Of a stretch of 64,000 nt of DNA, positions 1 through 64,000 are shown one piece after another. The DNA comes from Bradyrhizobium sp. SRS-191 (GTDB taxonomy: Bacteria; Pseudomonadota; Alphaproteobacteria; Rhizobiales; Xanthobacteraceae), in contig NZ_JANBVS010000006.1 of NCBI RefSeq assembly GCF_024586915.1, positions 62,001 through 126,000 of the forward strand, read 5' to 3'. A program made the position numbers and the translations under genes. The stretch's first letter is position 1, and the number at the start of each line of letters is the position of its first letter. Below the pieces are notes generated by a model. It did not search any database. It was not told where the DNA came from and saw only the letters and a program-made list of their open reading frames with translations.

Positions 1-611
1 TTGCCGAGCGGAATCAGCGTGGGCCCCACGAGATGGAGTCCGAGACCAACCGCACCGATCAGCAGCCCGGCGACACCCACCAGCTTCCATACGTTGAGCG
101 CGCACAGCCGCAGCACGGCCATCACCAGCATGATGCCGAGCCCGGTCGGCAGCGCCGCGGCGCGCCAGAGATTGGACAGCTCCAGCGCCGGCGTGGTGAC
201 GATCGCCTCGTCGGCGGCGAACTCATAGGCGGGATCGATCACCAGGATCAGGAAAGCCAGCGGCGCGGCGATGGCGAGCACGTCGAGGAACGACTGCATC
301 GGCTTCGACAGCCGGCCGACCGCCGCCGTCATGCGCATGTGCTCGCCGCGCTGACACGCGACGGCGGCCCCGAGCATCGCCAGCCAGAGAAACAGGATGC
401 CGGCCAGCTCATCCGACCAGATCAGCGGCTTGTGGAAGACGTAGCGGGCGCAGACGCCCGCGAACAGCACGCCGATCTCGGCGACGACGAGCAGCGCCGC
501 CGCAGCCGAGACAATGGCGCCCAATCCTCGCTCGATAGCGCGCGCGAGGGAAGCGAGGCCGGTTGCGGGAAGCACGGATGCACTGGAATGGTCGGCGAGC
601 TGCATGGTCAT
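1..611 (-). CDS. TRAP transporter permease, DctQ-type N-terminal part (partial at window edge)
   Basis: The frame runs from ATG at 611 (alternative ATG 605) off the left edge without a stop, about 203 residues. It contains hydrophobic segments separated by short polar loops, and the early run ARYVFHKPLIWSDELA is typical of DctQ small TRAP permeases. DctQ normally ends after four membrane segments. Here the frame continues into a further hydrophobic stretch ending VGPTLIPLG, so a fused DctQ-DctM permease is likely, but the DctM part lies outside the window. The gene is 30 bases downstream of the TRAP binding-protein gene on the same strand and surely shares its operon. The complex would use an ion gradient to import a small organic acid; the substrate cannot be read from the sequence. 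Confidence 0.82.
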   Translation of the reverse strand, partial: MTMQLADHSSASVLPATGLASLARAIERGLGAIVSAAAALLVVAEIGVLFAGVCARYVFHKPLIWSDELAGILFLWLAMLGAAVACQRGEHMRMTAAVGRLSKPMQSFLDVLAIAAPLAFLILVIDPAYEFAADEAIVTTPALELSNLWRAAALPTGLGIMLVMAVLRLCALNVWKLVGVAGLLIGAVGLGLHLVGPTLIPLG

Positions 612-641
612 GGCCCGAGATCCGCAACCGGGTGGGAGGGG

Positions 642-1664
642 TCAGCTGATGTTGCCGGCGTAGCGCTGCAGCAGAGTCCAGGCCTCGTCGCCGAACTTGG
701 CCTTGGCGTCCTTGTAGAAGCTGGTCTTGGCGAGCGTCGCCTGGAACAGCTCGGCATCGGTCTTGTTGAAGGTCAGCCCCTTGCCTTCCAGGGTCTTCTG
801 CAGGTCGGCATTGGCCTGGACGATGTCGTTGCGCTGCTTCTTGGCTGCGTCGTTGAACTTCGTCTGCAGCAGCTGCTGCACGTCCTTCGGGATCGTCTTC
901 CAGATCTTGCCGCTCGACAGCAGCCAGAAGCCGTCCCAGCTGTGATTGGTCAGCGAGCAGAACTTCTGCACCTCGTAGAACTTCGCGGATTCGATCAGCG
1001 CCAGCGGGTTCTCCTGGCCGTCGGCGATCTTGGTCTGCAGCGCCGAATAGGCTTCGCTCAGGGGAATGCTCACCGGCGAGGCGCCGAACGCCGAGAACAT
1101 CGCCACCCACAGCGGCACCACCGGCACGCGGATCTTGAAGTTGGCGAGATCGGCCGGCGTGTTGATCGGCTTGGTGCTGGTCGTGATCTGGCGGAAGCCG
1201 TTGTCCCAGACGCTCTCGAACGGAAACAACCCGACCTTCTCGATGTTGCGGCGGATGAAGCCGCCGACCTCGCCGTCCATCGCCGCCCACACCTTGTCGT
1301 AGCTGGTGAAGGCGAAGCCGACGCCGGTGAGCGAAGCGGTCGGGATCAGGGTCGACAGCACGGTGCCCGGCATGGTCGCGAGCTCGAGCGCGCCGGAGCG
1401 CAGCTGGGTGATCATGTCGCTGTCGCTGCCGAGCTGATTGTTCGGAAAAAGGCTGATCTCGACCTGCCCCTTGGTCTCGGCGGTGATCGCATCGACCGCC
1501 TCGCGCAGCCGCACGTTCACCGAATGCGTGGCGGGCAGGTCGTTGCCGAATTTCAGCTTGAGCGGCGCGGCCTGCGCCAGCACGGCCGGTGTCTTCGCGA
1601 GATAGCCGGCAGCGGCGGCGCCGGCAGCAGTGGTCAACAACGCACGACGGCTCACCTTGAGCAT
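642..1664 (-). CDS. TRAP transporter periplasmic substrate-binding protein (DctP family)
   Basis: About 340 residues, usual for DctP. ATG 1664 is preferred over an upstream in-frame start at 1733 because GGGAGAG precedes it and an SRRALL Tat-like signal with a hydrophobic stretch ending VLAQA starts there; the 1733 start would place the operator inside the coding region. DctP features include FGNDLPATHSVN near the mature start, ELATMPGTVLSTLIP, and FKIRVP, where the arginine usually contacts the ligand carboxylate. It delivers substrate to the DctQ/M permease encoded directly downstream. A promoter overlapping a GAATTC-rich operator lies 45-75 bases upstream and is almost duplicated in front of the PCu(A)C/alcohol-dehydrogenase genes, which ties this importer to that oxidation system. 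The substrate is unknown; an organic acid is inferred. Confidence 0.9.
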   Translation of the reverse strand: MLKVSRRALLTTAAGAAAAGYLAKTPAVLAQAAPLKLKFGNDLPATHSVNVRLREAVDAITAETKGQVEISLFPNNQLGSDSDMITQLRSGALELATMPGTVLSTLIPTASLTGVGFAFTSYDKVWAAMDGEVGGFIRRNIEKVGLFPFESVWDNGFRQITTSTKPINTPADLANFKIRVPVVPLWVAMFSAFGASPVSIPLSEAYSALQTKIADGQENPLALIESAKFYEVQKFCSLTNHSWDGFWLLSSGKIWKTIPKDVQQLLQTKFNDAAKKQRNDIVQANADLQKTLEGKGLTFNKTDAELFQATLAKTSFYKDAKAKFGDEAWTLLQRYAGNIS

Positions 1665-1706
1665 TGGCTCTCTCCCTGAACGGCCGCATTCTCGCGACTT
1701 CTGAAC

Positions 1707-1738
1707 GAATTCGTATTCCGAATTCGAATTCAAAGCAA
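1707..1738 (-). promoter_or_regulatory. Promoter with GAATTC-rich operator for the TRAP operon (site A)
   Basis: Three GAATTC hexamers start at 1707, 1720 and 1726; the last two abut and form a 12-base palindrome. Read on the minus strand, a possible -35 TTGCTT (1733-1738) and -10 TACGAA (1710-1715) are 17 bases apart, so a protein bound to the boxes would cover the spacer. Site B at 9081-9112 has the same boxes, spacing and promoter geometry. A GntR/FCD protein encoded next to site B is the obvious candidate ligand-responsive repressor (inference). Confidence 0.65.
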
Positions 1739-1817
1739 GTAGATTCTACCTGAGGTTTTTACGGTTAATAGATACCGTAGGCCGAACGAAGGGCTTGCGC
1801 TCACCAAACTCAAAGGT

Positions 1818-1990
1818 GTCGTCCGGGCAAGCGCGCCAACGCGACAGCGTTGGCGCGCGCCGACCCGGGATCCATACGCCGCGGCGGACGTGGCTGGGCG
1901 AGATGGGTCGACCATCGTGCCCCGCACGTCTCCCTGGGGTTATGGGTCCCGGATCGGCGCGCGCGTTGCGCGCTTGTCCGGGACGACGAC
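1818..1990. repeat. Intergenic palindromic repeat (GTCGTCC...GGGACGAC family)
   Basis: The element opens with GTCGTCCGGGCAAGC and closes with GCTTGTCCGGGACGAC. Its middle contains the phrase GGGGTTATGGGTCCCGG that recurs at 39400 and, in altered form, near 63420 and 63650. It has further internal stems of GCGCGCC type. It fills most of the 570-base gap between the TRAP operon and the molybdenum hydroxylase genes, where I see no convincing gene. Such elements are dispersed non-coding repeats in Bradyrhizobium-like genomes. Confidence 0.7.
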
Positions 1991-2193
1991 GGAGATCTGA
2001 ACTGGCAGATTGCCAATCCCCGGACCTGCTTGATCGTCGACCCGCTCGCGCGCTGCGGCGAATGTCACCGGGGTAATCGACGAACGACGGCTCGCCAGTC
2101 CGATAAAGCTAAGATCCAAATAAACTAGCTAACTAATAGACGCGAACCGCGCGTGCGAGATGATGCGGCCGCGCTAAAGAACTTGAGCAATCG

Positions 2194-2223
2194 ATGGGTG
2201 GAGCGACGCACCGCCCCACCCAT
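2194..2223 (-). terminator. Probable terminator of the molybdenum hydroxylase genes
   Basis: ATGGGTGG (2194-2201) pairs perfectly with CCACCCAT (2216-2223), extended by GCG/CGC after one mismatch. The hairpin begins 12 bases past the stop of the large subunit gene. There is no clear T run, so intrinsic termination is uncertain. Confidence 0.5.
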
Positions 2224-2234
2224 CTCGTGATGGA

Positions 2235-4529
2235 CTACGCCTTCATCGCCGCCTTCACCGCCTCGGCGGTGATCGGCAGCGAGCGCAGCCTTGCGCCGCA
2301 GGCATTGTAGATGGCGTTGCCGAGCGCCGGCGCGACCACGGTCACTGCGGGCTCGCCGACGCCGGTCGCCTTCTCGCCATTGGCGATGACTGATATCGCG
2401 ACCTCCGGCACCTGGCTCATGCGCAGCGGCGTGTAGCTGTCGAAGTTGGTCTGCTCGATGCCGCCATCCTTCAGCGTCGCCTTCTCGTACATCGCCAGCG
2501 ACAGGCCCCACAGCGCCGCGCCCTCGACCTGGGCGCGGATGTTGTCGGGATGCACTTGCGTGCCGACGTCGGTCGCCACGGTGAGCTTCTTCACGGTGAC
2601 CGCGCCGTTGTCGGCGACCGCGACATGGGCGACGCAGGCCGTCCAGCTCGCGGTCGCCCGCTCTTGCGACGAGACGCAGGCGACGCCCATGCCCTCGCCC
2701 TTCGGCAGCTTCTTGGCGCCGTAGCCCGAGAGCCCCATCGCCGCGAGCAGCGTGTTGCGCAGCCGCTGCGCGCCGCCATCGTTCTTGCCCTTGCCGTCGA
2801 GCAGCGCGATGCGGAATTGCGCCGGGTCCTGGCCCGAGGCGGCCGCGATCTCGTCGATCATGCTTTCCACCGCCCAGAACGTCCAACCCGGCGCCACCGA
2901 GCGGAGCTGCCCGGACGGCGTCGCATTGTGCGCGAGCTCGTTCTTGATCGCGCGCACATGGTGGTTGGGCACGGTGTAGAAGAAGTCGGCGCCGTTGACC
3001 GTGAACGAGTCGAGCGGGCCCTTCTTGTCGACCGAGGGGGACAGGAAGTCCGGAATGCCCCAGCGCGCCGTCGGCCAGGCCGAGACCACGTCGTGGCTCA
3101 GTGCGACCAGCTTGCCGTCGGCGTCGAGGCCTGCCTTGACCTTCTGGTAGGTGAGCGGCCGCGAGTAGTCCATCGTCATGTCGTTCTCGCGGGAGTAGAT
3201 CACCTTGACCGGCTTGCCGACCGCTTTCGCCGCCTGCACCGCCGGCACCATCATGTCGGCATCGAGCCGGCGGCCGAAGCCGCCGCCGAGCCAGGCCTGG
3301 TGCATCACGACGTATTTCGGATCGATCCCGGCGGCGCCGGCCGCGATCGCGCCGGAGCGGGTCGCGAACTGATTGCCCGAGTAGATATGCAGGATGTCGC
3401 CCTTGAACTCGGCCGTCGCGTTCATCGGCTCCATGGGCGCATGGATGTTGATGCTGGTAGTGTACTCCGCCTCCAGCACCTTCGCCGCACCGGCGAGTGC
3501 TGCCGTGGCATCGCCGTCCTTGACGAAGAACTGCCCGGCATCGTCCTGCGCCTGCAGCCGCATCGCCTCGGTGATGATGCTGTCGGTGCTGACATTGGCA
3601 TAGGGACCCTTGTCGTAGCTGATCTTCAGCGCATCCGCCGCCTTCTTGGCGTTGGCGAAGGTGCTCGCGACCGCGACCACCCAGCCCGAGGTCGAGCCGG
3701 TCTTGTCGTCGAGCGTCACCGCCTTGATGAAGCCCGGGACCTTCTTGGCCTCGGAGTCGTCGACCGATGTGACGGTCGCGCCGAAGCGCACCGGCGGGGT
3801 CACCACCTTGCCGTAGACCATGCCCGGCAGCATCGTATCGATGCCGTATTTCGCCGTCCCGTTGGTCTTCGAGGGGATGTCGAGCTGCGGCACCGAGACG
3901 CCGATCATGGTGTACTGATCCGGCGACTTCAGCGTGATCGCCTTCAGCTCGTCCGGCGTGAAGCTCTTGGTGATCTTGCCGCTCTTGACGATCTCGGCAT
4001 AGCTCATCTGCTTCTTCGACTTCGGATGCATCACGACGCCGTCGCGCACCGTGAGCTCCTTGGCGGGCACGCCCATGGAAGTCGCGGCGGCTTCGGTCAG
4101 CGCGATGCGCCCGGCCGCACCGGCCCGGCTCATGGCGTCGAAGTTCATCATCGTGCTCCAGCTGCCGCCGGTGATCTGGGCGCCGAGCACGGGATCGTTG
4201 AACTTCGGATCGTTGGAGGCGAGCTGGACGCGCATGTCCTTCCAGGCCGCACCGAGCTCCTCGCAGATAATCTGCGCCATGGTGGAGGCGATGTGCTGGC
4301 CCATGTCGGCCTTGCCGCAGGTCACGGTGACCAGGCCATCGGGCGCGATCGAGTACCAGACGCTCGGCTCGAAGGCTGAGGGCGTCGTCGCTGCAAGCGC
4401 GCTATCGGCGAGGCCGGCATAGCCGAGCACGAGGCCGGTGGCGGCGGTGCCGACCAGGAAGGAACGGCGGCTGAGATCGGGGGCCATATCTGGGGTCATG
4501 GCGGGCGCTGCTTTCACGTGCTCGTTCAT
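2235..4529 (-). CDS. Molybdopterin-binding aldehyde/isoquinoline oxidoreductase, large subunit (IorB-like)
   Basis: 764 residues from ATG 4529, which overlaps the stop of the iron-sulfur subunit gene as ATGA. The N-terminus has a Tat signal ([13 protein letters not shown]), so a folded, cofactor-loaded enzyme is exported with its partner. Family features are [16 protein letters not shown] in the Mo-cofactor region and [13 protein letters not shown] near the C-terminus, whose glutamate is the usual catalytic base of xanthine-oxidase-family enzymes. The family hydroxylates N-heterocycles (isoquinoline 1-oxidoreductase) or oxidises aldehydes in the periplasm. Lying downstream of a quinoprotein alcohol dehydrogenase, aldehyde oxidation is the more likely job here (inference). 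No three-haem cytochrome subunit is encoded beside it; the single-haem cytochrome c at 6048 may take electrons. The terminal location fits the end of the run. Confidence 0.88.
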
Positions 4530-5014
4530 GTCGCCCTCCGGTCGCTGCCGTTCGAGGCGGTGCGCATCTCGGACGCGGCGCGCTGGATCGCCTTCTGGAT
4601 CCGCGAATAGGTCATGCAGCGACAGAGATTGCCGTCCATGTGCGCTGTGATCTCCTCCTTGGTCGGGCTCGTCGTTTTGGCGAGCAGCGAGGCCGCCTGC
4701 ATGATCTGCCCCGATTGGCAGTAGCCGCATTGCGGCACCTGCTCGGCGATCCACGCCTTCTGCAAGGGATGATCGCCCTTCTGCGACAGCCCCTCGATCG
4801 TGGTGATCTTCTTGTCCTTGACGTCGCCGACCATGGTCTGGCACGAGCGCACCGCCTCGCCGTTGACATGCACGGTGCACGCCCCGCACAGCCCGGCACC
4901 GCAGCCGAACTTGGTTCCGGTCATCTGCAACTGCTCGCGGATGACCCATAGCAGCGGCGTGTCGTTCGCCGCATCGACAGAGACGTCTCTGCCGTTGATA
5001 CTGAGTTTCGCCAT
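4526..5014 (-). CDS. (2Fe-2S) subunit of molybdenum hydroxylase (IorA-like)
   Basis: 162 residues from ATG 5014, with AAGGAGG nine bases upstream; a TTG at 5020 is too close to that site. The N-terminal plant-ferredoxin-type cluster site is [16 protein letters not shown] and the second, C-terminal cluster site is [10 protein letters not shown] followed by GNLCRCMTY, the standard two-cluster layout of small subunits in the xanthine oxidase family. There is no signal peptide, as expected for a subunit carried through the Tat system by its partner. It moves electrons from the Mo centre of the large subunit to an external acceptor, probably a cytochrome c. Translation is coupled to the large subunit by the ATGA overlap. 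Confidence 0.92.
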
Positions 5015-5142
5015 TGCCAAGAACCTCCTTACGGGACGGATTTGCTCTGCAGCGAACGCCCATCGGCGTTCCGGCTCATCTCGGCCGCGCGGCGCCCCAT
5101 CGCCCGCACGCTCGCCGGAGCGGTGAAATTGCAGTCTCAGCT

Positions 5143-5178
5143 TGGGGCAGCGACCGCGGATTGCGAGCCGCTGCCCCA
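5143..5178 (-). terminator. Hairpin between pqqA and the iron-sulfur subunit gene
   Basis: A perfect 10-base stem, TGGGGCAGCG (5143-5152) with CGCTGCCCCA (5169-5178), lies 13 bases past the pqqA stop. It may be a weak terminator or an mRNA-stabilising structure that separates expression of pqqA from the molybdenum enzyme genes. There is no adjacent T run on the minus strand. Confidence 0.5.
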
Positions 5179-5190
5179 GGTCACGTCAGA

Positions 5191-5286
5191 TCAGCCCTTG
5201 CGCTCGGCCTTCCGGCTCGCGCAGGCGTACATGTTGATTTCCATGCCGACCGGCACTTCGACGATCTTGGGGGCAGTCCAGCTCAT
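5191..5286 (-). CDS. pqqA: PQQ precursor peptide PqqA
   Basis: 31 residues from ATG 5286, with GGAG seven bases upstream. The peptide starts MSWTAPKIVEV and contains GMEINMY, giving the invariant Glu-x3-Tyr pair (E16 and Y20) that the radical SAM enzyme PqqE cross-links to build pyrroloquinoline quinone. The basic tail ending SRKAERKG is usual for alphaproteobacterial PqqA. No pqqB, C, D or E gene is in the window, so this is either an isolated copy or the only copy, placed with a PQQ enzyme. It lies between a secreted-protein gene and the molybdenum hydroxylase genes, and would make cofactor precursor when the quinoprotein at 6643-8421 is expressed. The match is strong despite the short length. 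Confidence 0.9.
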   Translation of the reverse strand: MSWTAPKIVEVPVGMEINMYACASRKAERKG

Positions 5287-5418
5287 GCTCGTTCTCCAGG
5301 AGAGGATGATCATCGCCGCGCAACCGACGGCCACCCGCATCTCCGGCAACTCTCCGCACCCGGCGACGGCAGGCATGACACGCATGTGCCTCGCCTGAGG
5401 GGCGAGGCATGAGTTCGA

Positions 5419-6051
5419 TCAGTTCGTCTGCTTGGTGATCCGGACCAGCGTCTGATCGACGAAGCTCTTGATGTCCTGATCCGGCTTGCGGAACAGCTCG
5501 CGCTCGACCGTCAGCATCCGGCCCGGCACCGTCTTCTTGCAGACCTCGCGCAGGAAAACGCCGCCGACGGGCTGCTCGCCTGCCGTCGGCTGCAGCTCCT
5601 TGCAGTCCCAGCCTTCCGCGCCATAGCGCGACTTCACCTGGTTGCCGAGCAGGAATGCCTTCTTGCGGATGTAGAGCCGCGCCTTCGGGTCGGTCTCGAT
5701 GTTGAGCCCGAACACCGTCGCCTTGTCGTCGATCACAGCCGTGAGCAGCACCGGGTGGCCGGCCACCTTGGTGCCGTCCTGGCTGGTCTCCGGATCGAAC
5801 TCGAAGCGCACCGCTCGCCGCCCCTGCTCATCGGCCGGACAGTCGCGCCAGCCCGACCATGCATCGAGCTTGCGATCGGGCGCCCCGGCGCAGCTGAGGT
5901 TGACATAGCCTTCGTTCGGGAGGTTGCCGACCGGCATGCCGACGGTGATGTCGCGCAGATCGTAGCTCGGCACGGCCTGCGCAGAGGCGGTGTGCATGAC
6001 GAGGGACAGCAGGATCGTCGCGAAGATCGCAGTGCAGGTGGAGCGTTTCAT
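5419..6051 (-). CDS. Secreted protein of unknown function in the quinoprotein gene run
   Basis: 210 residues from ATG 6051, overlapping the cytochrome c stop as ATGA. A signal peptide (MKRSTCTAIF start, cleavage near ASAQA) points to the periplasm. The mature part begins with SYDLRDITVGMPVGNLP and has six cysteines, some of which could form disulfides. I do not recognise the family. Coupling to the cytochrome and alcohol dehydrogenase genes suggests an accessory role, for example in substrate capture or electron-transfer assembly (inference). Confidence 0.75.
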   Translation of the reverse strand: MKRSTCTAIFATILLSLVMHTASAQAVPSYDLRDITVGMPVGNLPNEGYVNLSCAGAPDRKLDAWSGWRDCPADEQGRRAVRFEFDPETSQDGTKVAGHPVLLTAVIDDKATVFGLNIETDPKARLYIRKKAFLLGNQVKSRYGAEGWDCKELQPTAGEQPVGGVFLREVCKKTVPGRMLTVERELFRKPDQDIKSFVDQTLVRITKQTN

Positions 6052-6578
6052 TTGGATGGCTCGCTTGCAGGCTGGGTCGCATTGGCCTTGTAGATATCGC
6101 AGACGCGCGAGGTGTTGCCGAAGAAGGCGGTGCACTCGTCATAGGTCGGCTCGCCCCGGCCCTTGATGTGCGCGAGCACGTAGTCCGCGACCGCCTCGAT
6201 GTCGTTCGGGCGCAGAAAGGTACCGCCTTCGGGCGGCATGCGCTCGCCGACATCCTGCCGGCTCATCTCGTAGCACTTCGTAGTGTCGTACGAGCCACGC
6301 GCAAAATACGGCATGCCCGTTCCCGGCCGTCCGCAGGTGACGGTCTCGATGATGTGCTGGCGGTCGAGCTCGGTCTTGCGCAGCGACAGAGCGTCACCGC
6401 CATAGCCGCCGCCGCCATTGCCATGCCATTTGTGGCAGCCGACGCAGTTGGCGCGCTTGAACACCGCCTTGCCGGCGTCGGTCGGATCGGCCGGCGCAGC
6501 AGACTGGGCCGATGCGAGGGAGCTGGAGACGATAACGAAAGCCAACGCCACCGTGGACGTGATCGCACTGAATTTCAT
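6048..6578 (-). CDS. Periplasmic c-type cytochrome
   Basis: 176 residues with a signal peptide ending near ASAQ and one haem site, C45-V-G-C48-H49, followed by a glycine-rich HGNGGGGYGG segment. GMPYF and RMPPEGG supply candidate axial methionines. The GKAVFKRANCVGCH opening and the PNDIEAVADYVLAHIKG ending are class I cytochrome features. It is directly downstream of the PQQ dehydrogenase (64-base gap) and is the likely electron acceptor of that enzyme, comparable in role to MxaG/XoxG or cytochrome c550, though not obviously orthologous. It may also serve the molybdenum hydroxylase. Confidence 0.88.
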   Translation of the reverse strand: MKFSAITSTVALAFVIVSSSLASAQSAAPADPTDAGKAVFKRANCVGCHKWHGNGGGGYGGDALSLRKTELDRQHIIETVTCGRPGTGMPYFARGSYDTTKCYEMSRQDVGERMPPEGGTFLRPNDIEAVADYVLAHIKGRGEPTYDECTAFFGNTSRVCDIYKANATQPASEPSK

Positions 6579-6642
6579 CTGATTGACTTGCCGAACGGGG
6601 AAAGGGAAGGAGCGGAGGCAGCGCCTCCGCTCCTTGATCGAC

Positions 6643-8421
6643 TTACAGCGCGAAGACGTAGAGCATCGAGCCGGGCTGGATCTTCTTCAGCTCGGGCGTG
6701 GATTCGATGAACCACTTGTCCCAGGCGCCGCCGAGACCGACGAGGATCGCGACATACTGCTTGCCGTCGACCGAGAAGGTCACGGGAGGCGCGTTGACGC
6801 CGCCGCCGGTGTTGAACTCCCACAGCTTCTGCAGGGTCTTGGCATCGAGCGCCATCACCTCGCCCGAGGGCTGGCCGGTGAAGACGAGGTCAGGCGTCGA
6901 CAGCATGCCGCCGAGATTCGGGAACGGCGTCTCCATCTTGCCGGCGATCTTGCCGGTGGTGACGTCGATCGCGGTCACGCTGCCCGTGATCTTGAACGGC
7001 TGGCTCGGTCCGCCGCCGGTCCAGAACTCGCGCGCCTTCAGCTTGTCCTTGGTTGCTTCCTCGACGGTGATCCGGTTGCAGCTCTCGATCACCGGGATGT
7101 ACCAGAGCTTCAGGTCCGGATTGTACGAGGTCGGCGGCCAGTTCTTGCCGCCCATATTGCCGGGGCAGATGTCCGCGATCTTGTTCTCACGATGCGGCGT
7201 CACGGACGCATTGTAGCGCTGCACCGGATTCTTCGGATCGTACTCGATCGGCTTGCCGGTCTCGGGATCGAGACCCTTGGTCCAGGTCACCTTCTTGACG
7301 AACGGCAGGCCCCAGAGGAACTTGCCGTTGGTGCGGTCGATCGCATAGGCGAAGCCGTTGCGATCGGCCTCGAGGGCGAGCTTCTGGGTCTGTCCGTTCG
7401 GCGTGGGCACGTCGACCAGGACGTTCTCCGCGACGCTGTCATAGTCGTAGGGATCGTTCGGCGTGTGCTGATAGTGCCACTTGATCTTGCCGGTGTTGGC
7501 GTCGAGCGCCAGCGAACTGTCGGTGTAGAGATTGTCGCCCGGGCGATAGGCGTTGTCCCAGTCCGGACCAGGGTTGCCGACGCCCCAGATGATGGTGTCG
7601 GTCGACGGGTCGTAGGTGCCCGTGACCCAGGTCGAGCCACCGCCGGCCGCAGCCGCATCGTTGCTGTCCTTCCAGGTCTCGCTGCCGGGCTCGCCCTTCG
7701 CCGGAATGGTGTGGGTGCGCCAGACTTCCTTCTGCGTGGTGAGATCGGTCGCGGCGATCCAGCCGCGGATGCCGTATTCGGCGCCGGCGACGCCTGATAT
7801 CGCCATGTTCTTCACGATCAGCGGCGCACCGGTGATGACCTCGCCCTTGTCGGGATCGGCGACCTGGCGCTGCCAGGCGACCTGCCCGGTCTCTTTATTA
7901 GTTGCGATCAGGCGGCCGTCGAGCGTGTGCGAGACGACGAGATTGCCCCACAGCGCAACACCGCGATTGTCGACGCCGCAGCAGGCGATCGCACCGGCCC
8001 AGTCGTGATCCGTCTTCGGATCCATCTTCCAGACCATCTGGCCTTTGCCGCCGCGCGCATCGATCTTGTAGACCGAGCCCCAGCCGTCGGTGACGTAGAT
8101 CATGCCGTTCTCGACGATCGGCGTGCCTTCGAGACCGCCATGGCTCCAGATGCCGCCGCCCTCGACGCCGCCGAGATGCATCGTCCAGGCGACCTTCAGG
8201 TTCTTGACGTTGTCCTTGTTGATCTCCTTCAACGTCGAGAAGCGCGTGCCCGAATAGTTCTTGTGATGATGCAGCCAGTTGCCGGCTTCCTTCTCGGCAT
8301 TGAGCAGCCGCTCCGGCGTCATCTCGTCGGCGGCTCGCACCGGCGACGCCAGATTGAAGCAGGCAAAGGCGGCGCTGGCGAGCAGCACCGCCCGCAGGGT
8401 TGTCCTGACGTTGATCCTCAT
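6643..8421 (-). CDS. PQQ-dependent alcohol dehydrogenase with lanthanide (DYD) motif
   Basis: 592 residues with a signal peptide (cleavage near VRAAD), the usual size for methanol/ethanol-family quinoproteins: an eight-bladed propeller acting in the periplasm. Seen: the adjacent-cysteine disulfide C147-C148; the metal-binding glutamate in GAEYGIRG (E215); the metal-binding asparagine in GVGNPGPDW (N283); and catalytic D326 in PYDYDS. The aspartate at +2 (D328) makes the DYD motif, which in XoxF, ExaF and PedH adds the ligand needed for a lanthanide ion; calcium enzymes such as MxaF have alanine or a similar residue there. Lanthanide dependence is therefore predicted. The substrate is open (primary alcohols); it lacks an obvious haem domain, so electrons leave through a separate cytochrome. 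It is the core of the run from 9029 to 5191, downstream of operator site B. Confidence 0.93.
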   Translation of the reverse strand: MRINVRTTLRAVLLASAAFACFNLASPVRAADEMTPERLLNAEKEAGNWLHHHKNYSGTRFSTLKEINKDNVKNLKVAWTMHLGGVEGGGIWSHGGLEGTPIVENGMIYVTDGWGSVYKIDARGGKGQMVWKMDPKTDHDWAGAIACCGVDNRGVALWGNLVVSHTLDGRLIATNKETGQVAWQRQVADPDKGEVITGAPLIVKNMAISGVAGAEYGIRGWIAATDLTTQKEVWRTHTIPAKGEPGSETWKDSNDAAAAGGGSTWVTGTYDPSTDTIIWGVGNPGPDWDNAYRPGDNLYTDSSLALDANTGKIKWHYQHTPNDPYDYDSVAENVLVDVPTPNGQTQKLALEADRNGFAYAIDRTNGKFLWGLPFVKKVTWTKGLDPETGKPIEYDPKNPVQRYNASVTPHRENKIADICPGNMGGKNWPPTSYNPDLKLWYIPVIESCNRITVEEATKDKLKAREFWTGGGPSQPFKITGSVTAIDVTTGKIAGKMETPFPNLGGMLSTPDLVFTGQPSGEVMALDAKTLQKLWEFNTGGGVNAPPVTFSVDGKQYVAILVGLGGAWDKWFIESTPELKKIQPGSMLYVFAL

Positions 8422-8504
8422 CGTTTCCTTCTCCCATCTTGATTATGCGTTCGAACGAAAACCGCTCCGCCAGTCAGCGAAGGGCCGCAGGCGACAAACA
8501 GACT

Positions 8505-9029
8505 TCACGGGGACTTGCGAACCTCGACCTCCGTTTCGATGGATCCCGCTTTCTGGAAAACGATCGTGCAGGTGAAACGCTTGCCCGGCTCAAGCGGCTC
8601 GCGCGTCTGCAGCAGCATCACGTGATAGGCCGTCGGCAACAGCACCAGCGTGCTGCCCGCGGCGATCGGAATGTTGGGAATGGAGCGCATCGCCGGCGCG
8701 CCCTCGCCGCGATCGACGGTGTGACGCTCGGAGAAATTCGCGATCGGACAGCGCACGCGCATCAACGCTTCGGCCGATGATGTTTCGTTCTTGATGGTGA
8801 TCAGCAGAGGAATGTCGCGACCGACCTCGGGCGCCGCGGGCACCCAGGCATCGGACAGGCTGAGGCCTTCGCCGGCCAGCGCCACCTGAGACATCAGACC
8901 GACGAGAACAACGGAAAATGCCGCCGAAGCACCCCGCGAGACAAGCGCCCGCGCAGCCGCGCGCACGCTGCCCTCCAAGGACGCCGAACAGCCGTCATCA
9001 CGCTTCGAACGAGCCGGTAGATCCGACAC
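8505..9029 (-). CDS. PCu(A)C-domain copper-chaperone-like periplasmic protein
   Basis: 174 residues from GTG 9029, preceded by GGGAGGG. An internal hydrophobic segment (about residues 34-52, ending VALAGEG) serves as signal peptide. The mature domain has the exact copper(I) motif of this family: H103, ten residues, M114, twenty-one residues, H136-V-M138. PCu(A)C proteins hand Cu(I) to cytochrome oxidases or other periplasmic sites and are usually beside senC/sco genes. Here the neighbour is a quinoprotein operon, and this is its first gene, directly behind operator B. A role in supplying metal to an electron-transfer partner, or an adapted ligand-binding role, is possible; neither is shown by the sequence. 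Confidence 0.85.
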   Translation of the reverse strand: MSDLPARSKRDDGCSASLEGSVRAAARALVSRGASAAFSVVLVGLMSQVALAGEGLSLSDAWVPAAPEVGRDIPLLITIKNETSSAEALMRVRCPIANFSERHTVDRGEGAPAMRSIPNIPIAAGSTLVLLPTAYHVMLLQTREPLEPGKRFTCTIVFQKAGSIETEVEVRKSP

Positions 9030-9080
9030 GGACGCCCTCCCCGAAATGTTGAAGCCGTTTTAGCTTGGCTCCTTGCTTCT

Positions 9081-9112
9081 GAATTCGTACTCTGAATTCG
9101 AATTCCTCGCAA
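9081..9112. promoter_or_regulatory. Promoter with GAATTC-rich operator, divergent region of GntR gene (site B)
   Basis: GAATTC hexamers start at 9081, 9094 and 9100, the same spacing as site A. On the minus strand a -35 TTGCGA (9107-9112) and -10 TACGAA (9084-9089) are 17 bases apart, upstream of the PCu(A)C/alcohol-dehydrogenase run. The regulator gene at 9155 reads away on the plus strand, so autoregulation is likely as well. Confidence 0.68.
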
Positions 9113-9154
9113 ATGGATTTTCGCGCTTTGCGTGTTATTGTTCCTGAGAATGTG

Positions 9155-9874
9155 ATGCCCATGCGAATCGTGCCCCCTGCCCCCTCCCTGGTCGACCAGG
9201 TCGTCGAAGCGATCACTGACGAAATCGTCAGCGGCGTGCTGGCGTCCGGCTCGCGCCTGATTCAGGACGATCTCGCGCAGGCCTATGGCGTGTCGCGGCA
9301 GCCGGTTCAGCAGGCGCTGATTCTGCTGCGCGGCTGCGGCCTCGTGCAGAGCGCGCCAGGGCGCGGCCTGATCGTGGCGCCGCTCGATCCGAGCTTCGTG
9401 CGGGATCTCTATGAGATGCGTGCCGTGCTCGAAGGCCTGGCGGCGCGGCTTGCCGCCGAGCGTTCCAGCGATCGCGCGGCGCGCGAAGGACCGGCTTACA
9501 TCGTTGCTGGCCATGAGGCGCTCAAGAGTGGCCTGGTCAGCCGCAAGATCGAGACCGACATCGCCTTCCACCGCTTTCTCAGCGGGCTCTCCGGCAACGC
9601 GATGATCGACGAGACGATGGCACCGCATTGGCCTTATCTGAAGCGCGTGATGTCGGACGTGTTTCAGAAGGAGGAGAGCATGTCCCAGACCGTCTGGGAC
9701 GAGCATGAGGATATTCTCGCGGCCATCATCGAGGGCCGCAGTGCCGAGGCCGAACGGCTGAGCCGCGACCACATCTCGCGCGCGGCGGCGGTCTTCATCC
9801 ACCACCTGGAAGCCCAGCAAGGCGACAAGGCGAAGCAGCGCCGTACGCTCTCGGGACGAAAGATGTCGCTATGA
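9155..9874 (+). CDS. GntR-family transcriptional regulator, FCD subfamily (first of a tandem pair)
   Basis: 239 residues from ATG 9155. An earlier in-frame ATG at 9113 touches the operator and has no ribosome site, and alignment with the neighbouring paralogue supports 9155. The N-terminal winged helix reads LIQDDLAQAYGVSRQPVQQAL; the C-terminal helical FCD ligand domain follows, with DLYEMRAVLEGLAARLA and several His/Asp/Glu positions that usually bind metal and an organic acid. It is transcribed away from site B and is the best candidate to bind sites A and B, repressing the TRAP and alcohol-dehydrogenase genes until a carboxylate inducer appears (inference). Confidence 0.88.
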   Translation: MPMRIVPPAPSLVDQVVEAITDEIVSGVLASGSRLIQDDLAQAYGVSRQPVQQALILLRGCGLVQSAPGRGLIVAPLDPSFVRDLYEMRAVLEGLAARLAAERSSDRAAREGPAYIVAGHEALKSGLVSRKIETDIAFHRFLSGLSGNAMIDETMAPHWPYLKRVMSDVFQKEESMSQTVWDEHEDILAAIIEGRSAEAERLSRDHISRAAAVFIHHLEAQQGDKAKQRRTLSGRKMSL

Positions 9875-9917
9875 CGGTTCGCCGACGGAACAATCCTGAT
9901 CTGACGCAGGAGGCCGC

Positions 9918-10604
9918 GTGCCGCCGCTGAAGACCGAACCGAGCCTGACCGAGCGCGTCTATCAGCGCATCCTGTCCGACATCGTCGGCGGGGAGTTGCC
10001 GGAATCCGCGCGGCTGATCCAGGACGATCTGGCGCGCGACCTCGGCGTGTCCAGGCAGCCGGTGCAGCAGGCGCTGCTGCTGTTGCGTAACCAGGGTTTT
10101 GTCCGCGAGGCACCGGGACGCGGCCTCGAGGTTGCGCCGATCGACACCGACTTCATCCGCAATCTCTATGAAATCCGCGCCGTCGCCGAAGGTCTCGCCT
10201 GCAGGCTCGCAGCCACCCGTGGTGCCGAGCGTGCGGCCGAGGAAGGCCCGAAGCTGATCGAGCAAGGCCGCCGCGCCGAGCGCGAGCATTCGGTCGAGAA
10301 GCTGATCGAGGCCGACGTCAAGTTTCACGAATTCCTCTACGAGATCTCCGGCAATTCCGTCATCCAGGACACCACGCAGCCGCATTGGCTGCATCTGCGC
10401 CGGCTGATGGGCGAGGTGCTGATGCGGGACGAGACGCCGCGGCGGATCTGGGATCAGCATGAGGAGATCCTCGGTGCGGTGATCGCGGGCGATGCGCAGA
10501 AGGCCGAAGATCTCGCGCGGCAGCACATCACGCGCACCGCCACCGTGTTGTTGGCACGGCTATCCAGACAGCGCGATCGCGTCCCCGTCGCGACGCCCTC
10601 CTGA
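9918..10604 (+). CDS. GntR-family transcriptional regulator, FCD subfamily (second of a tandem pair)
   Basis: 228 residues from GTG 9918, with CAGGAGG five bases upstream. It closely resembles the preceding regulator: LIQDDLARDLGVSRQPVQQAL in the winged helix and NLYEIRAVAEGLACRLA at the start of the FCD domain, which indicates tandem duplication. The 43-base gap and same strand suggest cotranscription. The two may respond to different inducers, or form heterodimers at the same operator. No GAATTC operator precedes this gene by itself. Confidence 0.88.
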   Translation: MPPLKTEPSLTERVYQRILSDIVGGELPESARLIQDDLARDLGVSRQPVQQALLLLRNQGFVREAPGRGLEVAPIDTDFIRNLYEIRAVAEGLACRLAATRGAERAAEEGPKLIEQGRRAEREHSVEKLIEADVKFHEFLYEISGNSVIQDTTQPHWLHLRRLMGEVLMRDETPRRIWDQHEEILGAVIAGDAQKAEDLARQHITRTATVLLARLSRQRDRVPVATPS

Positions 10605-10737
10605 TGAGGCGCTGACGGCATCGCGCCGCATCCTGGGTCAGGAACCTTGCCAGCTTGTCGAACGTTCAGGCCGAAGGGAGACCTCGATCTCCGTTTAGCG
10701 TCGGCAACAGCCTGCGCCAGCCGACGGAGCATCCGAC

Positions 10738-11598
10738 GTGAGCAGCAAGGCCACCGCGCCGACGTTCAGCCCGGCCGCCGACATTGAAGGCGTCTCGGAT
10801 CAGCAGCGGCGCGAGATCCAGGCGCAAAGCCGGCCGAACGCCGCGCTGATTCACGAGACGATCCGCGCCGAAGGCGAGAGCGAGCTCGAGCGGCGCTGGT
10901 GGGCGATCCTGCTGTCGGGGCTCGCCGCGGGCCTGTCGATCAGTCTGTCGCTGATCGTGCAGGGCGAATTCCACGCCTTCGTCTCCGACGAAGCTACGCG
11001 GCGGCTGTTCGCTCCCCTCGGCTATACCGCCGGCTTCCTGGTCGTGGTGCTCGGCCGGCAGCAATTGTTCACCGAGAACACGCTCACGCCGATCCTGCCG
11101 CTGCTGCATCATCGCGACGTGAAGACGCTCGGCCAGGTCGCACGTCTGTGGACCCTGGTGCTCATCGCCAACGTCGCAGGGACATGGGCGGCGGCCGCCG
11201 CGCTGGCGTACACCCACGTGTTCGAGCAGCGCATCGTCGATGCGTTCACCGAGATCAGCCGCCACACCGTCGAAGGGCCATTCTCGACCACCTTTGCGCG
11301 CGCGGTGTTCGCGGGCTGGCTGATCGCCTTGATGGCCTGGCTGCTGCCGGCCGTGCGCGGGGCCCGCGCCCATATCGTGGTGGTGATGACCTATCTGGTG
11401 GCGCTGGGGCAGTTCGCGCACATCGTCGCCGGCTCCGTCGAATGCGCATTCCTCGTGTTCAAGGGCGAGGTCTCGCTCGCCGACTATGTTCGCGTCTTCT
11501 TCGTTCCGACCTTGCTCGGCAACGTCGTCGGCGGCACGACGCTGGTGGCCATTCTCAACTATGGACAGGTTGCGGCCGAGCTCGACCAGGACGGCTGA
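10738..11598 (+). CDS. Formate/nitrite-transporter (FNT) family membrane channel
   Basis: 286 residues from GTG 10738. After a polar N-terminus of about 55 residues come six hydrophobic segments; GYTAGFLVVVLGRQQLFTENTLTPILPLL is the conserved FNT region with the N-T-L slit-forming loop. FNT pentamers carry formate, nitrite, hydrosulfide or other small monovalent anions across the inner membrane. The long hydrophilic start is closer to the YfdC-like branch than to FocA. It converges on hupT with an 18-base gap. A link to H2 or formate metabolism is tempting but rests only on proximity. Confidence 0.85.
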   Translation: MSSKATAPTFSPAADIEGVSDQQRREIQAQSRPNAALIHETIRAEGESELERRWWAILLSGLAAGLSISLSLIVQGEFHAFVSDEATRRLFAPLGYTAGFLVVVLGRQQLFTENTLTPILPLLHHRDVKTLGQVARLWTLVLIANVAGTWAAAAALAYTHVFEQRIVDAFTEISRHTVEGPFSTTFARAVFAGWLIALMAWLLPAVRGARAHIVVVMTYLVALGQFAHIVAGSVECAFLVFKGEVSLADYVRVFFVPTLLGNVVGGTTLVAILNYGQVAAELDQDG

Positions 11599-11616
11599 GC
11601 GGGAACGAGCTGGCCG

Positions 11617-12955
11617 TCACGCGGCGGGAAGAGCAAACGAGAACGTCGCGCCGCCATCGGGCTCGTTGCGGGCGGAGAGCTCGCCGCCATGCTCGCGGAC
11701 GATGCCGTAGCTGATCCACAGCCCAAGCCCCGTGCCCTCCCCGACGCGCTTGGTCGTGAAGAACGGCTCGAAGATGTGGCTGAGATGATCCTTGTCGATC
11801 CCCGGACCATTATCGGTGATGCGGAAAGCGATCTCGGCGCCCTGCCGCGATGCGGCGACCACGAGGCGCGGCAGCTCGGTCGCGCGCATCGCATCGATGG
11901 CGTTCTCGACGAGATTGACGATGACCTGATGCAGCTGGCCTTCATTGCCGGAGATCCAGAGGTCCGGCTCGACCTCGATCTGGATGTCGACGCGATGCTG
12001 CTTGGTACGGCCGGCCCACAGCACGGCCGTGTTGATCAGCCGCTCGATATTCACGCGCTCGACCTCGCCGAGCTTGGAGAAAGACAGCCGGCGCAGGTTC
12101 TTGACGATCTCGCTGATGCGGACCGCGCCTTCCAGCGTGCCCTCTATCAACGGCCCGAAATCCTCAAGGATAGCATCGATGCGCAGGTCGTTACGCAGCG
12201 CGGCGACCTCTTCGGAGATCGGCTGCTCATGGACCGCGTCGAGATAACCGACCAGCGAGGTCCGGTAGCGCATCAGGGTGTGAACGTTGCCATAGACGAA
12301 GCTGATCGGGTTGTTCAGCTCATGCGCGACGCCGGCCACGAGGCGGCCGAGGCTCGCCATCTTCTCCTGTTCGACCAGCTGCCGCTGCGCGCGCTGCAGC
12401 TCCTGATGCGCCTTGTGCAGGGCTTCATAGGCACGGCGCAGCTCGCCGATCGGACGCCCCGTGAGCACCACGCCGATGAAACGGCCACGATGATCGTGCC
12501 GCGGCGAGCTGTTGATCGCGAACAGGTCGGAGCTCGGGCCGTCGGCGGCGAAGCGCAACTCGCCATCGACCACCTCGGCACTGCTGCGCGGCTTCAGAAG
12601 CGACGCCAGCTTGCTGCGGTGATCGACGTCGATCATCTCGGCAATGTTGCGGCCGGCGATCTCTCCCAGCGTACGGCCCGAGGTGCGCTGGAACGCGGAA
12701 TTGGCTTGCTGCACGGTGCCTCTCGCATCGCAGACGACGAGAATGTCCGAGACGGACTCGATGACGTTGGTGACGAAGGCCTGGGCCTCCTCGAGCTCCG
12801 CATTCTTGTGCTCGAGGTCGACCTCGTAGCGCAGCAAGTCGGAATAGACCTCGTCCATCTTGCGGATCACTTCGATCCACACGCCCTCGCGCTCGCTGTC
12901 GAATTCGAGCGTGCTGCTGCTCGCGATCAGCTTCAGCAGCGTGTCGGCGCCGGAC

Positions 12956-12981
<26 letters not shown>
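11617..12981 (-). CDS. hupT: Sensor histidine kinase of the H2-responsive system (HupT)
   Basis: 454 residues. An N-terminal coiled stretch is followed by a PAS domain (about residues 68-180), then dimerisation helices with the phospho-acceptor in VAHELNNPISFVYGN (H220), the run that characterises HupT/HoxJ kinases, and a C-terminal ATPase domain with N, G1 and G2 boxes (NLVENAIDAM, DNGPGID, GTGLGLWIS). No membrane segments: a soluble kinase. In known systems it phosphorylates the HupR/HoxA regulator without H2 and is silenced through the HupUV sensor when H2 is present. Its start overlaps hoxA by 26 bases. It ends the long hydrogenase gene run. Confidence 0.9.
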
Positions 12982-14413
<1,432 letters not shown>

Positions 14414-14416
14414 GTC

Positions 14417-15457
14417 TCAGCAGATCCGCGGCAGCTGCTCGCCCGACAGCCAGTCGACGATGCGGCCGCCGCCGAAGCTCGTCGCCATCTGTACGAAGCG
14501 ATGATCGTCGGCCACGGCTTCGCCGATGTCAGCCGCATCCCGTCCGAGCGGATGCGCCTTCATCGCCGCGAGCACGGCGTCGGTGACATCGGGAGCAACC
14601 ACCGCGACCAGCTTGCCTTCATTGGCGACATGCAGCGGATCGAGCCCGAGCAGCTCGCAGGCCGCCGCGACTGCCGGCTTCACCGGAATGGCTTCTTCCT
14701 GCAGGCGGAAGCCGAGATTGGACTGCTGCGCGATCTCGTTCATCGTCGCCGCCAGCCCGCCGCGCGTCGGATCGCGCATCAGCCGGATGCCCTGGCCGCC
14801 GGCCGCGACCATGGCGGCGACCAGGCCGTGCAGCGACGCCGAGTCGGAGACGATCTCGGTATCGAAGGTCAGGTTCTGCCGCTTCGACATGATGGCGACG
14901 CCATGATCGCCGAGGCTGCCGGACAGCAGCACGCGGTCGCCCGGCCGCGCTTTGTCGGCGGAGAGATCAAGGCTGTCGGGCAGCACGCCGACGCCGGCTG
15001 TCGAGATGAACACGCCGTCGGCCTTGCCGCGCTCGACCACCTTGGTGTCGCCGGTGATGATCGCGATGCCGGCCTCTCGCGCGGCCTCCCCCATCGCGTC
15101 GGCAATCCGCTTCAAATCGTCGAAGCGAAAGCCCTCCTCGATGATGAAGCTCGCCGACAGATACAGCGGCTTGGCGCCCGCCATGGCGATGTCGTTGACC
15201 GTGCCGTGCACGGCGAGCGAACCGATGTTGCCGCCGGGAAAGAACAGCGGCGAGACGACGTAGCCGTCGGTCGTCATCACCATACGGCCGGCAGCCACGT
15301 CGAAGGCCGACTGATCGTTGCCGCGCGCAAGCCATTCGTTGCCAAAGGCCTCGTGGAACAGGCCGGCAATCAGTTGCGCCATAGCGCGGCCGCCAGCGCC
15401 GTGCGAGAGGTCGACGCAGCCGTTCTTCAAGTCGAGCCGGCGCTGATGCATGCTCAT
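14417..15457 (-). CDS. hypE: Hydrogenase maturation protein HypE
   Basis: 346 residues from ATG 15457, which overlaps the hypD stop as ATGA. HypE dehydrates a thiocarbamate on its C-terminal cysteine to thiocyanate, the source of the cyanide ligands of the NiFe site. The C-terminus PRIC is the exact functional ending. PurM-like features include LSHGAGGRAM and RDPTRGGLAATMNEIA. It works with HypF (carbamoyl donor) and passes CN to the HypC-HypD complex, all encoded upstream. Confidence 0.96.
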   Translation of the reverse strand: MSMHQRRLDLKNGCVDLSHGAGGRAMAQLIAGLFHEAFGNEWLARGNDQSAFDVAAGRMVMTTDGYVVSPLFFPGGNIGSLAVHGTVNDIAMAGAKPLYLSASFIIEEGFRFDDLKRIADAMGEAAREAGIAIITGDTKVVERGKADGVFISTAGVGVLPDSLDLSADKARPGDRVLLSGSLGDHGVAIMSKRQNLTFDTEIVSDSASLHGLVAAMVAAGGQGIRLMRDPTRGGLAATMNEIAQQSNLGFRLQEEAIPVKPAVAAACELLGLDPLHVANEGKLVAVVAPDVTDAVLAAMKAHPLGRDAADIGEAVADDHRFVQMATSFGGGRIVDWLSGEQLPRIC

Positions 15458-16581
15458 GAGGCGAGCCTCCGCTGATGGTCGCGGAAGCGGCCATAGGTCC
15501 AATGCGCCGCGCAGGCGCCTTCCGACGACACCATGCAGGAGCCGATCGGCGTCTCCGGCGTGCAGGCGGTGCCGAACAGCTTGCAGTCGACCGGCTTCTT
15601 CAGCCCGCGCAGAATGGCGGGACATTCACAGGCCGGATTGTCGGCGACGACCAGCTCACGCATTTCAAAGCGCAGCTCGGCATCGAGATGCGCGAACGCC
15701 GGTCGCAGCTTCAAGGCGCTCGAGGGAATGCTGCCGAGACCGCGCCACTCGAACTGGTCGCGCAGCTCGAAGATCTCGGCCACCTCCCTGATCGCCCGCT
15801 GATTGCCGCTGCCGGTGACGGCGCGGCGATACTGGTTCTCGACCTCGTGGCGGCCGTCATTGACCTGCTCGACCAGCATCAGGATCGCCTGCATCATGTC
15901 GAGCGGCTCGAAGCCCGCGATCACCACCGGCTTGCCATCGTCACGCGCGAACGGCGCATAGGGCTCGGTGCCGATCACGGTCGACACGTGCGCCGGACCC
16001 ACGAAGCCATCGATCTCGATCGGCGTATCACTGTCGAGAATGGCGCGCATCGCCGGCGGCGTCAGCACGTGGTTGCAGAACACGCTGAAGTTTGCCAGCT
16101 GCTTCTTCTCTGCCGCACGGATCATCACCGCGGTGGGCGGCGTCGTCGTCTCGAAGCCGATCGCGAAGAACACGACTTCGCGCCCCGGATTCTGCTCTGC
16201 CAGCGCGATCGCATCGAGCGTCGAATAGACCATGCGGATGTCGGCGCCGCGCGCCTTGGCCTTGAGCAGCGACGAGCCGCGCGAGCCTGGCACGCGCATC
16301 AGGTCGCCATAGACGCAGAGGATGACTTCCGGCCGCTCGGCCAATGCAATCGCCATGTCGATCCGCCCCGCCGGCAGCACGCAGACCGGACAACCGGGGC
16401 CATGGATCATGCGGACGTTCTCCGGCAGCATGTCCTCCAGGCCATAGCGCGCGATGGCATGGGTGTGGCCGCCGCAGAATTCCATGAAACGATAGGCGCG
16501 AGCGGGGTCAGCCTTGGCGCGAATGGCGCGCGCAAGTCCCACAGCCAGCTCCTTGTCGCGAAACTCGTCGGCATATTTCAT
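15454..16581 (-). CDS. hypD: Hydrogenase maturation protein HypD
   Basis: 375 residues from ATG 16581, overlapping hypC as ATGA. HypD is the iron-sulfur scaffold on which, with HypC, the Fe(CN)2CO unit is assembled. Seen are the motif FCGGHTHAI (residues about 35-43), the GPGCPVCV redox-cysteine motif, GFETTTPPTA, and the C-terminal cluster and thiol cysteines (ACECPAI, DCKLFG, GSCMVSSEGAC). Length and motifs are complete. Confidence 0.96.
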   Translation of the reverse strand: MKYADEFRDKELAVGLARAIRAKADPARAYRFMEFCGGHTHAIARYGLEDMLPENVRMIHGPGCPVCVLPAGRIDMAIALAERPEVILCVYGDLMRVPGSRGSSLLKAKARGADIRMVYSTLDAIALAEQNPGREVVFFAIGFETTTPPTAVMIRAAEKKQLANFSVFCNHVLTPPAMRAILDSDTPIEIDGFVGPAHVSTVIGTEPYAPFARDDGKPVVIAGFEPLDMMQAILMLVEQVNDGRHEVENQYRRAVTGSGNQRAIREVAEIFELRDQFEWRGLGSIPSSALKLRPAFAHLDAELRFEMRELVVADNPACECPAILRGLKKPVDCKLFGTACTPETPIGSCMVSSEGACAAHWTYGRFRDHQRRLAS

Positions 16582-16814
16582 GATGCGACCTCCGTGGCTG
16601 CCGCGCCCATCTGCCGGAGCAGGTCGAGCGTCTCGCGCGCCTCCTCCGGATCGATCTTCGTCAGCGCATGGCCGACATGGAGGATGACGTAGTCGCCGAC
16701 CGCGATCTCCTCGATCAGGGCGATCGAGACCTCCTTGCTGACGCCGTCGATCGACACGATGGCCATGTCGTCGGGTAGCAGCTTGATCACCTCGGCAGGA
16801 ATGGCCAGGCACAT
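16578..16814 (-). CDS. hypC: Hydrogenase maturation chaperone HypC
   Basis: 78 residues beginning MCLAIPAEV. The second-position cysteine, exposed after removal of Met1, binds the iron precursor and the large-subunit precursor. The core IAVGDYVILHVGHALTKID is typical. Translation is linked to both neighbours: its ATG shares a base with the hypF stop and its stop overlaps the hypD start. A paralogue, hupF, occurs at 23714. Confidence 0.95.
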   Translation of the reverse strand: MCLAIPAEVIKLLPDDMAIVSIDGVSKEVSIALIEEIAVGDYVILHVGHALTKIDPEEARETLDLLRQMGAAATEVAS

Positions 16815-19069
16815 CAGATGATCCCTCCAGCTGTGTTGTGTCTTTCCATCAGTTGGAGCCCGGCGACCCAGGCCTGCCCCAGGCTCAGGCCGCCATCATT
16901 TGCCGGCAGCCGACGCGGCAGACGCGCATCGATGCCGGCGGTACGGCAGCCGCTGACGATCTGCTCCGCAAGATGCGCATTGAGAAAACAGCCGCCGCTG
17001 AGCACGACGGTGTCGACGCCGGTCGTGCGCGATACTGTTGCGATCCAGTCGACGCAGGCCGCAGCAAGCGTCCCATGAAAGAGGCCGGCGGCTTCGGCGA
17101 CATCGAGGTCGCTCGCGATGAGATGCATGAGCAACGGACGCAGCGACAGCACGCCATCGACGATGGTCCAGCCGTGCTCCAGCAACGCAGGCGCTCGGAC
17201 CAGCGCTTCGAGCCTCATCGCAGCCTCGCCCTCGTGGCCCTGGGCCGTGCTGACACCGAGCAATCCCGCCACGGCGTCGAACAGACGCCCGGCGCTGGTC
17301 GTGACGGCAGCATCGGATCGCCCGAGCAGCATCGGCAGATGGCGGACTTGCGGCTGGCTCGGGAAACGCGAGATGATCTCATCATCGCGCCCGAGATCGT
17401 GCAGCACGGAAGCCGCCATCCGCCACGGCTCGCGCGCGGCGCGGTCGCCGCCCGGCAGCTTCAGCGGAGCCAGATGGCCGAGACGTTGAAAGCTGGCGCC
17501 CTCGCACAGCAGAATCTCGCCGCCCCAGGCGCCGCCATCGCTGCCGTAACCGTAGCCGTCGAGCACCAGCGCGAGCACAGCCTCGCGCAAGCCATGCTCG
17601 GCCATGACCGAGGCGGCATGCGCATGATGATGCTGCACGGCGAAGGTCGGCAGGCCCTGAACCTGCGCAAACCGCGTCGACGCCATGTCCGGATGCAGGT
17701 CGTGCGCGATCGCGACGGGCGCGACGTCGAGGATCGAGGTGAGATGCGCGATCGTCTCCTCGAAGAAGCGGATCGCAGCGGCCGTGTCGAGGTCGCCGAG
17801 ATGCTGCGACACGAAGGCCTCATCGCCGCGGATCACGGTCACGGTCGACTTGAGGTGAGCGCCGACCGCGAGGACCGGCGGCAGGGCACGCGGCAGCCGG
17901 ATCGGCTCCGGAACATAGCCGCGGGCACGACGGATGAAGCGCGGCGCTCCTGCGACCATTGCGACCACGGAATCATCGGCGCGGATGACGATGTCGCGGT
18001 CATGGGTGACGATCAGATCCGCGATATCGGAGAGATCGGCCAGCGCCTCGTCATTGTCGGTCAGCAGCGGCTCGCCGCTCGGATTGGCACTGGTGCAGAC
18101 CAGCGCCCAATCGCCGTCACCATGCGCACGCAGCGCGTCGAAGATCAGGTGATGCAGCGGCGCGACCGGCAGCATCACACCGAGTTTGGCGAGACCCGGC
18201 GCCACCGCCGGCGCAAGACATTGGCGCGATCGCAGCAGAACGATCGGCCGCGCCACCTGCTCCAGCAATCCGCGCTCGGCGGGATCGAGATCGGCGATCT
18301 CAGCGGCCGCCGCGACGGAAGCCAGCATCACCGCGAACGGCTTGCCGTCGCGCTGCTTGCTCGCACGCAGCCGTTGGACCGCTCGCTCGTCGCGCGCATC
18401 ACAGAGCAATTGATAGCCGCCGAGCCCCTTGATGGCGACGATTCGGCCATCCGCGAGCGCCACCGCGATGTCAGTGACGTCATGGCTGAGACGCGGTCCG
18501 CAGTCCGGACAGGAGATCGCCTCGGCATGGAAGCGGCGGCCGCTCTGATCCGCGTAGTCCGCACGGCACGCGTCGCACATCGGAAACCGCTTCATCGCCG
18601 TCGTCACCCGGTCGTAAGGCAGGCGCTCGGCGATGGTGTAGCGGGGACCGCAATGGGTACAGTTGACGAAGGGATAGCGGTGAAAGCGGCTGGTGGAGTC
18701 GAACAGCTCCGCGAGACACTCTGGACAGGTCGCGGCATCCGGCACGATGCGGGTGGTCACCCGGCCACCGACGCTTGCGCCGATCTGAAACTCAGCGCTC
18801 GCCTGCGCCGGGACCGGTTCGACGGCGATGTCGTCGATGCGCGCCAAAGGCGGCGCCTGCTGCGGCAGCGCCTCGACGAACGACACGACGTTCTCGCCCT
18901 CGACCTCGATCACGACGCCATCGGCGTCGTTGGCGACGAAGCCGCCGAGGCGGTGGCGCGTGGCCAGGCCATGGACATAGGGACGGAAACCGACGCCCTG
19001 CACGGCGCCGCGAATGCGGAGCCTGAGGCGCGTGCGATCCGTCGCCAATATCTGGCCTGTCACGCTCAT
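16814..19069 (-). CDS. hypF: Carbamoyltransferase HypF
   Basis: 751 residues from ATG 19069, overlapping the hypB stop. Domains in order are an acylphosphatase-like domain ([14 protein letters not shown] near residue 20), zinc-finger pairs ([32 protein letters not shown]), a YrdC-like domain ([14 protein letters not shown]), and a Kae1-like domain with the metal site [10 protein letters not shown] and VLSGGCFLN. It converts carbamoyl phosphate to carbamoyl adenylate and carbamoylates HypE. Full length; the order hypABFCDE is usual for Bradyrhizobium. Confidence 0.96.
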
Positions 19070-20043
19070 CCCTGCACCGCGCCCATCGCGCTCGCTTTGA
19101 CGCGGTCGGCCTGTTTCCTGATCCAGGCATAGAAGGCGGAAAAACCTTCGCCGGTCTTGGCCGAGATCGTCAGCACCTCGATCTTGGGATTGACGCGGCG
19201 GGCATATTCGATCGTCTGCGCCAGATCGAAATCGAGCACCGGCGCCAGATCGATCTTGTTGATCAGCATCAGTGACGAGGCTGCGAACATGTCGGGATAT
19301 TTGAGCGGCTTGTCCTCGCCTTCGGTGGTCGAGAACACGACGATCTTGCAGGCCTCGCCGAGATCGAACGCCGCCGGGCACACGAGATTGCCGACATTCT
19401 CGATGAACAACAACCCGCCGCGCAGCGGCGGCAACCGGCCATAGGCCTCGCCGACCATCGCCGCGTCGAGATGGCAGCCCTTGCCGGTGTTGATCTGGAT
19501 CGCCGGCACCCCGGTGGCGCGGATGCGCTCGGCGTCGTTCGAGGTCTGCTGATCGCCCTCGATCACCGCGACAGGATGGCTCTGCTTCAGCTCGGAGACG
19601 GCGCGCACCAGCAGCGACGTCTTGCCTGCGCCGGGGCTGGAGACGAAGTTGAAGGCCAGCACATCATGGGCGGCGAAGCGCGCGCGGTTCTCGGCAGCAA
19701 GCCGGTTGTTCTTGCCGAGAATATCGCGCTCGATCTGGATGATGCGCCCGCTCGACAGGCCGGCGATCTCCTGCCCCGCGGGATTGGCCGCGCAGTCGAT
19801 GTGATCGGCGGCGCCGTGCCCGCGATGATGGTGATGCGCATGATCATCGTGGTGATGGTGGTGGCCATGATCGTGGTGGTGGTCATGATCGTGGTCGTGG
19901 TGATGATGCCCGGCATGATCATGGCTGTGATCATGTCCATGGCCATCATGATGGTGATGATGATGATCGCCGTGATCATGATGGTGATGCTCACCCGCTT
20001 CGATCGCGGATTTGCCGTCGCCGCAGCCGCACACCGTACACAT
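19066..20043 (-). CDS. hypB: Nickel-insertion GTPase HypB with histidine-rich nickel store
   Basis: 325 residues from ATG 20043, preceded by GGAGG and sharing bases with the hypA stop; a GTG at 20046 is less likely. It has the N-terminal CTVCGCG high-affinity nickel motif, then a segment of about 60 residues with some 37 histidines alternating with Asp and Gly. The GTPase domain follows ([12 protein letters not shown]-loop, NKIDLAP specificity motif). HypB with HypA loads nickel into the hydrogenase large subunit; the His tract, as in the CooJ-like HypB of B. japonicum, stores nickel. The codon run makes the DNA a low-complexity CAY repeat. Confidence 0.96.
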
Positions 20044-20384
20044 CACTCGACCTCCAGCTCCTTGACCCGCATGTCCTCACCGCCTGTCACCTGCAGCTGA
20101 TGGCTGCCGCATTCGGGGCAGGCGTCGTAACGCCGGCTGATCTCGACGCTACCAGAGCAGCCGAGGCACCAGGCCGTTCCCTTCTGTTCAATGATCTCCA
20201 GCGCCGCGCCGCGCGCGATCGTATGGGCCGTGACGGCCTCGAAACAGAATCGCAGCGCCTCCGGCGCGACATGGCTGAGCGCGCCGATTTCCAGCCACAC
20301 CGTCTTCACCTTGGAGAAGGCGCCCTTGCGCGCCTCCGCCTCGACGATCTCGACAATGCCCTCGCACAGCGCCATCTCATGCAT
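20043..20384 (-). CDS. hypA: Nickel-delivery protein HypA
   Basis: 113 residues from ATG 20384. The start MHEMAL is essential, since His2 is the nickel ligand. Two CxxC pairs (CLGC and CPEC) form the zinc site. It passes nickel to the hydrogenase precursor together with HypB. Its start overlaps the end of hupK by 8 bases and its stop shares bases with the hypB start. Confidence 0.95.
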
Positions 20385-21471
20385 CGGCCATCTCCCGGAT
20401 CGAGAGGCGGTAGCCAACGCAGGGATCGAAGGCGCCGATCAGGGCATCGATGGCATTGCGATCCCCGCGGTCTCGCAACATCGCGCCGGTCAGACTCTTC
20501 ACCACCGGCCCACGCGCATGGAAGTTCCACTCCGTCGGCGCCAGGAATTCGAACCGCCGGATGGCACCTTGCGCGTCCAGCTCGACCACATGGTGCAGCC
20601 GGCCCCGCGCACATTCGACCGCGGCCGCGCCGCAGCGCGGGCCGAGCGCATAGCTTGCGAGCACGTCGCCATCCACCGCCTCATCGTCGGACTCGCCGGC
20701 CTCGATCCAGCGCAGCAACGCTGCGATCTCGGCGATCTTTGCAGCGAGCCGGTCAGCTGGTCCGGCGGGAGAAGCAGCACGAGCCGCGTGCCGCGCCCAC
20801 ACGCCCGTTTCGGGGACGCGGCCATCGATGTCGGGCGCCGCCGCGAACGCGGCTCCCTCGTCCATCAGCCGGGTGACGACCGCGCGATCGTCGGCGGCCG
20901 ACAGCACGCCATGCGCTGATGGCATGTGCCTCCATCCTTCCCCATCGGCGACCTCCTCGGCCGCCATCATGATCATTGCGAGCGGAGTTCCCGGCAGGAC
21001 GAACTCAGTCGTCCAGTCTATGCCGAAAGCCTGCAGCCCCATCTTGATCTGTGACAAGGTTTCGGTGCGGGACCGTGGATCGCGATCCGACGGACGCTGC
21101 AGCGACGTGACGGCCTGCAACAGCGGTTGAGTCTGCTGCAGCACACTGCGCGTGAGCGCCGGTGCGAGCAGCAGGCCGCGGAGAAGCTCGGCCAGGCGCT
21201 CGGAGATCAGCGCCTTGATGCGGCGGTGTCGGGTCAGCGCGCCGGCCTGCTCGCCGTGCGCGGCCTCGACAGCCGACAGCAAGGCAACCTGGTGCGCAGT
21301 GGCGCACAGCGAGAACAGCCGCGGCAGCGCCGCAAGCAGCGTCTCCGCCGGCTTGCCCACCGCCAGCCGCCCGAGCGGCGGTCGGGTCCGCGACAGGATG
21401 TCGACCGCGACGATGACCCGATCGGCGACCGACAGCTCGATATCGAGATGGTTGCGGAAGACCGGCGTCAT
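20377..21471 (-). CDS. hupK: Hydrogenase accessory protein HupK
   Basis: 364 residues, overlapping hupJ at its start (ATGA). HupK resembles a degenerate hydrogenase large subunit: the C-terminal FDPCVGYRLSIRE corresponds to the DPCxxC nickel site but retains only one cysteine, and the N-terminal CxxC pair is missing. APTEWNFHARGPVVKSL is also large-subunit-like. HupK is thought to be a scaffold for Fe(CN)2CO transfer under air. I call it a functional accessory gene, not a pseudogene, because it is full length and coupled on both sides. Confidence 0.9.
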   Translation of the reverse strand: MTPVFRNHLDIELSVADRVIVAVDILSRTRPPLGRLAVGKPAETLLAALPRLFSLCATAHQVALLSAVEAAHGEQAGALTRHRRIKALISERLAELLRGLLLAPALTRSVLQQTQPLLQAVTSLQRPSDRDPRSRTETLSQIKMGLQAFGIDWTTEFVLPGTPLAMIMMAAEEVADGEGWRHMPSAHGVLSAADDRAVVTRLMDEGAAFAAAPDIDGRVPETGVWARHAARAASPAGPADRLAAKIAEIAALLRWIEAGESDDEAVDGDVLASYALGPRCGAAAVECARGRLHHVVELDAQGAIRRFEFLAPTEWNFHARGPVVKSLTGAMLRDRGDRNAIDALIGAFDPCVGYRLSIREMADA

Positions 21472-21968
21472 GCGCGGCTCTCCGACAGCGTCCCGCGCAG
21501 GAAGGCGCGACGATCGATACGCGATGCCGTCTCGGCAGGCGCCGGCCTCGTGTCTTCAGGTGCAGTCATCAACGCCGTCAGAGCGGCGTCGGCCGCGACG
21601 CGCGCCGCCGCCATGTCCTCGAACTCAGACATCGGCGAGAACAGCGAGCAGCTGGCAATACGCCCAATCCCGTCGACATCGCCGATCGTGAAGTCGAACG
21701 ATCCGGCCGGCAGCGCGATCTGGACGGTCGATCCAACATCGCCTTCGGCCGGAGTGATGACATTCATGAACCACGGCGTGACGACGATGCCGACCATACG
21801 CCCGTCAACGCATGTGAAGCCAATGGCCTCGACGGCGAGCGCATCGTGATAGATCGGCAGGTCGCGCATGGCGCGGTCGCCGATCTCGCGGTAGACATCG
21901 GCAAGGCGCTCGCCCCACGCGGCCGGCGCGAGCTCGTTCGCCCCCTGCTCGGCCGCGACGGCGCTCAT
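21468..21968 (-). CDS. hupJ: Hydrogenase accessory protein HupJ (HybE family)
   Basis: 166 residues from ATG 21968, overlapping the hupI stop. The segment MRDLPIYHDALAVEAIGF and the following GIVVTPWFMNVI are the HybE/HupJ family core; the tail RRAFLRGTL is also typical. This family checks assembly of Tat-exported hydrogenase large subunits. Unlike some rhizobial relatives it is not fused to the rubredoxin HupI, which is a separate adjacent gene. Confidence 0.9.
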   Translation of the reverse strand: MSAVAAEQGANELAPAAWGERLADVYREIGDRAMRDLPIYHDALAVEAIGFTCVDGRMVGIVVTPWFMNVITPAEGDVGSTVQIALPAGSFDFTIGDVDGIGRIASCSLFSPMSEFEDMAAARVAADAALTALMTAPEDTRPAPAETASRIDRRAFLRGTLSESRA

Positions 21969-22177
21969 GACTCGACCACCATGAACTTGGCCTTCGGCGC
22001 ATCGCAGTTCGGGCAGTGCCAATCCTCTGGCAATGCCGAGAACGGCGTGCCCGGCGCGATCTGCGCGACGCCGTCGCCTTCCGCCGGATCGTAGCGCGTC
22101 CAGCAGATGCCGCACTCCAGCGTGACCTCGTCGGCGAGATCGCTGCGCACGCCGAAATTCTCGAAGCCGGCGCTCAT
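21965..22177 (-). CDS. hupI: Rubredoxin HupI
   Basis: 70 residues with the two rubredoxin iron knuckles, [10 protein letters not shown] and HCPNCDAPK, and the intervening G-T-P-F-x2-L-P-E-D-W run. HupI rubredoxins are needed for hydrogenase assembly in aerobic bacteria, probably as redox protection during small-subunit maturation. Overlaps both hupH and hupJ at the coding ends. Confidence 0.95.
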
Positions 22178-23037
22178 GTGAAGTACGCCTCGATGATCTG
22201 CTTCAGACGCTCGGCCGAATCCTCGAAATCCTCGGGCGCCGCGAGCGCGACCACCGGCACGCCGCCGACTTCCAGCGTGTCCAGAATGATCGTGTCCATC
22301 GCATTGAAGAACTGCACCGACCAGACATGGCGCACGCCGGTCGCGAGCACACGGCAGGTGCCGTAGCCGCGCGACATCAGCTGGATCGGGCCGTTGCCGA
22401 GCGTCTCCTGCAGGAAGCTCATGTCAGCGGGACTCATCGGCAGCAAAGTGAAGTTGATGGTCTGCGAACGCTGTCCCGGCCGCCAGGCGAGCGCACGCTC
22501 GCGGACCTCGGCCAGCACCGGCAGCGCATTCATCGTGCCCTCGGGCGCCGGCCCGATCACGACATCGCCGGCCGTCAGATCGATCGCGGCGCGCGCGACG
22601 ATCTCCGGCACCGCGCCGATCTCGATATAATCGTGGCTCTCGTCCCGCTCGAGCCGGACGCGCCAAATCCCAGCCAGCACGGATTCCTGGATCTGCGCCA
22701 GCGAGCCGTCAGGCAGCGCCACAACGCCGGCAACCTCGCCCTCGCCGAGCACGTCATCGATCAGCCGGCGTTCGAGATCGTTGAGACCCGCCAGCCGGAA
22801 CAGCTGCGTCGGCGCATCGGCGGTCTGCTTGGCGATCACCGATGCGATCGTCGACAGCAACTCGACGGCGCGCGGACAGCTCCGCGCCAATTCTTCCGAA
22901 TCAAGAGTCGCGAGCTTGGCCAGGGCGCCGGAAGCGGTCAGTCCCTTGTACTGAACGTCGAGGGCCTCCTCGCCGATCGGAAACACGCTGACCGGCTGCT
23001 CCGCGCCTTCAGGCGCAATCCAGAAACCTGGCTTCAT
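22174..23037 (-). CDS. hupH: Hydrogenase accessory protein HupH (HyaF family)
   Basis: 287 residues. [27 protein letters not shown] and [24 protein letters not shown] are recognisable HupH/HyaF runs. The family helps mature the iron-sulfur small subunit of Tat-exported hydrogenases under oxygen. It overlaps hupG and hupI at both ends. Confidence 0.92.
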
Positions 23038-23480
23038 CGGTCGCCTCCTGAAAGCTGATGCGCGGGAACGATACTGGCGACGACCGTCGCCACTGCGCCG
23101 GCCGGGCGATCAATGAGCCGCGAGATGCGATCGACATAGACCGACCAGTCCTGGATCTTGGCGATCACGCCGAGCGTCTCGGTGCCGCGGCAGAAGATCA
23201 GCGACGGCTGCACCCGGACGCCGAAGCGCGCACCAAGCTCGGCTTCCGCATCGCGCGCGATCACCGCGCCCCGCAGCCGGCCCTGAAACGCCGTGATCAG
23301 CTCTGGCAAGACGATGGCGACGTCCAGCGCCTCCGGAAAGCGCGCGGGATCGCCGGCCGAGAGCAGCACGGCAATCGCGCCCGTCCGCGCCACGCCGTCC
23401 AGGAACGCATCGACAGTGCCGGCATCGACCTCCGGCAAACCGCCTCGCAAGCGCGTGCCATCACGCTGCAGCCTCTCCAT
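23034..23480 (-). CDS. hupG: Hydrogenase accessory protein HupG (HyaE family)
   Basis: 148 residues from ATG 23480, with AAAGGAAC upstream. Thioredoxin-like fold without the CxxC active site: [24 protein letters not shown] and [14 protein letters not shown] are the HyaE/HupG features. It binds the Tat signal of the small subunit as a proofreading chaperone. It is the first gene after the 233-base AT-rich gap and opens the tightly overlapped series that runs to hupT, so it may have its own promoter. Confidence 0.88.
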
Positions 23481-23622
23481 GGATGTTCCTTTGTGACCAG
23501 TTATCGTTGTCGGTCCTCTGAATGGACAGCAATCGACGTGCCAGACGGCCGCCGTCGCCGTGATCACATCAAGTGACTGAATATTCTCAGTAATTTTTCT
23601 GCATTAGGAATTGCGCAAGATC

Positions 23623-23688
23623 TCTGCAAAGATAGTTTGCAGACGGAAGCCGACAACTTTCTTTTTGATTGGATACCTTGTTGTCGGC
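23623..23688. promoter_or_regulatory. Two inverted repeats in the AT-rich hupF-hupG gap
   Basis: TCTGCAAA (23623-23630) and TTTGCAGA (23636-23643) form a perfect 8-base dyad with a 5-base spacer. GCCGACAAC (23649-23657) and GTTGTCGGC (23680-23688) form a perfect 9-base stem with a 22-base loop rich in T on the plus strand. Together they occupy the only long gap in an otherwise packed operon. They could be a terminator/attenuator for the hupSLCDF part, an operator, or a processing site. No convincing sigma-54 site is nearby. Confidence 0.5.
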
Positions 23689-23713
23689 GACCGGACAGAG
23701 GCTCGTGCGCCCT

Positions 23714-24004
23714 TCAGCGCAGATGCTCCGGCAGCTCCGGCTCGCGGCCGATCAGGTCGGCGAAGAAGTCGTCGCAATTCTCACCGCTCATTGCGGCCTG
23801 CAGCCCGCGCAGCGCGTCACCGATCAGCCGCGCCTCTTCGTCATCGAGCAGGCGCACCGCATTGTCGAGATAGACCAGGACCTTCGCGCCGACCGGCGGG
23901 TTCGACAGCAGCAGCACGGAGACGCGGCGCTCCTCGCCGTCAAATCTGCACAGCGCCGAGACGCCATCGGTCTCGACGATCGTCATCGGCAGGCCCAGGC
24001 ACAT
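23714..24004 (-). CDS. hupF: HypC-like hydrogenase chaperone HupF
   Basis: 96 residues beginning MCLGLPM, with the HypC-type second-position cysteine and the VGAKVLVYLDNAVRLLDDEEA core. The C-terminal extension (ENCDDFFADLIGREPEL) distinguishes HupF from HypC. HupF stabilises the hydrogenase large subunit during maturation in air. Start at 24004 is fixed by the need for Cys2. The 233 bases downstream lack a gene. Confidence 0.92.
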   Translation of the reverse strand: MCLGLPMTIVETDGVSALCRFDGEERRVSVLLLSNPPVGAKVLVYLDNAVRLLDDEEARLIGDALRGLQAAMSGENCDDFFADLIGREPELPEHLR

Positions 24005-24029
24005 GGCAAACTCCCTCGCGACACGCCGG

Positions 24030-24614
24030 CTATCCGGCCGGGTCCGCGCCCATCTCGTAGCTGTGATGATCGATGTCGTTGGCGAGCAGGCGCGCATCGC
24101 CGGCGAGCGGCTCGCTCCGCAACACGGCCGAGACGCCCCACTCGGCGAGCACGGCACAGGCCAGTTGGATCGCAGGTTCGATCTGGGCGCGGACCGGTCC
24201 CGTCAGCGGCCCGCCCCAATCCTCGAGATCCAGCGGCTGGCAGCCGATCAGCGCAAGCCGCTGCGGATAGCGGCCGAGGAGATCGGCTGCGCTCAGCACC
24301 TCCTGGAAGCCGGTCTGGTGCAGGCTCATCTTTTTGGCGCCGGTGAAACGCGGCACCTCCTCGTCCCGGACGAGCTTGAGCTCGCCGGGCGCGAGGCCAT
24401 AGTCGATGGCGTCGAACACGATCAGCCCGTCGGCCTCCTCGACGTAGTTCACGAGATAGAGCCCCTGCGTGCCGCCATCGAGGATCGTGACGTTGTCCGG
24501 CACGGCGTAGCGGCGGTGGAATTCCTCCACCACGCGCACGCCAAACCCCTCATCGGCCCACAGGATGTTGCCGATGCCGAGCACCAGAATGCGGTCGAGC
24601 TTCGCTTCAGCCAT
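24030..24614 (-). CDS. hupD: Hydrogenase maturation endopeptidase HupD
   Basis: 194 residues from ATG 24614. GIGNILWADEGFG, VFDAIDYG and SLHQTGF give the nickel-sensing Glu, Asp and His of the HybD/HupD proteases. It cuts the C-terminal extension off HupL after nickel insertion; a 15-residue extension is present on HupL (25383-27173), whereas HupV has none. Gap to hupC is 10 bases. Confidence 0.94.
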   Translation of the reverse strand: MAEAKLDRILVLGIGNILWADEGFGVRVVEEFHRRYAVPDNVTILDGGTQGLYLVNYVEEADGLIVFDAIDYGLAPGELKLVRDEEVPRFTGAKKMSLHQTGFQEVLSAADLLGRYPQRLALIGCQPLDLEDWGGPLTGPVRAQIEPAIQLACAVLAEWGVSAVLRSEPLAGDARLLANDIDHHSYEMGADPAG

Positions 24615-24624
24615 CACGCGGCTC

Positions 24625-25368
24625 CTACTCGCGGAACTGCCGCTCGCCTGAGATCATCGACGAGATGATGCTCTGACGGGACATGATGTCCTCGCGGATC
24701 GCGGCATAGACGTGCACCGTCACGAACATCACCAGCGCCCACATGCCGAGATGATGATAGGTGTGGACGTCCTGGCTGTTCGGCCAGATCGAGAACACCC
24801 AGCCGAACAATTTGTACTGCCAGCTGTCGATACCCTCGCCTTCAGAATACAGCGCGAAGCCGGTGACGATCATGAAGGCGACGAACACCGTGAAGCCGGT
24901 GAACATCGCCGTCTGCGCCAGCGGGTTGTGTCCGACATACATCTTCGGCTCACGCTCCAGGAACGCATACCAGCGGATCTCGTGCAGCACTTCCTTCCAG
25001 AACTGCTTGCGATGCACGGGGATGTAGAAGATCTGCCGCGAGTGATGGTTACCGACGAAGGCCCAGAGGATGCGGGCGAGGAAGAACACCGCCAGCACCT
25101 GCCCGGCCGCGAAATGCGTGAACCGGATATAGCCCATCGCGAAGCTGCCCGAGGCCTCGCCCTCCACGGTCGGCAGCGGCGTCCCGATCAGATAGCCGGT
25201 GACCATCAGCACGAGGATTGCGAACGCGTTGACCCAGTGGCAGATGCGCACCGGGGCTTCGTAGACATAGACCGTGGGCCGGCCGATCGCGCGCTCACCG
25301 GCGGCGTCGGCCGCGATGGCGGCGAGGTTGGACTCGGTCTCCGGCGGACGTGCAACGGCATCCATCAT
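24625..25368 (-). CDS. hupC: Hydrogenase cytochrome b subunit HupC
   Basis: 247 residues from ATG 25368 (or 25365). Four hydrophobic segments with histidines in the expected places: RICHWVNAF, RFTHFAAGQVL, and DVHTYHHLGMW, which hold two b haems. It anchors HupSL to the outer face of the cytoplasmic membrane and passes electrons from H2 to quinone. Located directly after hupL as in all HupSLC-type uptake hydrogenases. Confidence 0.94.
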   Translation of the reverse strand: MMDAVARPPETESNLAAIAADAAGERAIGRPTVYVYEAPVRICHWVNAFAILVLMVTGYLIGTPLPTVEGEASGSFAMGYIRFTHFAAGQVLAVFFLARILWAFVGNHHSRQIFYIPVHRKQFWKEVLHEIRWYAFLEREPKMYVGHNPLAQTAMFTGFTVFVAFMIVTGFALYSEGEGIDSWQYKLFGWVFSIWPNSQDVHTYHHLGMWALVMFVTVHVYAAIREDIMSRQSIISSMISGERQFRE

Positions 25369-25382
25369 GGTGCTTCTCCGCC

Positions 25383-27173
25383 CTACCTGACCTTGACCGT
25401 CGCCATTTCCTGGCCGTCCGGGCTCATGACGTGCGTCGAGCACGCCAGGCACGGATCGAACGAATGGATCGTCCGCAGGATCTCCAGCGGCTTCTCCGGA
25501 TCCGCCATCGGCGTATCCATCAGCGACGCCTCGAAGGCGCCGATGTTGCCCTTGGGATCCCTGGGCGAGCCGTTCCAGGTGGTCGGCACCACGCACTGGT
25601 AGTTGTCGATCTTGGTGTCCTTGATCTTGATCCAGTGCGCGAGCGCACCGCGCGGCGCCTCGGTGAAGCCGTAGCCCTTGGCCTCCTTCGGCCAGCTCTC
25701 CGGCTTCCACTTCTCGACATTGGCTGTGGAGGAATCGCCAGACTTGATGCGCGCCACCAGCTTGTCCTGGAAGTAGCGCATCTGCGTCGCCGCCCAGTCG
25801 CATTCGAGCGCGCGGGCCGCGGTGCGGCCGAGCGTCGAGAACAATGCCGTCACCGGCAGATTCAGCGTCTTCAGGAGCTTGTCCGTCGGCTCCTTGAACT
25901 CCGGCTTGTTCTGCGCGTAGCCGATGATGTAGCGCGCCAGCGGCCCGACCTCGACCGCATTGCCGCGCCAGCGCGGCGCCTTGATCCAGGAGTATTTGCC
26001 GCCCTCGTCGAGCTCCTTGATGTCGGTCTTGGTGCCCTTGGCATTCGGGCCGAGCTGGTAGTTCGGCTCGGTCACGCCGTCCCAGGGGTGCAGACCCTTG
26101 CTCTCATCGGGGTATTTGTACCAGGAATGCGTCACGAACTCCTGGATCTGCTCGGGATCGCCATGATCGATCGGCAGCACCTCGTTGAGATTGCCGTTGA
26201 GGATCACGCCGCGCGGCAGCTTGAGGTTCTTGGCCGAATAGTCGTTGGCGTTCTCCGGGATGTCGCCATAGGACATCACGCTCTTGCCGGAGAGGCCGCC
26301 GCCATAGAGCCAGTCCTTGTAGAACGAGCCGATGGCGACGACGTCGGGCAGATAGACCTTCTGCACGAACTCGATCGAGCGGTCGATGATCGAGGAGACG
26401 AGGTTGAGCCGCTCCATGTTGATGGCGCCGACCGCGCCCGTGCCGTCGACATTGACCGCACAGGGCACGCCGCCGACCAGCCAGTTCGGATGCGGGTTCT
26501 TGCCGCCATAGATGGTGTGGATCTTGACGATCTCCTTCTGGAAATCGAGCGCTTCCAGATAATGCGCGACCGCCATGAGGTTCGCCTCCGGCGGCAGCTT
26601 GTAGGCGGCATGGCCCCAATAGGCGTTCTTGAACGGGCCGAGTTGGCCTGACTCGACGAACTTGGTCAGCCGGATCTGCAGGTCCTTGAAATAGCCCGGC
26701 GACGACAGTGGCCAGTCCGAGATCGACTGCGCCAGCGCCGAGGTCGCCTTCGGATCGGCCTTCAGAGCCGAGACGACGTCGACCCAGTCGAGCGCATGCA
26801 AATGATAGAAGTGCACGAGATGATCGTGCACCTGCAGGCAGAGCTGCATGATGTTGCGGATCGAGTTGGCATTGTCGGGGATCATGATCCCCAGCGCGTT
26901 CTCGACCGCGCGAACCGAGGTCAGCGCATGCGTGCCGGTGCAGACGCCGCAGATCCGCTCGGTGAAGGCCCAGGCGTCGCGCGGATCGCGGTTGCGCAGG
27001 ATAGTCTCGATGCCGCGCCACATCGTGCCGGTCGAGACGGCGTTGCGGATGACGTTGTTGGAGTCGACGTTCACCTCGACGCGCAGATGTCCCTCGATGC
27101 GCGTGAGCGGATCGACGACGACGCGCTTGCCGGAATTGTCGAGATTGAAGCCGTTGGGAGTCTGGATGCCCAT
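25383..27173 (-). CDS. hupL: Uptake [NiFe] hydrogenase large subunit HupL
   Basis: 596 residues. Nickel ligands are in RICGVC (C75 and C78) and DPCLACSTH (C575 and C578), followed by H581 and a 15-residue tail removed by Hup[15 protein letters not shown] at the start and [13 protein letters not shown] are group 1 features. It oxidises H2 in the periplasm in complex with HupS and HupC. No signal peptide of its own: it is exported with Tat-tagged HupS. Directly downstream of hupS (21-base gap). Confidence 0.97.
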
Positions 27174-27194
27174 CGTTGCCTGCCCTGAACTGAA

Positions 27195-28286
27195 TTAATG
27201 ATCTTGCCTGGTGTCGTCGCGGTTGGTCGCAAGCCGCTTCACGGCCGTGACCGCCGCATGCGCCGCGACCGCCGCGCCGACCGTGCCGGCCGCGACCATG
27301 CCGACCTCGTCGGCGTTGCGCTCGATGCCGAACTGTTTGATCGTGGTGAGCCGGTCGTAGAACGAGCCCTTGTCCCAGAATCCGTCCTCGGAGCAGCCGA
27401 TGCAGCCGTGGCCGGACTGGATCGGGAACGACACGCCGCCATTCCAGCGCACGGTCGAACAGGCGTTGTAGGTGGTCGGGCCCTTGCAGCCCATCTTGTA
27501 GAGGCAATAGCCCTTGCGCGCGGCCTCGTCGTCCCATTCCTCGACGAACTGGCCGGCATCGAAATGCGGTCGGCGATAGCATTTGTCGTGGATGCGCTGC
27601 GAGTAGAACATCTTCGGCCGGCCCTGGCGATCGAGTTCGGGCAGCTTGCCGAAGGTGGTGATGAAGGTGACGACACCGGTCATCACTTCCGCGATCGGCG
27701 GGCAGCCCGGCACCTTGATGATCGGCTTGTTGGTGATCACCTTGTCGATCGGGGTCGCCTGCGTCGGATTGGGCTTGGCCGCCTGCACGCAGCCCCAGGA
27801 CGCGCACGCGCCCCAGGCGATGATCGCCATCGCGTCCTCGGCCATCACCTTCAGCTTCTCGACGAACGGCTTGCCGCCGTCGATGCAGAACATGCCGCCT
27901 TCGTTGAGCGGCGGGTTGCCCTCGACGGCGAGGATGTATTGACCCTTGTACTTGGCGCGGGTCTCTTCGAGGATCTCCTCGGCCTGCTGGCCGGCCGCCG
28001 CCATGATCGTGTCGTCGTAATCGAGCGAGATCATCGACAGTACGACGTCCTTCACGAGCGGATGCGCCGAGCGGATGAAGCTCTCCGAGCAGCAGGTGCA
28101 TTCCAGCCCGTGCATCCAGATCACCGGCGTACGCGGCTTTGTCTCCAGTGCATTGGCAATGCGCGTCGCGGCGAGCGGGCCAAGCCCGAGGCTCGTCGCG
28201 GTCAGGCTGCAGAACTTATGGAAGCTGCGCCGCGTGATGCCCTGGCGCCGGATCACGCTGTAAAAAGTTTCTGTCGTCGCGCCCAT
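27195..28286 (-). CDS. hupS: Uptake [NiFe] hydrogenase small subunit HupS (six-cysteine proximal cluster)
   Basis: 363 residues from ATG 28286 after GGGGGAGGA. The N-terminus bears a Tat signal ([10 protein letters not shown] at 17-26). Proximal cluster cysteines are C63, C65, C66 (ECTCCSES), C161 and C166 (GACASWGC), and C195 (PGCPP). The extra C65 and C166 replace glycines of standard enzymes and are the hallmark of the [4Fe-3S] cluster in oxygen-tolerant membrane hydrogenases such as R. eutropha HoxK. A C-terminal hydrophobic helix (about 330-350) anchors it to the membrane. Upstream is a sigma-54 promoter. Confidence 0.97.
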
Positions 28287-28346
28287 CAAGTCCTCCCCCT
28301 GCTATCGCGTTGGCGATCATCCGATCGCGATCTGGCGAGAGGGACA

Positions 28347-28361
28347 GCAAGATGCGGGCCA
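28347..28361 (-). promoter_or_regulatory. Sigma-54 (-24/-12) promoter of hupSL
   Basis: The minus strand reads TGGCCCGCATCTTGC, with the invariant GG and GC exactly 10 bases apart (consensus TGGCAC-N5-TTGC). Transcription would start near 28335, about 50 bases before the hupS ATG. It fits the presence of the sigma-54 activator HoxA. Confidence 0.75.
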
Positions 28362-28378
28362 GCATCATTGCTGAATTT

Positions 28379-28393
28379 GAATCATAATGATTC
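28379..28393. promoter_or_regulatory. Perfect palindrome upstream of the hupS promoter
   Basis: GAATCATAATGATTC, two 7-base arms around one A, lies 18 bases upstream of the -24 element. It is too close to the promoter to be a usual remote enhancer, and could be a binding site for HoxA, an anaerobic or metal regulator, or an architectural protein. Confidence 0.45.
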
Positions 28394-28511
28394 CAGATGC
28401 TTGGAGTTGGGGTGCGAGCTCGAATACCACGTCAGAGCGGATTATCCGGCGACAAACGGAAATCACGCGCTTTGCACCCGACAAGCTAGTTTCCGCTCCC
28501 TTGGAGCCCGC

Positions 28512-29951
28512 TCAATGCGCGGTGCAGACCATGCAGGGATCGAACGATCGCACGACATGTTGGATGCCGACGGCGCGCGCGCCGGCGTCGCCGACATCCG
28601 TTCCGACCAGCGCCTGCTCCAGCGGACCCGGGACACCCTCGGTGTCGCGTGGCGAGAAGTTCCAGCTGGTCGGCGCGATGATCTGATAGCGCGCGATGCG
28701 GCCGGAGCGCACCGCAAGCCAGTGGCCGAGACTGCCGCGCGCGGCCTCGACGAAGCCGACATAGTTGCCGTCCATCGCATCGCCACTGGCTTCGCAGAAC
28801 GGCTCGTTGAGACGCAGCGCCTTGATCCAGTTTTCGATCGATAGCGCGAGCTGGGCCGTTTCGATGAGGCGGGCGATCACGCGGTTGCGGACATTGCTGC
28901 CGCTCTCGGACAGCAATGCCGTAATCAGCGTCTGGTCATCAACGGCCTGCCGCGCCAGTGCGCCGACCTCGACCGGCTCTCCCGCAAGCCGCGGCGCCTT
29001 GCACCAGCTATAGGCATCAGGCTTGTCGGCGTCGGGCTCGGTGCGGCTCTCGGCCGGGTCGAGCGAGGTGTCGCGCATCCAGGCGTGCGACACGTCCTCG
29101 GTGATCCGATCCGATGGCAGGGCCTGGATCGTCCCATCCCTCGTGCGCAGCCCGGCGCGGAAGCGCGCGCCGTGGATGTCGTGGTACGCGCCAAAGCTCA
29201 TCAACAGGCCCGGTCCCGGCCCGAGACGCGCCAGCGCGAGCGCATCCGCCAAGCGCAGGAAGTGTGCGAAGTCGCCACCCCGCCCTTCCCGCCACATGTC
29301 GAGCTCCTCCGGAGTCGACAAGGCGAGCACGTTCTCGAGCTTGTCGGCAAACACCACGCGCTCGAGAAAGCCGCGCAACGAAGCCGCGATCGCGTTCAGC
29401 CGGACGCGCTCGCCGAGCTCGATCGCCCGCGTCGTGCCGCCCGGCTGGAACGCGAGGCTGTGCGGCCATTTCCCGGCGATCACGCCCATGATCTCCAACA
29501 GCCGCGCCCGCGCCGGCAATGCCTCGCGCGCCGCTGATCCCTTGGTCGCGGTGAACCGCTCGGCCGCAGCGCCATGCCACGCGTGAGACGCGTAGGCGTC
29601 GCGGGCGAAGTCGGGCATGAAGAAGATGTAGAAGTGGGTGAGATGGTCGGCGGCATTCTCAGCGGCGTGCGCGATGTTGCTCGCGAGGACGCCGTTGGCC
29701 GCGGGCGTCACGCCCATCGCCTGACGCAGCGCGGCTGCGGCGGCGATCGACTGCGACACCGAGCAGATGCCGCAGATGCGCGGGGCGATCACGAGCGCGT
29801 CGAGCGGCGGACGGCCTTCGAGGATCTGCTCGAAGCCGCGATAGAGCGGCGCCGTGACTTCGGCGCGCGCAACGCGGCCGCTCTCGATATCGAGCCGGAC
29901 CTCGAGGTCGCCCTCGACGCGGTTGAACGGGCCGACCGTGATCCGTGTCAT
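28512..29951 (-). CDS. hupV: H2-sensing regulatory hydrogenase large subunit HupV
   Basis: 479 residues from ATG 29951, overlapping hupU as ATGA. It has both nickel-site motifs, RICGIC (C60 and C63) and DPCMVCTAH (C473, C476), and ends exactly at that histidine. The lack of a cleavable tail is diagnostic of regulatory hydrogenases (HupV/HoxC). With HupU it binds H2 in the cytoplasm and signals to HupT. It ends 225 bases before the hupS start, a gap that holds the hupS promoter. Confidence 0.96.
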   Translation of the reverse strand: MTRITVGPFNRVEGDLEVRLDIESGRVARAEVTAPLYRGFEQILEGRPPLDALVIAPRICGICSVSQSIAAAAALRQAMGVTPAANGVLASNIAHAAENAADHLTHFYIFFMPDFARDAYASHAWHGAAAERFTATKGSAAREALPARARLLEIMGVIAGKWPHSLAFQPGGTTRAIELGERVRLNAIAASLRGFLERVVFADKLENVLALSTPEELDMWREGRGGDFAHFLRLADALALARLGPGPGLLMSFGAYHDIHGARFRAGLRTRDGTIQALPSDRITEDVSHAWMRDTSLDPAESRTEPDADKPDAYSWCKAPRLAGEPVEVGALARQAVDDQTLITALLSESGSNVRNRVIARLIETAQLALSIENWIKALRLNEPFCEASGDAMDGNYVGFVEAARGSLGHWLAVRSGRIARYQIIAPTSWNFSPRDTEGVPGPLEQALVGTDVGDAGARAVGIQHVVRSFDPCMVCTAH

Positions 29952-30964
29952 GAGCTGCGCTTGTCGCCCGACCGGCTCGGCGGCACCACGACGTGATCGG
30001 AGGTCGCGTTGACGCGCACGCGGCGCGGTGTTGCCGATTTCGACAGCGCGGCCAGCGCGACGAACCAGGCCTTGGGCATGTCGGTCGGAAGTCCCACGGG
30101 AATGCCGGCAAGCTTCGCCGTCTGCAGATAGTTCTGCGCATTCTCGAAGCCCGGCGAGGTGCAGGCGATGCAAGCATAGCCGCCCTTGGTGCAGGAGCCG
30201 CCGCCGTTCCACGAACGCTGATTGCAGTCGCCGACGGCTTGCGTCGCGCGGCAGCCGAGATGCTCCATCAGACAGCCGCGCTCCGACATGGTTTCCGCGC
30301 TGGCCTTGAACTCGTAGAACTCGTTGCGAGAACAGCCGTGATGGGCGAGGTGGTTGGCGATGAAGGTCGGGCGCCCCACGGCGTCGAGCCCCTCGGTCGT
30401 CAGGTCGCCTGATGTGAGCGCCAACAGGCTTTCCATGACCCAGCCGGGATGCGGCGCGCACCCCGCGACATTGATCACCGGCAGTCCGCGCTTCGAGCGG
30501 AAGCCCGCCCCAAGCGCGCCGCCGCCATCGCTGCCCTCGAACTGCAACCCGACAGCGTCAGTCGGATTGATGCCGGCCGCAGGGATGCCGCCATACGCCG
30601 CGCAGCTGCCGACGGCGACGACGTAGTCGGCGAGCGGGGCGAGATCGAGCAGCCAGTGATAGATCGAGCGGTTGGTGCCGGCGAGCATGTTGAAGCGGCC
30701 GCTCAGATGCGGTCCGCGCGCCACCGAGCCTTCGAGCACCAGGAGATCGAGCCGCTCGCGGCCGTCGCGGATGGCATCCAGAAGCTCGACGACTTCCTCG
30801 CCGGTCTCCTCGCTGACGGAGGGATGCCAGATCAGGTCGATGCCGGACTGGCGCAGCTCGTCGAACCAGCCGGAGGCACCGCTTTCCAGGATCGACATGG
30901 TGCAGCCGCCGCAGCTCGCGCCCTGCAGCCACAGCATCCTGGTCATGTCCTCACCGCCGGCCAT
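29948..30964 (-). CDS. hupU: H2-sensing regulatory hydrogenase small subunit HupU
   Basis: 338 residues from 30964 (internal ATG 30946 is possible). It lacks a Tat signal, so it stays in the cytoplasm. Proximal cluster cysteines are in ASCGGC and VGSCAAYGG: the positions that carry extra cysteines in HupS are glycines here, so it has a normal [4Fe-4S] cluster. The C-terminal tail after CTSPGFENAQNYLQ is the part that in HoxB/HupU contacts the kinase. It works with HupV, HupT and HoxA. Confidence 0.95.
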   Translation of the reverse strand: MAGGEDMTRMLWLQGASCGGCTMSILESGASGWFDELRQSGIDLIWHPSVSEETGEEVVELLDAIRDGRERLDLLVLEGSVARGPHLSGRFNMLAGTNRSIYHWLLDLAPLADYVVAVGSCAAYGGIPAAGINPTDAVGLQFEGSDGGGALGAGFRSKRGLPVINVAGCAPHPGWVMESLLALTSGDLTTEGLDAVGRPTFIANHLAHHGCSRNEFYEFKASAETMSERGCLMEHLGCRATQAVGDCNQRSWNGGGSCTKGGYACIACTSPGFENAQNYLQTAKLAGIPVGLPTDMPKAWFVALAALSKSATPRRVRVNATSDHVVVPPSRSGDKRSS

Positions 30965-30995
30965 CCTGGGTCGATCCGTCCCCGTGCGTTCCGTC

Positions 30996-32096
30996 CTATT
31001 TCGCCGTTGGGTTTAGCGCCGCGGCGTGAACGCTGGCAAGCTCCCCGCCCGAGGTGTCCGCGGAACGACTGGAGCGGCGGCCGAGCAGCACGGCGCCCAA
31101 CCAGATCAGGCCGAACAGCCCGATGGCCACGATGCCGAGATTGCCGAGGGCGTCCCCGAGGGCAGCCACGACATCGGCCCAGCCTCCGGTGAGGCCAAGC
31201 CGCGGCGCCAGCAGCGCAACCACCTCGACGCCGCCGATCACCAGCGCGATCGCGACCGACGCGCCGGTGATGACGAGATTGTAGCGCCGCTTGCGCGCGG
31301 GATCGGTCAGCGCCCAGCGGTAGGCGCCGACCATCAGCATGCTGTCGGCCGTATCGACCGTCGCCATCGCCGCGGCGAACAGCGCGGGGAAGACCAGCAC
31401 ATGCGCGAGACTCGCTCCGCGCGCCGCCTCGGTGGCCGACAGGCTGAGCAGCCCGATTTCGCTCGCGGTATCGAAGCCCAGGCCGAACAGGAAGCCGAGC
31501 GGGTACATGTGCCAGGCGCGCGAGACGACGCGGAGCACCGGTCGCAACAGCCTGATGAGCAAACCGCGCCCCGTCTCGCCGGCCGCATCGCTGCCGTGCA
31601 AATGAGACGGGCGGCGCCAGAGGTTCACGAACAGGAACAAGTTGGCGACGGCGATCAGCAGCAGGAAGCCGGCGGAGACCGAGGTGCCGATGGTCCCGCC
31701 GATCGCGCGGATCGTGCTGTCTTCACTCAACAGGTCGGCGCCGGCCACGAGGCTCACGACGATGGTGGCGATCACGACGACGCTGGAATGGCCGAGCGCG
31801 AAGTAGAGTCCCGCGGCGCGCGGCCGGTCTCCATCCTGCACCAGCTTGCGGACCACGTTGTCGATCGCGGCGATATGGTCCGCATCGACGGCGTGGCGGA
31901 GCCCGAGCAGCCAGGCCAGCAGCGCGGTGCCGACGATGGAGGGCCGGTCGGCATAGAGCGCGAACGCCCAGGCCCAGGCGAGCGCGTTGGCGAGCACGAG
32001 GCCGGCCACGAGCGCTGCGCTGCGCGCGCGCTCAGTGCGGAGCCGGGCCGCGAACGCGGCGGCAGGGCGAGGATGATCAATTGGCAAAATCGTCAT
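30996..32096 (-). CDS. hupN: NiCoT-family nickel permease HupN
   Basis: 366 residues from ATG 32096; a TTG at 32126 is an alternative. The signature RHAVDADHIAAIDN in helix II and LGFDTASEIGLL define the nickel/cobalt transporter family, with about eight membrane segments in all. It supplies nickel for HypA/HypB and the hydrogenase active sites. It is 31 bases upstream of hupU and probably leads that operon. Confidence 0.92.
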   Translation of the reverse strand: MTILPIDHPRPAAAFAARLRTERARSAALVAGLVLANALAWAWAFALYADRPSIVGTALLAWLLGLRHAVDADHIAAIDNVVRKLVQDGDRPRAAGLYFALGHSSVVVIATIVVSLVAGADLLSEDSTIRAIGGTIGTSVSAGFLLLIAVANLFLFVNLWRRPSHLHGSDAAGETGRGLLIRLLRPVLRVVSRAWHMYPLGFLFGLGFDTASEIGLLSLSATEAARGASLAHVLVFPALFAAAMATVDTADSMLMVGAYRWALTDPARKRRYNLVITGASVAIALVIGGVEVVALLAPRLGLTGGWADVVAALGDALGNLGIVAIGLFGLIWLGAVLLGRRSSRSADTSGGELASVHAAALNPTAK

Positions 32097-32225
32097 ACTC
32101 GGACAGGAGAGCAAGACCCGCGCCAAAAGGCAAGGCTCGCGCGCCAGCGCCCAAATCCCATATAAATCAATCGTCGCGGCCCCTTGGACCGGGATCGACC
32201 TCCTGCCCTTGGCAAGGCGCTATCC

Positions 32226-32246
32226 GGTCAAGCTCAAACATTGACC
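32226..32246. promoter_or_regulatory. Inverted repeat between hupN and the protease gene
   Basis: GGTCAA (32226-32231) and TTGACC (32241-32246) are perfect inverted arms 9 bases apart, 130 bases upstream of the hupN start. It may be an operator for the hupNUV genes; the arms face the opposite way from an FNR/FixK box, so I do not assign a regulator. Confidence 0.35.
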
Positions 32247-32285
32247 AGACGACGACCAACTCTCTTCCTTCCTGCCCCCTCCCCC

Positions 32286-33626
32286 TTACCGCGCCGAGGC
32301 GCTCTGCGCGGCGATCTCGCGGCGCACGGTCGCATCGAACTGGCTCGCGGGCGCGGCAAACATCAGGCGGGTCTCCTCGTGGAACGCCGAGAAGATGCCG
32401 ACCACGACCGGCTCGCCATTGAGCTCGGCCAGGATCGGCGAGCCCGAATAGCCGAAATTGGCGAGGCAATGCACGGTCAGAAGACGACCGTCCTTGGTCA
32501 TGCCGGCGCTGCAATTGCGCTGGCCGGTCGGCGAATAGCGCCTCTCCTGGCCATAGCCGATCTCCGAGATGGCGCCCGCCCTGGTCGCAGCCGCGAGGTC
32601 ATCGCGGCTCACGGGCCTCACCGCCACCGGCTTCGACGGCAGCGCGTCCTTCAGAATGATCAACGCCCAATCGGCCGGCGAGCGGTCGATCGACCATTGG
32701 TCGTGCTGGGTCGGGATGAAGTCCGGCGCGACGATCAGCTTGTCGGCCACCGACGAGGCGGCAGGGGTGCCCTTGTTCAGGCCTGCCAGAAAATGGACAT
32801 TACCCGGGCTCACCTGAGCCAGGCCGTTGAAGACACAATGCGCCGCCGTCAGCACCACGCGCGGCGCCACCAGCGTGCCGGTGCACGAGCCTCCCGAGCT
32901 GAATTGCGCCTGCGTCACGACACCGATCGACGACGCCGGCCAGGAGGTGGGATCGACGACATCGCCGAAGTCCCGGTCGAGCCCGAGCAGCTGCTCGGCG
33001 CGCGGATTGGCAATGCCGGCATCGGCCGACTCAGGCCTCGCCCGCCACGCTGCGATCGTCTCCTCCGCCTGTCGCCGCTGCGCCTCGGTGAGCCTTACTC
33101 GCTGAATCTCGCGGCCGGCCGACCTGACGCCGTTGCGTCCGGCCATCACCAGCCAAGCATACCCCTGGATGACGTCGCGGGTCATGACCTGGCCATCGAG
33201 CATCATCAGGCCGAGCATGTATTGCGACTGGGCAAAGCCCTGTGCGGCGGCACGGTTGAACCAGCGCGCGGCTTCGCCGTGATCGCGGGCGGCGCCTTCA
33301 CCGTTGAAATAGGCGATCCCCAGATAGTGCTGGGCGACAGCGAGTCCCTGATCCGCAGCCTTGCGGTACCAGACCAGCGCCTCCGCCTGGTTGCGCGCGA
33401 CGCCCACGCCGAAGGCTTGCATGAAGCCGAGATCGAATTGCGCCCGCGCATCACCCTTGGCGGCGAGCGGCTGCAGCCGGCGCAACGCCACGGCCGCCTG
33501 TCCATTCCCTGCTGCGGCGACGGCGTCCTCGAGCTCGGCGGCCGAGGCGCCCCCGAAACTGCCGAGCAGCACGGCGAGACTGATGAGGATGGTCTTGATC
33601 AAGGGCGTCCGCTGAAACCGAAACAT
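32286..33626 (-). CDS. Secreted Sel1-repeat/trypsin-like serine protease
   Basis: 446 residues from ATG 33626, which starts a clear signal peptide (ending GASAAE). Residues about 45-160 hold three Sel1-type helical repeats (ARAQFDLGFMQAFGVGV, AVAQHYLGIAYFNGEGA, AQSQYMLGLMMLDGQ). The C-terminal half is an S1 protease: H263 in LTAAHC, D319 in DWALI, and S394 in GYSGSPI, which replaces the usual GDSGGP but keeps the nucleophile. Sel1 repeats usually bind partner proteins, so a regulated periplasmic protease is likely. The target is unknown. It lies 134 bases downstream of phoB on the same strand but need not belong to that operon. Confidence 0.85.
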   Translation of the reverse strand: MFRFQRTPLIKTILISLAVLLGSFGGASAAELEDAVAAAGNGQAAVALRRLQPLAAKGDARAQFDLGFMQAFGVGVARNQAEALVWYRKAADQGLAVAQHYLGIAYFNGEGAARDHGEAARWFNRAAAQGFAQSQYMLGLMMLDGQVMTRDVIQGYAWLVMAGRNGVRSAGREIQRVRLTEAQRRQAEETIAAWRARPESADAGIANPRAEQLLGLDRDFGDVVDPTSWPASSIGVVTQAQFSSGGSCTGTLVAPRVVLTAAHCVFNGLAQVSPGNVHFLAGLNKGTPAASSVADKLIVAPDFIPTQHDQWSIDRSPADWALIILKDALPSKPVAVRPVSRDDLAAATRAGAISEIGYGQERRYSPTGQRNCSAGMTKDGRLLTVHCLANFGYSGSPILAELNGEPVVVGIFSAFHEETRLMFAAPASQFDATVRREIAAQSASAR

Positions 33627-33760
33627 CGGCCGCTCAGCAGGCACGATCAAGACGGCGGCGGCGTGGCGGAAAGCGGACCGCAACGTCCTTAATCCGGCCC
33701 GCTCGTGCATCACCCTCGCTTCACTCTCAAGCCTGATCGTTCCTCACGCCTGCTCGCCCG

Positions 33761-34468
33761 TTACGCCTGCTCAGATTTGGCGAAGCGATCGTCCAGCGCG
33801 TAGCCGGCGCCGCGCACGGTGCGGATCGGATCCTGCTCGCGACCGGGATTGAGCAGCTTGCGGAGACGGCCGATGTGCACGTCCACCGTGCGCTCATCGA
33901 TATAGATGTCGCGGCCCCAGACGCTGTCGAGCAGCTGCTCACGGCTGAAGACGCGGCCGGGATGCTCCAGGAAGAATTCGAGCAGGCGGTATTCGGTCGG
34001 GCCGAGATCGATCGGCCGCCCCGATCGTGCGACGCGACGCTTCTCGCGGTCGAGCTCGATATCGCCATAGGACAACACGGTTGCCAGCCGTTCCGGGCTC
34101 GCCCGCCGCAGCAGGCCCTTCACGCGGGCCAGCAGCTCCGGCACCGAGAACGGCTTGACGATGTAGTCGTCCGCACCCGTCGCGAGACCTCGGACGCGCT
34201 CACTCTCCTCGCCGCGCGCCGTCAGCATGATGATCGGCAGCTGCCGGGTCTCGGTCCGTGCCCGCAGGCGGCGGCACAGTTCGATGCCGGACAGCCCCGG
34301 CAGCATCCAGTCGAGCACGACGAGATCCGGCACGCGCTCCTTGAGCCGCGTATCGGCCTCGTCGCCGCGCGCCACGGTCTCGACCTCGTAGCCTTCGGCT
34401 TCGAGGTTGTAGCGCAGCAGCGTCGTCAGCGCCTCCTCGTCCTCAACCACCAGAATTCGCGCGCCCAT
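33761..34468 (-). CDS. phoB: Phosphate response regulator PhoB
   Basis: 235 residues of OmpR/PhoB type: receiver with D53 in VVLDWMLPG, then a winged helix with RTVDVHIGRLRKLL. Phosphorylated PhoB binds Pho boxes; one lies upstream of pstS at the head of this operon, so autoregulation through the pst transcript is likely. The partner kinase gene phoR is not in the window. Gap to phoU is 16 bases. Confidence 0.94.
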   Translation of the reverse strand: MGARILVVEDEEALTTLLRYNLEAEGYEVETVARGDEADTRLKERVPDLVVLDWMLPGLSGIELCRRLRARTETRQLPIIMLTARGEESERVRGLATGADDYIVKPFSVPELLARVKGLLRRASPERLATVLSYGDIELDREKRRVARSGRPIDLGPTEYRLLEFFLEHPGRVFSREQLLDSVWGRDIYIDERTVDVHIGRLRKLLNPGREQDPIRTVRGAGYALDDRFAKSEQA

Positions 34469-34484
34469 GTCTGAATCGTCTTTC

Positions 34485-35201
34485 TCAGTTGCCGGGGATC
34501 GTGGTCGCGAAGCTCGTCATGTCGCCCTTCGGGCGCTTGTCCATGATCTGCTGGCCCTCGATCATATAGAACACCGTCTCGGCGATGTTGGTGGCGTGGT
34601 CGCCGATCCGCTCGATGTTCTTGGCGCAGAACATCAGATGGATGCAGAACGAGATGTTGCGCGGATCCTCCATCATATAGGTCAGGAGCTCGCGGAACAG
34701 CGACGTGCAGATCGCGTCGACCTCCTCGTCGCCCTTCCACACCGTCATCGCCGCCGGCAGGTCGTGCGCGGCATAGGCGTCCAGCACGGTCTTGACCTGC
34801 GACTGCACCAGGTCGGTCATGTGCTCCAGCCCGCGGATCAGCTTCAACGGATGGAAGTCGCTCTCCAGCGCGGCGACGCGCTTGCCGATGTTCTTGGCGA
34901 GGTCGCCGATGCGCTCCAGATCGGTCGCGACGCGCATCGCGCCGACGATCTCGCGCAGGTCGACGGCCATCGGCTGGCGACGCGCGATCGTCAGCACCGC
35001 GCGCTCCTCGATGATGCGCTGCAGCTTGTCGACCTCGGCGTCGCCGGCGACCACCTTCTGGCCGAGCGCCACGTCGCGCCGCACCAGCGCATCGACGGAC
35101 TCGACGATCAGCCGCTCGGCGAGGCCGCCCATCTCCGACACCAGGCGGGTGAGGTCCTGCAGATCGCTGTCGAACGCCTTGGCGGTATGTTCACTGGCCA
35201 T
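34485..35201 (-). CDS. phoU: Phosphate-signalling protein PhoU
   Basis: 238 residues after CAGGAGAT. Two PhoU helical domains with the repeated metal-binding type motifs DLERIGDLAKNI and NIERIGDHATNIAE. It links the PstSCAB transporter to PhoR and curbs phosphate uptake. Gene order pstB-phoU-phoB is standard for alphaproteobacteria. Confidence 0.95.
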   Translation of the reverse strand: MASEHTAKAFDSDLQDLTRLVSEMGGLAERLIVESVDALVRRDVALGQKVVAGDAEVDKLQRIIEERAVLTIARRQPMAVDLREIVGAMRVATDLERIGDLAKNIGKRVAALESDFHPLKLIRGLEHMTDLVQSQVKTVLDAYAAHDLPAAMTVWKGDEEVDAICTSLFRELLTYMMEDPRNISFCIHLMFCAKNIERIGDHATNIAETVFYMIEGQQIMDKRPKGDMTSFATTIPGN

Positions 35202-35232
35202 GATGATCTCCTGAAGGCATTTGCTGTCGGCG

Positions 35233-36054
35233 TCAGCCGAACCGGCCGGTGATGTAATCCTGGGTCCGCCGATCGCTCGGCGAGGTGAAGATCTTGCTGG
35301 TATCGTCGAACTCGATCAGCTCGCCGAGATACATGAAGGCGGTCTTGTCGGAGACGCGCGCCGCCTGCTGCATGTTATGGGTGACGATCGCGATCGTATA
35401 GCTCTCGGCAAGCTCCTGGATCAGCTCCTCGACCTTGGCGGTCGAGATCGGGTCAAGCGCCGAGCACGGCTCGTCGAACAGGATGACCTCGGGACGGACC
35501 GCCACGGTGCGGGCGATGCACAGGCGCTGCTGCTGGCCGCCGGACAGCGACAGGCCGGAGGCGTTGAGCTTGTCCTTGACCTCGTTCCACAGCGCGCCGC
35601 CGCGCAGCGCCTTCTCGACGCGATCGTCCATCTCGGACTTCGAGATCTTTTCATAGAGGCGGATGCCGAAGGCGATGTTCTCGTAGATCGTCATCGGGAA
35701 CGGCGTCGGCTTCTGGAACACCATGCCGACCCGGGCGCGCAGCAAATTGAGATCGAGCTTGGGGTCGAGAATGTTGGTGTTGTCCAGCATCAGCTGGCCG
35801 GTGGCGCGCTGGCCCGGATAGAGATCATACATCCGGTTGAAGATGCGCAGCAGCGTGGACTTGCCGCAGCCGGACGGACCGATGAAGGCCGTGACGCGGT
35901 TGGTACCCAGCGACAGATTGATGTTCTTCAGCGCGTGGTGATCGCCATAATAGAAGTTCAGGTTGCGGGCGGTCACCTTGGCCGGCGCGTCCGGCAGCGC
36001 CTTCGGAGGAAGCGCGGCCGTCGGGCTGCTCACGGATACAGACATGTCGGTCAT
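35233..36054 (-). CDS. pstB: Phosphate ABC transporter ATPase PstB
   Basis: 273 residues from ATG 36054 (alternative 36045), overlapping the pstA stop as ATGA. Walker [10 protein letters not shown], signature LSGGQQQRL and Walker [14 protein letters not shown] are intact. It powers high-affinity phosphate import with PstA and PstC. Confidence 0.97.
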
Positions 36055-36926
36055 TTCGAGCTCCTCTCGGCGCCAAGGATGCGCGCGCCGATGTTCAGGG
36101 CCAGCACGGTCAAGGTGATAAGCAGGGCGCCGCTCCAGGCCAGCTGTTTCCAGTAGGCATAGGGGCTCTGGACGAAGTTGTTGATGGTCACCGGCAGGTT
36201 GGCCATCGTCTTGTTGAGGCTCAGGCTCCAGAACTGGTTCGACAGCGCGGTGAACAGCAGCGGCGCGGTCTCGCCGGCGACGCGGGCGGTCGCCAGCAGC
36301 ACGCCGGTGATGAGGCCGGAGCGTGCGGCACGGTAGGCGATCCGCCGGATCACCAGCGAACGCGGCAGGCCGAGCGCGGACGCCGCCTCACGCAAGGGAT
36401 TGGGGACCAGCAGCAGCATGTCCTCGGTGGTGCGCAGCACGACCGGGATCACGATGACCGCCAGGGCCAGCGAGCCGGCCAGGGCCGAGAAGCCGCCCAT
36501 CGGCACGACCACGGCGCCGTAGATGAACAGGCCGATGATGATCGAGGGCGCCGACAGCAGGATGTCGTTGATGAAGCGGATCACCGAAGTCAGCCGGTCG
36601 TTGCGACCATATTCGGCGAGATAGGTGCCGGCGAACAGTCCGAGCGGGGCGCCGATACCGACGCCGATGATGGTCATGATGACCGAGCCGACGATGGCGT
36701 TGCGCAGACCACCGTCGCTGGAGCCCGGCGGCGGGGTATCGGCGGTGAAGACCTGCAGGCTGAGGCCGGCCAGGCCGTTATAGAACAGCGTGAACAGGAT
36801 CAGCGCCAGCCAGGTGACGCCGAACGCTGCGGCTGCGAAGCAGAGCACGCGAACCACGATGTCGGTGCGACGACGGCGCGTGTAGATCGGATTGACGGGC
36901 GTGGGCTGAACGTCGACGGCAGTCAT
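36051..36926 (-). CDS. pstA: Phosphate ABC transporter permease PstA
   Basis: 291 residues with six hydrophobic segments. The coupling loop [28 protein letters not shown] is of the EAA type found in binding-protein-dependent permeases. It pairs with PstC as the membrane channel. It begins four bases after pstC ends and overlaps pstB. Confidence 0.95.
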
Positions 36927-36930
36927 GAGC

Positions 36931-37929
36931 TTATTTCCCCGCCTTGGTCTCGAGCCGCATCAGCATCAAGCGGGCTGCGGCGAGCACGAAGAAGGTCAGA
37001 ACGAACAGCAGGAGGCCGAGCAGGATCAGGCTCGACTGGTGCAGACCGTCGCTCTCCTGGAATTCGGAGGCGATCGCGGCGGAGATCGTCGTGCCCGGCG
37101 CGAAGATCGAGGACGAAATCCGGAACGAGTTGCCGATGATGAAGGTCACCGCCATGGTCTCGCCGAGCGCGCGACCCAGCGCTAGCATGACGCCGCCGAT
37201 GACGCCGACCCTTGTGTAGGGAATGACGACGCTGCGGACGACTTCCCAGGTCGTGCAGCCGACGCCGTAGGCGGCCTCTTTCAACACCGGCGGGACCGTC
37301 TTGAAGACGTCGACCGAGATTGCCGTGATGAAGGGCAGCACCATGATCGCCAGGATCAGCGAGGCATTGAACAGGCTGAGATAGGATGGGGGACCTGCGA
37401 AGATGTCCTGCAGCACCGGGATGTTGGCGCAGATGCTGATCATGAACGGCTGGAACGTGTAGGCCAGGAACGGGCCCAGCACGAAGAAGCCCCACATGCC
37501 GTAGATGATCGAGGGAATGCCGGCGAGCAGCTCGATGGCGATGCCGATCGGGCGGCGCAGCCATTGCGGGCACAGCTCGGTGAGGAAGATCGCGACGCCG
37601 AGACCGACCGGAATGGCGATCAGCATGGCGATGAAGGACGTCACCAGCGTGCCGTAGATCGGCCCGAGCGCGCCGAGGACCGGCGGATCGGCGGAGGGCG
37701 CCCAGCGCTTGGTTAGCAGGAAGTCGAAGCCGTAGGTCTTCATCGCCGGCCAGGCGCCGATGATCAGCGAGATGATGATGCCGCCGAGGATCAGCAGCAC
37801 GGAAATGGCCGACAGGCGGGTGATCCAGTAGAACGTCACATCGCCGAGCTTGAAGGCGCTGAGCGCCCGCGCCCGGTCATAGGGCCCGGCAGCAGCCGCG
37901 ATATCGCTGACTTCGGTCTGAACCGCCAT
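36931..37929 (-). CDS. pstC: Phosphate ABC transporter permease PstC
   Basis: About 332 residues from ATG 37929; a GTG at 37959 is an alternative start. Six hydrophobic segments and an EAA loop ([22 protein letters not shown]). [18 protein letters not shown] is a strongly conserved PstC run. It follows pstS after a 96-base gap that holds a hairpin, consistent with lower expression of the membrane parts than of the binding protein. Confidence 0.95.
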
Positions 37930-37980
37930 CTCTGCCAATTCTGCCCCCTGTTTTTTTGACACGCCTGACCCCGGTAGCGT

Positions 37981-38007
37981 CCCCTCCCCCGGCACCCGGG
38001 AGAGGGG
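37981..38007 (-). terminator. Hairpin between pstS and pstC
   Basis: CCCCTCCCCC (37981-37990) and GGGAGAGGGG (37998-38007) form a GC-rich 10-base stem with one weak pair around a 7-base loop, 18 bases after the pstS stop. Likely an mRNA-stabilising or partial termination structure that raises PstS relative to PstCAB. Confidence 0.5.
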
Positions 38008-38025
38008 AATGTCGTTCGTCGACGA

Positions 38026-39036
38026 TCAGCTCTTGATATCGGCCGACCAGGTCTTCTCGATCAGCTTCACGACGCTGTCGGGCATCGGGATGTAGTCGAG
38101 CTCCTCGGCCATCTTGCCGCCCTTCTCGAACGACCACTTGAAGAACTTGATGGCCTCGGCGGACGCCGCCTTGTCGGTCGGCTCCTTGTGCATCAGGATG
38201 AAGGTCGCCGCCGTCATCGGCCAGGACTTGTCGCCCGGCTGGTTGGCGAGGATCACGTAGTAGCCGGCAGCCTTGGCCCAATCGGCGTTGGCGGCCGCAG
38301 CCTGGAAGGCCTCGACGGTCGGCTGCACGGTCTTGCCGGCCTTGTTCACCATGCCGGTGTAGGTCAGCTTGTTCTGCTTGGCGTAGGCGTACTCGACATA
38401 GCCGATCGAGTTCTTGGTCTGGCTGATGTTGCCCGACACGCCCTCATTGCCCTTGGCGCCGACGCCGACCGGCCATTCGACGGCGGTGTTGAAGCCGATC
38501 TTGCTCTTCCAGTCGGCGCTCGCCTCGGAGAGATAATAAGTGAAGTTGAAGGTGGTGCCCGAACCGTCGGAGCGGCGGACGACGGCGATCGCGTCGGACG
38601 GCAGCTTGACGCTGGGGTTCAGCTTCTTGATCGCGGCGTCATCCCACTTGGTGATCTTGCCGAGATAGATGTTGGCGAGCGTCTCGCCGTCCAGCACCAT
38701 TTCGCCCGGCTTCACGCCCTCGAGGTTGACGACCGGCACGATGCCGCCCATCACCATCGGCCACTGCACCAGGCCATCCTTCTCGAGCTGCTCGGCCTTG
38801 AGCGGCGCGTCGGTGGCGCCGAAGGTCACGGTCTTGGCCTGGATCTGCTTGATGCCGCCGCCGGAACCGATCGACTGGTAGTTCAGACCGTTGCCGGTTT
38901 CCTTCTTGTAGGCGTCGGCCCACTTCGAATAGATCGGGAACGGGAACGTCGCGCCCGCGCCGGTGATGTCGGCAGCAAATGCCGACGTCGATGCGGCGAC
39001 CAAGCCGGCAGCGACGAGTGCTTTGACAAAATTCAT
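38026..39036 (-). CDS. pstS: Phosphate-binding periplasmic protein PstS
   Basis: 336 residues from ATG 39036 after GGAGACC, with a signal peptide ending [24 protein letters not shown] at the mature start, [11 protein letters not shown] and [16 protein letters not shown] provide the phosphate-contacting serines, threonines and arginine. It is the first gene of pstSCAB-phoU-phoB behind a Pho box. The much larger in-frame upstream extension to 39297 is not coding. Confidence 0.96.
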
Positions 39037-39121
39037 AGCTGGTCTCCATGCCTGGGGAAGCGAAGCGCCATATGCACCCGATTGCGCTTCCCGGGCCGCT
39101 TTAAGGGGCCTCGGTGTGGCT

Positions 39122-39153
39122 TTTATAAAGGTTCGATGACAGCTGGATGACAG
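39122..39153 (-). promoter_or_regulatory. Pho box and -10 element of the pst operon
   Basis: The minus strand at 39153-39136 reads CTGTCATCCAGCTGTCAT, two identical CTGTCAT repeats 11 bases apart, matching the PhoB consensus exactly. A TTTATAAA -10-like element lies 6 bases further on (39122-39129). PhoB would replace -35 recognition here when phosphate is scarce. Confidence 0.85.
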
Positions 39154-39308
39154 TCGCAACCAGTTGATATTTATTGATATTCCGATTTCATCCCGAATTT
39201 TTACGGACCAGATGACACCGTGCGGCGGGCCGCGTCCCCCGCGCCTTTGCGAGCGTCGCTCAATGACGGACGAGGACTCCTCGACCCGGCCGCCCACCTC
39301 TCAACCGG

Positions 39309-39432
39309 TGTCGTCCCGGCCTCGAGCCGGGACCCATAGCCACCGTCTGATGTAGCCAGGTGAGATCGGTCCACCAGCGCGCCTCAAACATCGCCCTGGG
39401 GTTATGGGTCCCGGCTCGAGGCCGGGACGACA
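39309..39432. repeat. Intergenic palindromic repeat with 30-base perfect arms
   Basis: The segment 39309-39338 is the exact reverse complement of 39403-39432; the arms carry TCGTCCCGG and CTCGAG. The 64-base middle includes CGCCCTGGGG. It belongs to the same family as 1818-1990 and fills the gap between the Pho box and the XRE gene, where no gene is seen. Confidence 0.8.
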
Positions 39433-39525
39433 GCGGAGGTCTTGGTCGGCGCCTTCCATGGCAGTGATCGGGATGACAGCGGAGAGCTTGGCTCACACTT
39501 CGACCACGTCGCTGTCAGCTTGACG

Positions 39526-39762
39526 TCACCCGGCGAGCCGCTGCGGCTCCTCGGCGCCGTCGGGCCTGTATTCGAGGATGTCGCCCGGCTGGCAGCGCAG
39601 CACCTCGCAGATCTTCTCCAGCGTGTCGAAGCGCACGCCGCGCACCTTGCCGGATTTCAGCAGCGAGACGTTCTGCTCGGTGATGCCGATGCGCTCGGCG
39701 AGCTCCTTCGAGCGCATCTTGCGCCGGGCCAGCATGACATCGAGATTGACGATGATCGGCAT
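39526..39762 (-). CDS. Small XRE-family (YozG-like) regulator
   Basis: 78 residues made almost wholly of one helix-turn-helix domain: RSKELAERIGITEQNVSLLKSGK is followed by RFDTLEKICEVLRCQPGDILEYRP, the Cro/C1 pattern. Single-domain regulators of this type are usually paired with a DUF2975 membrane protein, as here (28-base gap). It probably binds its own promoter; the dyad at 40439-40457 is a candidate site. Confidence 0.85.
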   Translation of the reverse strand: MPIIVNLDVMLARRKMRSKELAERIGITEQNVSLLKSGKVRGVRFDTLEKICEVLRCQPGDILEYRPDGAEEPQRLAG

Positions 39763-39790
39763 GAGTCAAACAATCTTTTCAAACATGTCA

Positions 39791-40384
39791 TCAAACGATC
39801 TGGGCGTGGTCATCGGCGAGTTCGGCCGCGGCCTTGAAGATCAGCGCGAGCGCCGTGACGAACAGCGAGAACAGAAGGCGCAGCAGATCGCCGGGCAGGA
39901 CGGTCTGGAACGCCAGCAAGGTCGAGAGCGGCAGCTGAACATGGCTGGTCAATATGAACAGCCCGACTTTTCGCACCACGATGTCGGCCGCAACCGCCGC
40001 CAGTCCGCTCACCCCGACGCGCCGCATCCAGATTGCCGCATCCGCCGTGAATATCCGTCCGTCGAGGTAGGTTCCGAACAGACGCCAGATGCAATAGCCG
40101 ACCGCGAGGTCGGGAATCCAGACCACCAGAGTGAGAGCCAGAAACCATTCGACCTGCGCCGCCGAGAGGCCGGACATGTCGGTCTTCAGCGCGTAGCCGA
40201 GCGGGCCGACCAGGCCGTCGGGATCAATCGGAAGCCAACGCCATAGGAAGGACACGGGGACCCACACGCTCCAGGCCGCCGCGGCAAGCTGGATCGACCG
40301 GCATAACCATTTGATCCGGCCGTGCAGCGTGGCCTGCGCAGCGGGGATTTCGTCGAGGGCGGCTCCCGCCGACATCGCGCTCAT
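39791..40384 (-). CDS. DUF2975-type inner-membrane protein
   Basis: 197 residues with four hydrophobic segments (about 30-50, 80-105, 118-150 and 160-190). GRIFTADAAIWMRRVGVSGLAAVAADIV matches the conserved GxIFT part of DUF2975. Function is unknown; these proteins sit with a small XRE regulator and may modulate its activity from the membrane (inference). Upstream is a region shared with divergent lptD. Confidence 0.75.
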   Translation of the reverse strand: MSAMSAGAALDEIPAAQATLHGRIKWLCRSIQLAAAAWSVWVPVSFLWRWLPIDPDGLVGPLGYALKTDMSGLSAAQVEWFLALTLVVWIPDLAVGYCIWRLFGTYLDGRIFTADAAIWMRRVGVSGLAAVAADIVVRKVGLFILTSHVQLPLSTLLAFQTVLPGDLLRLLFSLFVTALALIFKAAAELADDHAQIV

Positions 40385-40438
40385 CGTGGGCTCCCGGTCA
40401 CAGCGTCCCGCAGAATATCTCTAATCATAGCCGGCTGC

Positions 40439-40457
40439 TTTACATTATTATTGTAAA
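40439..40457. promoter_or_regulatory. AT-rich dyad between the DUF2975-XRE genes and lptD
   Basis: TTTACATTATTATTGTAAA has perfect 6-base arms and an AT-only spacer in otherwise GC-rich DNA, 54 bases before the DUF2975 start and 35 before lptD. Candidate operator for the XRE protein, possibly overlapping a promoter of either direction. Confidence 0.5.
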
Positions 40458-40492
40458 ACGATAACTCTATCACGTCAATCAAGGAGACGCAG

Positions 40493-43057
40493 ATGGCCGG
40501 CGCGCCACAAAAGCCATCGCGTCAGCGCAAGCTGTGGTCTCCCCGCGTCTCCAGCGATGTTCTGCGTGCGTCCATGTCGAAGCGTCCCATCGCCAAGCCC
40601 GTCCGGGTGACCGGCCTCTCCCCTGCGCGGGCTGCGGCCGCGAGAGAGCCGCGCGGATGGACCTCCGCGATGCGGCATTCCGCGCTCGTCCTGTGTCTCG
40701 CGCTGGCTGCCGGCGCCCTGGTGCCGGCGACCGCCGCGGCTCAGGGCTTCACCTACAACGTGCGTCCGCCGAAGGCGCCGGCGCCGCGCGTCGCCAACGA
40801 CAACCAGATGCTGGTTCAGGCGACCACCGTCGAGTACGACACCAACAATTCGCGCGTCTCGGCGGTCGGCAATGTGCAGCTGTTCTACAACGGCTCCTCG
40901 GTCGAGGCCGACCGGGTGATCTACGACCAGAAGACCAAGCGGCTGCATGCGGAAGGCAACATCCGCATGACCGACGCCGACGGCAAGATCACCTATGCCA
41001 ACAGCCTCGATCTGGCGGACGACTATCGCGACGGCTTCGTCGATTCGCTGCGCGTCGAGACCGAGGACCAGACGCGGATGGCGGCGACGCGCGCCGACCG
41101 CACCAAGGGCAACACCACGGTGTTCGAGAACGGCGTCTACACCGCCTGCGCGCCGTGCCGGGACAATCCGAAGAAGCCGCCGCTATGGCAGGTCAAGGGT
41201 GCGCGCATCATCCACGACCAGACCGAGAAGATGCTGTATTTCGAGAATGCGCAGCTCGAATTCTTCGGCATGCCCATCGCCTACATGCCGTATTTCTCGA
41301 CGCCCGACCCGACGGTGAAGCGCAAGAGCGGCTTCCTCATGCCGGGCTTCTCCCAGGCGACCAGCTATGGCATCGGCGTCGACATGCCGTATTACTGGGC
41401 GATCGAGGGCAGCTACGACGCGACGTTCACGCCACGCATCACCTCCAAGCAGGGCGTGCTGCTGCAGACCGAATTCCGCCAGCGCCTCGACACCGGCGCC
41501 TATCAGGTGCGCCTCTACGGCATCGATCAGCTCGACCGCAACGCCTTCGCCGGCCAGCCGGGCGACCGCACGCTGCGCGGCGGCATCGACACCAAGGGCC
41601 AGTTCGCGCTGTCGGACAAATGGGTGTTCGGCTGGGACGGGATCCTGCTGTCGGACTACATGTTCCTGTCGGACTATCGGCTGGCGCAGTATCGCGATCC
41701 GTTCAATGCCTTCATGACCTTGCCGACGGAAGCGATCTCGCAGCTGTATTTGACCGGCGTCGGCAGCCGCAGCTTCTTCGACATCCGGGCGATGCACTAT
41801 CTGAGCCTCTCCGGCAACCAGCAGACCGTGCCGATCGTCTATCCCGTGCTCGATTATTCCAACGTGCTGAACTCTCCCGTGCTCGGCGGCGAGTTCAGCT
41901 ATAAGACGAACTTCGTCAATCTGAGCCGCGAACAGGCGGTGTTCGATCCCATTACCACCAATGCCAGCAATAGTGGCCTGTGTACGACGGCGTCGGCAGA
42001 TCCCGCAGCGCGCCTGCCGACACAGTGCCTGCTGCGTGCGACGCCCGGCACCTATACGCGCCTCTCTGCGCAGGCACAGTGGCGGCGCTCGTTCACCGAT
42101 CCCTACGGCCAGATCTGGACGCCGTTCGCGATCCTGCGCGCCGACGCGATCAACGCCAATGTCACGGCGCAACCCGGCGTCGGCAACTTCCTGCCGACCG
42201 GCGACACCCAGGCGCTGCGGGTGACGCCGACGATCGGACTGGAATATCGCTACCCGTTCATCAACGTGCAGTCGTGGGGCACCACCACGATCGAGCCGAT
42301 CGCGCAGGTTCTGGTGCGGCCGAACGAGACCTCCGCCGGCCGGCTGCCGAACGAGGATGCGCAGAGCCTGGTGTTCGACACCAGCAATCTGTTCAGCGTC
42401 GACAAGTTCTCCGGCTATGATCGCGCCGAGGGCGGCGGCCGCGCCAATGTCGGCGCGCAGGCGACCACGCAGTTCGACCGCGGCGGCACCGTCAATCTGC
42501 TGTTCGGGCAGTCCTATCATCTGTTCGGGCTGAATTCCTACACGGTGCAGGACCCGAACAACACGAGCCTCGGCTCCGGTCTCGACAAGACCGCGTCGGA
42601 TTACGTGACGCGCGTCGACTATTCGCCGAACCGGACCTACACGTTCAGCATGCGCAGCCGGCTCGACCAGCAGAACATCAACGTCCAGCGCTTCGAGGCC
42701 GAGGCCAAGGCGAATTTCGACCGCTGGTCGGTCGCGATGACCTACGGCAATTATGCTGCGCAGCCGACGCTCGGCGCTCTCGACCGGCGCGAGGGCCTGC
42801 TCGGCAGCGGCTCGGTCAAGGTCGCACAGAACTGGGTGGTGTCCGGCGCCGCGCGCTGGGACCTCGTCGCCAACAAGATGAACCAATATGTCGTCGGGGC
42901 CGGCTATGTCGACGACTGCTTCACCTTGGCCGCGAGCTACGTCACCTCGACGACCTACGCCGTCGCCGGCGTGGCGCCACAGACCAACCAGACGATGATG
43001 CTGACGCTCGGTCTGCGCACCATCGGAAACCTCTCGCTGCCGGTGCCGGTGAATTAG
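40493..43057 (+). CDS. lptD: LPS-assembly outer-membrane protein LptD
   Basis: 854 residues from ATG 40493 after AAGGAG. After a long basic N-terminus and a hydrophobic segment (about 62-82, ending ATAAAQ) comes the periplasmic OstA jellyroll (VEYDTNNSRVSAVGNVQLFY, RLHAEGNIRMTDADG) and then the large C-terminal beta barrel (KRKSGFLMPGFSQATSYGIG). LptD inserts lipopolysaccharide into the outer leaflet together with LptE. It usually stands beside lptG, surA, pdxA and rsmA in alphaproteobacteria. None of them is here, so this may be a second or relocated copy. Confidence 0.9.
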   Translation: MAGAPQKPSRQRKLWSPRVSSDVLRASMSKRPIAKPVRVTGLSPARAAAAREPRGWTSAMRHSALVLCLALAAGALVPATAAAQGFTYNVRPPKAPAPRVANDNQMLVQATTVEYDTNNSRVSAVGNVQLFYNGSSVEADRVIYDQKTKRLHAEGNIRMTDADGKITYANSLDLADDYRDGFVDSLRVETEDQTRMAATRADRTKGNTTVFENGVYTACAPCRDNPKKPPLWQVKGARIIHDQTEKMLYFENAQLEFFGMPIAYMPYFSTPDPTVKRKSGFLMPGFSQATSYGIGVDMPYYWAIEGSYDATFTPRITSKQGVLLQTEFRQRLDTGAYQVRLYGIDQLDRNAFAGQPGDRTLRGGIDTKGQFALSDKWVFGWDGILLSDYMFLSDYRLAQYRDPFNAFMTLPTEAISQLYLTGVGSRSFFDIRAMHYLSLSGNQQTVPIVYPVLDYSNVLNSPVLGGEFSYKTNFVNLSREQAVFDPITTNASNSGLCTTASADPAARLPTQCLLRATPGTYTRLSAQAQWRRSFTDPYGQIWTPFAILRADAINANVTAQPGVGNFLPTGDTQALRVTPTIGLEYRYPFINVQSWGTTTIEPIAQVLVRPNETSAGRLPNEDAQSLVFDTSNLFSVDKFSGYDRAEGGGRANVGAQATTQFDRGGTVNLLFGQSYHLFGLNSYTVQDPNNTSLGSGLDKTASDYVTRVDYSPNRTYTFSMRSRLDQQNINVQRFEAEAKANFDRWSVAMTYGNYAAQPTLGALDRREGLLGSGSVKVAQNWVVSGAARWDLVANKMNQYVVGAGYVDDCFTLAASYVTSTTYAVAGVAPQTNQTMMLTLGLRTIGNLSLPVPVN

Positions 43058-43190
43058 TTACGCGCGGGAGGTGCACTCCCCTCCCCCTTGCGGGGAGGGG
43101 TCGGGGGGGGTCCGCGAGTCCCGCTGCATGTGATGAGAGCGGATCTCGACTGCAGGTGGGGCAGTCGCGCGAGTGGGACGACCTCACCTC

Positions 43191-43271
43191 GTCATTGCAA
43201 GCGAAGCGAAGCAATCCAGGGCTGTTTGCTTGGCCCTGGATTGCTTCGTCGCTCCGCTCCTCGCAATGACG
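43191..43271. repeat. Palindromic repeat (GTCATTGC...GCAATGAC family) in a 367-base gap
   Basis: GTCATTGCAAGCGAAGCGAA and the following GCAATCCAGGGC are mirrored at 43233-43270, which ends CCTCGCAATGAC. It is a known-looking dispersed element of Bradyrhizobiaceae. The gap 43058-43424 also has two GGGGAGGGG-type palindromes near 43080-43107 and 43365-43394. No gene is seen in it. Confidence 0.75.
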
Positions 43272-43424
43272 GGTCATATGGACTGAGAACGCGGCCGGAG
43301 GCAGGACGTGTAGTTAGCTCAGTTGACGCCCCGGTGAATCCTGCGCTGTTCAGCGCTCGGAGCCCCCCCGCCCCTCCTCGCAAAGGGGAGGGGAGCGCAC
43401 CGCCGTTGCGGCTCGCACTCAGCG

Positions 43425-43817
43425 TTATCGAGCCGACAGATCAGGTCGAGCTGGCGGTGCGGAGCCCAGGCGCCAGAACGTCCACGACACAATGAGCGCG
43501 AACAACGCCCAAGCGGTCATTCCATAGGCCTCGCGCTCGGTGTCTATCCCGTACTCGCCGATCAGGACCAGCGGCAGAAGATAGGCGAGAAACACCGCCG
43601 AGAAGGACCAAAGGCCGGTCCGGGTCAAAATCAGATAGAGGACTCCACCGTAGAAGAACTGGACGACGACAGCCGTTACGACAGCGACCAGCGTGAGGCG
43701 AGGCAGCGAGCCTCCGATGTGCCCATCGTCCAGCCAGGACCAGACCATCATGAAGATGATGAAGGCCGCTGAGACTGCGGCACTGGAGGCCAGCCAGGCA
43801 GTGATGAATCTCTTCAT
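43425..43817 (-). CDS. Small membrane protein of unknown function
   Basis: 130 residues from ATG 43817 (an in-frame TTG at 43841 is less likely). Four hydrophobic stretches cover most of the length; the tail SAPPARPDLSAR is polar. No family recognised. It lies 40 bases upstream of the window position where the GMC oxidoreductase gene ends, on the same strand. Confidence 0.6.
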   Translation of the reverse strand: MKRFITAWLASSAAVSAAFIIFMMVWSWLDDGHIGGSLPRLTLVAVVTAVVVQFFYGGVLYLILTRTGLWSFSAVFLAYLLPLVLIGEYGIDTEREAYGMTAWALFALIVSWTFWRLGSAPPARPDLSAR

Positions 43818-43857
43818 CGTCGTCGACGCTTCTATGCCCAACCGACGCAGCGCCCTC

Positions 43858-45492
43858 TTAGGCCGACAACCTCTCTCCCGCGTCGCCCTTACCCAAAATC
43901 AAATCTGCGGCCTTGTCGCCGATCATCAACGTCGCGGCATTCAGATTCGCGGAGATCATGCGCGGCATGATCGAGGCGTCGGCGACGCGCAGGCCTTGCA
44001 GGCCGTGGACGCGGAGCTGGTCGTCGACGGTGGCCCAGGTGGAGTCGGACGGGCCCATGCGGCAGGAGCAGCCGGGATGGAACGTCGTGGTGGCGCGCTG
44101 GATGGCGGCGGCGAGGAATTCGTCGTCGCTGTTCACCTTCGGGCCTGGGAAATCCTCGTAGGCGTAGTACGGAGCGAGCGGCGCCGAGGCCAAGAGTCGG
44201 CGGGCCAGCTTCATGCCGGCGACGATGACGCGGCGATCGAGCTCGGCGGTGAGGTAGTTGGTCTGGATGATCGGCTGGGCGAACGGATCGGCGGAGCGGA
44301 TGCGGACGTAACCGCGGCTCTCCGGGCGCTGCTGCCAGGAGGCGACCGTCATGCCGGGCTCGTCCTCGAGCTGGCCCTGCACGCCCTCTTTGTAGCTCGC
44401 AGGCGTGAAGGTGAGCTGCAGATCGGAGCTTTCGGCGGTCTCGCCGGAATGCCAGAAGCAGTAGACCATGGTCGGCGACAGCGACAGGATGCCCTTGCGC
44501 GTCACCGCCCATTTCAGCGCCTCGCCCCACAGATTGAGACCGCGCGCGAGCTCGTTGATGGTCTTGATGTTCTTGACGCGCGCCACCGTGCGCGGCGCGT
44601 AGTGATCCTGCAGGCCCTCGCCGACGCTGCGCAGCGCGTGACGCACCTCGATGCCGTGCTCCTGCAGCAGCTCGGGTGCGCCGATGCCGGAGAGCTGCAA
44701 CAGCTGCGGCGAGTTGTAGGCGCCGCCGGACAGGATCACCTCCTTGCGCGCGCGCACCTCGACCGGCACGCCGCCGCGCCCACCGCGGCTGTAGCGCACA
44801 CCGACGGCGCGCTTGCCTTCCAGCATGATGCCCGTCGCATGCGCGTTGGTGCGGATCTCGACGTTCGGCCGCTTGCTGGCGGGCTTCAGGAACGCGGTCG
44901 CCGACGAGACGCGGCGGCCGTTCTGGATGGTGCGCTGGACGTAGGAGACGCCTTCCTGGATGGCGCCGTTGTAGTCCGGATTGCGCGGAATGCCGAGCGA
45001 CACGGCGCCGTCCATGAAGGCCTCGCACAGCGTGTCCTTCCACTCCATGGTGGTGACATCAAGGCTGCCGTCGCGGCCGCGATACTGCTCGTCGCCGGCA
45101 CCGATGCGCCTCTCCATGCGCCGGAAGTGCGGCAGCACGTCGGAATAGCTCCAGCCGCGATTGCCCATCTGCGCCCAGGTGTCGAAGTCCTGGCTCTGGC
45201 CGCGATTGTAGACGTGGCCGTTGATCGAGGAGGAGCCGCCGAGCGTCTTGCCGCGCGGCGCATAGATGCTGCGGCCGTTGGTATAGGGCCCCGGCTCCTG
45301 CTGGTAGCCCCAATTGATGCTCTTCATGTAGAAGGTCTTGATGAAGCCGGCCGGCAGATGGATGTAGGGATGCCAGTCGCGCGGGCCCGCCTCCAGCACG
45401 CAGACCGTCACCGACGGATCCTCGCTGAGGCGGTTGGCGATCACGCAGCCGGCCGAGCCGGCGCCCACGATCACATAGTCGAACGTATCCAT
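43858..45492 (-). CDS. GMC-family FAD-dependent oxidoreductase (choline dehydrogenase-like)
   Basis: 544 residues. FAD-binding IVGAGSAGCVIANRLS at the N-terminus, GMC signature 1 (RGKTLGGSSSINGHVYNRG) and signature 2 (SGGAYNSPQLLQLSGIG), and a C-terminal FHPGCSCRMG with catalytic His are all present. The family oxidises alcohols such as choline, long-chain or polyethylene glycol alcohols. No betaine-aldehyde dehydrogenase gene is nearby, so choline is unproven. No signal peptide: cytoplasmic or membrane-associated. Confidence 0.92.
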   Translation of the reverse strand: MDTFDYVIVGAGSAGCVIANRLSEDPSVTVCVLEAGPRDWHPYIHLPAGFIKTFYMKSINWGYQQEPGPYTNGRSIYAPRGKTLGGSSSINGHVYNRGQSQDFDTWAQMGNRGWSYSDVLPHFRRMERRIGAGDEQYRGRDGSLDVTTMEWKDTLCEAFMDGAVSLGIPRNPDYNGAIQEGVSYVQRTIQNGRRVSSATAFLKPASKRPNVEIRTNAHATGIMLEGKRAVGVRYSRGGRGGVPVEVRARKEVILSGGAYNSPQLLQLSGIGAPELLQEHGIEVRHALRSVGEGLQDHYAPRTVARVKNIKTINELARGLNLWGEALKWAVTRKGILSLSPTMVYCFWHSGETAESSDLQLTFTPASYKEGVQGQLEDEPGMTVASWQQRPESRGYVRIRSADPFAQPIIQTNYLTAELDRRVIVAGMKLARRLLASAPLAPYYAYEDFPGPKVNSDDEFLAAAIQRATTTFHPGCSCRMGPSDSTWATVDDQLRVHGLQGLRVADASIMPRMISANLNAATLMIGDKAADLILGKGDAGERLSA

Positions 45493-45555
45493 CTCGTCTG
45501 TCGTCCCGGTCTCGTCATGCCCGCCGCGTCACGCGGCAAGGCGGCCATAGCGCGA

Positions 45556-46149
45556 TCAGCGCGCCTTGTCATGCAGTTGATAGTCGAGATGCGCCCGCAC
45601 CGTCGGCCATTCCGCGGCGGTGATGCTGTACACGACGGTATCCCGCAGCGTGCCGCTCGGCGCGATCTGGTGGCTGCGCAGGATGCCGTCCTGCTTGGCG
45701 CCGAGCCGCTCGATGGCGCGGCGGCTCTGGTGGTTGAAGAAATGCGTGCGGAACTCGACCGCGATGCAGTCCATCGCCTCGAAGGCCTGCGCCAACAGCA
45801 GCCGCTTGCACTGCGTGTTGAGCGCGCTGCGCTGCACCCGCTTCGCGTACCAGGTCGAGCCGATCTCGACGCGGCGGTTGGCGGCATCGACGTTCATGTA
45901 GGTGGTCATGCCGGCGACCTTGCCGTCGGCATCGAGCACCGTGAACGGCAGCATGCTTCCCGCGGCGAACAGGCCGAGCCGGCGCTCGATCTCCTTGGCC
46001 ATGGTCTCGGGTTTCGGAACTGCGGTGTACCAGAGAGTCCACAATTCACCGTCGCTGACGGCTTCGACCAGGGCGTCGTGGTGGTCGGGCGACAGCGGCA
46101 CGAGGCTGGCGTGCGTGCCGCGCAGGGTCACCGGTTCAAGAAAGGGCAT
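45556..46149 (-). CDS. GNAT-family N-acetyltransferase (RimJ/RimL-like)
   Basis: 197 residues from ATG 46149 after AAGGAGTG. EIGSTWYAKRVQRSALNTQCKRLLLAQAFE and RVEFRTHFFN-type runs, with NHQSRRAIERLGAKQDGILR, are those of acetyltransferase_3 proteins that modify small molecules or ribosomal-protein N-termini. Substrate unknown. It is 63 bases upstream of the GMC gene on the same strand. Confidence 0.88.
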   Translation of the reverse strand: MPFLEPVTLRGTHASLVPLSPDHHDALVEAVSDGELWTLWYTAVPKPETMAKEIERRLGLFAAGSMLPFTVLDADGKVAGMTTYMNVDAANRRVEIGSTWYAKRVQRSALNTQCKRLLLAQAFEAMDCIAVEFRTHFFNHQSRRAIERLGAKQDGILRSHQIAPSGTLRDTVVYSITAAEWPTVRAHLDYQLHDKAR

Positions 46150-46193
46150 CAGACACTCCTTCCCCTCATCCAAGGGAGCAGCGCGCAAGCGCT

Positions 46194-46240
46194 GCGTCTC
46201 GAACCATGAGGCCATGACGGGGCCTCATGGTTCGAGACGC
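46194..46240. repeat. Palindrome with perfect 20-base arms
   Basis: Arms 46194-46213 and 46221-46240 (GCGTCTCGAACCATGAGGCC and its complement) enclose 7 bases. A second, shorter CTCCTCACCATGAGGAG palindrome follows at 46250-46266. The dispersed CTCGAA...CATGAGG element of Bradyrhizobium-like genomes; it could also terminate the SMP-30 gene on the minus strand. Confidence 0.75.
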
Positions 46241-46334
46241 GCCTGCGGCGCTCCTCACCATGAGGAGCAAATTCGAGGGCATTTCAGCGAGCTGGTTATC
46301 ACTGGCATGCCCTGATGACGATGCCCAACCGCAC

Positions 46335-47261
46335 TTACTTGTTCAGAAAATTCAGCGGCAGCCCCGGCCGCGGCCAGTCCATCGCCACCAGCTCGCCCCT
46401 GCCGGACAGCGTGATATAGGCGGTCTTCAGCTCGGGGCCGCCGAAGGCGATGTTGGTGGTGACGCGGTCGCCGGTCGGGACCTGCTCGACCAGGGTGCCA
46501 TCCGGCGCGATCACGCTGATGCAGCCGGAGACGAGCGTCGCGACGCAGACATTGCCGTTGGCTTCGACGGCGAGCGAATCGAACATCTGGTAGCCGCCGA
46601 GGCCGCAGATCGGCCGGCCGCGCTCGCCGCGATAGATCACGTCGCGCGGCTTCACCGTGCCCGGCTCCGGCACGTCGTAGGCCCACAGCCGCGCGGTCGG
46701 CGTCTCCGCGATGTAGACGGTCTTTTCGTCCGGCGACAGGCCGATGCCGTTGGCCGGCAGGATGCCATGCACGGCCTCGACGATCTCGCCCATGCCGGGC
46801 TTCAGATAATAGAACGCGCCGACATCCATGTCGCGGGCGCGGCGCTTGCCGAGATCGGAGAACCAGAGACCACCATGGCGGTCGAACACGAGATCGTTCG
46901 GCCCGCGCAGCTCGTGCTCGCCGTAGCGGCTGACCACGGTCTCGACCGCGCCGCTCTGCAGATCGACGCGCTGGATCGAGCCGCCCTGATAATCCTCCGG
47001 CTGCGGGCCCGGCATGATCATGTTGCCGGTCGGAATCCAGGAGAAGCCGCCATTGTTGCAGATGTACATTTTACCGTCGGGCCCGAGGGCTGCGCCATTC
47101 GGCCCGCCCGGGATCTGCGCCACGATCTCCTTGCGGCCATCGGGATGAACCCGCGTCAGGCGCCGGCCGCGAATCTCGACCAGCACCACCGAGCCGTCGG
47201 GCATCACCACGGGCCCTTCCGGGAATTCGAGATCGCTGGCGAGCACGCGCATGTTGGACAT
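46335..47261 (-). CDS. SMP-30/gluconolactonase-like beta-propeller protein
   Basis: 308 residues. EFPEGPVVMPDG, GGPNGAALGPDGKMYICNNGG, GPNDLVFDRHGGLWFSD and NGIGLSPDEKTVYIAET are the metal-binding loops of the SMP-30 family, with Glu, Asn and Asp ligands for a divalent ion. Members hydrolyse sugar lactones or related esters. No signal peptide. The AraC/GyrI regulator gene is upstream on the same strand after 163 bases. Confidence 0.9.
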   Translation of the reverse strand: MSNMRVLASDLEFPEGPVVMPDGSVVLVEIRGRRLTRVHPDGRKEIVAQIPGGPNGAALGPDGKMYICNNGGFSWIPTGNMIMPGPQPEDYQGGSIQRVDLQSGAVETVVSRYGEHELRGPNDLVFDRHGGLWFSDLGKRRARDMDVGAFYYLKPGMGEIVEAVHGILPANGIGLSPDEKTVYIAETPTARLWAYDVPEPGTVKPRDVIYRGERGRPICGLGGYQMFDSLAVEANGNVCVATLVSGCISVIAPDGTLVEQVPTGDRVTTNIAFGGPELKTAYITLSGRGELVAMDWPRPGLPLNFLNK

Positions 47262-47424
47262 CGGACGGACCTCCCGCTTGTCACGCCGCGATGCGGCGCC
47301 TTGTTGTTATCAGGGAGTTATCGCAAAGCCACCGCGGCTTGCCAAGCAAGCGGCGGTCCGCACGACGCAGAGCAGCCCTGCTACGGCCGGCGCTTGCAGC
47401 GTGTCGACGCAAGCCGGCGCGGCT

Positions 47425-48264
47425 TCAGCGGATCACCGGCAGCCAGATTTCCAGGCCGCCATCGCCGGTCAGCGGATCGAAACGCTGGTCGTAGCGCTCG
47501 AAGTTCGGCGCATCGGCAATCTGATAGCCCGACTGCGGCAGCCAGCGATTCCAGATCGTATGCACGGTGCGGCGAATCGACGAGATGTGGCCGGCATGGG
47601 TGAACACGGCGAACGTCGCCGCAGGAACCCGCACGCGGCTGAAGGTCCGCGGCAGGTCGGAAAAATCGGCCACCTCGACGCCGGCGATATAGTCGAAATT
47701 CCCGGCATCATCGCCGTTGCAGCAGACGCCGTAAGCCACGGTCCCGCGGCGCGCCGGAACCTCGTGCGTGATCGCGTTGAAGCGGCGCCACAACATCGGG
47801 ATCCCGGCGCCGTTGTCGACGCTCATGCGCTCGCCGAGGCCGGCGACGAGCAGCGGGTGTGCGGTGACGAAACGCGGGACGGGACAATCATCGAGCGGGG
47901 TCTGGTCCATCAGGACAGGCTCCTGCAATGCGAGGCCATCGAGGCACGCATGCGCGCGGACCATCTCCGGCGTGACGCCGAACTGATCGCGGAACGCGCG
48001 GGTGAAGGCTTCGTGGGAGCCGTAGTCCGCCTCCAGCGCGAGGCTGAGAATGTCGGGCGCACCGCTGGCCAGCGCACGCGCCGCCTCGCTGAGACGGCGC
48101 AGCCGGACATAACGCATCACCGACACGCCGGTTGCGGCTGCGAAGGCACGCACGATGTGGAAGCGCGACACGCCGGCCACACGGGCGATGTCATCGAGCG
48201 ACAACGGCGCCGACAGATGACTCTCGATATACCAGAGCGCCTTCTGAGCCGGGTTGGTGGACAC
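47425..48264 (-). CDS. AraC-family regulator with GyrI-like effector domain
   Basis: 279 residues from GTG 48264, preceded by AGGAGG; in-frame codons upstream to 48393 are not needed. The N-terminal AraC helix-turn-helix pair (LSLDDIARVAGVSRFHIVRAF, ALEADYGSHEAFTRAFRDQFG) is followed by a GyrI/AraC_E_bind domain that senses small molecules. This SoxS/Rob-like arrangement often controls efflux or detoxification. Target unknown; the downstream SMP-30 gene is a candidate. Confidence 0.9.
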   Translation of the reverse strand: MSTNPAQKALWYIESHLSAPLSLDDIARVAGVSRFHIVRAFAAATGVSVMRYVRLRRLSEAARALASGAPDILSLALEADYGSHEAFTRAFRDQFGVTPEMVRAHACLDGLALQEPVLMDQTPLDDCPVPRFVTAHPLLVAGLGERMSVDNGAGIPMLWRRFNAITHEVPARRGTVAYGVCCNGDDAGNFDYIAGVEVADFSDLPRTFSRVRVPAATFAVFTHAGHISSIRRTVHTIWNRWLPQSGYQIADAPNFERYDQRFDPLTGDGGLEIWLPVIR

Positions 48265-48343
48265 GCCTGTCCTCCTGACGGAGCCGCCCATCATGCGGGG
48301 CGGCAGCTTCAGCCGCTTGATCGTTCTTGCGCTGCGAGCCGAC

Positions 48344-48703
48344 CTATTTACCACTCGGCTTGGCCGGCGCGGCGTCCTTCGCGGCCGGCGCATCGGCCCT
48401 CTTCTTCAGTTCGTCGGCGAACTTCGCCTGCGACGCCTTGAGCTCGTCGATGACGCCCTGCTGAGCAATCAGCGCAGCCCTCAAAGCCTGAATCTGACGA
48501 TTCGCTGCGTCGAGCTTCTGCTGCTGATCAAGCGACTGCTTGCTGATCGTCTTCTGCAGAAAATCGATGTTGCTCTGCAGACATGATGTCCGGCGATCCA
48601 TGGCCTTTTCCGCCGTGCAGATCTCGAGACCAGGAATATCCTGAGCATGCGCGACAGATGACAGTCCTATTGCGACCACGCTCGCGACTGCGACAATTCG
48701 CAT
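48344..48703 (-). CDS. Small secreted coiled-coil protein, unknown function
   Basis: 119 residues from ATG 48703, which starts a signal peptide ending VAHAQ. Two cysteines near residues 30-42 (EICTAEKAMDRRTSC) are followed by a long predicted coiled coil rich in Gln, Lys and Ala and an Ala/Lys/Pro tail. No family recognised. Divergent from the small gene at 48839. Confidence 0.6.
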   Translation of the reverse strand: MRIVAVASVVAIGLSSVAHAQDIPGLEICTAEKAMDRRTSCLQSNIDFLQKTISKQSLDQQQKLDAANRQIQALRAALIAQQGVIDELKASQAKFADELKKRADAPAAKDAAPAKPSGK

Positions 48704-48838
48704 CACAATTTTCTCATCGGCTTGCCAAACACATGATTTTGCAGGGAACTGAAGGTGTTTTCTGATTGATACCATACTGAGACCTCATTCGCGCATTGAT
48801 GTTCCGGGCTGGGGCCCGTTTTTAGGGAGATGGACAGA

Positions 48839-49111
48839 ATGGCTACGCGCGAAAAACGGCTGGCGCAATTCGACGGCAGCGGTGAGCCGCCGCCCGGACA
48901 GACGGTCGAGGTGCTGTGCGAAGATCACAGCGGCACCTATCAGCTGCCGTTCCCCTGCTTCTACGTCGATGGCAAATGGCACAACAAGGAATCCGGCGGC
49001 GCGCTCGAAGCTACCGTGATCGGCTGGCGCTTCCCGCGCTCGCGTTATGAGGAGCGCAGTGGACGCCGCCCGCAGCCCAGCTTCGTTGCCGATCGCGCTT
49101 CGTCTTATTGA
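48839..49111 (+). CDS. Conserved-looking small protein of unknown function
   Basis: 90 residues from ATG 48839 with GGGAG 10 bases upstream (an ATG at 48830 is too close to it). Aromatic- and proline-rich middle (YQLPFPCFYVDGKWHNKESG) and a polar basic tail. No signal or membrane segment. Coding-like codon use supports a real gene, but I cannot name its family. Confidence 0.6.
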   Translation: MATREKRLAQFDGSGEPPPGQTVEVLCEDHSGTYQLPFPCFYVDGKWHNKESGGALEATVIGWRFPRSRYEERSGRRPQPSFVADRASSY

Positions 49112-49134
49112 TCCCACCGGGCCCTGAGTTCTGC

Positions 49135-49611
49135 TCAGGGCCGGTCTTGCCGAAAATATGGTTTCGAACGCAAATTGAGCATCACGACGGGATAGGCCAT
49201 CAGCAAGGCGCCGACGAGAACAGCCGCAACAGCCGTCCCGCCGTCGAGCGCCCCGTCACTCCAAGCCCGCCACCACATCGCGATCGCCACCGGAAAAAAC
49301 AGAATCACGGCTGTGGCGAGCCCGGGCGAGAATCGGCCGCCGCTCCGCAAAAACGGCAGCACGTGAAAGAACACCGCGTTGATGATCATCAGCGCGGCAT
49401 AGGCGAGCGGTGCAAGCGGCCACGTCGCGGCCAGCTCCGCCTGGACCGCGCCGAGCACGACGACCAGCGCGTTGGTCACATAGAAATCGCTCCACTCGAC
49501 CGGCAGCTTCATCACCGCGCGCGCCCAGTTGCGCCAATCAAATGTATATTCCTCGAGAATGTGCGCGCCATAGGCGGCCAGGGCCAGCCAGGCCAGTGTG
49601 GTCAATGTCAT
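49135..49611 (-). CDS. HXXEE-domain inner-membrane protein
   Basis: 158 residues from ATG 49611. The motif H-I-L-E-E near residue 17 and the spaced later H in NAVFFHVLPF match the HXXEE family, predicted membrane proteins with possible metal-binding His/Glu. Four to five hydrophobic segments. Function unknown. Convergent with the gene ending at 49111. Confidence 0.72.
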   Translation of the reverse strand: MTLTTLAWLALAAYGAHILEEYTFDWRNWARAVMKLPVEWSDFYVTNALVVVLGAVQAELAATWPLAPLAYAALMIINAVFFHVLPFLRSGGRFSPGLATAVILFFPVAIAMWWRAWSDGALDGGTAVAAVLVGALLMAYPVVMLNLRSKPYFRQDRP

Positions 49612-49940
49612 GATCGATCTCCCATGCGCGCGGTGTAACGGCACGGGATGAATCGGCAAAGAGGCTCCGGAGACGGCTCGCACACGGGATCGCTTGCCGC
49701 GATCGAATCCGGCAGTGTGTCATAATGTGACGGTGCGCGGCTGCCGCCTTAATCTCTGGAACGCGCCCTGAACGAATCGCGTCCGAATCGGACGCGATGC
49801 CACGTACGCAGCTGTTCACGCCTAGATGTCGGCGCGCGACCGCATGTCCCACGACATGATGATACGGGGAATCCGATCGCAGGGCGCGACCGGAGGCCAG
49901 CGTTAACCGACGGCGGCGAGTCTGGTGTGACGCGGGCTCG
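49612..49940. other. Gap without a gene; holds a perfect hairpin
   Basis: No convincing reading frame. ATCGCGTCCG (49776-49785) and CGGACGCGAT (49789-49798) form a perfect 10-base stem with a 3-base loop, a possible terminator for the cupin gene or an operator. The rest looks unstructured. Confidence 0.5.
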
Positions 49941-50375
49941 TCAGGTCCAGGGCGTGACCGGCGGCACCTTGTCGGTGGCCGGCGGCATCTCGACCGTCTT
50001 GAAGTCGGCCGGGCTGACGATCTCCATATATTCCATGTCAGGGGAATAGTCGTAGAGGTAGTGCACGATCCCCGGCCGCTGATGCACGACGTCGCCGGCC
50101 TTCACCAGTGTCGGCTTGTCCTCATACATGAAGCGCGCCCAGCCCTTCATCATGATCACGATCTGGAAGTCGCAGTCGTGACGATGCCAGCCGGTACCAT
50201 CGACGGGCGGACAATCAGGGTTGGCTTTGACGAGATGGCAGATCACCTGGCCGCCGGTGGCGTCGGCGATGCCGAGATCGCGGTAGAGGAAGAAGTCACG
50301 CAGGCCACCGCCCTCGTAGTTGGTGTCCTCAGGCTTCACGTGCGAGAACTTGGTCACCACAGCATGCTGGTTCAT
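49941..50375 (-). CDS. Cupin-domain protein
   Basis: 144 residues from ATG 50375 after GGAGGCCGTC. Single cupin: GTGWHRHDCDFQIVIMMKGWARFMYEDKPTLVKAGDVVHQRPGIVHYLYDYS carries the first (H-x-H, later E replaced by Q) and second (G-D-x2-H-x-P-x2-H) cupin motifs. The metal site is nearly complete. May be a small dioxygenase, isomerase or sugar-binding protein; context gives no clue. Confidence 0.75.
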   Translation of the reverse strand: MNQHAVVTKFSHVKPEDTNYEGGGLRDFFLYRDLGIADATGGQVICHLVKANPDCPPVDGTGWHRHDCDFQIVIMMKGWARFMYEDKPTLVKAGDVVHQRPGIVHYLYDYSPDMEYMEIVSPADFKTVEMPPATDKVPPVTPWT

Positions 50376-50718
50376 GACGGCCTCCACCGGTTGATCGCGG
50401 CTTCCGCGACCGTCGCGACCGATCGATTGGCCACGCTGGCCACCAAGCCCGAAAGTCCGTTGTGCCATGCGAAAACCACGCCACGCCTGACGCGCTGCGC
50501 GCGAATCGACGACCGGCGCGGAATGTCGGTCAGAACTGATTGTTAACAAAGCGGCTTTTGCGACATATGCGTCAGCGGCCGCGCGCCAGATCCTCCGCGA
50601 CAGGGACGTCCATCCGGCTCGAAATTGGGCAGCACTTGCCCGGGCGATGAGCGGCTCTCACGCTCATTCGACAGCATGAAGGGAGGACTGGGGCCTCGGA
50701 CCGGGACTCGCGACGCAG
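50376..50718. other. Gap without a recognisable gene
   Basis: Only short shadow frames are found on either strand. Sequence composition matches the flanks, apart from a small AT-rich patch near 50536-50552 (TGTTAACAA) that might belong to a promoter. Nothing else seen. Confidence 0.5.
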
Positions 50719-51375
50719 TTAGTACTCGACCTCGAGCTCCTCGATCTCCTCCGGCTCTGCCTTTGCCGCGGCAATCCATTCCTGCATCTCGGGCATCGCC
50801 ATGATCAGGTCGGCATAGGCCTTGAGCCGCGGCTCGAGCTTGACCTCATAGGTGACGAAGCGCGTCACCACGGGCGCATACATCGCATCCGCCATGCCGC
50901 GCTGTGCGCCGAACAGGAACGGCCCGCCGGACTTGTCCAGGCAGTCGCGCCAGATCGCCCAGATACGGTCGATGTCGGCCTGCGCGCGGGTCCAGACCTT
51001 GAAGCCCGGGAAACGGCCTTTGAGATTGACCGGCAGCGAGGCGCGCAAGGTGGTGAAACCGGAATGGATTTCGCCTGATATCGAGCGGCAATGCGCGCGC
51101 GCGATCCGATCGGCCGGCAGCAGGCCGGCCTGCGGGAAGGTTTCGTTGAGGTATTCCGCGATCGCCAGCGTATCCCAGATCGTCGCGCCGTCGTGCCGCA
51201 GGCAGGGCACCAGGATCGACGACGACAGCAGCAGGATCTCGGCGCGCGCGGAGGCATCATCGGGGTCAACGACCACCTCGTCGAAATCGAGCCCGGCGAA
51301 CCTGGCGAGCAGCCAGCCGCGCAGCGACCATGACGAGTAATTCTTGCTGCTGATCGTCAACGTCGCTTTGGACAT
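50719..51375 (-). CDS. Glutathione S-transferase-family protein
   Basis: 218 residues. The N-terminal thioredoxin-like domain has YSSWSLRGWLLARFAGLDFDEVVVD, with Ser in the active-site position, and GATIWDTLAIAEYL for glutathione binding; the C-terminal helical domain ends in an acidic tail (EPEEIEELEVEY). The cis-proline segment (SSILVPCL) is present. Probable detoxification or peroxide role; substrate unknown. Confidence 0.88.
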   Translation of the reverse strand: MSKATLTISSKNYSSWSLRGWLLARFAGLDFDEVVVDPDDASARAEILLLSSSILVPCLRHDGATIWDTLAIAEYLNETFPQAGLLPADRIARAHCRSISGEIHSGFTTLRASLPVNLKGRFPGFKVWTRAQADIDRIWAIWRDCLDKSGGPFLFGAQRGMADAMYAPVVTRFVTYEVKLEPRLKAYADLIMAMPEMQEWIAAAKAEPEEIEELEVEY

Positions 51376-51559
51376 CTCGCCCTCCCCCTTTGTCGCCTGT
51401 CGTTCAGCCCGCGCGGCCGCTCCGCGTCCGCGGCATCACGCGCGGAGCCCGATACTCCAGCGATTTCATTCAGCAAGCGACATGCCAGTTTTTCAGGCAA
51501 GACTCAGCCGCTCTGGCTCCGATATTGCATAGGTCACTATCTGTAACGGATCGGACCCG

Positions 51560-52780
51560 ATGGCGCTGCTGTACCAAGCCTATCAGAACCACATGGACCT
51601 GAGCGAACCCTGGCGCCAGGGCGCAGCGGCGGCCATGCGCTACCTCAACCTGGTCCCGTCAGGCCTCTCCAGCCGCGCCATGCGGCGCGTGTCCGCGGCG
51701 CTCGAGCTGATCTCGCGCTCGGCCCTGACCTATGCACGGCCGGCCTACGGCATCGATAGCGTGATGGTCGGCAACCGCGAGCTCGGCGTCACCGAGGAGG
51801 TCACGTTCAAGACCCCGTTCGGCTCACTCTTGCACTTCAGGAAGGATGGCGCTGCGGATCAGCCCAAGGTGCTGCTGGTCGCCCCGATGTCCGGGCACTT
51901 CGCCACGCTGTTGCGCGGCACGGTCAAGACGCTGCTGCAGGACCACGACGTCTACATCACCGACTGGCACAATCCGCGCGACATCCCCCGCGACCAGGGC
52001 CGCTTCGGGCTGGAAGATTACACCGATCATCTCATCACGTTTCTGGGTCAGCTCGGACCGCGGCCCCACATGGTCGCGATCTGCCAGCCATCGGTCTCGG
52101 CCTTGGCCGCCACCGCCGTGATGTGCGAGGGCAACCATCCGTCGCGGCCGGCCACGCTGACCCTGATGGCCGGGCCGATCGACACTCGGATACAGCCGAC
52201 CAGGGTCAACGAGTTCGCCAAGAGCAAGCCGATCGACTGGTTCGAGGACAATCTGATCCACTACGTGCCGTTTCAATGCAGGGGCGCGTTCCGGAAAGTG
52301 TATCCAGGCTTCGTGCAGCTCACGGCCTTCGTCTCGATGAATCTCGAGCGTCACGTCAAGCAGCACCTGGACCTCGCCGATCACCTCGCCAAAGGCGAGG
52401 TCGAGAAGGCCGAGACCATCAAGACGTTCTATGACGAGTACTTCGCCGTCATGGACCTGCCGGCCGAGTTCTACATCGAGACCGTGCGCGACGTCTTCCA
52501 GGATCATCTCCTGCCGCAGGGCAAGTTGATGCATCGCGGCAATCCGGTCGATCCCAAGGCCGTCAGGCGCATCGGCCTGATGACTGTCGAGGGCGAGCGC
52601 GACGACATCTGCTCGATCGGCCAGACGCTGTCCGCGCAGGACATCTGCACCAATGTGCGCGCCTATCGCCGGGTTCATCATATGCAGGCCGGCGTCGGCC
52701 ATTACGGCGTGTTCAGCGGCAAGAAGTGGAACAACGAGATCTATCCGCTGCTACGCGACTTCGTCCACGTCAATTCGTGA
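51560..52780 (+). CDS. phaZ: Intracellular polyhydroxyalkanoate depolymerase PhaZ
   Basis: 406 residues. The family opening MALLYQAYQNHMDLSEPWR is diagnostic. The lipase-like fold has nucleophile Cys in AICQPSVSALAA, and DDICS plus a late His (GVGHYGVFSG) complete the usual triad. It releases 3-hydroxyacyl units from stored PHA granules. It ends inside the last codons of the convergent AraC gene (11-base overlap). No phaC or phasin gene is adjacent. Confidence 0.94.
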   Translation: MALLYQAYQNHMDLSEPWRQGAAAAMRYLNLVPSGLSSRAMRRVSAALELISRSALTYARPAYGIDSVMVGNRELGVTEEVTFKTPFGSLLHFRKDGAADQPKVLLVAPMSGHFATLLRGTVKTLLQDHDVYITDWHNPRDIPRDQGRFGLEDYTDHLITFLGQLGPRPHMVAICQPSVSALAATAVMCEGNHPSRPATLTLMAGPIDTRIQPTRVNEFAKSKPIDWFEDNLIHYVPFQCRGAFRKVYPGFVQLTAFVSMNLERHVKQHLDLADHLAKGEVEKAETIKTFYDEYFAVMDLPAEFYIETVRDVFQDHLLPQGKLMHRGNPVDPKAVRRIGLMTVEGERDDICSIGQTLSAQDICTNVRAYRRVHHMQAGVGHYGVFSGKKWNNEIYPLLRDFVHVNS

Positions 52781-53813
52781 AGCGGCTGCGCTGCACGCGT
52801 TGCAGCGTCGCTGACGGCGCCTCGCCGAACTTGTCGCGATAGGCGCCCGCCATCCGCCCGAGATGAGTAAAGCCGAGCTCGAAGGCGAGGTCGATGATGC
52901 GCGCCTCCGGCGGTGCCGTCATCAGTTGCGCATTCAGCCGGGCGAGCCGGATATCGAGCAGCATGTCCGAGATCGACATGCCGAAATGACGGCGGAAGCC
53001 ACCTTGCAGCGCACGGACGCCGACACCGGAAGCTGCTGCGAGCTCGGCGAGATCCAGCGGCTCCGTGGCCTGCGCGGCGAGCAGATCGCGGGCGCGGCGA
53101 ACGGCCCGGGGCAGCGCGTCGCTCCTTCCGGAATGGAGCCTGATCGCCTCCGAGAGCCCGCCGCTCGGCTGCTGGAACAGGATGTCCAACAGGAGTTCGC
53201 GCCAGTCGGCAGCGGCGACGGCCGACAGCCTTCCCTCGCCCCCGAGATTTTCTGCAAGCTCGGCGAGCGCGAGCATGTGCGCCCGCAGCCGCGAACCGCG
53301 CTCTCCGGACAAAGCGATCGCGGGATCGAACTCGATGGGCTGCACCGCGCGGCCCGAGAGCGCCGCCGCGCGCTGCTCGACCATGCGGCGGTCGAGCAGC
53401 AGGATCAGCTGGGCGCAGTTGTCCCAGACCATGCGCGTCGGCATCGTGGGCGACAACAACGAGGCGGCGCGATTCGGCCCCGTCGCAACCTCGCGCGCGG
53501 CGGTGTGGATGCTTGCTGCTCCTGCGAATGGCAGCTGAACCAGGAAGAAGCGATCGAGGCAGCCGGGATCGATCGTGACCACGCCGCCATATTCGACGTA
53601 GTTGATGGAGAAGCCGCCAAATGCCGCACAATTATGCAGCGCGAGGAAATCGCGCGCAGTTTCTGCCTTGGGCTGCAGCCCATGGGGACAGAAGATGCGG
53701 CCTATTTGTTCAGCGGCCTCATCGACATCGTGCGTTGCAACACGGCAATAGGCCGCGAGCCGCGGCGAGGCGGCTCCTTTCCAACTACGATCAGCGGCTG
53801 CGTCCGCAGTCAT
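52770..53813 (-). CDS. AraC-family regulator with AraC-binding-like N-terminal domain
   Basis: 347 residues. The N-terminal two-thirds is an AraC_binding_2-type sensor; the C-terminal HTH pair reads DLAELAAASGVGVRALQGGFRRHFG and IDLAFELGFTHLGRMAGAYRDKFGEAP. It is divergent from the cupin-monooxygenase genes (133-base gap) and probably regulates them. Its 3' end overlaps phaZ. Confidence 0.88.
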   Translation of the reverse strand: MTADAAADRSWKGAASPRLAAYCRVATHDVDEAAEQIGRIFCPHGLQPKAETARDFLALHNCAAFGGFSINYVEYGGVVTIDPGCLDRFFLVQLPFAGAASIHTAAREVATGPNRAASLLSPTMPTRMVWDNCAQLILLLDRRMVEQRAAALSGRAVQPIEFDPAIALSGERGSRLRAHMLALAELAENLGGEGRLSAVAAADWRELLLDILFQQPSGGLSEAIRLHSGRSDALPRAVRRARDLLAAQATEPLDLAELAAASGVGVRALQGGFRRHFGMSISDMLLDIRLARLNAQLMTAPPEARIIDLAFELGFTHLGRMAGAYRDKFGEAPSATLQRVQRSRFTN

Positions 53814-53946
53814 GGCTCACATCGTCCGTCGAAATCGTTTGAAACCTATAATAATTAGCATCTGGCGTCGAGGGATTCGTTTTCTGGATAGACACCGCGT
53901 CGCGATCTGCTCGATCCTTACCTCGTGTGCAGCAAGGAGATCCGCC

Positions 53947-54396
53947 ATGACCACACTGGAAAAAGGCATCACGCCCGCCGGCACCGGCTATGCCGGCAAG
54001 ACCTGGAACATCCTGGGTCAGCTCTATTTCCCCAAGGCCGTCACCGACTCCACCTTCGCGTTCGAGACCAACAGCGATCCCGGACAGTTCGTCCCGGTTC
54101 ACGTCCATCCCACCCAGGATGAGTTCATCCTGGTGCAGGAGGGCGTGCTCGATCTCAAGCTCGACGGCGTCTGGGTGAAGGCGCATGCCGGCGATCTCGT
54201 GAGGATGCCGCGCGGCATTCCGCACGGCTACTTCAACAAGTCGGACAAACCGGCGCGCGCGCTGTTCTGGGTGTCGCCTATGCAGAAGCTCGAGGCGCTG
54301 TTCAACATGCTGGACAATCTCGCAGACCCCGCAGAAGTCGTGAGGATCTCCGCCGAGCACGAGGTCAACTTCCTGCCGCCTGAAGCCAACGACTAG
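53947..54396 (+). CDS. Cupin-domain protein paired with a flavin monooxygenase
   Basis: 149 residues after AAGGAG. The cupin metal motifs VPVHVHPTQDEFILVQEG and GDLVRMPRGIPHGYFN are complete (His, His, Glu, His). The quercetin-dioxygenase-like subgroup is a possible match. It is 278 bases upstream of the flavin monooxygenase gene on the same strand and next to a divergent AraC gene, so all three may form a small catabolic unit. Confidence 0.85.
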   Translation: MTTLEKGITPAGTGYAGKTWNILGQLYFPKAVTDSTFAFETNSDPGQFVPVHVHPTQDEFILVQEGVLDLKLDGVWVKAHAGDLVRMPRGIPHGYFNKSDKPARALFWVSPMQKLEALFNMLDNLADPAEVVRISAEHEVNFLPPEAND

Positions 54397-54674
54397 GCGA
54401 CGACGCCGAGCCCACGAGCTCTTCATTGCAATTGCAGCGCGGCGCGCGATAAGCGCGATCGGTGCTGCACGCCTTGCCGGATGAGCGGGTGCTCGGCTTG
54501 AAAGACGTCCGACCGGCGAGAGTGTCTCGCCGTGTCACCGACGCTGGCCTGTCCATCGTCGCACACAGCGGTCGCGCCGGGCGACCTTCGTCATCATCAC
54601 GTTCTCAGCGAGCTGTTGCAGCGCGGCCGGTCAAGGCTGTCCGCACGCGGCTTCGCTCGACAACAGGAGGTCCC

Positions 54675-56162
54675 ATGATCACTCGAAAGAACGTCTGCGT
54701 GATCGGCGCCGGTGTCTCCGGCCTCGCCGCAGCCAAGGCATTCAACGCCCACGGCCACAATGTCACCATCGTCGAGCGCAGCGCCGACCTTGGCGGCGTC
54801 TGGGAGCCGGCACGCTCCTACCCTGACGTGCAGACGCAGAGCCCCAAGGAGCTCTATCGCTACACCGACAAGGCGATGCCCGACACCTATCCGGAGTGGC
54901 CGAAGGGACCGCAGGTCTATGCCTATCTAGCCGACTACGCGAGGAGCCACGACCTGACGCGCCTGATGCGGATGAACACCACCGTTCTGTCGATGCAACG
55001 GCGTACCGACGGCCAGCCGGGCTGGACGCTCGATCTGAAGACCGGCGATCACACAGGTCGTGAGAATTTCGATTTCGTGGCCGTGTGCACCGGCCAATTC
55101 AACGAGCCTCAGACGCTATCACTTCCCGGCGAGGATCAGTTCAAGGCGGGCGGCGGCGCCGTCGTGCATTCGTCGAAATACAACGATCCCGGCATGATCA
55201 AAGGGCGCAACGTGGTCGTGCTCGGCGGCTCGAAGTCAGCCACCGATATCGCCGTCAACGCCGTGCGCTCCGGCGCGCGATCCGTGACCATCGTGTTTCG
55301 CGAGCCGGTGTGGCGCATCCCCTACTTCATCGGCGGCCTGATCAACTTCAAGCGCATCCTCTACATTCGCGCGCAGGAGCAGATGTTCGCGAGTTGGGGC
55401 ATCGGTCCGCTCTCGCGCCTCGCGCACGTCCTCGCCAAGCCGCTGGTGTGGGCCAATTGGCGTGGCCTGGAGAGCCTGCTCAAGGCGCAGCTTAAGCTCG
55501 CCAAATGCAACATGGTGCCCAAGGAGCGAATCGAAGACGGGGTCAACTGCTCGGTCCCGATCGCGACACCCGACTTCTTCCCGATGGTGGCCGACGGCCG
55601 GATCAAGGCGGTGCTGGGCACCTTCGATCACTACGAGGCCAACACGGTCGTCGCCAGCAATGGCGAGCGCATTGCGGCCGACGTCGCCGTCCTCGCCATC
55701 GGCTACAAGCTCGGCGTCCCCTTCCTCTCCGAGGCCGACCGCGCCAAGCTGGTCGATCCCGACGGGCAGTACCGCCTGTATCGTCTGATCGCCAATCCGG
55801 ACCTGCCCGACATGGGCTTCGTGGGCTTCAACTCCAGCTTCTGCACGGTGCTCTGCGCCGACATGGCGGCGCATTGGCTGGTGCGTTACGCCGACAAGCA
55901 GCTCGCGCATCAGCCGAGCGAGCGCGAGATGCGCGACAACATCGAGATGATGCTGCACTTCAAGCGCGTCGAGCGTCCAGCCGCCGGAGTCTATGGCGGG
56001 CTCTGCGTCGCGCCGTATCACTTCAAGCATTTCGACGAGCTGCTGGCCGACATCGGCGCGAAGCGGCGGAAGCGAAATCCCCTGGCAGAAATGTTCGCGC
56101 CTCCCGACGCAGACGCGTATGGTGACTTCCTGGCGTCGGCGCCGTCCTACCAGGCGAGTTGA
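54675..56162 (+). CDS. FAD/NADPH-dependent flavin monooxygenase (FMO/Baeyer-Villiger type)
   Basis: 495 residues from ATG 54675 after CAGGAGG; the frame continues upstream to 54462 but without a ribosome site. FAD-binding VIGAGVSGLAAAKAF, the FMO-like element FKAGGGAVVHSSKY and NADPH-binding VLGGSKSATDIAVN are in order. Members oxygenate heteroatoms or insert oxygen next to a ketone. The strict Baeyer-Villiger fingerprint is imperfect, so substrate and reaction type remain open. Confidence 0.9.
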   Translation: MITRKNVCVIGAGVSGLAAAKAFNAHGHNVTIVERSADLGGVWEPARSYPDVQTQSPKELYRYTDKAMPDTYPEWPKGPQVYAYLADYARSHDLTRLMRMNTTVLSMQRRTDGQPGWTLDLKTGDHTGRENFDFVAVCTGQFNEPQTLSLPGEDQFKAGGGAVVHSSKYNDPGMIKGRNVVVLGGSKSATDIAVNAVRSGARSVTIVFREPVWRIPYFIGGLINFKRILYIRAQEQMFASWGIGPLSRLAHVLAKPLVWANWRGLESLLKAQLKLAKCNMVPKERIEDGVNCSVPIATPDFFPMVADGRIKAVLGTFDHYEANTVVASNGERIAADVAVLAIGYKLGVPFLSEADRAKLVDPDGQYRLYRLIANPDLPDMGFVGFNSSFCTVLCADMAAHWLVRYADKQLAHQPSEREMRDNIEMMLHFKRVERPAAGVYGGLCVAPYHFKHFDELLADIGAKRRKRNPLAEMFAPPDADAYGDFLASAPSYQAS

Positions 56163-56356
56163 TCGGCAGAACCGGTCGACGTGTTCGCCGCACTGCAAAC
56201 ACGGCGACGTCACAAGCATGGCGGATGGTGGTGGCAAGAGCGGGCTCCCAGCGGAGCTCGCAGGCGGGCGGCCCAGCCTGTCCGAGGCTGGTCTTCCGGG
56301 CAAGGCCGCGCTATCCAGGGCGCCCTCCGCTTTCAGCGGTCCGCCCGGAGCTTGCC

Positions 56357-57151
56357 ATGACAATCACGACCCGTCTCCGCACCCTTGGCCTTGCCGTCTC
56401 GGCCGCCATCCTCGTCACCACTGCAGCTCAAGCCGCCGAAATCCATGTGATGATCTCAGGCGGCATGACCGCTGCCTTTAAATCGCTGGTGCCGGAATTC
56501 GAGCGGCGCTCCGGCCACAAGGTCAGCATAGCCTATGGCCCGTCGATGGGAACGACGGCGAACGCGATTCCGGTTCGCCTCGAACGCGGCGAGCCGGCGG
56601 ACGTGCTGATCATGGTCGGCTACGCGCTGAGCGATCTCACCACCAAGGGCAAAGTAGCTCCCGACAGCTATGTCGAGCTCGCCAACTCGCCGATCGGCGT
56701 CGCCGTCAAGTCGGGAACGCCCCACCCTGACATCTCGAATGCCGATGCGGTGAAGCGCATGCTGATCGCCGCGAAGACCATCGCCTATTCGGACAGCGCC
56801 AGCGGCGTCTACGTCTCGACCGAGATGTTCGACAAGCTCGGCATCAGGGAGGAGATGAAGGGCAAGGCGCGGATGATTCCGGCAACGCCGGTCGGCGAGA
56901 TCGTGGCGCAGGGCGAGGCCGAGATCGGTTTCCAGCAGATCAGCGAGCTCAAGCCGGTGCACGGCATCGATATCGTCGGGCCGCTGCCGGCGGGCCTGCA
57001 GAAGATCACGGTGTTCTCGGCCGGCATCGCCACGGCCTCGAAGGAGCCGGAGGCCGGCAAGGCGCTGATCCATTTCCTGGGATCACCGGATGCGCGCAAG
57101 ACGATTGCGGAGAGCGGGCTCGATCCGATCGTCAGGAGGTCGCCGAACTAA
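56357..57151 (+). CDS. ModA-like periplasmic substrate-binding protein
   Basis: 264 residues from ATG 56357 with a signal peptide ending AQAAE. SGGMTAAFKSLVPEFERRSGHKV and VGEIVAQGEAEIGFQQISEL are characteristic of the ModA/oxyanion-binding branch. No permease or ATPase gene is adjacent, so it may not bind molybdate for import; related orphans occur widely in Bradyrhizobium. It converges on the next binding-protein gene across a strong hairpin. Confidence 0.85.
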   Translation: MTITTRLRTLGLAVSAAILVTTAAQAAEIHVMISGGMTAAFKSLVPEFERRSGHKVSIAYGPSMGTTANAIPVRLERGEPADVLIMVGYALSDLTTKGKVAPDSYVELANSPIGVAVKSGTPHPDISNADAVKRMLIAAKTIAYSDSASGVYVSTEMFDKLGIREEMKGKARMIPATPVGEIVAQGEAEIGFQQISELKPVHGIDIVGPLPAGLQKITVFSAGIATASKEPEAGKALIHFLGSPDARKTIAESGLDPIVRRSPN

Positions 57152-57177
57152 TTCGGCGGCGCTGGAGGTCCAGACGG

Positions 57178-57210
57178 AAGCTCTCCTCGCGGGATACGCG
57201 GGGAGAGCTT
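57178..57210. terminator. Strong bidirectional terminator-like hairpin
   Basis: A 14-base stem (57178-57191 with 57197-57210; one G-T pair) around GGATA starts AAGCTCTCC and ends GGAGAGCTT. It stands between two convergent genes and begins 27 bases after one stop, 34 bases before the other. Confidence 0.75.
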
Positions 57211-57243
57211 AGTCGCCGTAGCTAAATGAAGGAGCCGACACCA

Positions 57244-58041
57244 TCACTGCGTGAGCAGCGTGGACTCGCTGAGATTGTTGGCGCCGTAGGCCTTCTTGAG
57301 CAGTCCGTTCGCCTTGGCCTCGGTCATGAACTTGGTCACGAAGGCCAGCGATTGCGGTCGCTTCTGCGGCACCGCGACCGCGGTGTCGGTCTTCTTGAAG
57401 GTCTCTGCGAGCACCTTGGTGCCGGGGATCTGCTTGGCGATGAGGTTCAGCTGATCGCGGGCGAGCGTGAGTGCGTCGATCTCGCCGGCCGACAACAATG
57501 CGAAGACCTCCTCGTAGGATTTGAAGCCGACGACGGTCGCCTTCTTCATGAACGATTTGGCACCGCGCATGACGGTGGTGTCGTTGATCGCCGCGACCTC
57601 ATGGCCCGCTTGATCGAGCGCCGCGATATTGGGGACGTCGAGGCCGGCGCGAATGATGAAGGTGGTGTCGACCGAGTCGTAGACGGGGCCGAACGAAATC
57701 TTGGTCTCGCGCTCGGAATCCTTCGGCAGGAAGCTGACATCCCAGGCGCCCTGGGGCGCTCCCTCCACGATGGAGTTCGCATTGGAATGCTCGACGAACT
57801 CGACGGGCACGCCGACCTGCGCAGCCATCGCCTTGCCAAGCTCCACCGGCACGCCGGCGTAACCGCTGTCCGACTTGATGCACCAGAACGCACCGCCGGC
57901 CGCCCCCACGGCGATAGCCACCCGGAGCTTGCCTGTCGGCGCGATCTCTTCCTTCAAGCCGGCTGCGAATGCCGTGTTGCCGATAACCGTGACTACCGCA
58001 GCTGCCAGGGCTGCGTCACGCAGCCAGCGCCAGAACGCCAT
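57244..58041 (-). CDS. ABC-type (family 3) periplasmic solute-binding protein
   Basis: 265 residues from ATG 58041 after GGGAGAGGG, with a signal peptide ending NTAFAA. TGKLRVAIAVGAAGGAFW, GVPVELGKAMAAQVGVPVEFVEH and GAWDVSFLP belong to the polar-amino-acid binding family. Its permease and ATPase are absent from the neighbourhood. Ligand unknown. Confidence 0.88.
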   Translation of the reverse strand: MAFWRWLRDAALAAAVVTVIGNTAFAAGLKEEIAPTGKLRVAIAVGAAGGAFWCIKSDSGYAGVPVELGKAMAAQVGVPVEFVEHSNANSIVEGAPQGAWDVSFLPKDSERETKISFGPVYDSVDTTFIIRAGLDVPNIAALDQAGHEVAAINDTTVMRGAKSFMKKATVVGFKSYEEVFALLSAGEIDALTLARDQLNLIAKQIPGTKVLAETFKKTDTAVAVPQKRPQSLAFVTKFMTEAKANGLLKKAYGANNLSESTLLTQ

Positions 58042-58205
58042 GGCCCTCTCCCATCGAATTGCAAGTGGATACAGACCGCACCTTGCCGGGAGCACCGTTA
58101 AATACAGCTTACCTTGCTTATGCAAAGCAGCATGCGGCGCGTAAAACTCGCGCGCCGCAATTAACGATTCGAATAATGCGATATCGAATACTTATTAAGC
58201 CAGCC

Positions 58206-58445
58206 TTAAACGCAGCGCCGCACCCAGACGCCGTTCACCAGCACGGTCCGGCAGGCGGCAGTGGCAGCCGCCACCGGCGGCTTGCGGACGACCACGGCGC
58301 CGCCCGCGCCGGCACAGCCAGCGCGGACGACACCGCGTGCGCAGACGACGGCATTCGCATCCGACATTGATACGAAGGGCATCAAGGCCAGGACGAAAAG
58401 GCCGCACAGGGTGGAAAGAACGATACGTGAAAGAATGGCGCGCAT
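58206..58445 (-). CDS. Small secreted Cys-containing protein, unknown function
   Basis: 79 residues from ATG 58445 after CAGGAG, with a signal peptide (about residues 1-32, ending SDANA). The mature part has CARGVVRAGCAG, VVVRKP and a C-terminal CRTVLVNGVWVRRCV: four cysteines that could form two disulfides. The CARGxxRAGC pattern is common in small Bradyrhizobium secreted proteins. A 30-base motif at 58515 is shared with the Cys-repeat gene. Confidence 0.7.
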   Translation of the reverse strand: MRAILSRIVLSTLCGLFVLALMPFVSMSDANAVVCARGVVRAGCAGAGGAVVVRKPPVAAATAACRTVLVNGVWVRRCV

Positions 58446-58514
58446 GTCGAACTCCTGATGATCATTCGTTAGTAAAATATCCACCCTGTCCGAAATCTGC
58501 CGAGCGCGCCTGAT

Positions 58515-58544
58515 CTTGGCAACTGTGACAATTTGGGTGGATTG
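58515..58544 (-). promoter_or_regulatory. Shared upstream motif, copy 1
   Basis: On the plus strand it runs from CTTGGCAACTG to GGGTGGATTG. It matches 59631-59660 at 26 of 30 bases and lies 70 bases before the start of the small secreted-protein gene. Common placement before two minus-strand genes suggests a common regulator or a recent duplication. Confidence 0.55.
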
Positions 58545-58584
58545 AAGCTGCGCATCAGCCGGATGCGCGCTTGCGCAGATCCCG

Positions 58585-59511
58585 CTACCGATTGACGGCA
58601 AACTCCGCCAGCACGCCCTTGCAGCCCGGCGACAGCGCGCTCGCATTGGCCGCCAGGCACTGCGCGATGCGGCCGCCGCCGGGATCGATGCCGCTGCACA
58701 ACGCACGCGCATCCGTGCCGCACGCCGCCCGGACGATGCGCAGCTCCTCCAACGGCCGCAGCGGGCGCAGCACCATCGCAGGAGCAGCCGGGGCCGCGGC
58801 CGGTGTCACCGCCGGCACAGCCGCAACCGCCGCGCTTTTCGCAGCCGGAGCCGCGCCGCCGCCTGCGATCGCCTGCGCGCAGGATGGCGATACCCTCGCC
58901 TTGTTCTGCTCCAGACATTGCAGCGCCGCCGAGCCGCCCGGCGGCACGCTGCTGCAGACCTTGCGATAGTCCGAACTACAGGCGCTGCGGATCGCCGCGA
59001 CCTGCGCCTCGCTCGGCTTTGCGGCCTGAGCCGCCGCCGCTGGCTTCGCCGGCTCTGGCCTCACTGGCTCCGGCTTGGCTGGCTCAGATTTGGCCGCCTC
59101 AGGTTTGGCGACCGCGACGGCCTGGGCCGGTGAAGCCGCCGGCGCCGGCTGTGCGACCGCCTTCGGCGGCTCGGCCGGCGGGCTTGCTTCGGCTGTGGCC
59201 GGCTTACTCGCAGTTGGAAGCGGTGGAGCCGCCGGCTTGGCTTCAGCAGCGGGCTTCGCCTCCGCGGCGGGCTCGAGCGCCTTCACCGCCGTCTGACAGG
59301 ATGACGACAGGCTCGCCATGTTCTTCTGCAGACATTGAAATGCCGCAGCTCCGCCCGGCGTCACGCTGGAGCATTTCGACATGTAGTCCGATCGGCAGGC
59401 CGATTTGATCGCATTACGCTGTGCATCGGTCTGCGCCAGCGCTTGGGGTGCAGTGCCCCCTGTGGCAGCCGCCAGCCCGAGAGCAAGCATCCATCCGAAA
59501 CGATTGATCAT
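58585..59511 (-). CDS. Secreted protein with three cysteine-rich (GLG1-like) repeats
   Basis: 308 residues with a signal peptide ending ALAQ. Three copies of a 39-residue repeat (about residues 37-78, 170-212 and 255-300) share the pattern A-C-x2-D-(Y/A)-x3-C-(S)-x4-P-G-G-x5-Q-C-L-x15-C, as in cysteine-rich repeat proteins. The linkers are rich in Ala, Pro, Lys and Glu (residues 80-170) and probably unfolded. Four cysteines per repeat imply two disulfides each. Role unknown; periplasmic or cell-surface. Motif copy 2 lies 120 bases upstream. Confidence 0.85.
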   Translation of the reverse strand: MINRFGWMLALGLAAATGGTAPQALAQTDAQRNAIKSACRSDYMSKCSSVTPGGAAAFQCLQKNMASLSSSCQTAVKALEPAAEAKPAAEAKPAAPPLPTASKPATAEASPPAEPPKAVAQPAPAASPAQAVAVAKPEAAKSEPAKPEPVRPEPAKPAAAAQAAKPSEAQVAAIRSACSSDYRKVCSSVPPGGSAALQCLEQNKARVSPSCAQAIAGGGAAPAAKSAAVAAVPAVTPAAAPAAPAMVLRPLRPLEELRIVRAACGTDARALCSGIDPGGGRIAQCLAANASALSPGCKGVLAEFAVNR

Positions 59512-59630
59512 GGGTCGGTCCTCAATGGCATTGAGCTTGAATTCATTGTCGCCGGCGCAACGTGGCGCATGACGATCGATTGAAAATTGTCAGTCTCTCT
59601 TCGCGGCAAACGCTGCGCTGGCGGTCAGGG

Positions 59631-59660
59631 CTTGGCAACTGGGAAAAAATGGGTGGATTG
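59631..59660 (-). promoter_or_regulatory. Shared upstream motif, copy 2
   Basis: Plus strand CTTGGCAACTG to GGGTGGATTG, four differences from 58515-58544, all in the middle third. It lies 120 bases before the cysteine-repeat gene start. Confidence 0.55.
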
Positions 59661-59730
59661 CCTGATGCTGGGATTTCTTCGGGCTGCAGCTGTCTCCTTC
59701 TGACTCATCAATGTTGCCCTCATGAGCTCG

Positions 59731-60939
59731 TCATTCCGCAGGCACCTCCCGTAACGCGGGCCGCGCCGCCGGAAGCTCCGGCGGCAGGATCAGCGCGGCA
59801 ATGATCGCGACCAGCGCCAGCGCCGCGAACGCCTGCAGCATGGTGACGAAGCCGCCGCGCTCGTACAGCCAAGCAACGAGGCCGACCGAGGCGCCGGCCG
59901 CCGTGAAGCCGACGAAATAACGCACGGCATAGGCGCGCGAGCGCCACTCCTCGGCGGTGTACTTGCCGACCATCGCGTCGTTGACGGTGACCTGACCGAA
60001 CGCGCCCATCACAATGCCGATCGACGCCGCGATCAGCGCCCAGTCGCGCGCGTCGGCGGCGAGATAGAGCAGCGGCGCCAGCACCAGCGACAGCGGCAGC
60101 GCGACGGCCTTCAGCGTGTGTCGATCCAGCAACCGCCCGATCGTGTACTGCGTCATCGCGCCGAACACGTAGACACCGGCGGCGATCACGCCGAGCAGCG
60201 CCGGGCTCTGCGTCAGCCCCGCCAGCCGCTCCGCGAACAGCTTTGGCAGCGCCACGGTGATCGCGTTGAACGTGGTGGAGATCGCGATCACCACCAGCAG
60301 CAGCGCCAGCACCACGCGCCACATCTGCTCGCGTGCGACGCGGGCCTGCGCCGCAGCCTGCTTCGAGCCGCGGCGATCCTCATGTGCGACCAGCATCGCG
60401 AAGGCCACGCCGATCCCGATCGTGATCACGCCGGGCACGATGAACGCGAAGCGCCAGCCGAAATACTGTCCCACCACACCCGTCACCAGCGCCGAGGAGG
60501 CGACGCCGAGATTGCCGAACACGCCGTTCAGCCCCATGTCGCGGCCGAGCCGGTCGGCATAGGACACCAGCATCGCGGTTCCCACCGGATGATAGATCGA
60601 AGCGAACAGGCCGATCGCGAACAGCGCCGCGCCGAGCTGCCACGGCGTCTGCACCAGGCCGACCGAGATCATCGACAGGCCGATGCCGAGATAGAAGATC
60701 AGCATCATGTGCCGCCGGCTCCAGCGGTCGCCAAGCCAGCCCGTCGCCAGCGCCCCGGCGCCGAAGGCGATGAAGCCGGGCGTCGCATAGGGCAACAGGT
60801 CGGCATAGGCCATGCCGAGCGCCGGGCCCATGATGATGACCGCCGCCGCGAAGATCAGCATCGCATAATGGTCGATGAAGTGGGCCGCGTTGACGAAGCC
60901 GATGACGCGGCTTGGTCTGTTCCGGCTTGGGCTGTTCAT
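59731..60939 (-). CDS. Major facilitator superfamily transporter
   Basis: 402 residues with twelve hydrophobic segments. The loop 2-3 motif GWLGDRWSRRHMMLIFYLGIGL is the MFS signature, and HFIDHYAMLIFAAAVII opens helix 1. Resembles drug/fosmidomycin-resistance type exporters. Substrate unknown. Divergent from the AraC gene at 61002 (62-base gap), which probably regulates it. Confidence 0.9.
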   Translation of the reverse strand: MNSPSRNRPSRVIGFVNAAHFIDHYAMLIFAAAVIIMGPALGMAYADLLPYATPGFIAFGAGALATGWLGDRWSRRHMMLIFYLGIGLSMISVGLVQTPWQLGAALFAIGLFASIYHPVGTAMLVSYADRLGRDMGLNGVFGNLGVASSALVTGVVGQYFGWRFAFIVPGVITIGIGVAFAMLVAHEDRRGSKQAAAQARVAREQMWRVVLALLLVVIAISTTFNAITVALPKLFAERLAGLTQSPALLGVIAAGVYVFGAMTQYTIGRLLDRHTLKAVALPLSLVLAPLLYLAADARDWALIAASIGIVMGAFGQVTVNDAMVGKYTAEEWRSRAYAVRYFVGFTAAGASVGLVAWLYERGGFVTMLQAFAALALVAIIAALILPPELPAARPALREVPAE

Positions 60940-61001
60940 GAGCGTATCCTCGATTCCCGGGTAAATCGGTTATACTGGCTCGCCCCAACGAGAAGCCGCC
61001 A

Positions 61002-61805
61002 ATGACCATCGTGGACACGCCATTGAAGCCGCTCGGCGACGACCGGGTGACGACCGAGCCGGGCGTCCATCTGATCGCGCGCAGCTACCATAAGGGCGCC
61101 CGGCTCGAGCCGCACATGCACCGGGAGTCGCAGCTGATCTACGCCTCCGCCGGCACGATGCAGGTGACGACGCCGCAGGGCCGCTGGCTGGTGCCGCCGG
61201 ATCGCGCGGTGTGGGTGCCGGCGCGGCACGCGCATGCGATCGACATGCTGGCCGACAGCCAGATGCGGACGCTGTATTTCGAGCAGGACTGGCTGAAGCG
61301 CGAGGCGCGTGGTCAGCGGCTCGACCGCGAGTTCGTCGTGCAGGTCTCGCCGCTGCTGCATCAGGCCGTCCTGGCGATGTTCACCCCCGACGCTGCGCCT
61401 GAGCGCACCGCGCTGCTGGTCCGCCTCGCGCTGCTGGAATTGCGCCGCGCCGAGGACTCCTCGACCTTCATCCCGCTGCCGCAGGATCCGCGCGCCCGCC
61501 GCGCCGCGCTGCTCGTGCTCGCCTCGCCCGCGAGCGAGCAGGATCTCGCGACCCTCGCGAGCGCCGTCGGCAGCTCCGCCCGCACCCTGTCGCGGCTGTT
61601 CGCGGCGGAGACGCGTCTGAGCTTCAAGGCGTGGTGCCAGCGCGCCCGCATCGCCGCGGCGATCGAGCGGCTCGCGACCGACCGTCATCTCTCGGTCAAG
61701 CAGCTCGCGGCCGATCTCGGCTATGCCAGCGTTCCGGCGTTTTCGCATGCGTTCCGGCAGGTGACCGGCCGCACACCGACCGAATTCGCCGGCCAGGGCG
61801 CGTGA
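61002..61805 (+). CDS. AraC-family regulator with cupin sensor domain
   Basis: 267 residues. An N-terminal cupin (LEPHMHRESQLIYASAGTMQV, DRAVWVPARHAHAIDM) precedes an AraC HTH pair (DLATLASAVGSSARTLSRLFAAETRLSF, LAADLGYASVPAFSHAFRQVTGRTPTEF). Likely controls the divergent MFS gene in response to a small ligand. Confidence 0.9.
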   Translation: MTIVDTPLKPLGDDRVTTEPGVHLIARSYHKGARLEPHMHRESQLIYASAGTMQVTTPQGRWLVPPDRAVWVPARHAHAIDMLADSQMRTLYFEQDWLKREARGQRLDREFVVQVSPLLHQAVLAMFTPDAAPERTALLVRLALLELRRAEDSSTFIPLPQDPRARRAALLVLASPASEQDLATLASAVGSSARTLSRLFAAETRLSFKAWCQRARIAAAIERLATDRHLSVKQLAADLGYASVPAFSHAFRQVTGRTPTEFAGQGA

Positions 61806-61928
61806 CGGCAGCCGCGCGTCGAGGCGGCAACGGCGTTGACGATTTGTTATGTTTGAATGTCGCCACCTTTGCCATAAATCCATGTAACATCGCAGCCTGT
61901 CGCTTTTCGGGGATTCGACTGAGACCAG

Positions 61929-63278
61929 ATGGCCAACGCCTTTTTCACTGACCTGATCACCACCATTTCCGAGCGCGGCCGGACACTGCTGCGCGGCGGC
62001 ACGCCTGCCGTCGACAAGCACGATGCCACGAGCCTTGCCGAACTGTGCGAGGCGCTGGTGTCGGGTGCCGGCGAGGCCTCGGGCACCGCGATGGCCCGCG
62101 ACGTGCTCGACGGCTATCATGATCTCGACGCCGACGGCCGCAAGGCGTTCTTCACCGCGCTGGTGCATGATTTCGGTCCCGACAAGACCAAGCTCGCCAA
62201 GGCGATCGAGGCGTGGCGCGCGACGCCGTCGGACGAAGGCGCCAGCGCGCTGCATTTCGCCTCGGAGCCGCGCCGGCAGGAGCTGATCCGCCGGCTCAAC
62301 CGCGCCCCGGGCGGCACGCCGGAGCTGGTCGCGATGCGCACCGATCTCCAGGATCTGCTGAAGTCCAATCCGGAACTCGCCGCGCTCGATCGCGACATCG
62401 TGCATCTCTTGAGTTCGTGGTTCAACAGGGGGTTTCTGGTGCTGCGCAAGATCGACTGGTCGACGCCGGCGAATATCCTCGAGCAGATCATCCGTTACGA
62501 GGCCGTGCACGAGATCCACGATTGGGACGATCTGCGCCGCCGCATCGATCCGGTCGACCGGCGCTGCTACGCCTTCTTCCATCCTGCGATGCCCGATGCG
62601 CCGCTGATCTTCGTCGAGATCGCGCTGACCGAGACCATCCCCGGCGCCATCGCGCCGCTGCTCGCCGTCGACCGCGCGCCGGTACCGGCCGATCGCGCCC
62701 GCACCGCTGTGTTCTACTCGATCTCCAACACCCAGCGTGGCCTCGGCGGCATTTCGTTCGGCAACTTCCTGATCAAGCAGGTGGTCGAGGAGCTCCGCCG
62801 CGAGCTGCCGAAGCTCGACACCTTCGTCACCTTGTCGCCGGTGCCCGGCTTCATGGGCTGGTTGAAATCGACCGAGGATGCGACCGAAGAGGATCGCAAC
62901 GTGCTCAAGCTCCTCAACGAGCCGCGCTGGGTCGAGGACGCCGAGATGACGGCCGAGCTGCGCACCGTGATCGAGCCGCTCGCCGCGCAGTACTTCCTGA
63001 AGGCACGCACATCGAAGGGCAAGCTGATCGACCCCGTCGCCCGCTTCCACCTCGGCAACGGCGCCCGGCTGGAGCGCATCAACTGGCTCGGCGACCTCTC
63101 GGCCAAGGGCCAGCGCGAGTCGGCGACCGTCATGGTGAACTACCTGTACCGGCTCGAGGACATCGAGAAGAACCACGAGGCGTACGCGAACGAAGGCGAA
63201 GTCGTCGCGTCCAGCGCCGTGAAGAAGCTGCTGCGCGGCGAAGGCCGGCGGCTGCTGGATATGAGGTTGTCGTCGTAG
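61929..63278 (+). CDS. Malonyl-CoA decarboxylase
   Basis: 449 residues. An N-terminal helical domain is followed by the GNAT-like catalytic domain; SISNTQRGLGGISFGNFLIKQVVEEL carries the catalytic Ser and the CoA-binding region, and ARFHLGNGARLERINWLGDLS carries the catalytic His. It converts malonyl-CoA to acetyl-CoA and CO2, draining malonate or adjusting malonyl-CoA pools. No matB or malonate transporter gene is next to it. No signal sequence; cytoplasmic. Confidence 0.94.
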   Translation: MANAFFTDLITTISERGRTLLRGGTPAVDKHDATSLAELCEALVSGAGEASGTAMARDVLDGYHDLDADGRKAFFTALVHDFGPDKTKLAKAIEAWRATPSDEGASALHFASEPRRQELIRRLNRAPGGTPELVAMRTDLQDLLKSNPELAALDRDIVHLLSSWFNRGFLVLRKIDWSTPANILEQIIRYEAVHEIHDWDDLRRRIDPVDRRCYAFFHPAMPDAPLIFVEIALTETIPGAIAPLLAVDRAPVPADRARTAVFYSISNTQRGLGGISFGNFLIKQVVEELRRELPKLDTFVTLSPVPGFMGWLKSTEDATEEDRNVLKLLNEPRWVEDAEMTAELRTVIEPLAAQYFLKARTSKGKLIDPVARFHLGNGARLERINWLGDLSAKGQRESATVMVNYLYRLEDIEKNHEAYANEGEVVASSAVKKLLRGEGRRLLDMRLSS

Positions 63279-63329
63279 TTGGGCCCTCACGAGGTTCATG
63301 AGACGGAACGCTCGCGCTACAAAGTCAGG

Positions 63330-63491
63330 GTCATCCCGGCGAACGCCGGGATCCATAACCACAGGGAGTGGTTTAAGGCAGGCCCGCCGTTAGACCTCGC
63401 CAAGCCCACAACCGCCGCGGAGTATGGGTCCCGGATCGGCGCCGCGACGCGCCTTGCGCGTCAGGGCTTGTCCGGGACGACAGCGATGGAA
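63330..63491. repeat. Tandem palindromic repeat, copy A
   Basis: Begins GTCATCCCGGCGAACGCCGG and ends CTTGTCCGGGACGAC with a short GATGGAA flank. The middle contains ATCCATAACCACAGGGAGTGG and GGAGTATGGGTCCCGGATC. Nearly the same sequence recurs 229 bases downstream. Confidence 0.8.
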
Positions 63492-63558
63492 AACAGATGC
63501 GCTGGTGGCTCGCAAACACACGCATGAGATGGTGCGCTCTCGCAACAAACACCTCCGT

Positions 63559-63717
63559 CATCCCGGCGAACGCCGGGATCCATAACCACAGGGAGTGGTT
63601 TGGGGCAGACACGTCGGTGGACCTCGCCAAGCCACGTCCGCCGCGGAGTATGGGTCCCGGATCGGCGCCGCGACGCGCCTTGCGCGTCACGGCTTGTCCG
63701 GGACGACACCGATGGAA
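63559..63717. repeat. Tandem palindromic repeat, copy B
   Basis: Differs from copy A at few positions plus a short length change (159 against 162 bases), including CGTCGGTGG for CGCCGTTAG in the middle. The two direct copies with a 67-base spacer suggest recent local duplication or insertion. No gene is seen between 63279 and 64000. Confidence 0.8.
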
Positions 63718-63726
63718 TAACCGCTT

Positions 63727-64000
63727 TCACATCTCAAACAGCCTTGGGGACGTGCGACCGTGGCCTCGCGGCGCTTCGCGCCCGAGTGCTGCATCGCTCA
63801 TGTCCCTCCGATCGAAACAGAGGGCGCAGGGAAGACCGGGTGCTGGCCACACCCATGGCCCCCGTGCGAGAGAAAATGCACGGGGCAGGAACCACAGGTA
63901 CGACCGGTGCATTCCGGCCTTCCCTGCGCGATGGTTTTCACGGTGTCCTTCGTGCTCTCCCCGGGGATCGGCGTTCTTGCCCCCGTCATCCGCGCGCGCC
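63727..64000. repeat. Hairpin-rich intergenic element at the right edge
   Basis: GCGCAGGGAAG (63824-63834) pairs with CTTCCCTGCGC (63919-63929), enclosing an inner stem CCCCGTGC with GCACGGGG (about 63860-63885). Short frames across it are unlikely to be genes. I recall similar elements in many Bradyrhizobium genomes, so a dispersed repeat is likely; a structured RNA is possible. Confidence 0.5.

Follow-up and report, generated by a model that had tools for sequence, protein, structure and literature searches.

Two near-identical arrays of palindromic units in a 64,000-nucleotide stretch of Bradyrhizobium sp. SRS-191 (the window) are likely copies of one operator. They would be read by a divergently encoded GntR/FCD regulator, GntR1, which is predicted to repress both a TRAP importer operon and a PQQ-dependent alcohol dehydrogenase (ADH) operon of a proposed single 2-hydroxy-acid route. 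The same landing site lies at both operons and in related bacteria is tied to one regulator gene, and a single pathway under a single switch is therefore very probable. The sites and regulators are as follows.

1707 to 1731, no strand assigned: putative operator array 1, two 12-bp units with a 13-bp period, upstream of the TRAP/CoA ligase/lyase operon
9081 to 9105, no strand assigned: putative operator array 2, likewise of two 12-bp units, separating the ADH operon from the divergent GntR/FCD genes
1710 to 1738, minus strand: promoter-like TTGCTT-N17-TACGAA over array 1 (TTGCTT 1738-1733, TACGAA 1715-1710)
9084 to 9112, minus strand: promoter-like TTGCGA-N17-TACGAA over array 2 (TTGCGA 9112-9107, TACGAA 9089-9084)
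9161 to 9874, plus strand: GntR/FCD regulator GntR1 (PF00392 and PF07729)
9918 to 10604, plus strand: second GntR/FCD regulator GntR2, 52% identical to GntR1

GAATTC starts at 1707, 1720 and 1726 in array 1 and at 9081, 9094 and 9100 in array 2, and the +0/+13/+19 spacing given for both sites by the initial annotation was correct. Positions 1707-1731 and 9081-9105 were identical at 23 of 25 bases and the flanks at just 12/40 and 13/40; because of this, the agreement described earlier over more than 25 bases stood as a similarity and was slightly generous in length. When the pattern GAATTCN7GAATTCGAATTC was searched in the window with up to three mismatches, only the two sites were matched, each on both strands. 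These four matches compare with 0.05 expected, and none of 100 shuffles reached four, in line with the earlier statement that the agreement is not expected by chance. The boxes and their spacing were thus retained, but the three-box operator is better described as a dyad array of 12-bp units GAATNCGNATTC repeated every 13 bp. The units read GAATTCGTATTC c GAATTCGAATTC at one site and GAATTCGTACTC t GAATTCGAATTC at the other, and the two tandem units amount to four half-boxes per site, of which the second is degenerate. Since GAATTC is itself palindromic, a dyad axis between boxes separated by 0 bp fits as well as one between boxes separated by 1 bp. Two units are present in this genome and up to three in relatives. 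Across 10 orthologous ADH regions, 23 of the 25 columns of array 2 were invariant, compared to 8/25 and 12/25 in the adjoining stretches, and a counterpart of array 1 occupied the same place in four other genomes.

The promoter previously proposed around both sites (TTGCnn, 17 bases, TACGAA) was present, on the minus strand in each case. The array-1-type pattern was found at four of five second sites upstream of dctP (absent in L039), and the array-2-type pattern in all 10 ADH regions of this type, being absent in the more distant L094. In G459, which was added after the motif had been fixed, the array was present together with TTGCCT-N17-TATGAA.

The site and the regulator were linked across genomes. 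The GntR/FCD regulator was found in 17 of 265 genus genomes and the strict site in 12 of 265, all 12 of them regulator carriers. A unit pair (up to four mismatches) adjoined the regulator in 16 of the 17 genus carriers and at all three Xanthobacter regulator loci examined; the exception, G489, has a 67% regulator, a single degenerate unit and no promoter match. The array was absent from all 12 control loci, of which nine were 2-hydroxyacyl-CoA lyase (HACL) loci that have no GntR1-like regulator and three were distant-GntR loci. Bradyrhizobium BTAi1 and STM 3809 carry both array and regulator. In GAS478 the regulator frame is interrupted and the operator is absent, yet the genes from dctP to HACL are kept. 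The frame interruption in GAS478 may be an assembly error.

These comparisons support the earlier suggestion that the GntR/FCD protein is the natural binder, and GntR1 is most likely the protein that binds the arrays, its tandem paralogue being a second candidate. GntR1 has the GntR helix-turn-helix plus FCD architecture, with both domains above cut-off (PF00392, 55.2 bits; PF07729, 84.2 bits). Translation probably begins at ATG 9161, which encodes the Met of an MRIV sequence common to most close orthologues, and this disfavours both the start at 9155 assigned initially and one at 9113. The metal ligands of the FCD pocket are Asp, His, His and His. D133, H137, H182 and H204 of GntR1 were invariant across 14 orthologues in a comparison of sequence. 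Foldseek searches with the regulator gave the best E-values for PmiR and Atu1419 and the best TM-scores for 7u5q and AlkR. Of the FadR contact residues listed in Table 1 of the available text of PMC4494728, R35, T46, R49 and E50 correspond to D36, Q47, Q50 and Q51 of the regulator, and R45 to R46. These positions were searched for a code pairing residues with bases of the unusual operator, and no base assignment resulted.

The two putative operons and their surroundings encode the following.

1 to 611, minus strand: part of dctQM, fused TRAP permease, continuing before the window start
642 to 1664, minus strand: dctP, TRAP solute-binding protein (PF03480, TIGR00787)
2235 to 4529, minus strand: molybdenum subunit (IorB-like) with an SRRSFL twin-arginine-like start (PF02738, PF20256)
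4526 to 5014, minus strand: 2Fe-2S subunit of a xanthine-dehydrogenase-family oxidoreductase (IorA-like; PF01799, PF00111)
5191 to 5286, minus strand: pqqA, PQQ precursor peptide (TIGR02107, 45.2 bits, cut-off 20)
5419 to 6051, minus strand: protein of unknown family by Pfam/NCBIfam scan, with a signal-peptide-like start by eye
6048 to 6578, minus strand: c-type cytochrome (PF13442)
6643 to 8421, minus strand: PQQ-dependent ADH with a lanthanide-type D-x-D (TIGR03075, 546.8 bits, cut-off 480.05)
8505 to 9029, minus strand: PCu(A)C-type copper chaperone, encoded at the head of the ADH operon (PF04314, 85.7 bits)
10738 to 11598, plus strand: formate/nitrite transporter family protein (PF01226, 166.6 bits)

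The start of the molybdenum subunit at 4529 was chosen by eye and overlaps the stop of the preceding gene; 4487 was used for the scans. At E 0.001, neither Pfam nor NCBIfam gave a match for the protein at 5419 to 6051. The dehydrogenase is predicted to belong to the lanthanide-type PQQ ADH family, as it exceeds the TIGR03075 cut-off and its DYD aligns to DFD of 6zcw, with Asp at the lanthanide-associated position of PedH. Its best PDB match was 6zcw/6zcv, which we take to be PedH. The DctP, DctQ and DctM components were all present (PF03480, PF04290, PF06808), as in a DctP-type TRAP transporter. Before the window, dctQM is followed by genes for an acyl-CoA ligase (ACS), an AEC permease and HACL, as read on L007. 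The ligase and lyase beyond the TRAP genes indicate that the regulon probably spans periplasmic oxidation, acid import, CoA activation and C-C cleavage.

The two-operon regulon joining import with oxidation, as first proposed, is supported as one regulon by regulator linkage and by genomes in which both parts are fused; its extent was understated, as it probably reaches CoA activation and lyase cleavage. In five genomes a single site precedes both the ADH and the ACS-AEC-HACL genes, which run collinearly with a gap of 84-246 bp before ACS, and in G459 they lie together in a different order. In G424 the ADH half, which has no array of its own, starts about 680 bp beyond HACL. No ADH genes were seen beside the array-bearing cluster in three further genomes (in one of them, G306, the cluster sits at a contig end) and at three Xanthobacter loci, and these six clusters suggest that coupling to oxidation is lineage-specific.

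HACL was identified by NF058623 (840.9 bits, equivalog cut-off 600). The catalytic Glu493, Gln128 and Glu65 of AcHACL are matched by E475, Q115 and E52, and 12 of 13 AcHACL positions compared were kept, Q41 to C28 being the only difference.

Other explanations of the arrays were weighed against a shared GntR1 operator. Two near copies 7.4 kb apart could be a dispersed repeat or mobile-element ends that fell by chance at both places. The genome search for the three-box pattern suggested in the initial annotation ruled this out: in the 7.6-Mb genome the two sites were the only perfect matches and no other had 0 or 1 mismatch. With 0-2 mismatches no further regulon member was found in this genome, the next-best match (C9:34451, two mismatches) lying within an open reading frame; with the unit pattern, the next-best matches had three mismatches. 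Among 391 family genomes 13 had a unit-pair match, 11 of them at the cluster and two elsewhere with two mismatches, and the reversed pattern, used as a control, matched in two. A promoter element of an alternative sigma factor would account for the -35/-10-like elements at fixed spacing (TTGCnn-N16/17-TAnnnn in 22 of 25 regions, spacers of 16 to 18 being allowed). However, dyad positions outside both hexamers are conserved too, some arrays have a third unit beyond the -10, and the array travels with the GntR/FCD gene, which makes this explanation very improbable.

It is possible that GntR2 reads the arrays, either by itself or jointly with GntR1, and the two FCD domains would then sense different signals through one operator. 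The genes are adjacent, and both proteins have SRQPVQQAL as their recognition helix. In eight other array-bearing clusters, where one regulator is present with its frame complete, that protein is 57-64% identical to GntR1 and 54-59% identical to GntR2. The tree, with long outgroup branches, did not separate the paralogues; GntR2 may therefore be a binder or co-binder, and GntR1 may not be the sole one. However, seven of the 17 carriers have one match only at E 1e-55 and six of these seven have the array, so one regulator suffices there, and the divergent neighbor in the loci examined is the GntR1-like gene rather than GntR2. GntR1 is thus retained as the favored binder. As to what it controls, it is quite plausible that the shared regulator serves a substrate other than a branched 2-hydroxy acid, such as a linear diol or a glycolate-type acid, with the lyase yielding an aldehyde and formyl-CoA. 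Acetone carboxylase gamma was found in none of 14 carrier Bradyrhizobium genomes (the 17 less G459, G489 and G539), in none of 21 non-carriers and in all three Xanthobacter, so a route from 2-hydroxyisobutyrate to acetone would need another acetone exit in these carriers. Other HACLs accept short-chain aldehydes and ketones, according to the available text of PMC7176365. Against this, L127 and I492 of AcHACL, said to limit substrate size, and the acyl-side L566 and V569 are all kept.

In the model we favor, both sites would be operator copies for GntR1, whose dimers would sit on the tandem dyads. In each promoter the dyads overlap the -10 and the spacer, and bound regulator would thereby repress the two operons. 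Release of the regulator would be triggered by a small acid, for which a 2-hydroxy acid or its CoA ester is the likeliest candidate. Periplasmic oxidation by the PQQ dehydrogenase and the molybdenum aldehyde oxidoreductase would yield a short 2-hydroxy acid, which the TRAP system would import and the acyl-CoA ligase activate. HACL would then cleave it to a carbonyl compound and formyl-CoA, and the formate/nitrite transporter is a possible formate exit. More tentatively, the tandem FCD paralogues with their identical helices may read a new type of FadR-subfamily operator, made of 13-bp-period GAATTC-like dyads in two to three units by lineage, that controls a lanthanide-linked oxidation, import and lyase route. 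In the open-access literature, to which the search was confined, we found no description of this regulon or of such a lyase route in bradyrhizobia. Operator, regulator and a complete candidate pathway can be tested together in isolates such as BTAi1 and STM 3809. The model would connect a PQQ dehydrogenase of lanthanide type with a defined pathway downstream of it, suggest a use in these Alphaproteobacteria for HACL, an enzyme studied for one-carbon biotechnology, and add a non-canonical operator with natural unit-number variation to the largest GntR subfamily.

The architecture of GntR1 is shared with the FCD repressors Atu1419/VanR, PmiR, LldR and GlcC. The palindrome of Atu1419 lies over the -10 or between the -35 and -10, as do the arrays here (PMC7797058, available text). 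In contrast to the FadR-subfamily core GTM-N0-1-KAC, which by reading occurs in neither 25-bp site, the arrays consist of dyads every 13 bp. NanR and BioR are also listed as exceptions in the available text of PMC4494728, so the missing core concerns the type of operator and not the family membership of the protein. E. coli NanR, likewise an FCD regulator with a tandem repeat operator, (GGTATA)3, needs at least two repeats and controls several operons of one pathway (PMC8012715, in part); its boxes repeat a different sequence in direct orientation, whereas the units here are palindromic. A GntR-family gene usually lies beside hcl-mutase clusters (PMC7176365), and the isobutylene cluster of Mycolicibacterium ELW1 has a FadR/GntR gene and a TPP lyase (PMC13188929); the available portions of these two papers give no operator for such regulators. 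The lyase-HCL cluster of Actinomycetospora chiangmaiensis resembles the present locus in placing HACL beside an acyl-CoA ligase and alcohol and aldehyde oxidation genes (PMC7176365). In that cluster and in related 2-hydroxyisobutyrate clusters the oxidation is carried out by MpdB/MpdC, whereas a PQQ dehydrogenase, a molybdenum enzyme and a TRAP importer are found here. The dehydrogenase shares with Pseudomonas PedH the Asp at the lanthanide-associated place (PMC5487730, available text) but differs in its setting behind a GntR/FCD array.

Two promoter-like regions in the window share a probable operator. The 25-base cores at 1707-1731, before dctP, and 9081-9105, before the alcohol dehydrogenase (ADH) genes, were identical at 23 of 25 positions, and their 40-bp flanks at 12 and 13. 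On the minus strand both sites were enclosed by TTGCnn-N17-TACGAA, one of these promoter-like elements pointing towards dctP and the other towards the copper-chaperone gene, the first of the ADH operon. The strict pattern matched only these two places in the window, and at 0 mismatches it was confined to the same two in the 7.62-Mb genome. The initial annotation had described both sites, each with three GAATTC boxes, as a shared operator, and the sequence confirmed the description, while comparison with relatives supports the sharing. The features concerned are:

from 9029 downwards, minus strand: operon B, encoding a PCuAC chaperone, PQQ alcohol dehydrogenase, cytochrome c, an unknown protein, pqqA and a two-subunit Mo/2Fe-2S oxidoreductase
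from 1664 downwards and on past the window's edge, minus strand: operon A, encoding dctP, dctQM, acyl-CoA ligase, AEC permease and 2-hydroxyacyl-CoA lyase (HACL)
5191-5286, minus strand: pqqA precursor-peptide gene inside the ADH operon, below the ORF length cut-offs used
5419-6051, minus strand: protein without Pfam or NCBIfam match, whose counterpart comes after the cytochrome gene in related ADH clusters covering that stretch
9106-9160, between the operator and the start of GntR1: TCGCAAATGGATTTT...TGCTAATGT-like stretch with partial conservation, which may be the promoter of GntR1 itself
9161-9874, plus strand: GntR1, GntR/FCD regulator
9918-10604, plus strand: GntR2, its tandem paralogue
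10738-11598, plus strand: formate/nitrite transporter family gene, behind GntR2
11617-20046, minus strand: PAS histidine kinase, sigma-54 response regulator, AIRS-fold protein, and HypD-, HypF- and CobW/HypB-like genes; apparently a hydrogenase-maturation neighbourhood unrelated to the regulon

In relatives the operator was a repeat of a 12-bp dyad, GAATNCGNATTC, with a 13-bp period. This array form, the paralogue GntR2 and the downstream lyase pathway are missing from the initial annotation. The window sites hold two units each (GAATTCGTATTC c GAATTCGAATTC and GAATTCGTACTC t GAATTCGAATTC), and three were present in the clusters of genomes G366 (locus L044), G306 (L045), G349 (L046), G424 (L074), G539 (L100) and G145 (L048); L048 and L049 also had a further unit at the left end, with 3 mismatches, which was left out of the count. 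GAATTC is its own reverse complement, so dyad axes fall both between boxes 0 bp apart and between boxes 1 bp apart, and a dimer might use either. Two or more in-register units, with up to 3 mismatches allowed per unit, occurred in 23 of 25 intergenic regions (22 loci, 20 genomes), the best unit pairs of those 23 having at most 4 mismatches; the exceptions were L094, with one degenerate unit, and L103, with none. TTGCnn-N16/17-TAnnnn overlapped the array in 22 of the 25 regions (spacer 16 to 18 allowed) and was not found in L039, L094 and L103.

Of 265 genus genomes, 17 carried the regulator (E at most 1e-55); the strict pattern (at most 2 mismatches) was present in 12, every one of them a carrier. 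Among the other carriers, G366, G349 and G539 had diverged arrays, G489 one degenerate unit, and G459 an array (GAATTC a GAATTCATATAC t GAATTCGAATGC), looked at only once the motif had been settled, with a promoter-like TTGCCT-N17-TATGAA read by eye. Regions new after motif fixing (L094, L100, L103, L112) held the array in two of four, and it was also present in all three Xanthobacter loci examined (G145, G073, G113). No unit pair at 4 or fewer mismatches was found in the 12 control loci: three loci of distant GntR proteins and nine HACL loci that had no GntR1-like regulator. The nine came from 20 HACL regions compared, taken from the 32 genomes, among 391 searched, whose HACL exceeded the cut-off; four of the nine had a GntR protein 40-42% like GntR2. 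Across 391 family genomes, the unit pair (at most 2 mismatches, a threshold that misses the Xanthobacter array in G113) occurred in 13, 11 at the cluster and two elsewhere at 2 mismatches, and the reversed control pattern in two. In B. erythrophlei GAS478 (L103 9880-10683) the regulator frame was interrupted and the operator was lost as a single alignment gap, and dctP, dctQM, ligase, permease and lyase were kept at 79-88% identity; the interrupted frame may be an assembly error.

The array adjoined the regulator in 16 of 17 carriers, a placement that upholds the divergent GntR/FCD protein, as first proposed, as the probable binder. In the loci examined, GntR1 was the divergent neighbour. At E 1e-55, both GntR1 and GntR2 were matched in ten of the 17 carriers, and a single match was found in seven. 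The recognition helix was identical in GntR1 and GntR2, and the tree did not separate GntR2 from single regulators, so that GntR2 may share array binding, a real possibility on these sequence comparisons. The AlphaFold2 model of GntR1 (mean pLDDT 88.3) gave its best Foldseek E-values with PmiR and Atu1419/VanR and its best TM-scores with 7u5q and AlkR. FadR contact residues listed in Table 1 of PMC4494728 are Arg35, Arg45, Thr46, Arg49 and Glu50. Assuming an ungapped register, Arg45 corresponds to R46 of GntR1, whereas Arg35, Thr46, Arg49 and Glu50 face D36, Q47, Q50 and Q51; these differences fit a non-canonical operator without predicting one.

Both sites lay on one contig in G000, G367 and G406 (where the stretch compared stops before HACL) and on two contigs in G332 and G375. 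In G289, G326, G438, G439 and G532 the IorAB-site-dctP-dctQM stretch was missing, and a single site preceded the ADH genes, then ligase, permease and lyase; the gap before the ligase gene was 84-246 bp, and we infer that the ADH-to-lyase run is one transcript. Behind one site in G459 the order was ligase, lyase, chaperone, PQQ-ADH, cytochrome and unknown protein. G424 was similar, but its ADH half started ~680 bp past HACL without an array there, and a TRAP deletion scar (L074 7413-7642) fused dctP residues 1-32 to dctQM residues 581-626. The regulator was directly divergent from dctP in G366, G306, G349 and three Xanthobacter genomes, with no ADH genes seen beside the cluster (G306 at a contig end), showing that import and cleavage can do without a nearby ADH operon. 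The recurrence of one set of enzymes behind one operator in differing gene orders is the best evidence that the two operons form a single pathway here, and it supports the two-operon regulon originally suggested.

At 840.9 bits the lyase exceeded the equivalog cut-off of 600 bits, and it matched its Actinomycetospora chiangmaiensis counterpart, AcHACL (7pt1), at 5.9e-187. It kept 12 of 13 AcHACL active-site positions checked, among them Glu493, Gln128 and the size-limiting Leu127 and Ile492; the residue list comes from PMC8760513 and PMC13327070, apart from Gly42, which we added. The formate/nitrite transporter gene, present in L038, L040, L041, L075 and L077 and absent from the related loci L073, L076, L078 and L079, would suit formate arising from formyl-CoA. 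A search of 14 of the 17 carrier Bradyrhizobium genomes detected no acetone carboxylase gamma subunit, which speaks against acetone as product. The PQQ enzyme aligned to 6zcw, which we take to be PedH, with DYD opposite DFD. By motif search, YDYD occurred in 11 of 14 PQQ-ADH translations (of which L040 and L080 come from the same genome) and was not found in those of L077, L079 and L112. The matching aspartate of PedH has been linked to lanthanides (PMC5487730).

In Actinomycetospora the lyase serves degradation of 2-hydroxyisobutyrate and 2-methylpropane-1,2-diol beside an acyl-CoA ligase (PMC7176365). The same paper mentions GntR-family genes next to hcl-mutase clusters, and one isobutylene cluster holds a FadR/GntR gene and a TPP lyase (PMC13188929). 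A GntR neighbour is thus not in itself new. Local control of the FCD type is known in kind; the tandem operator is unusual.
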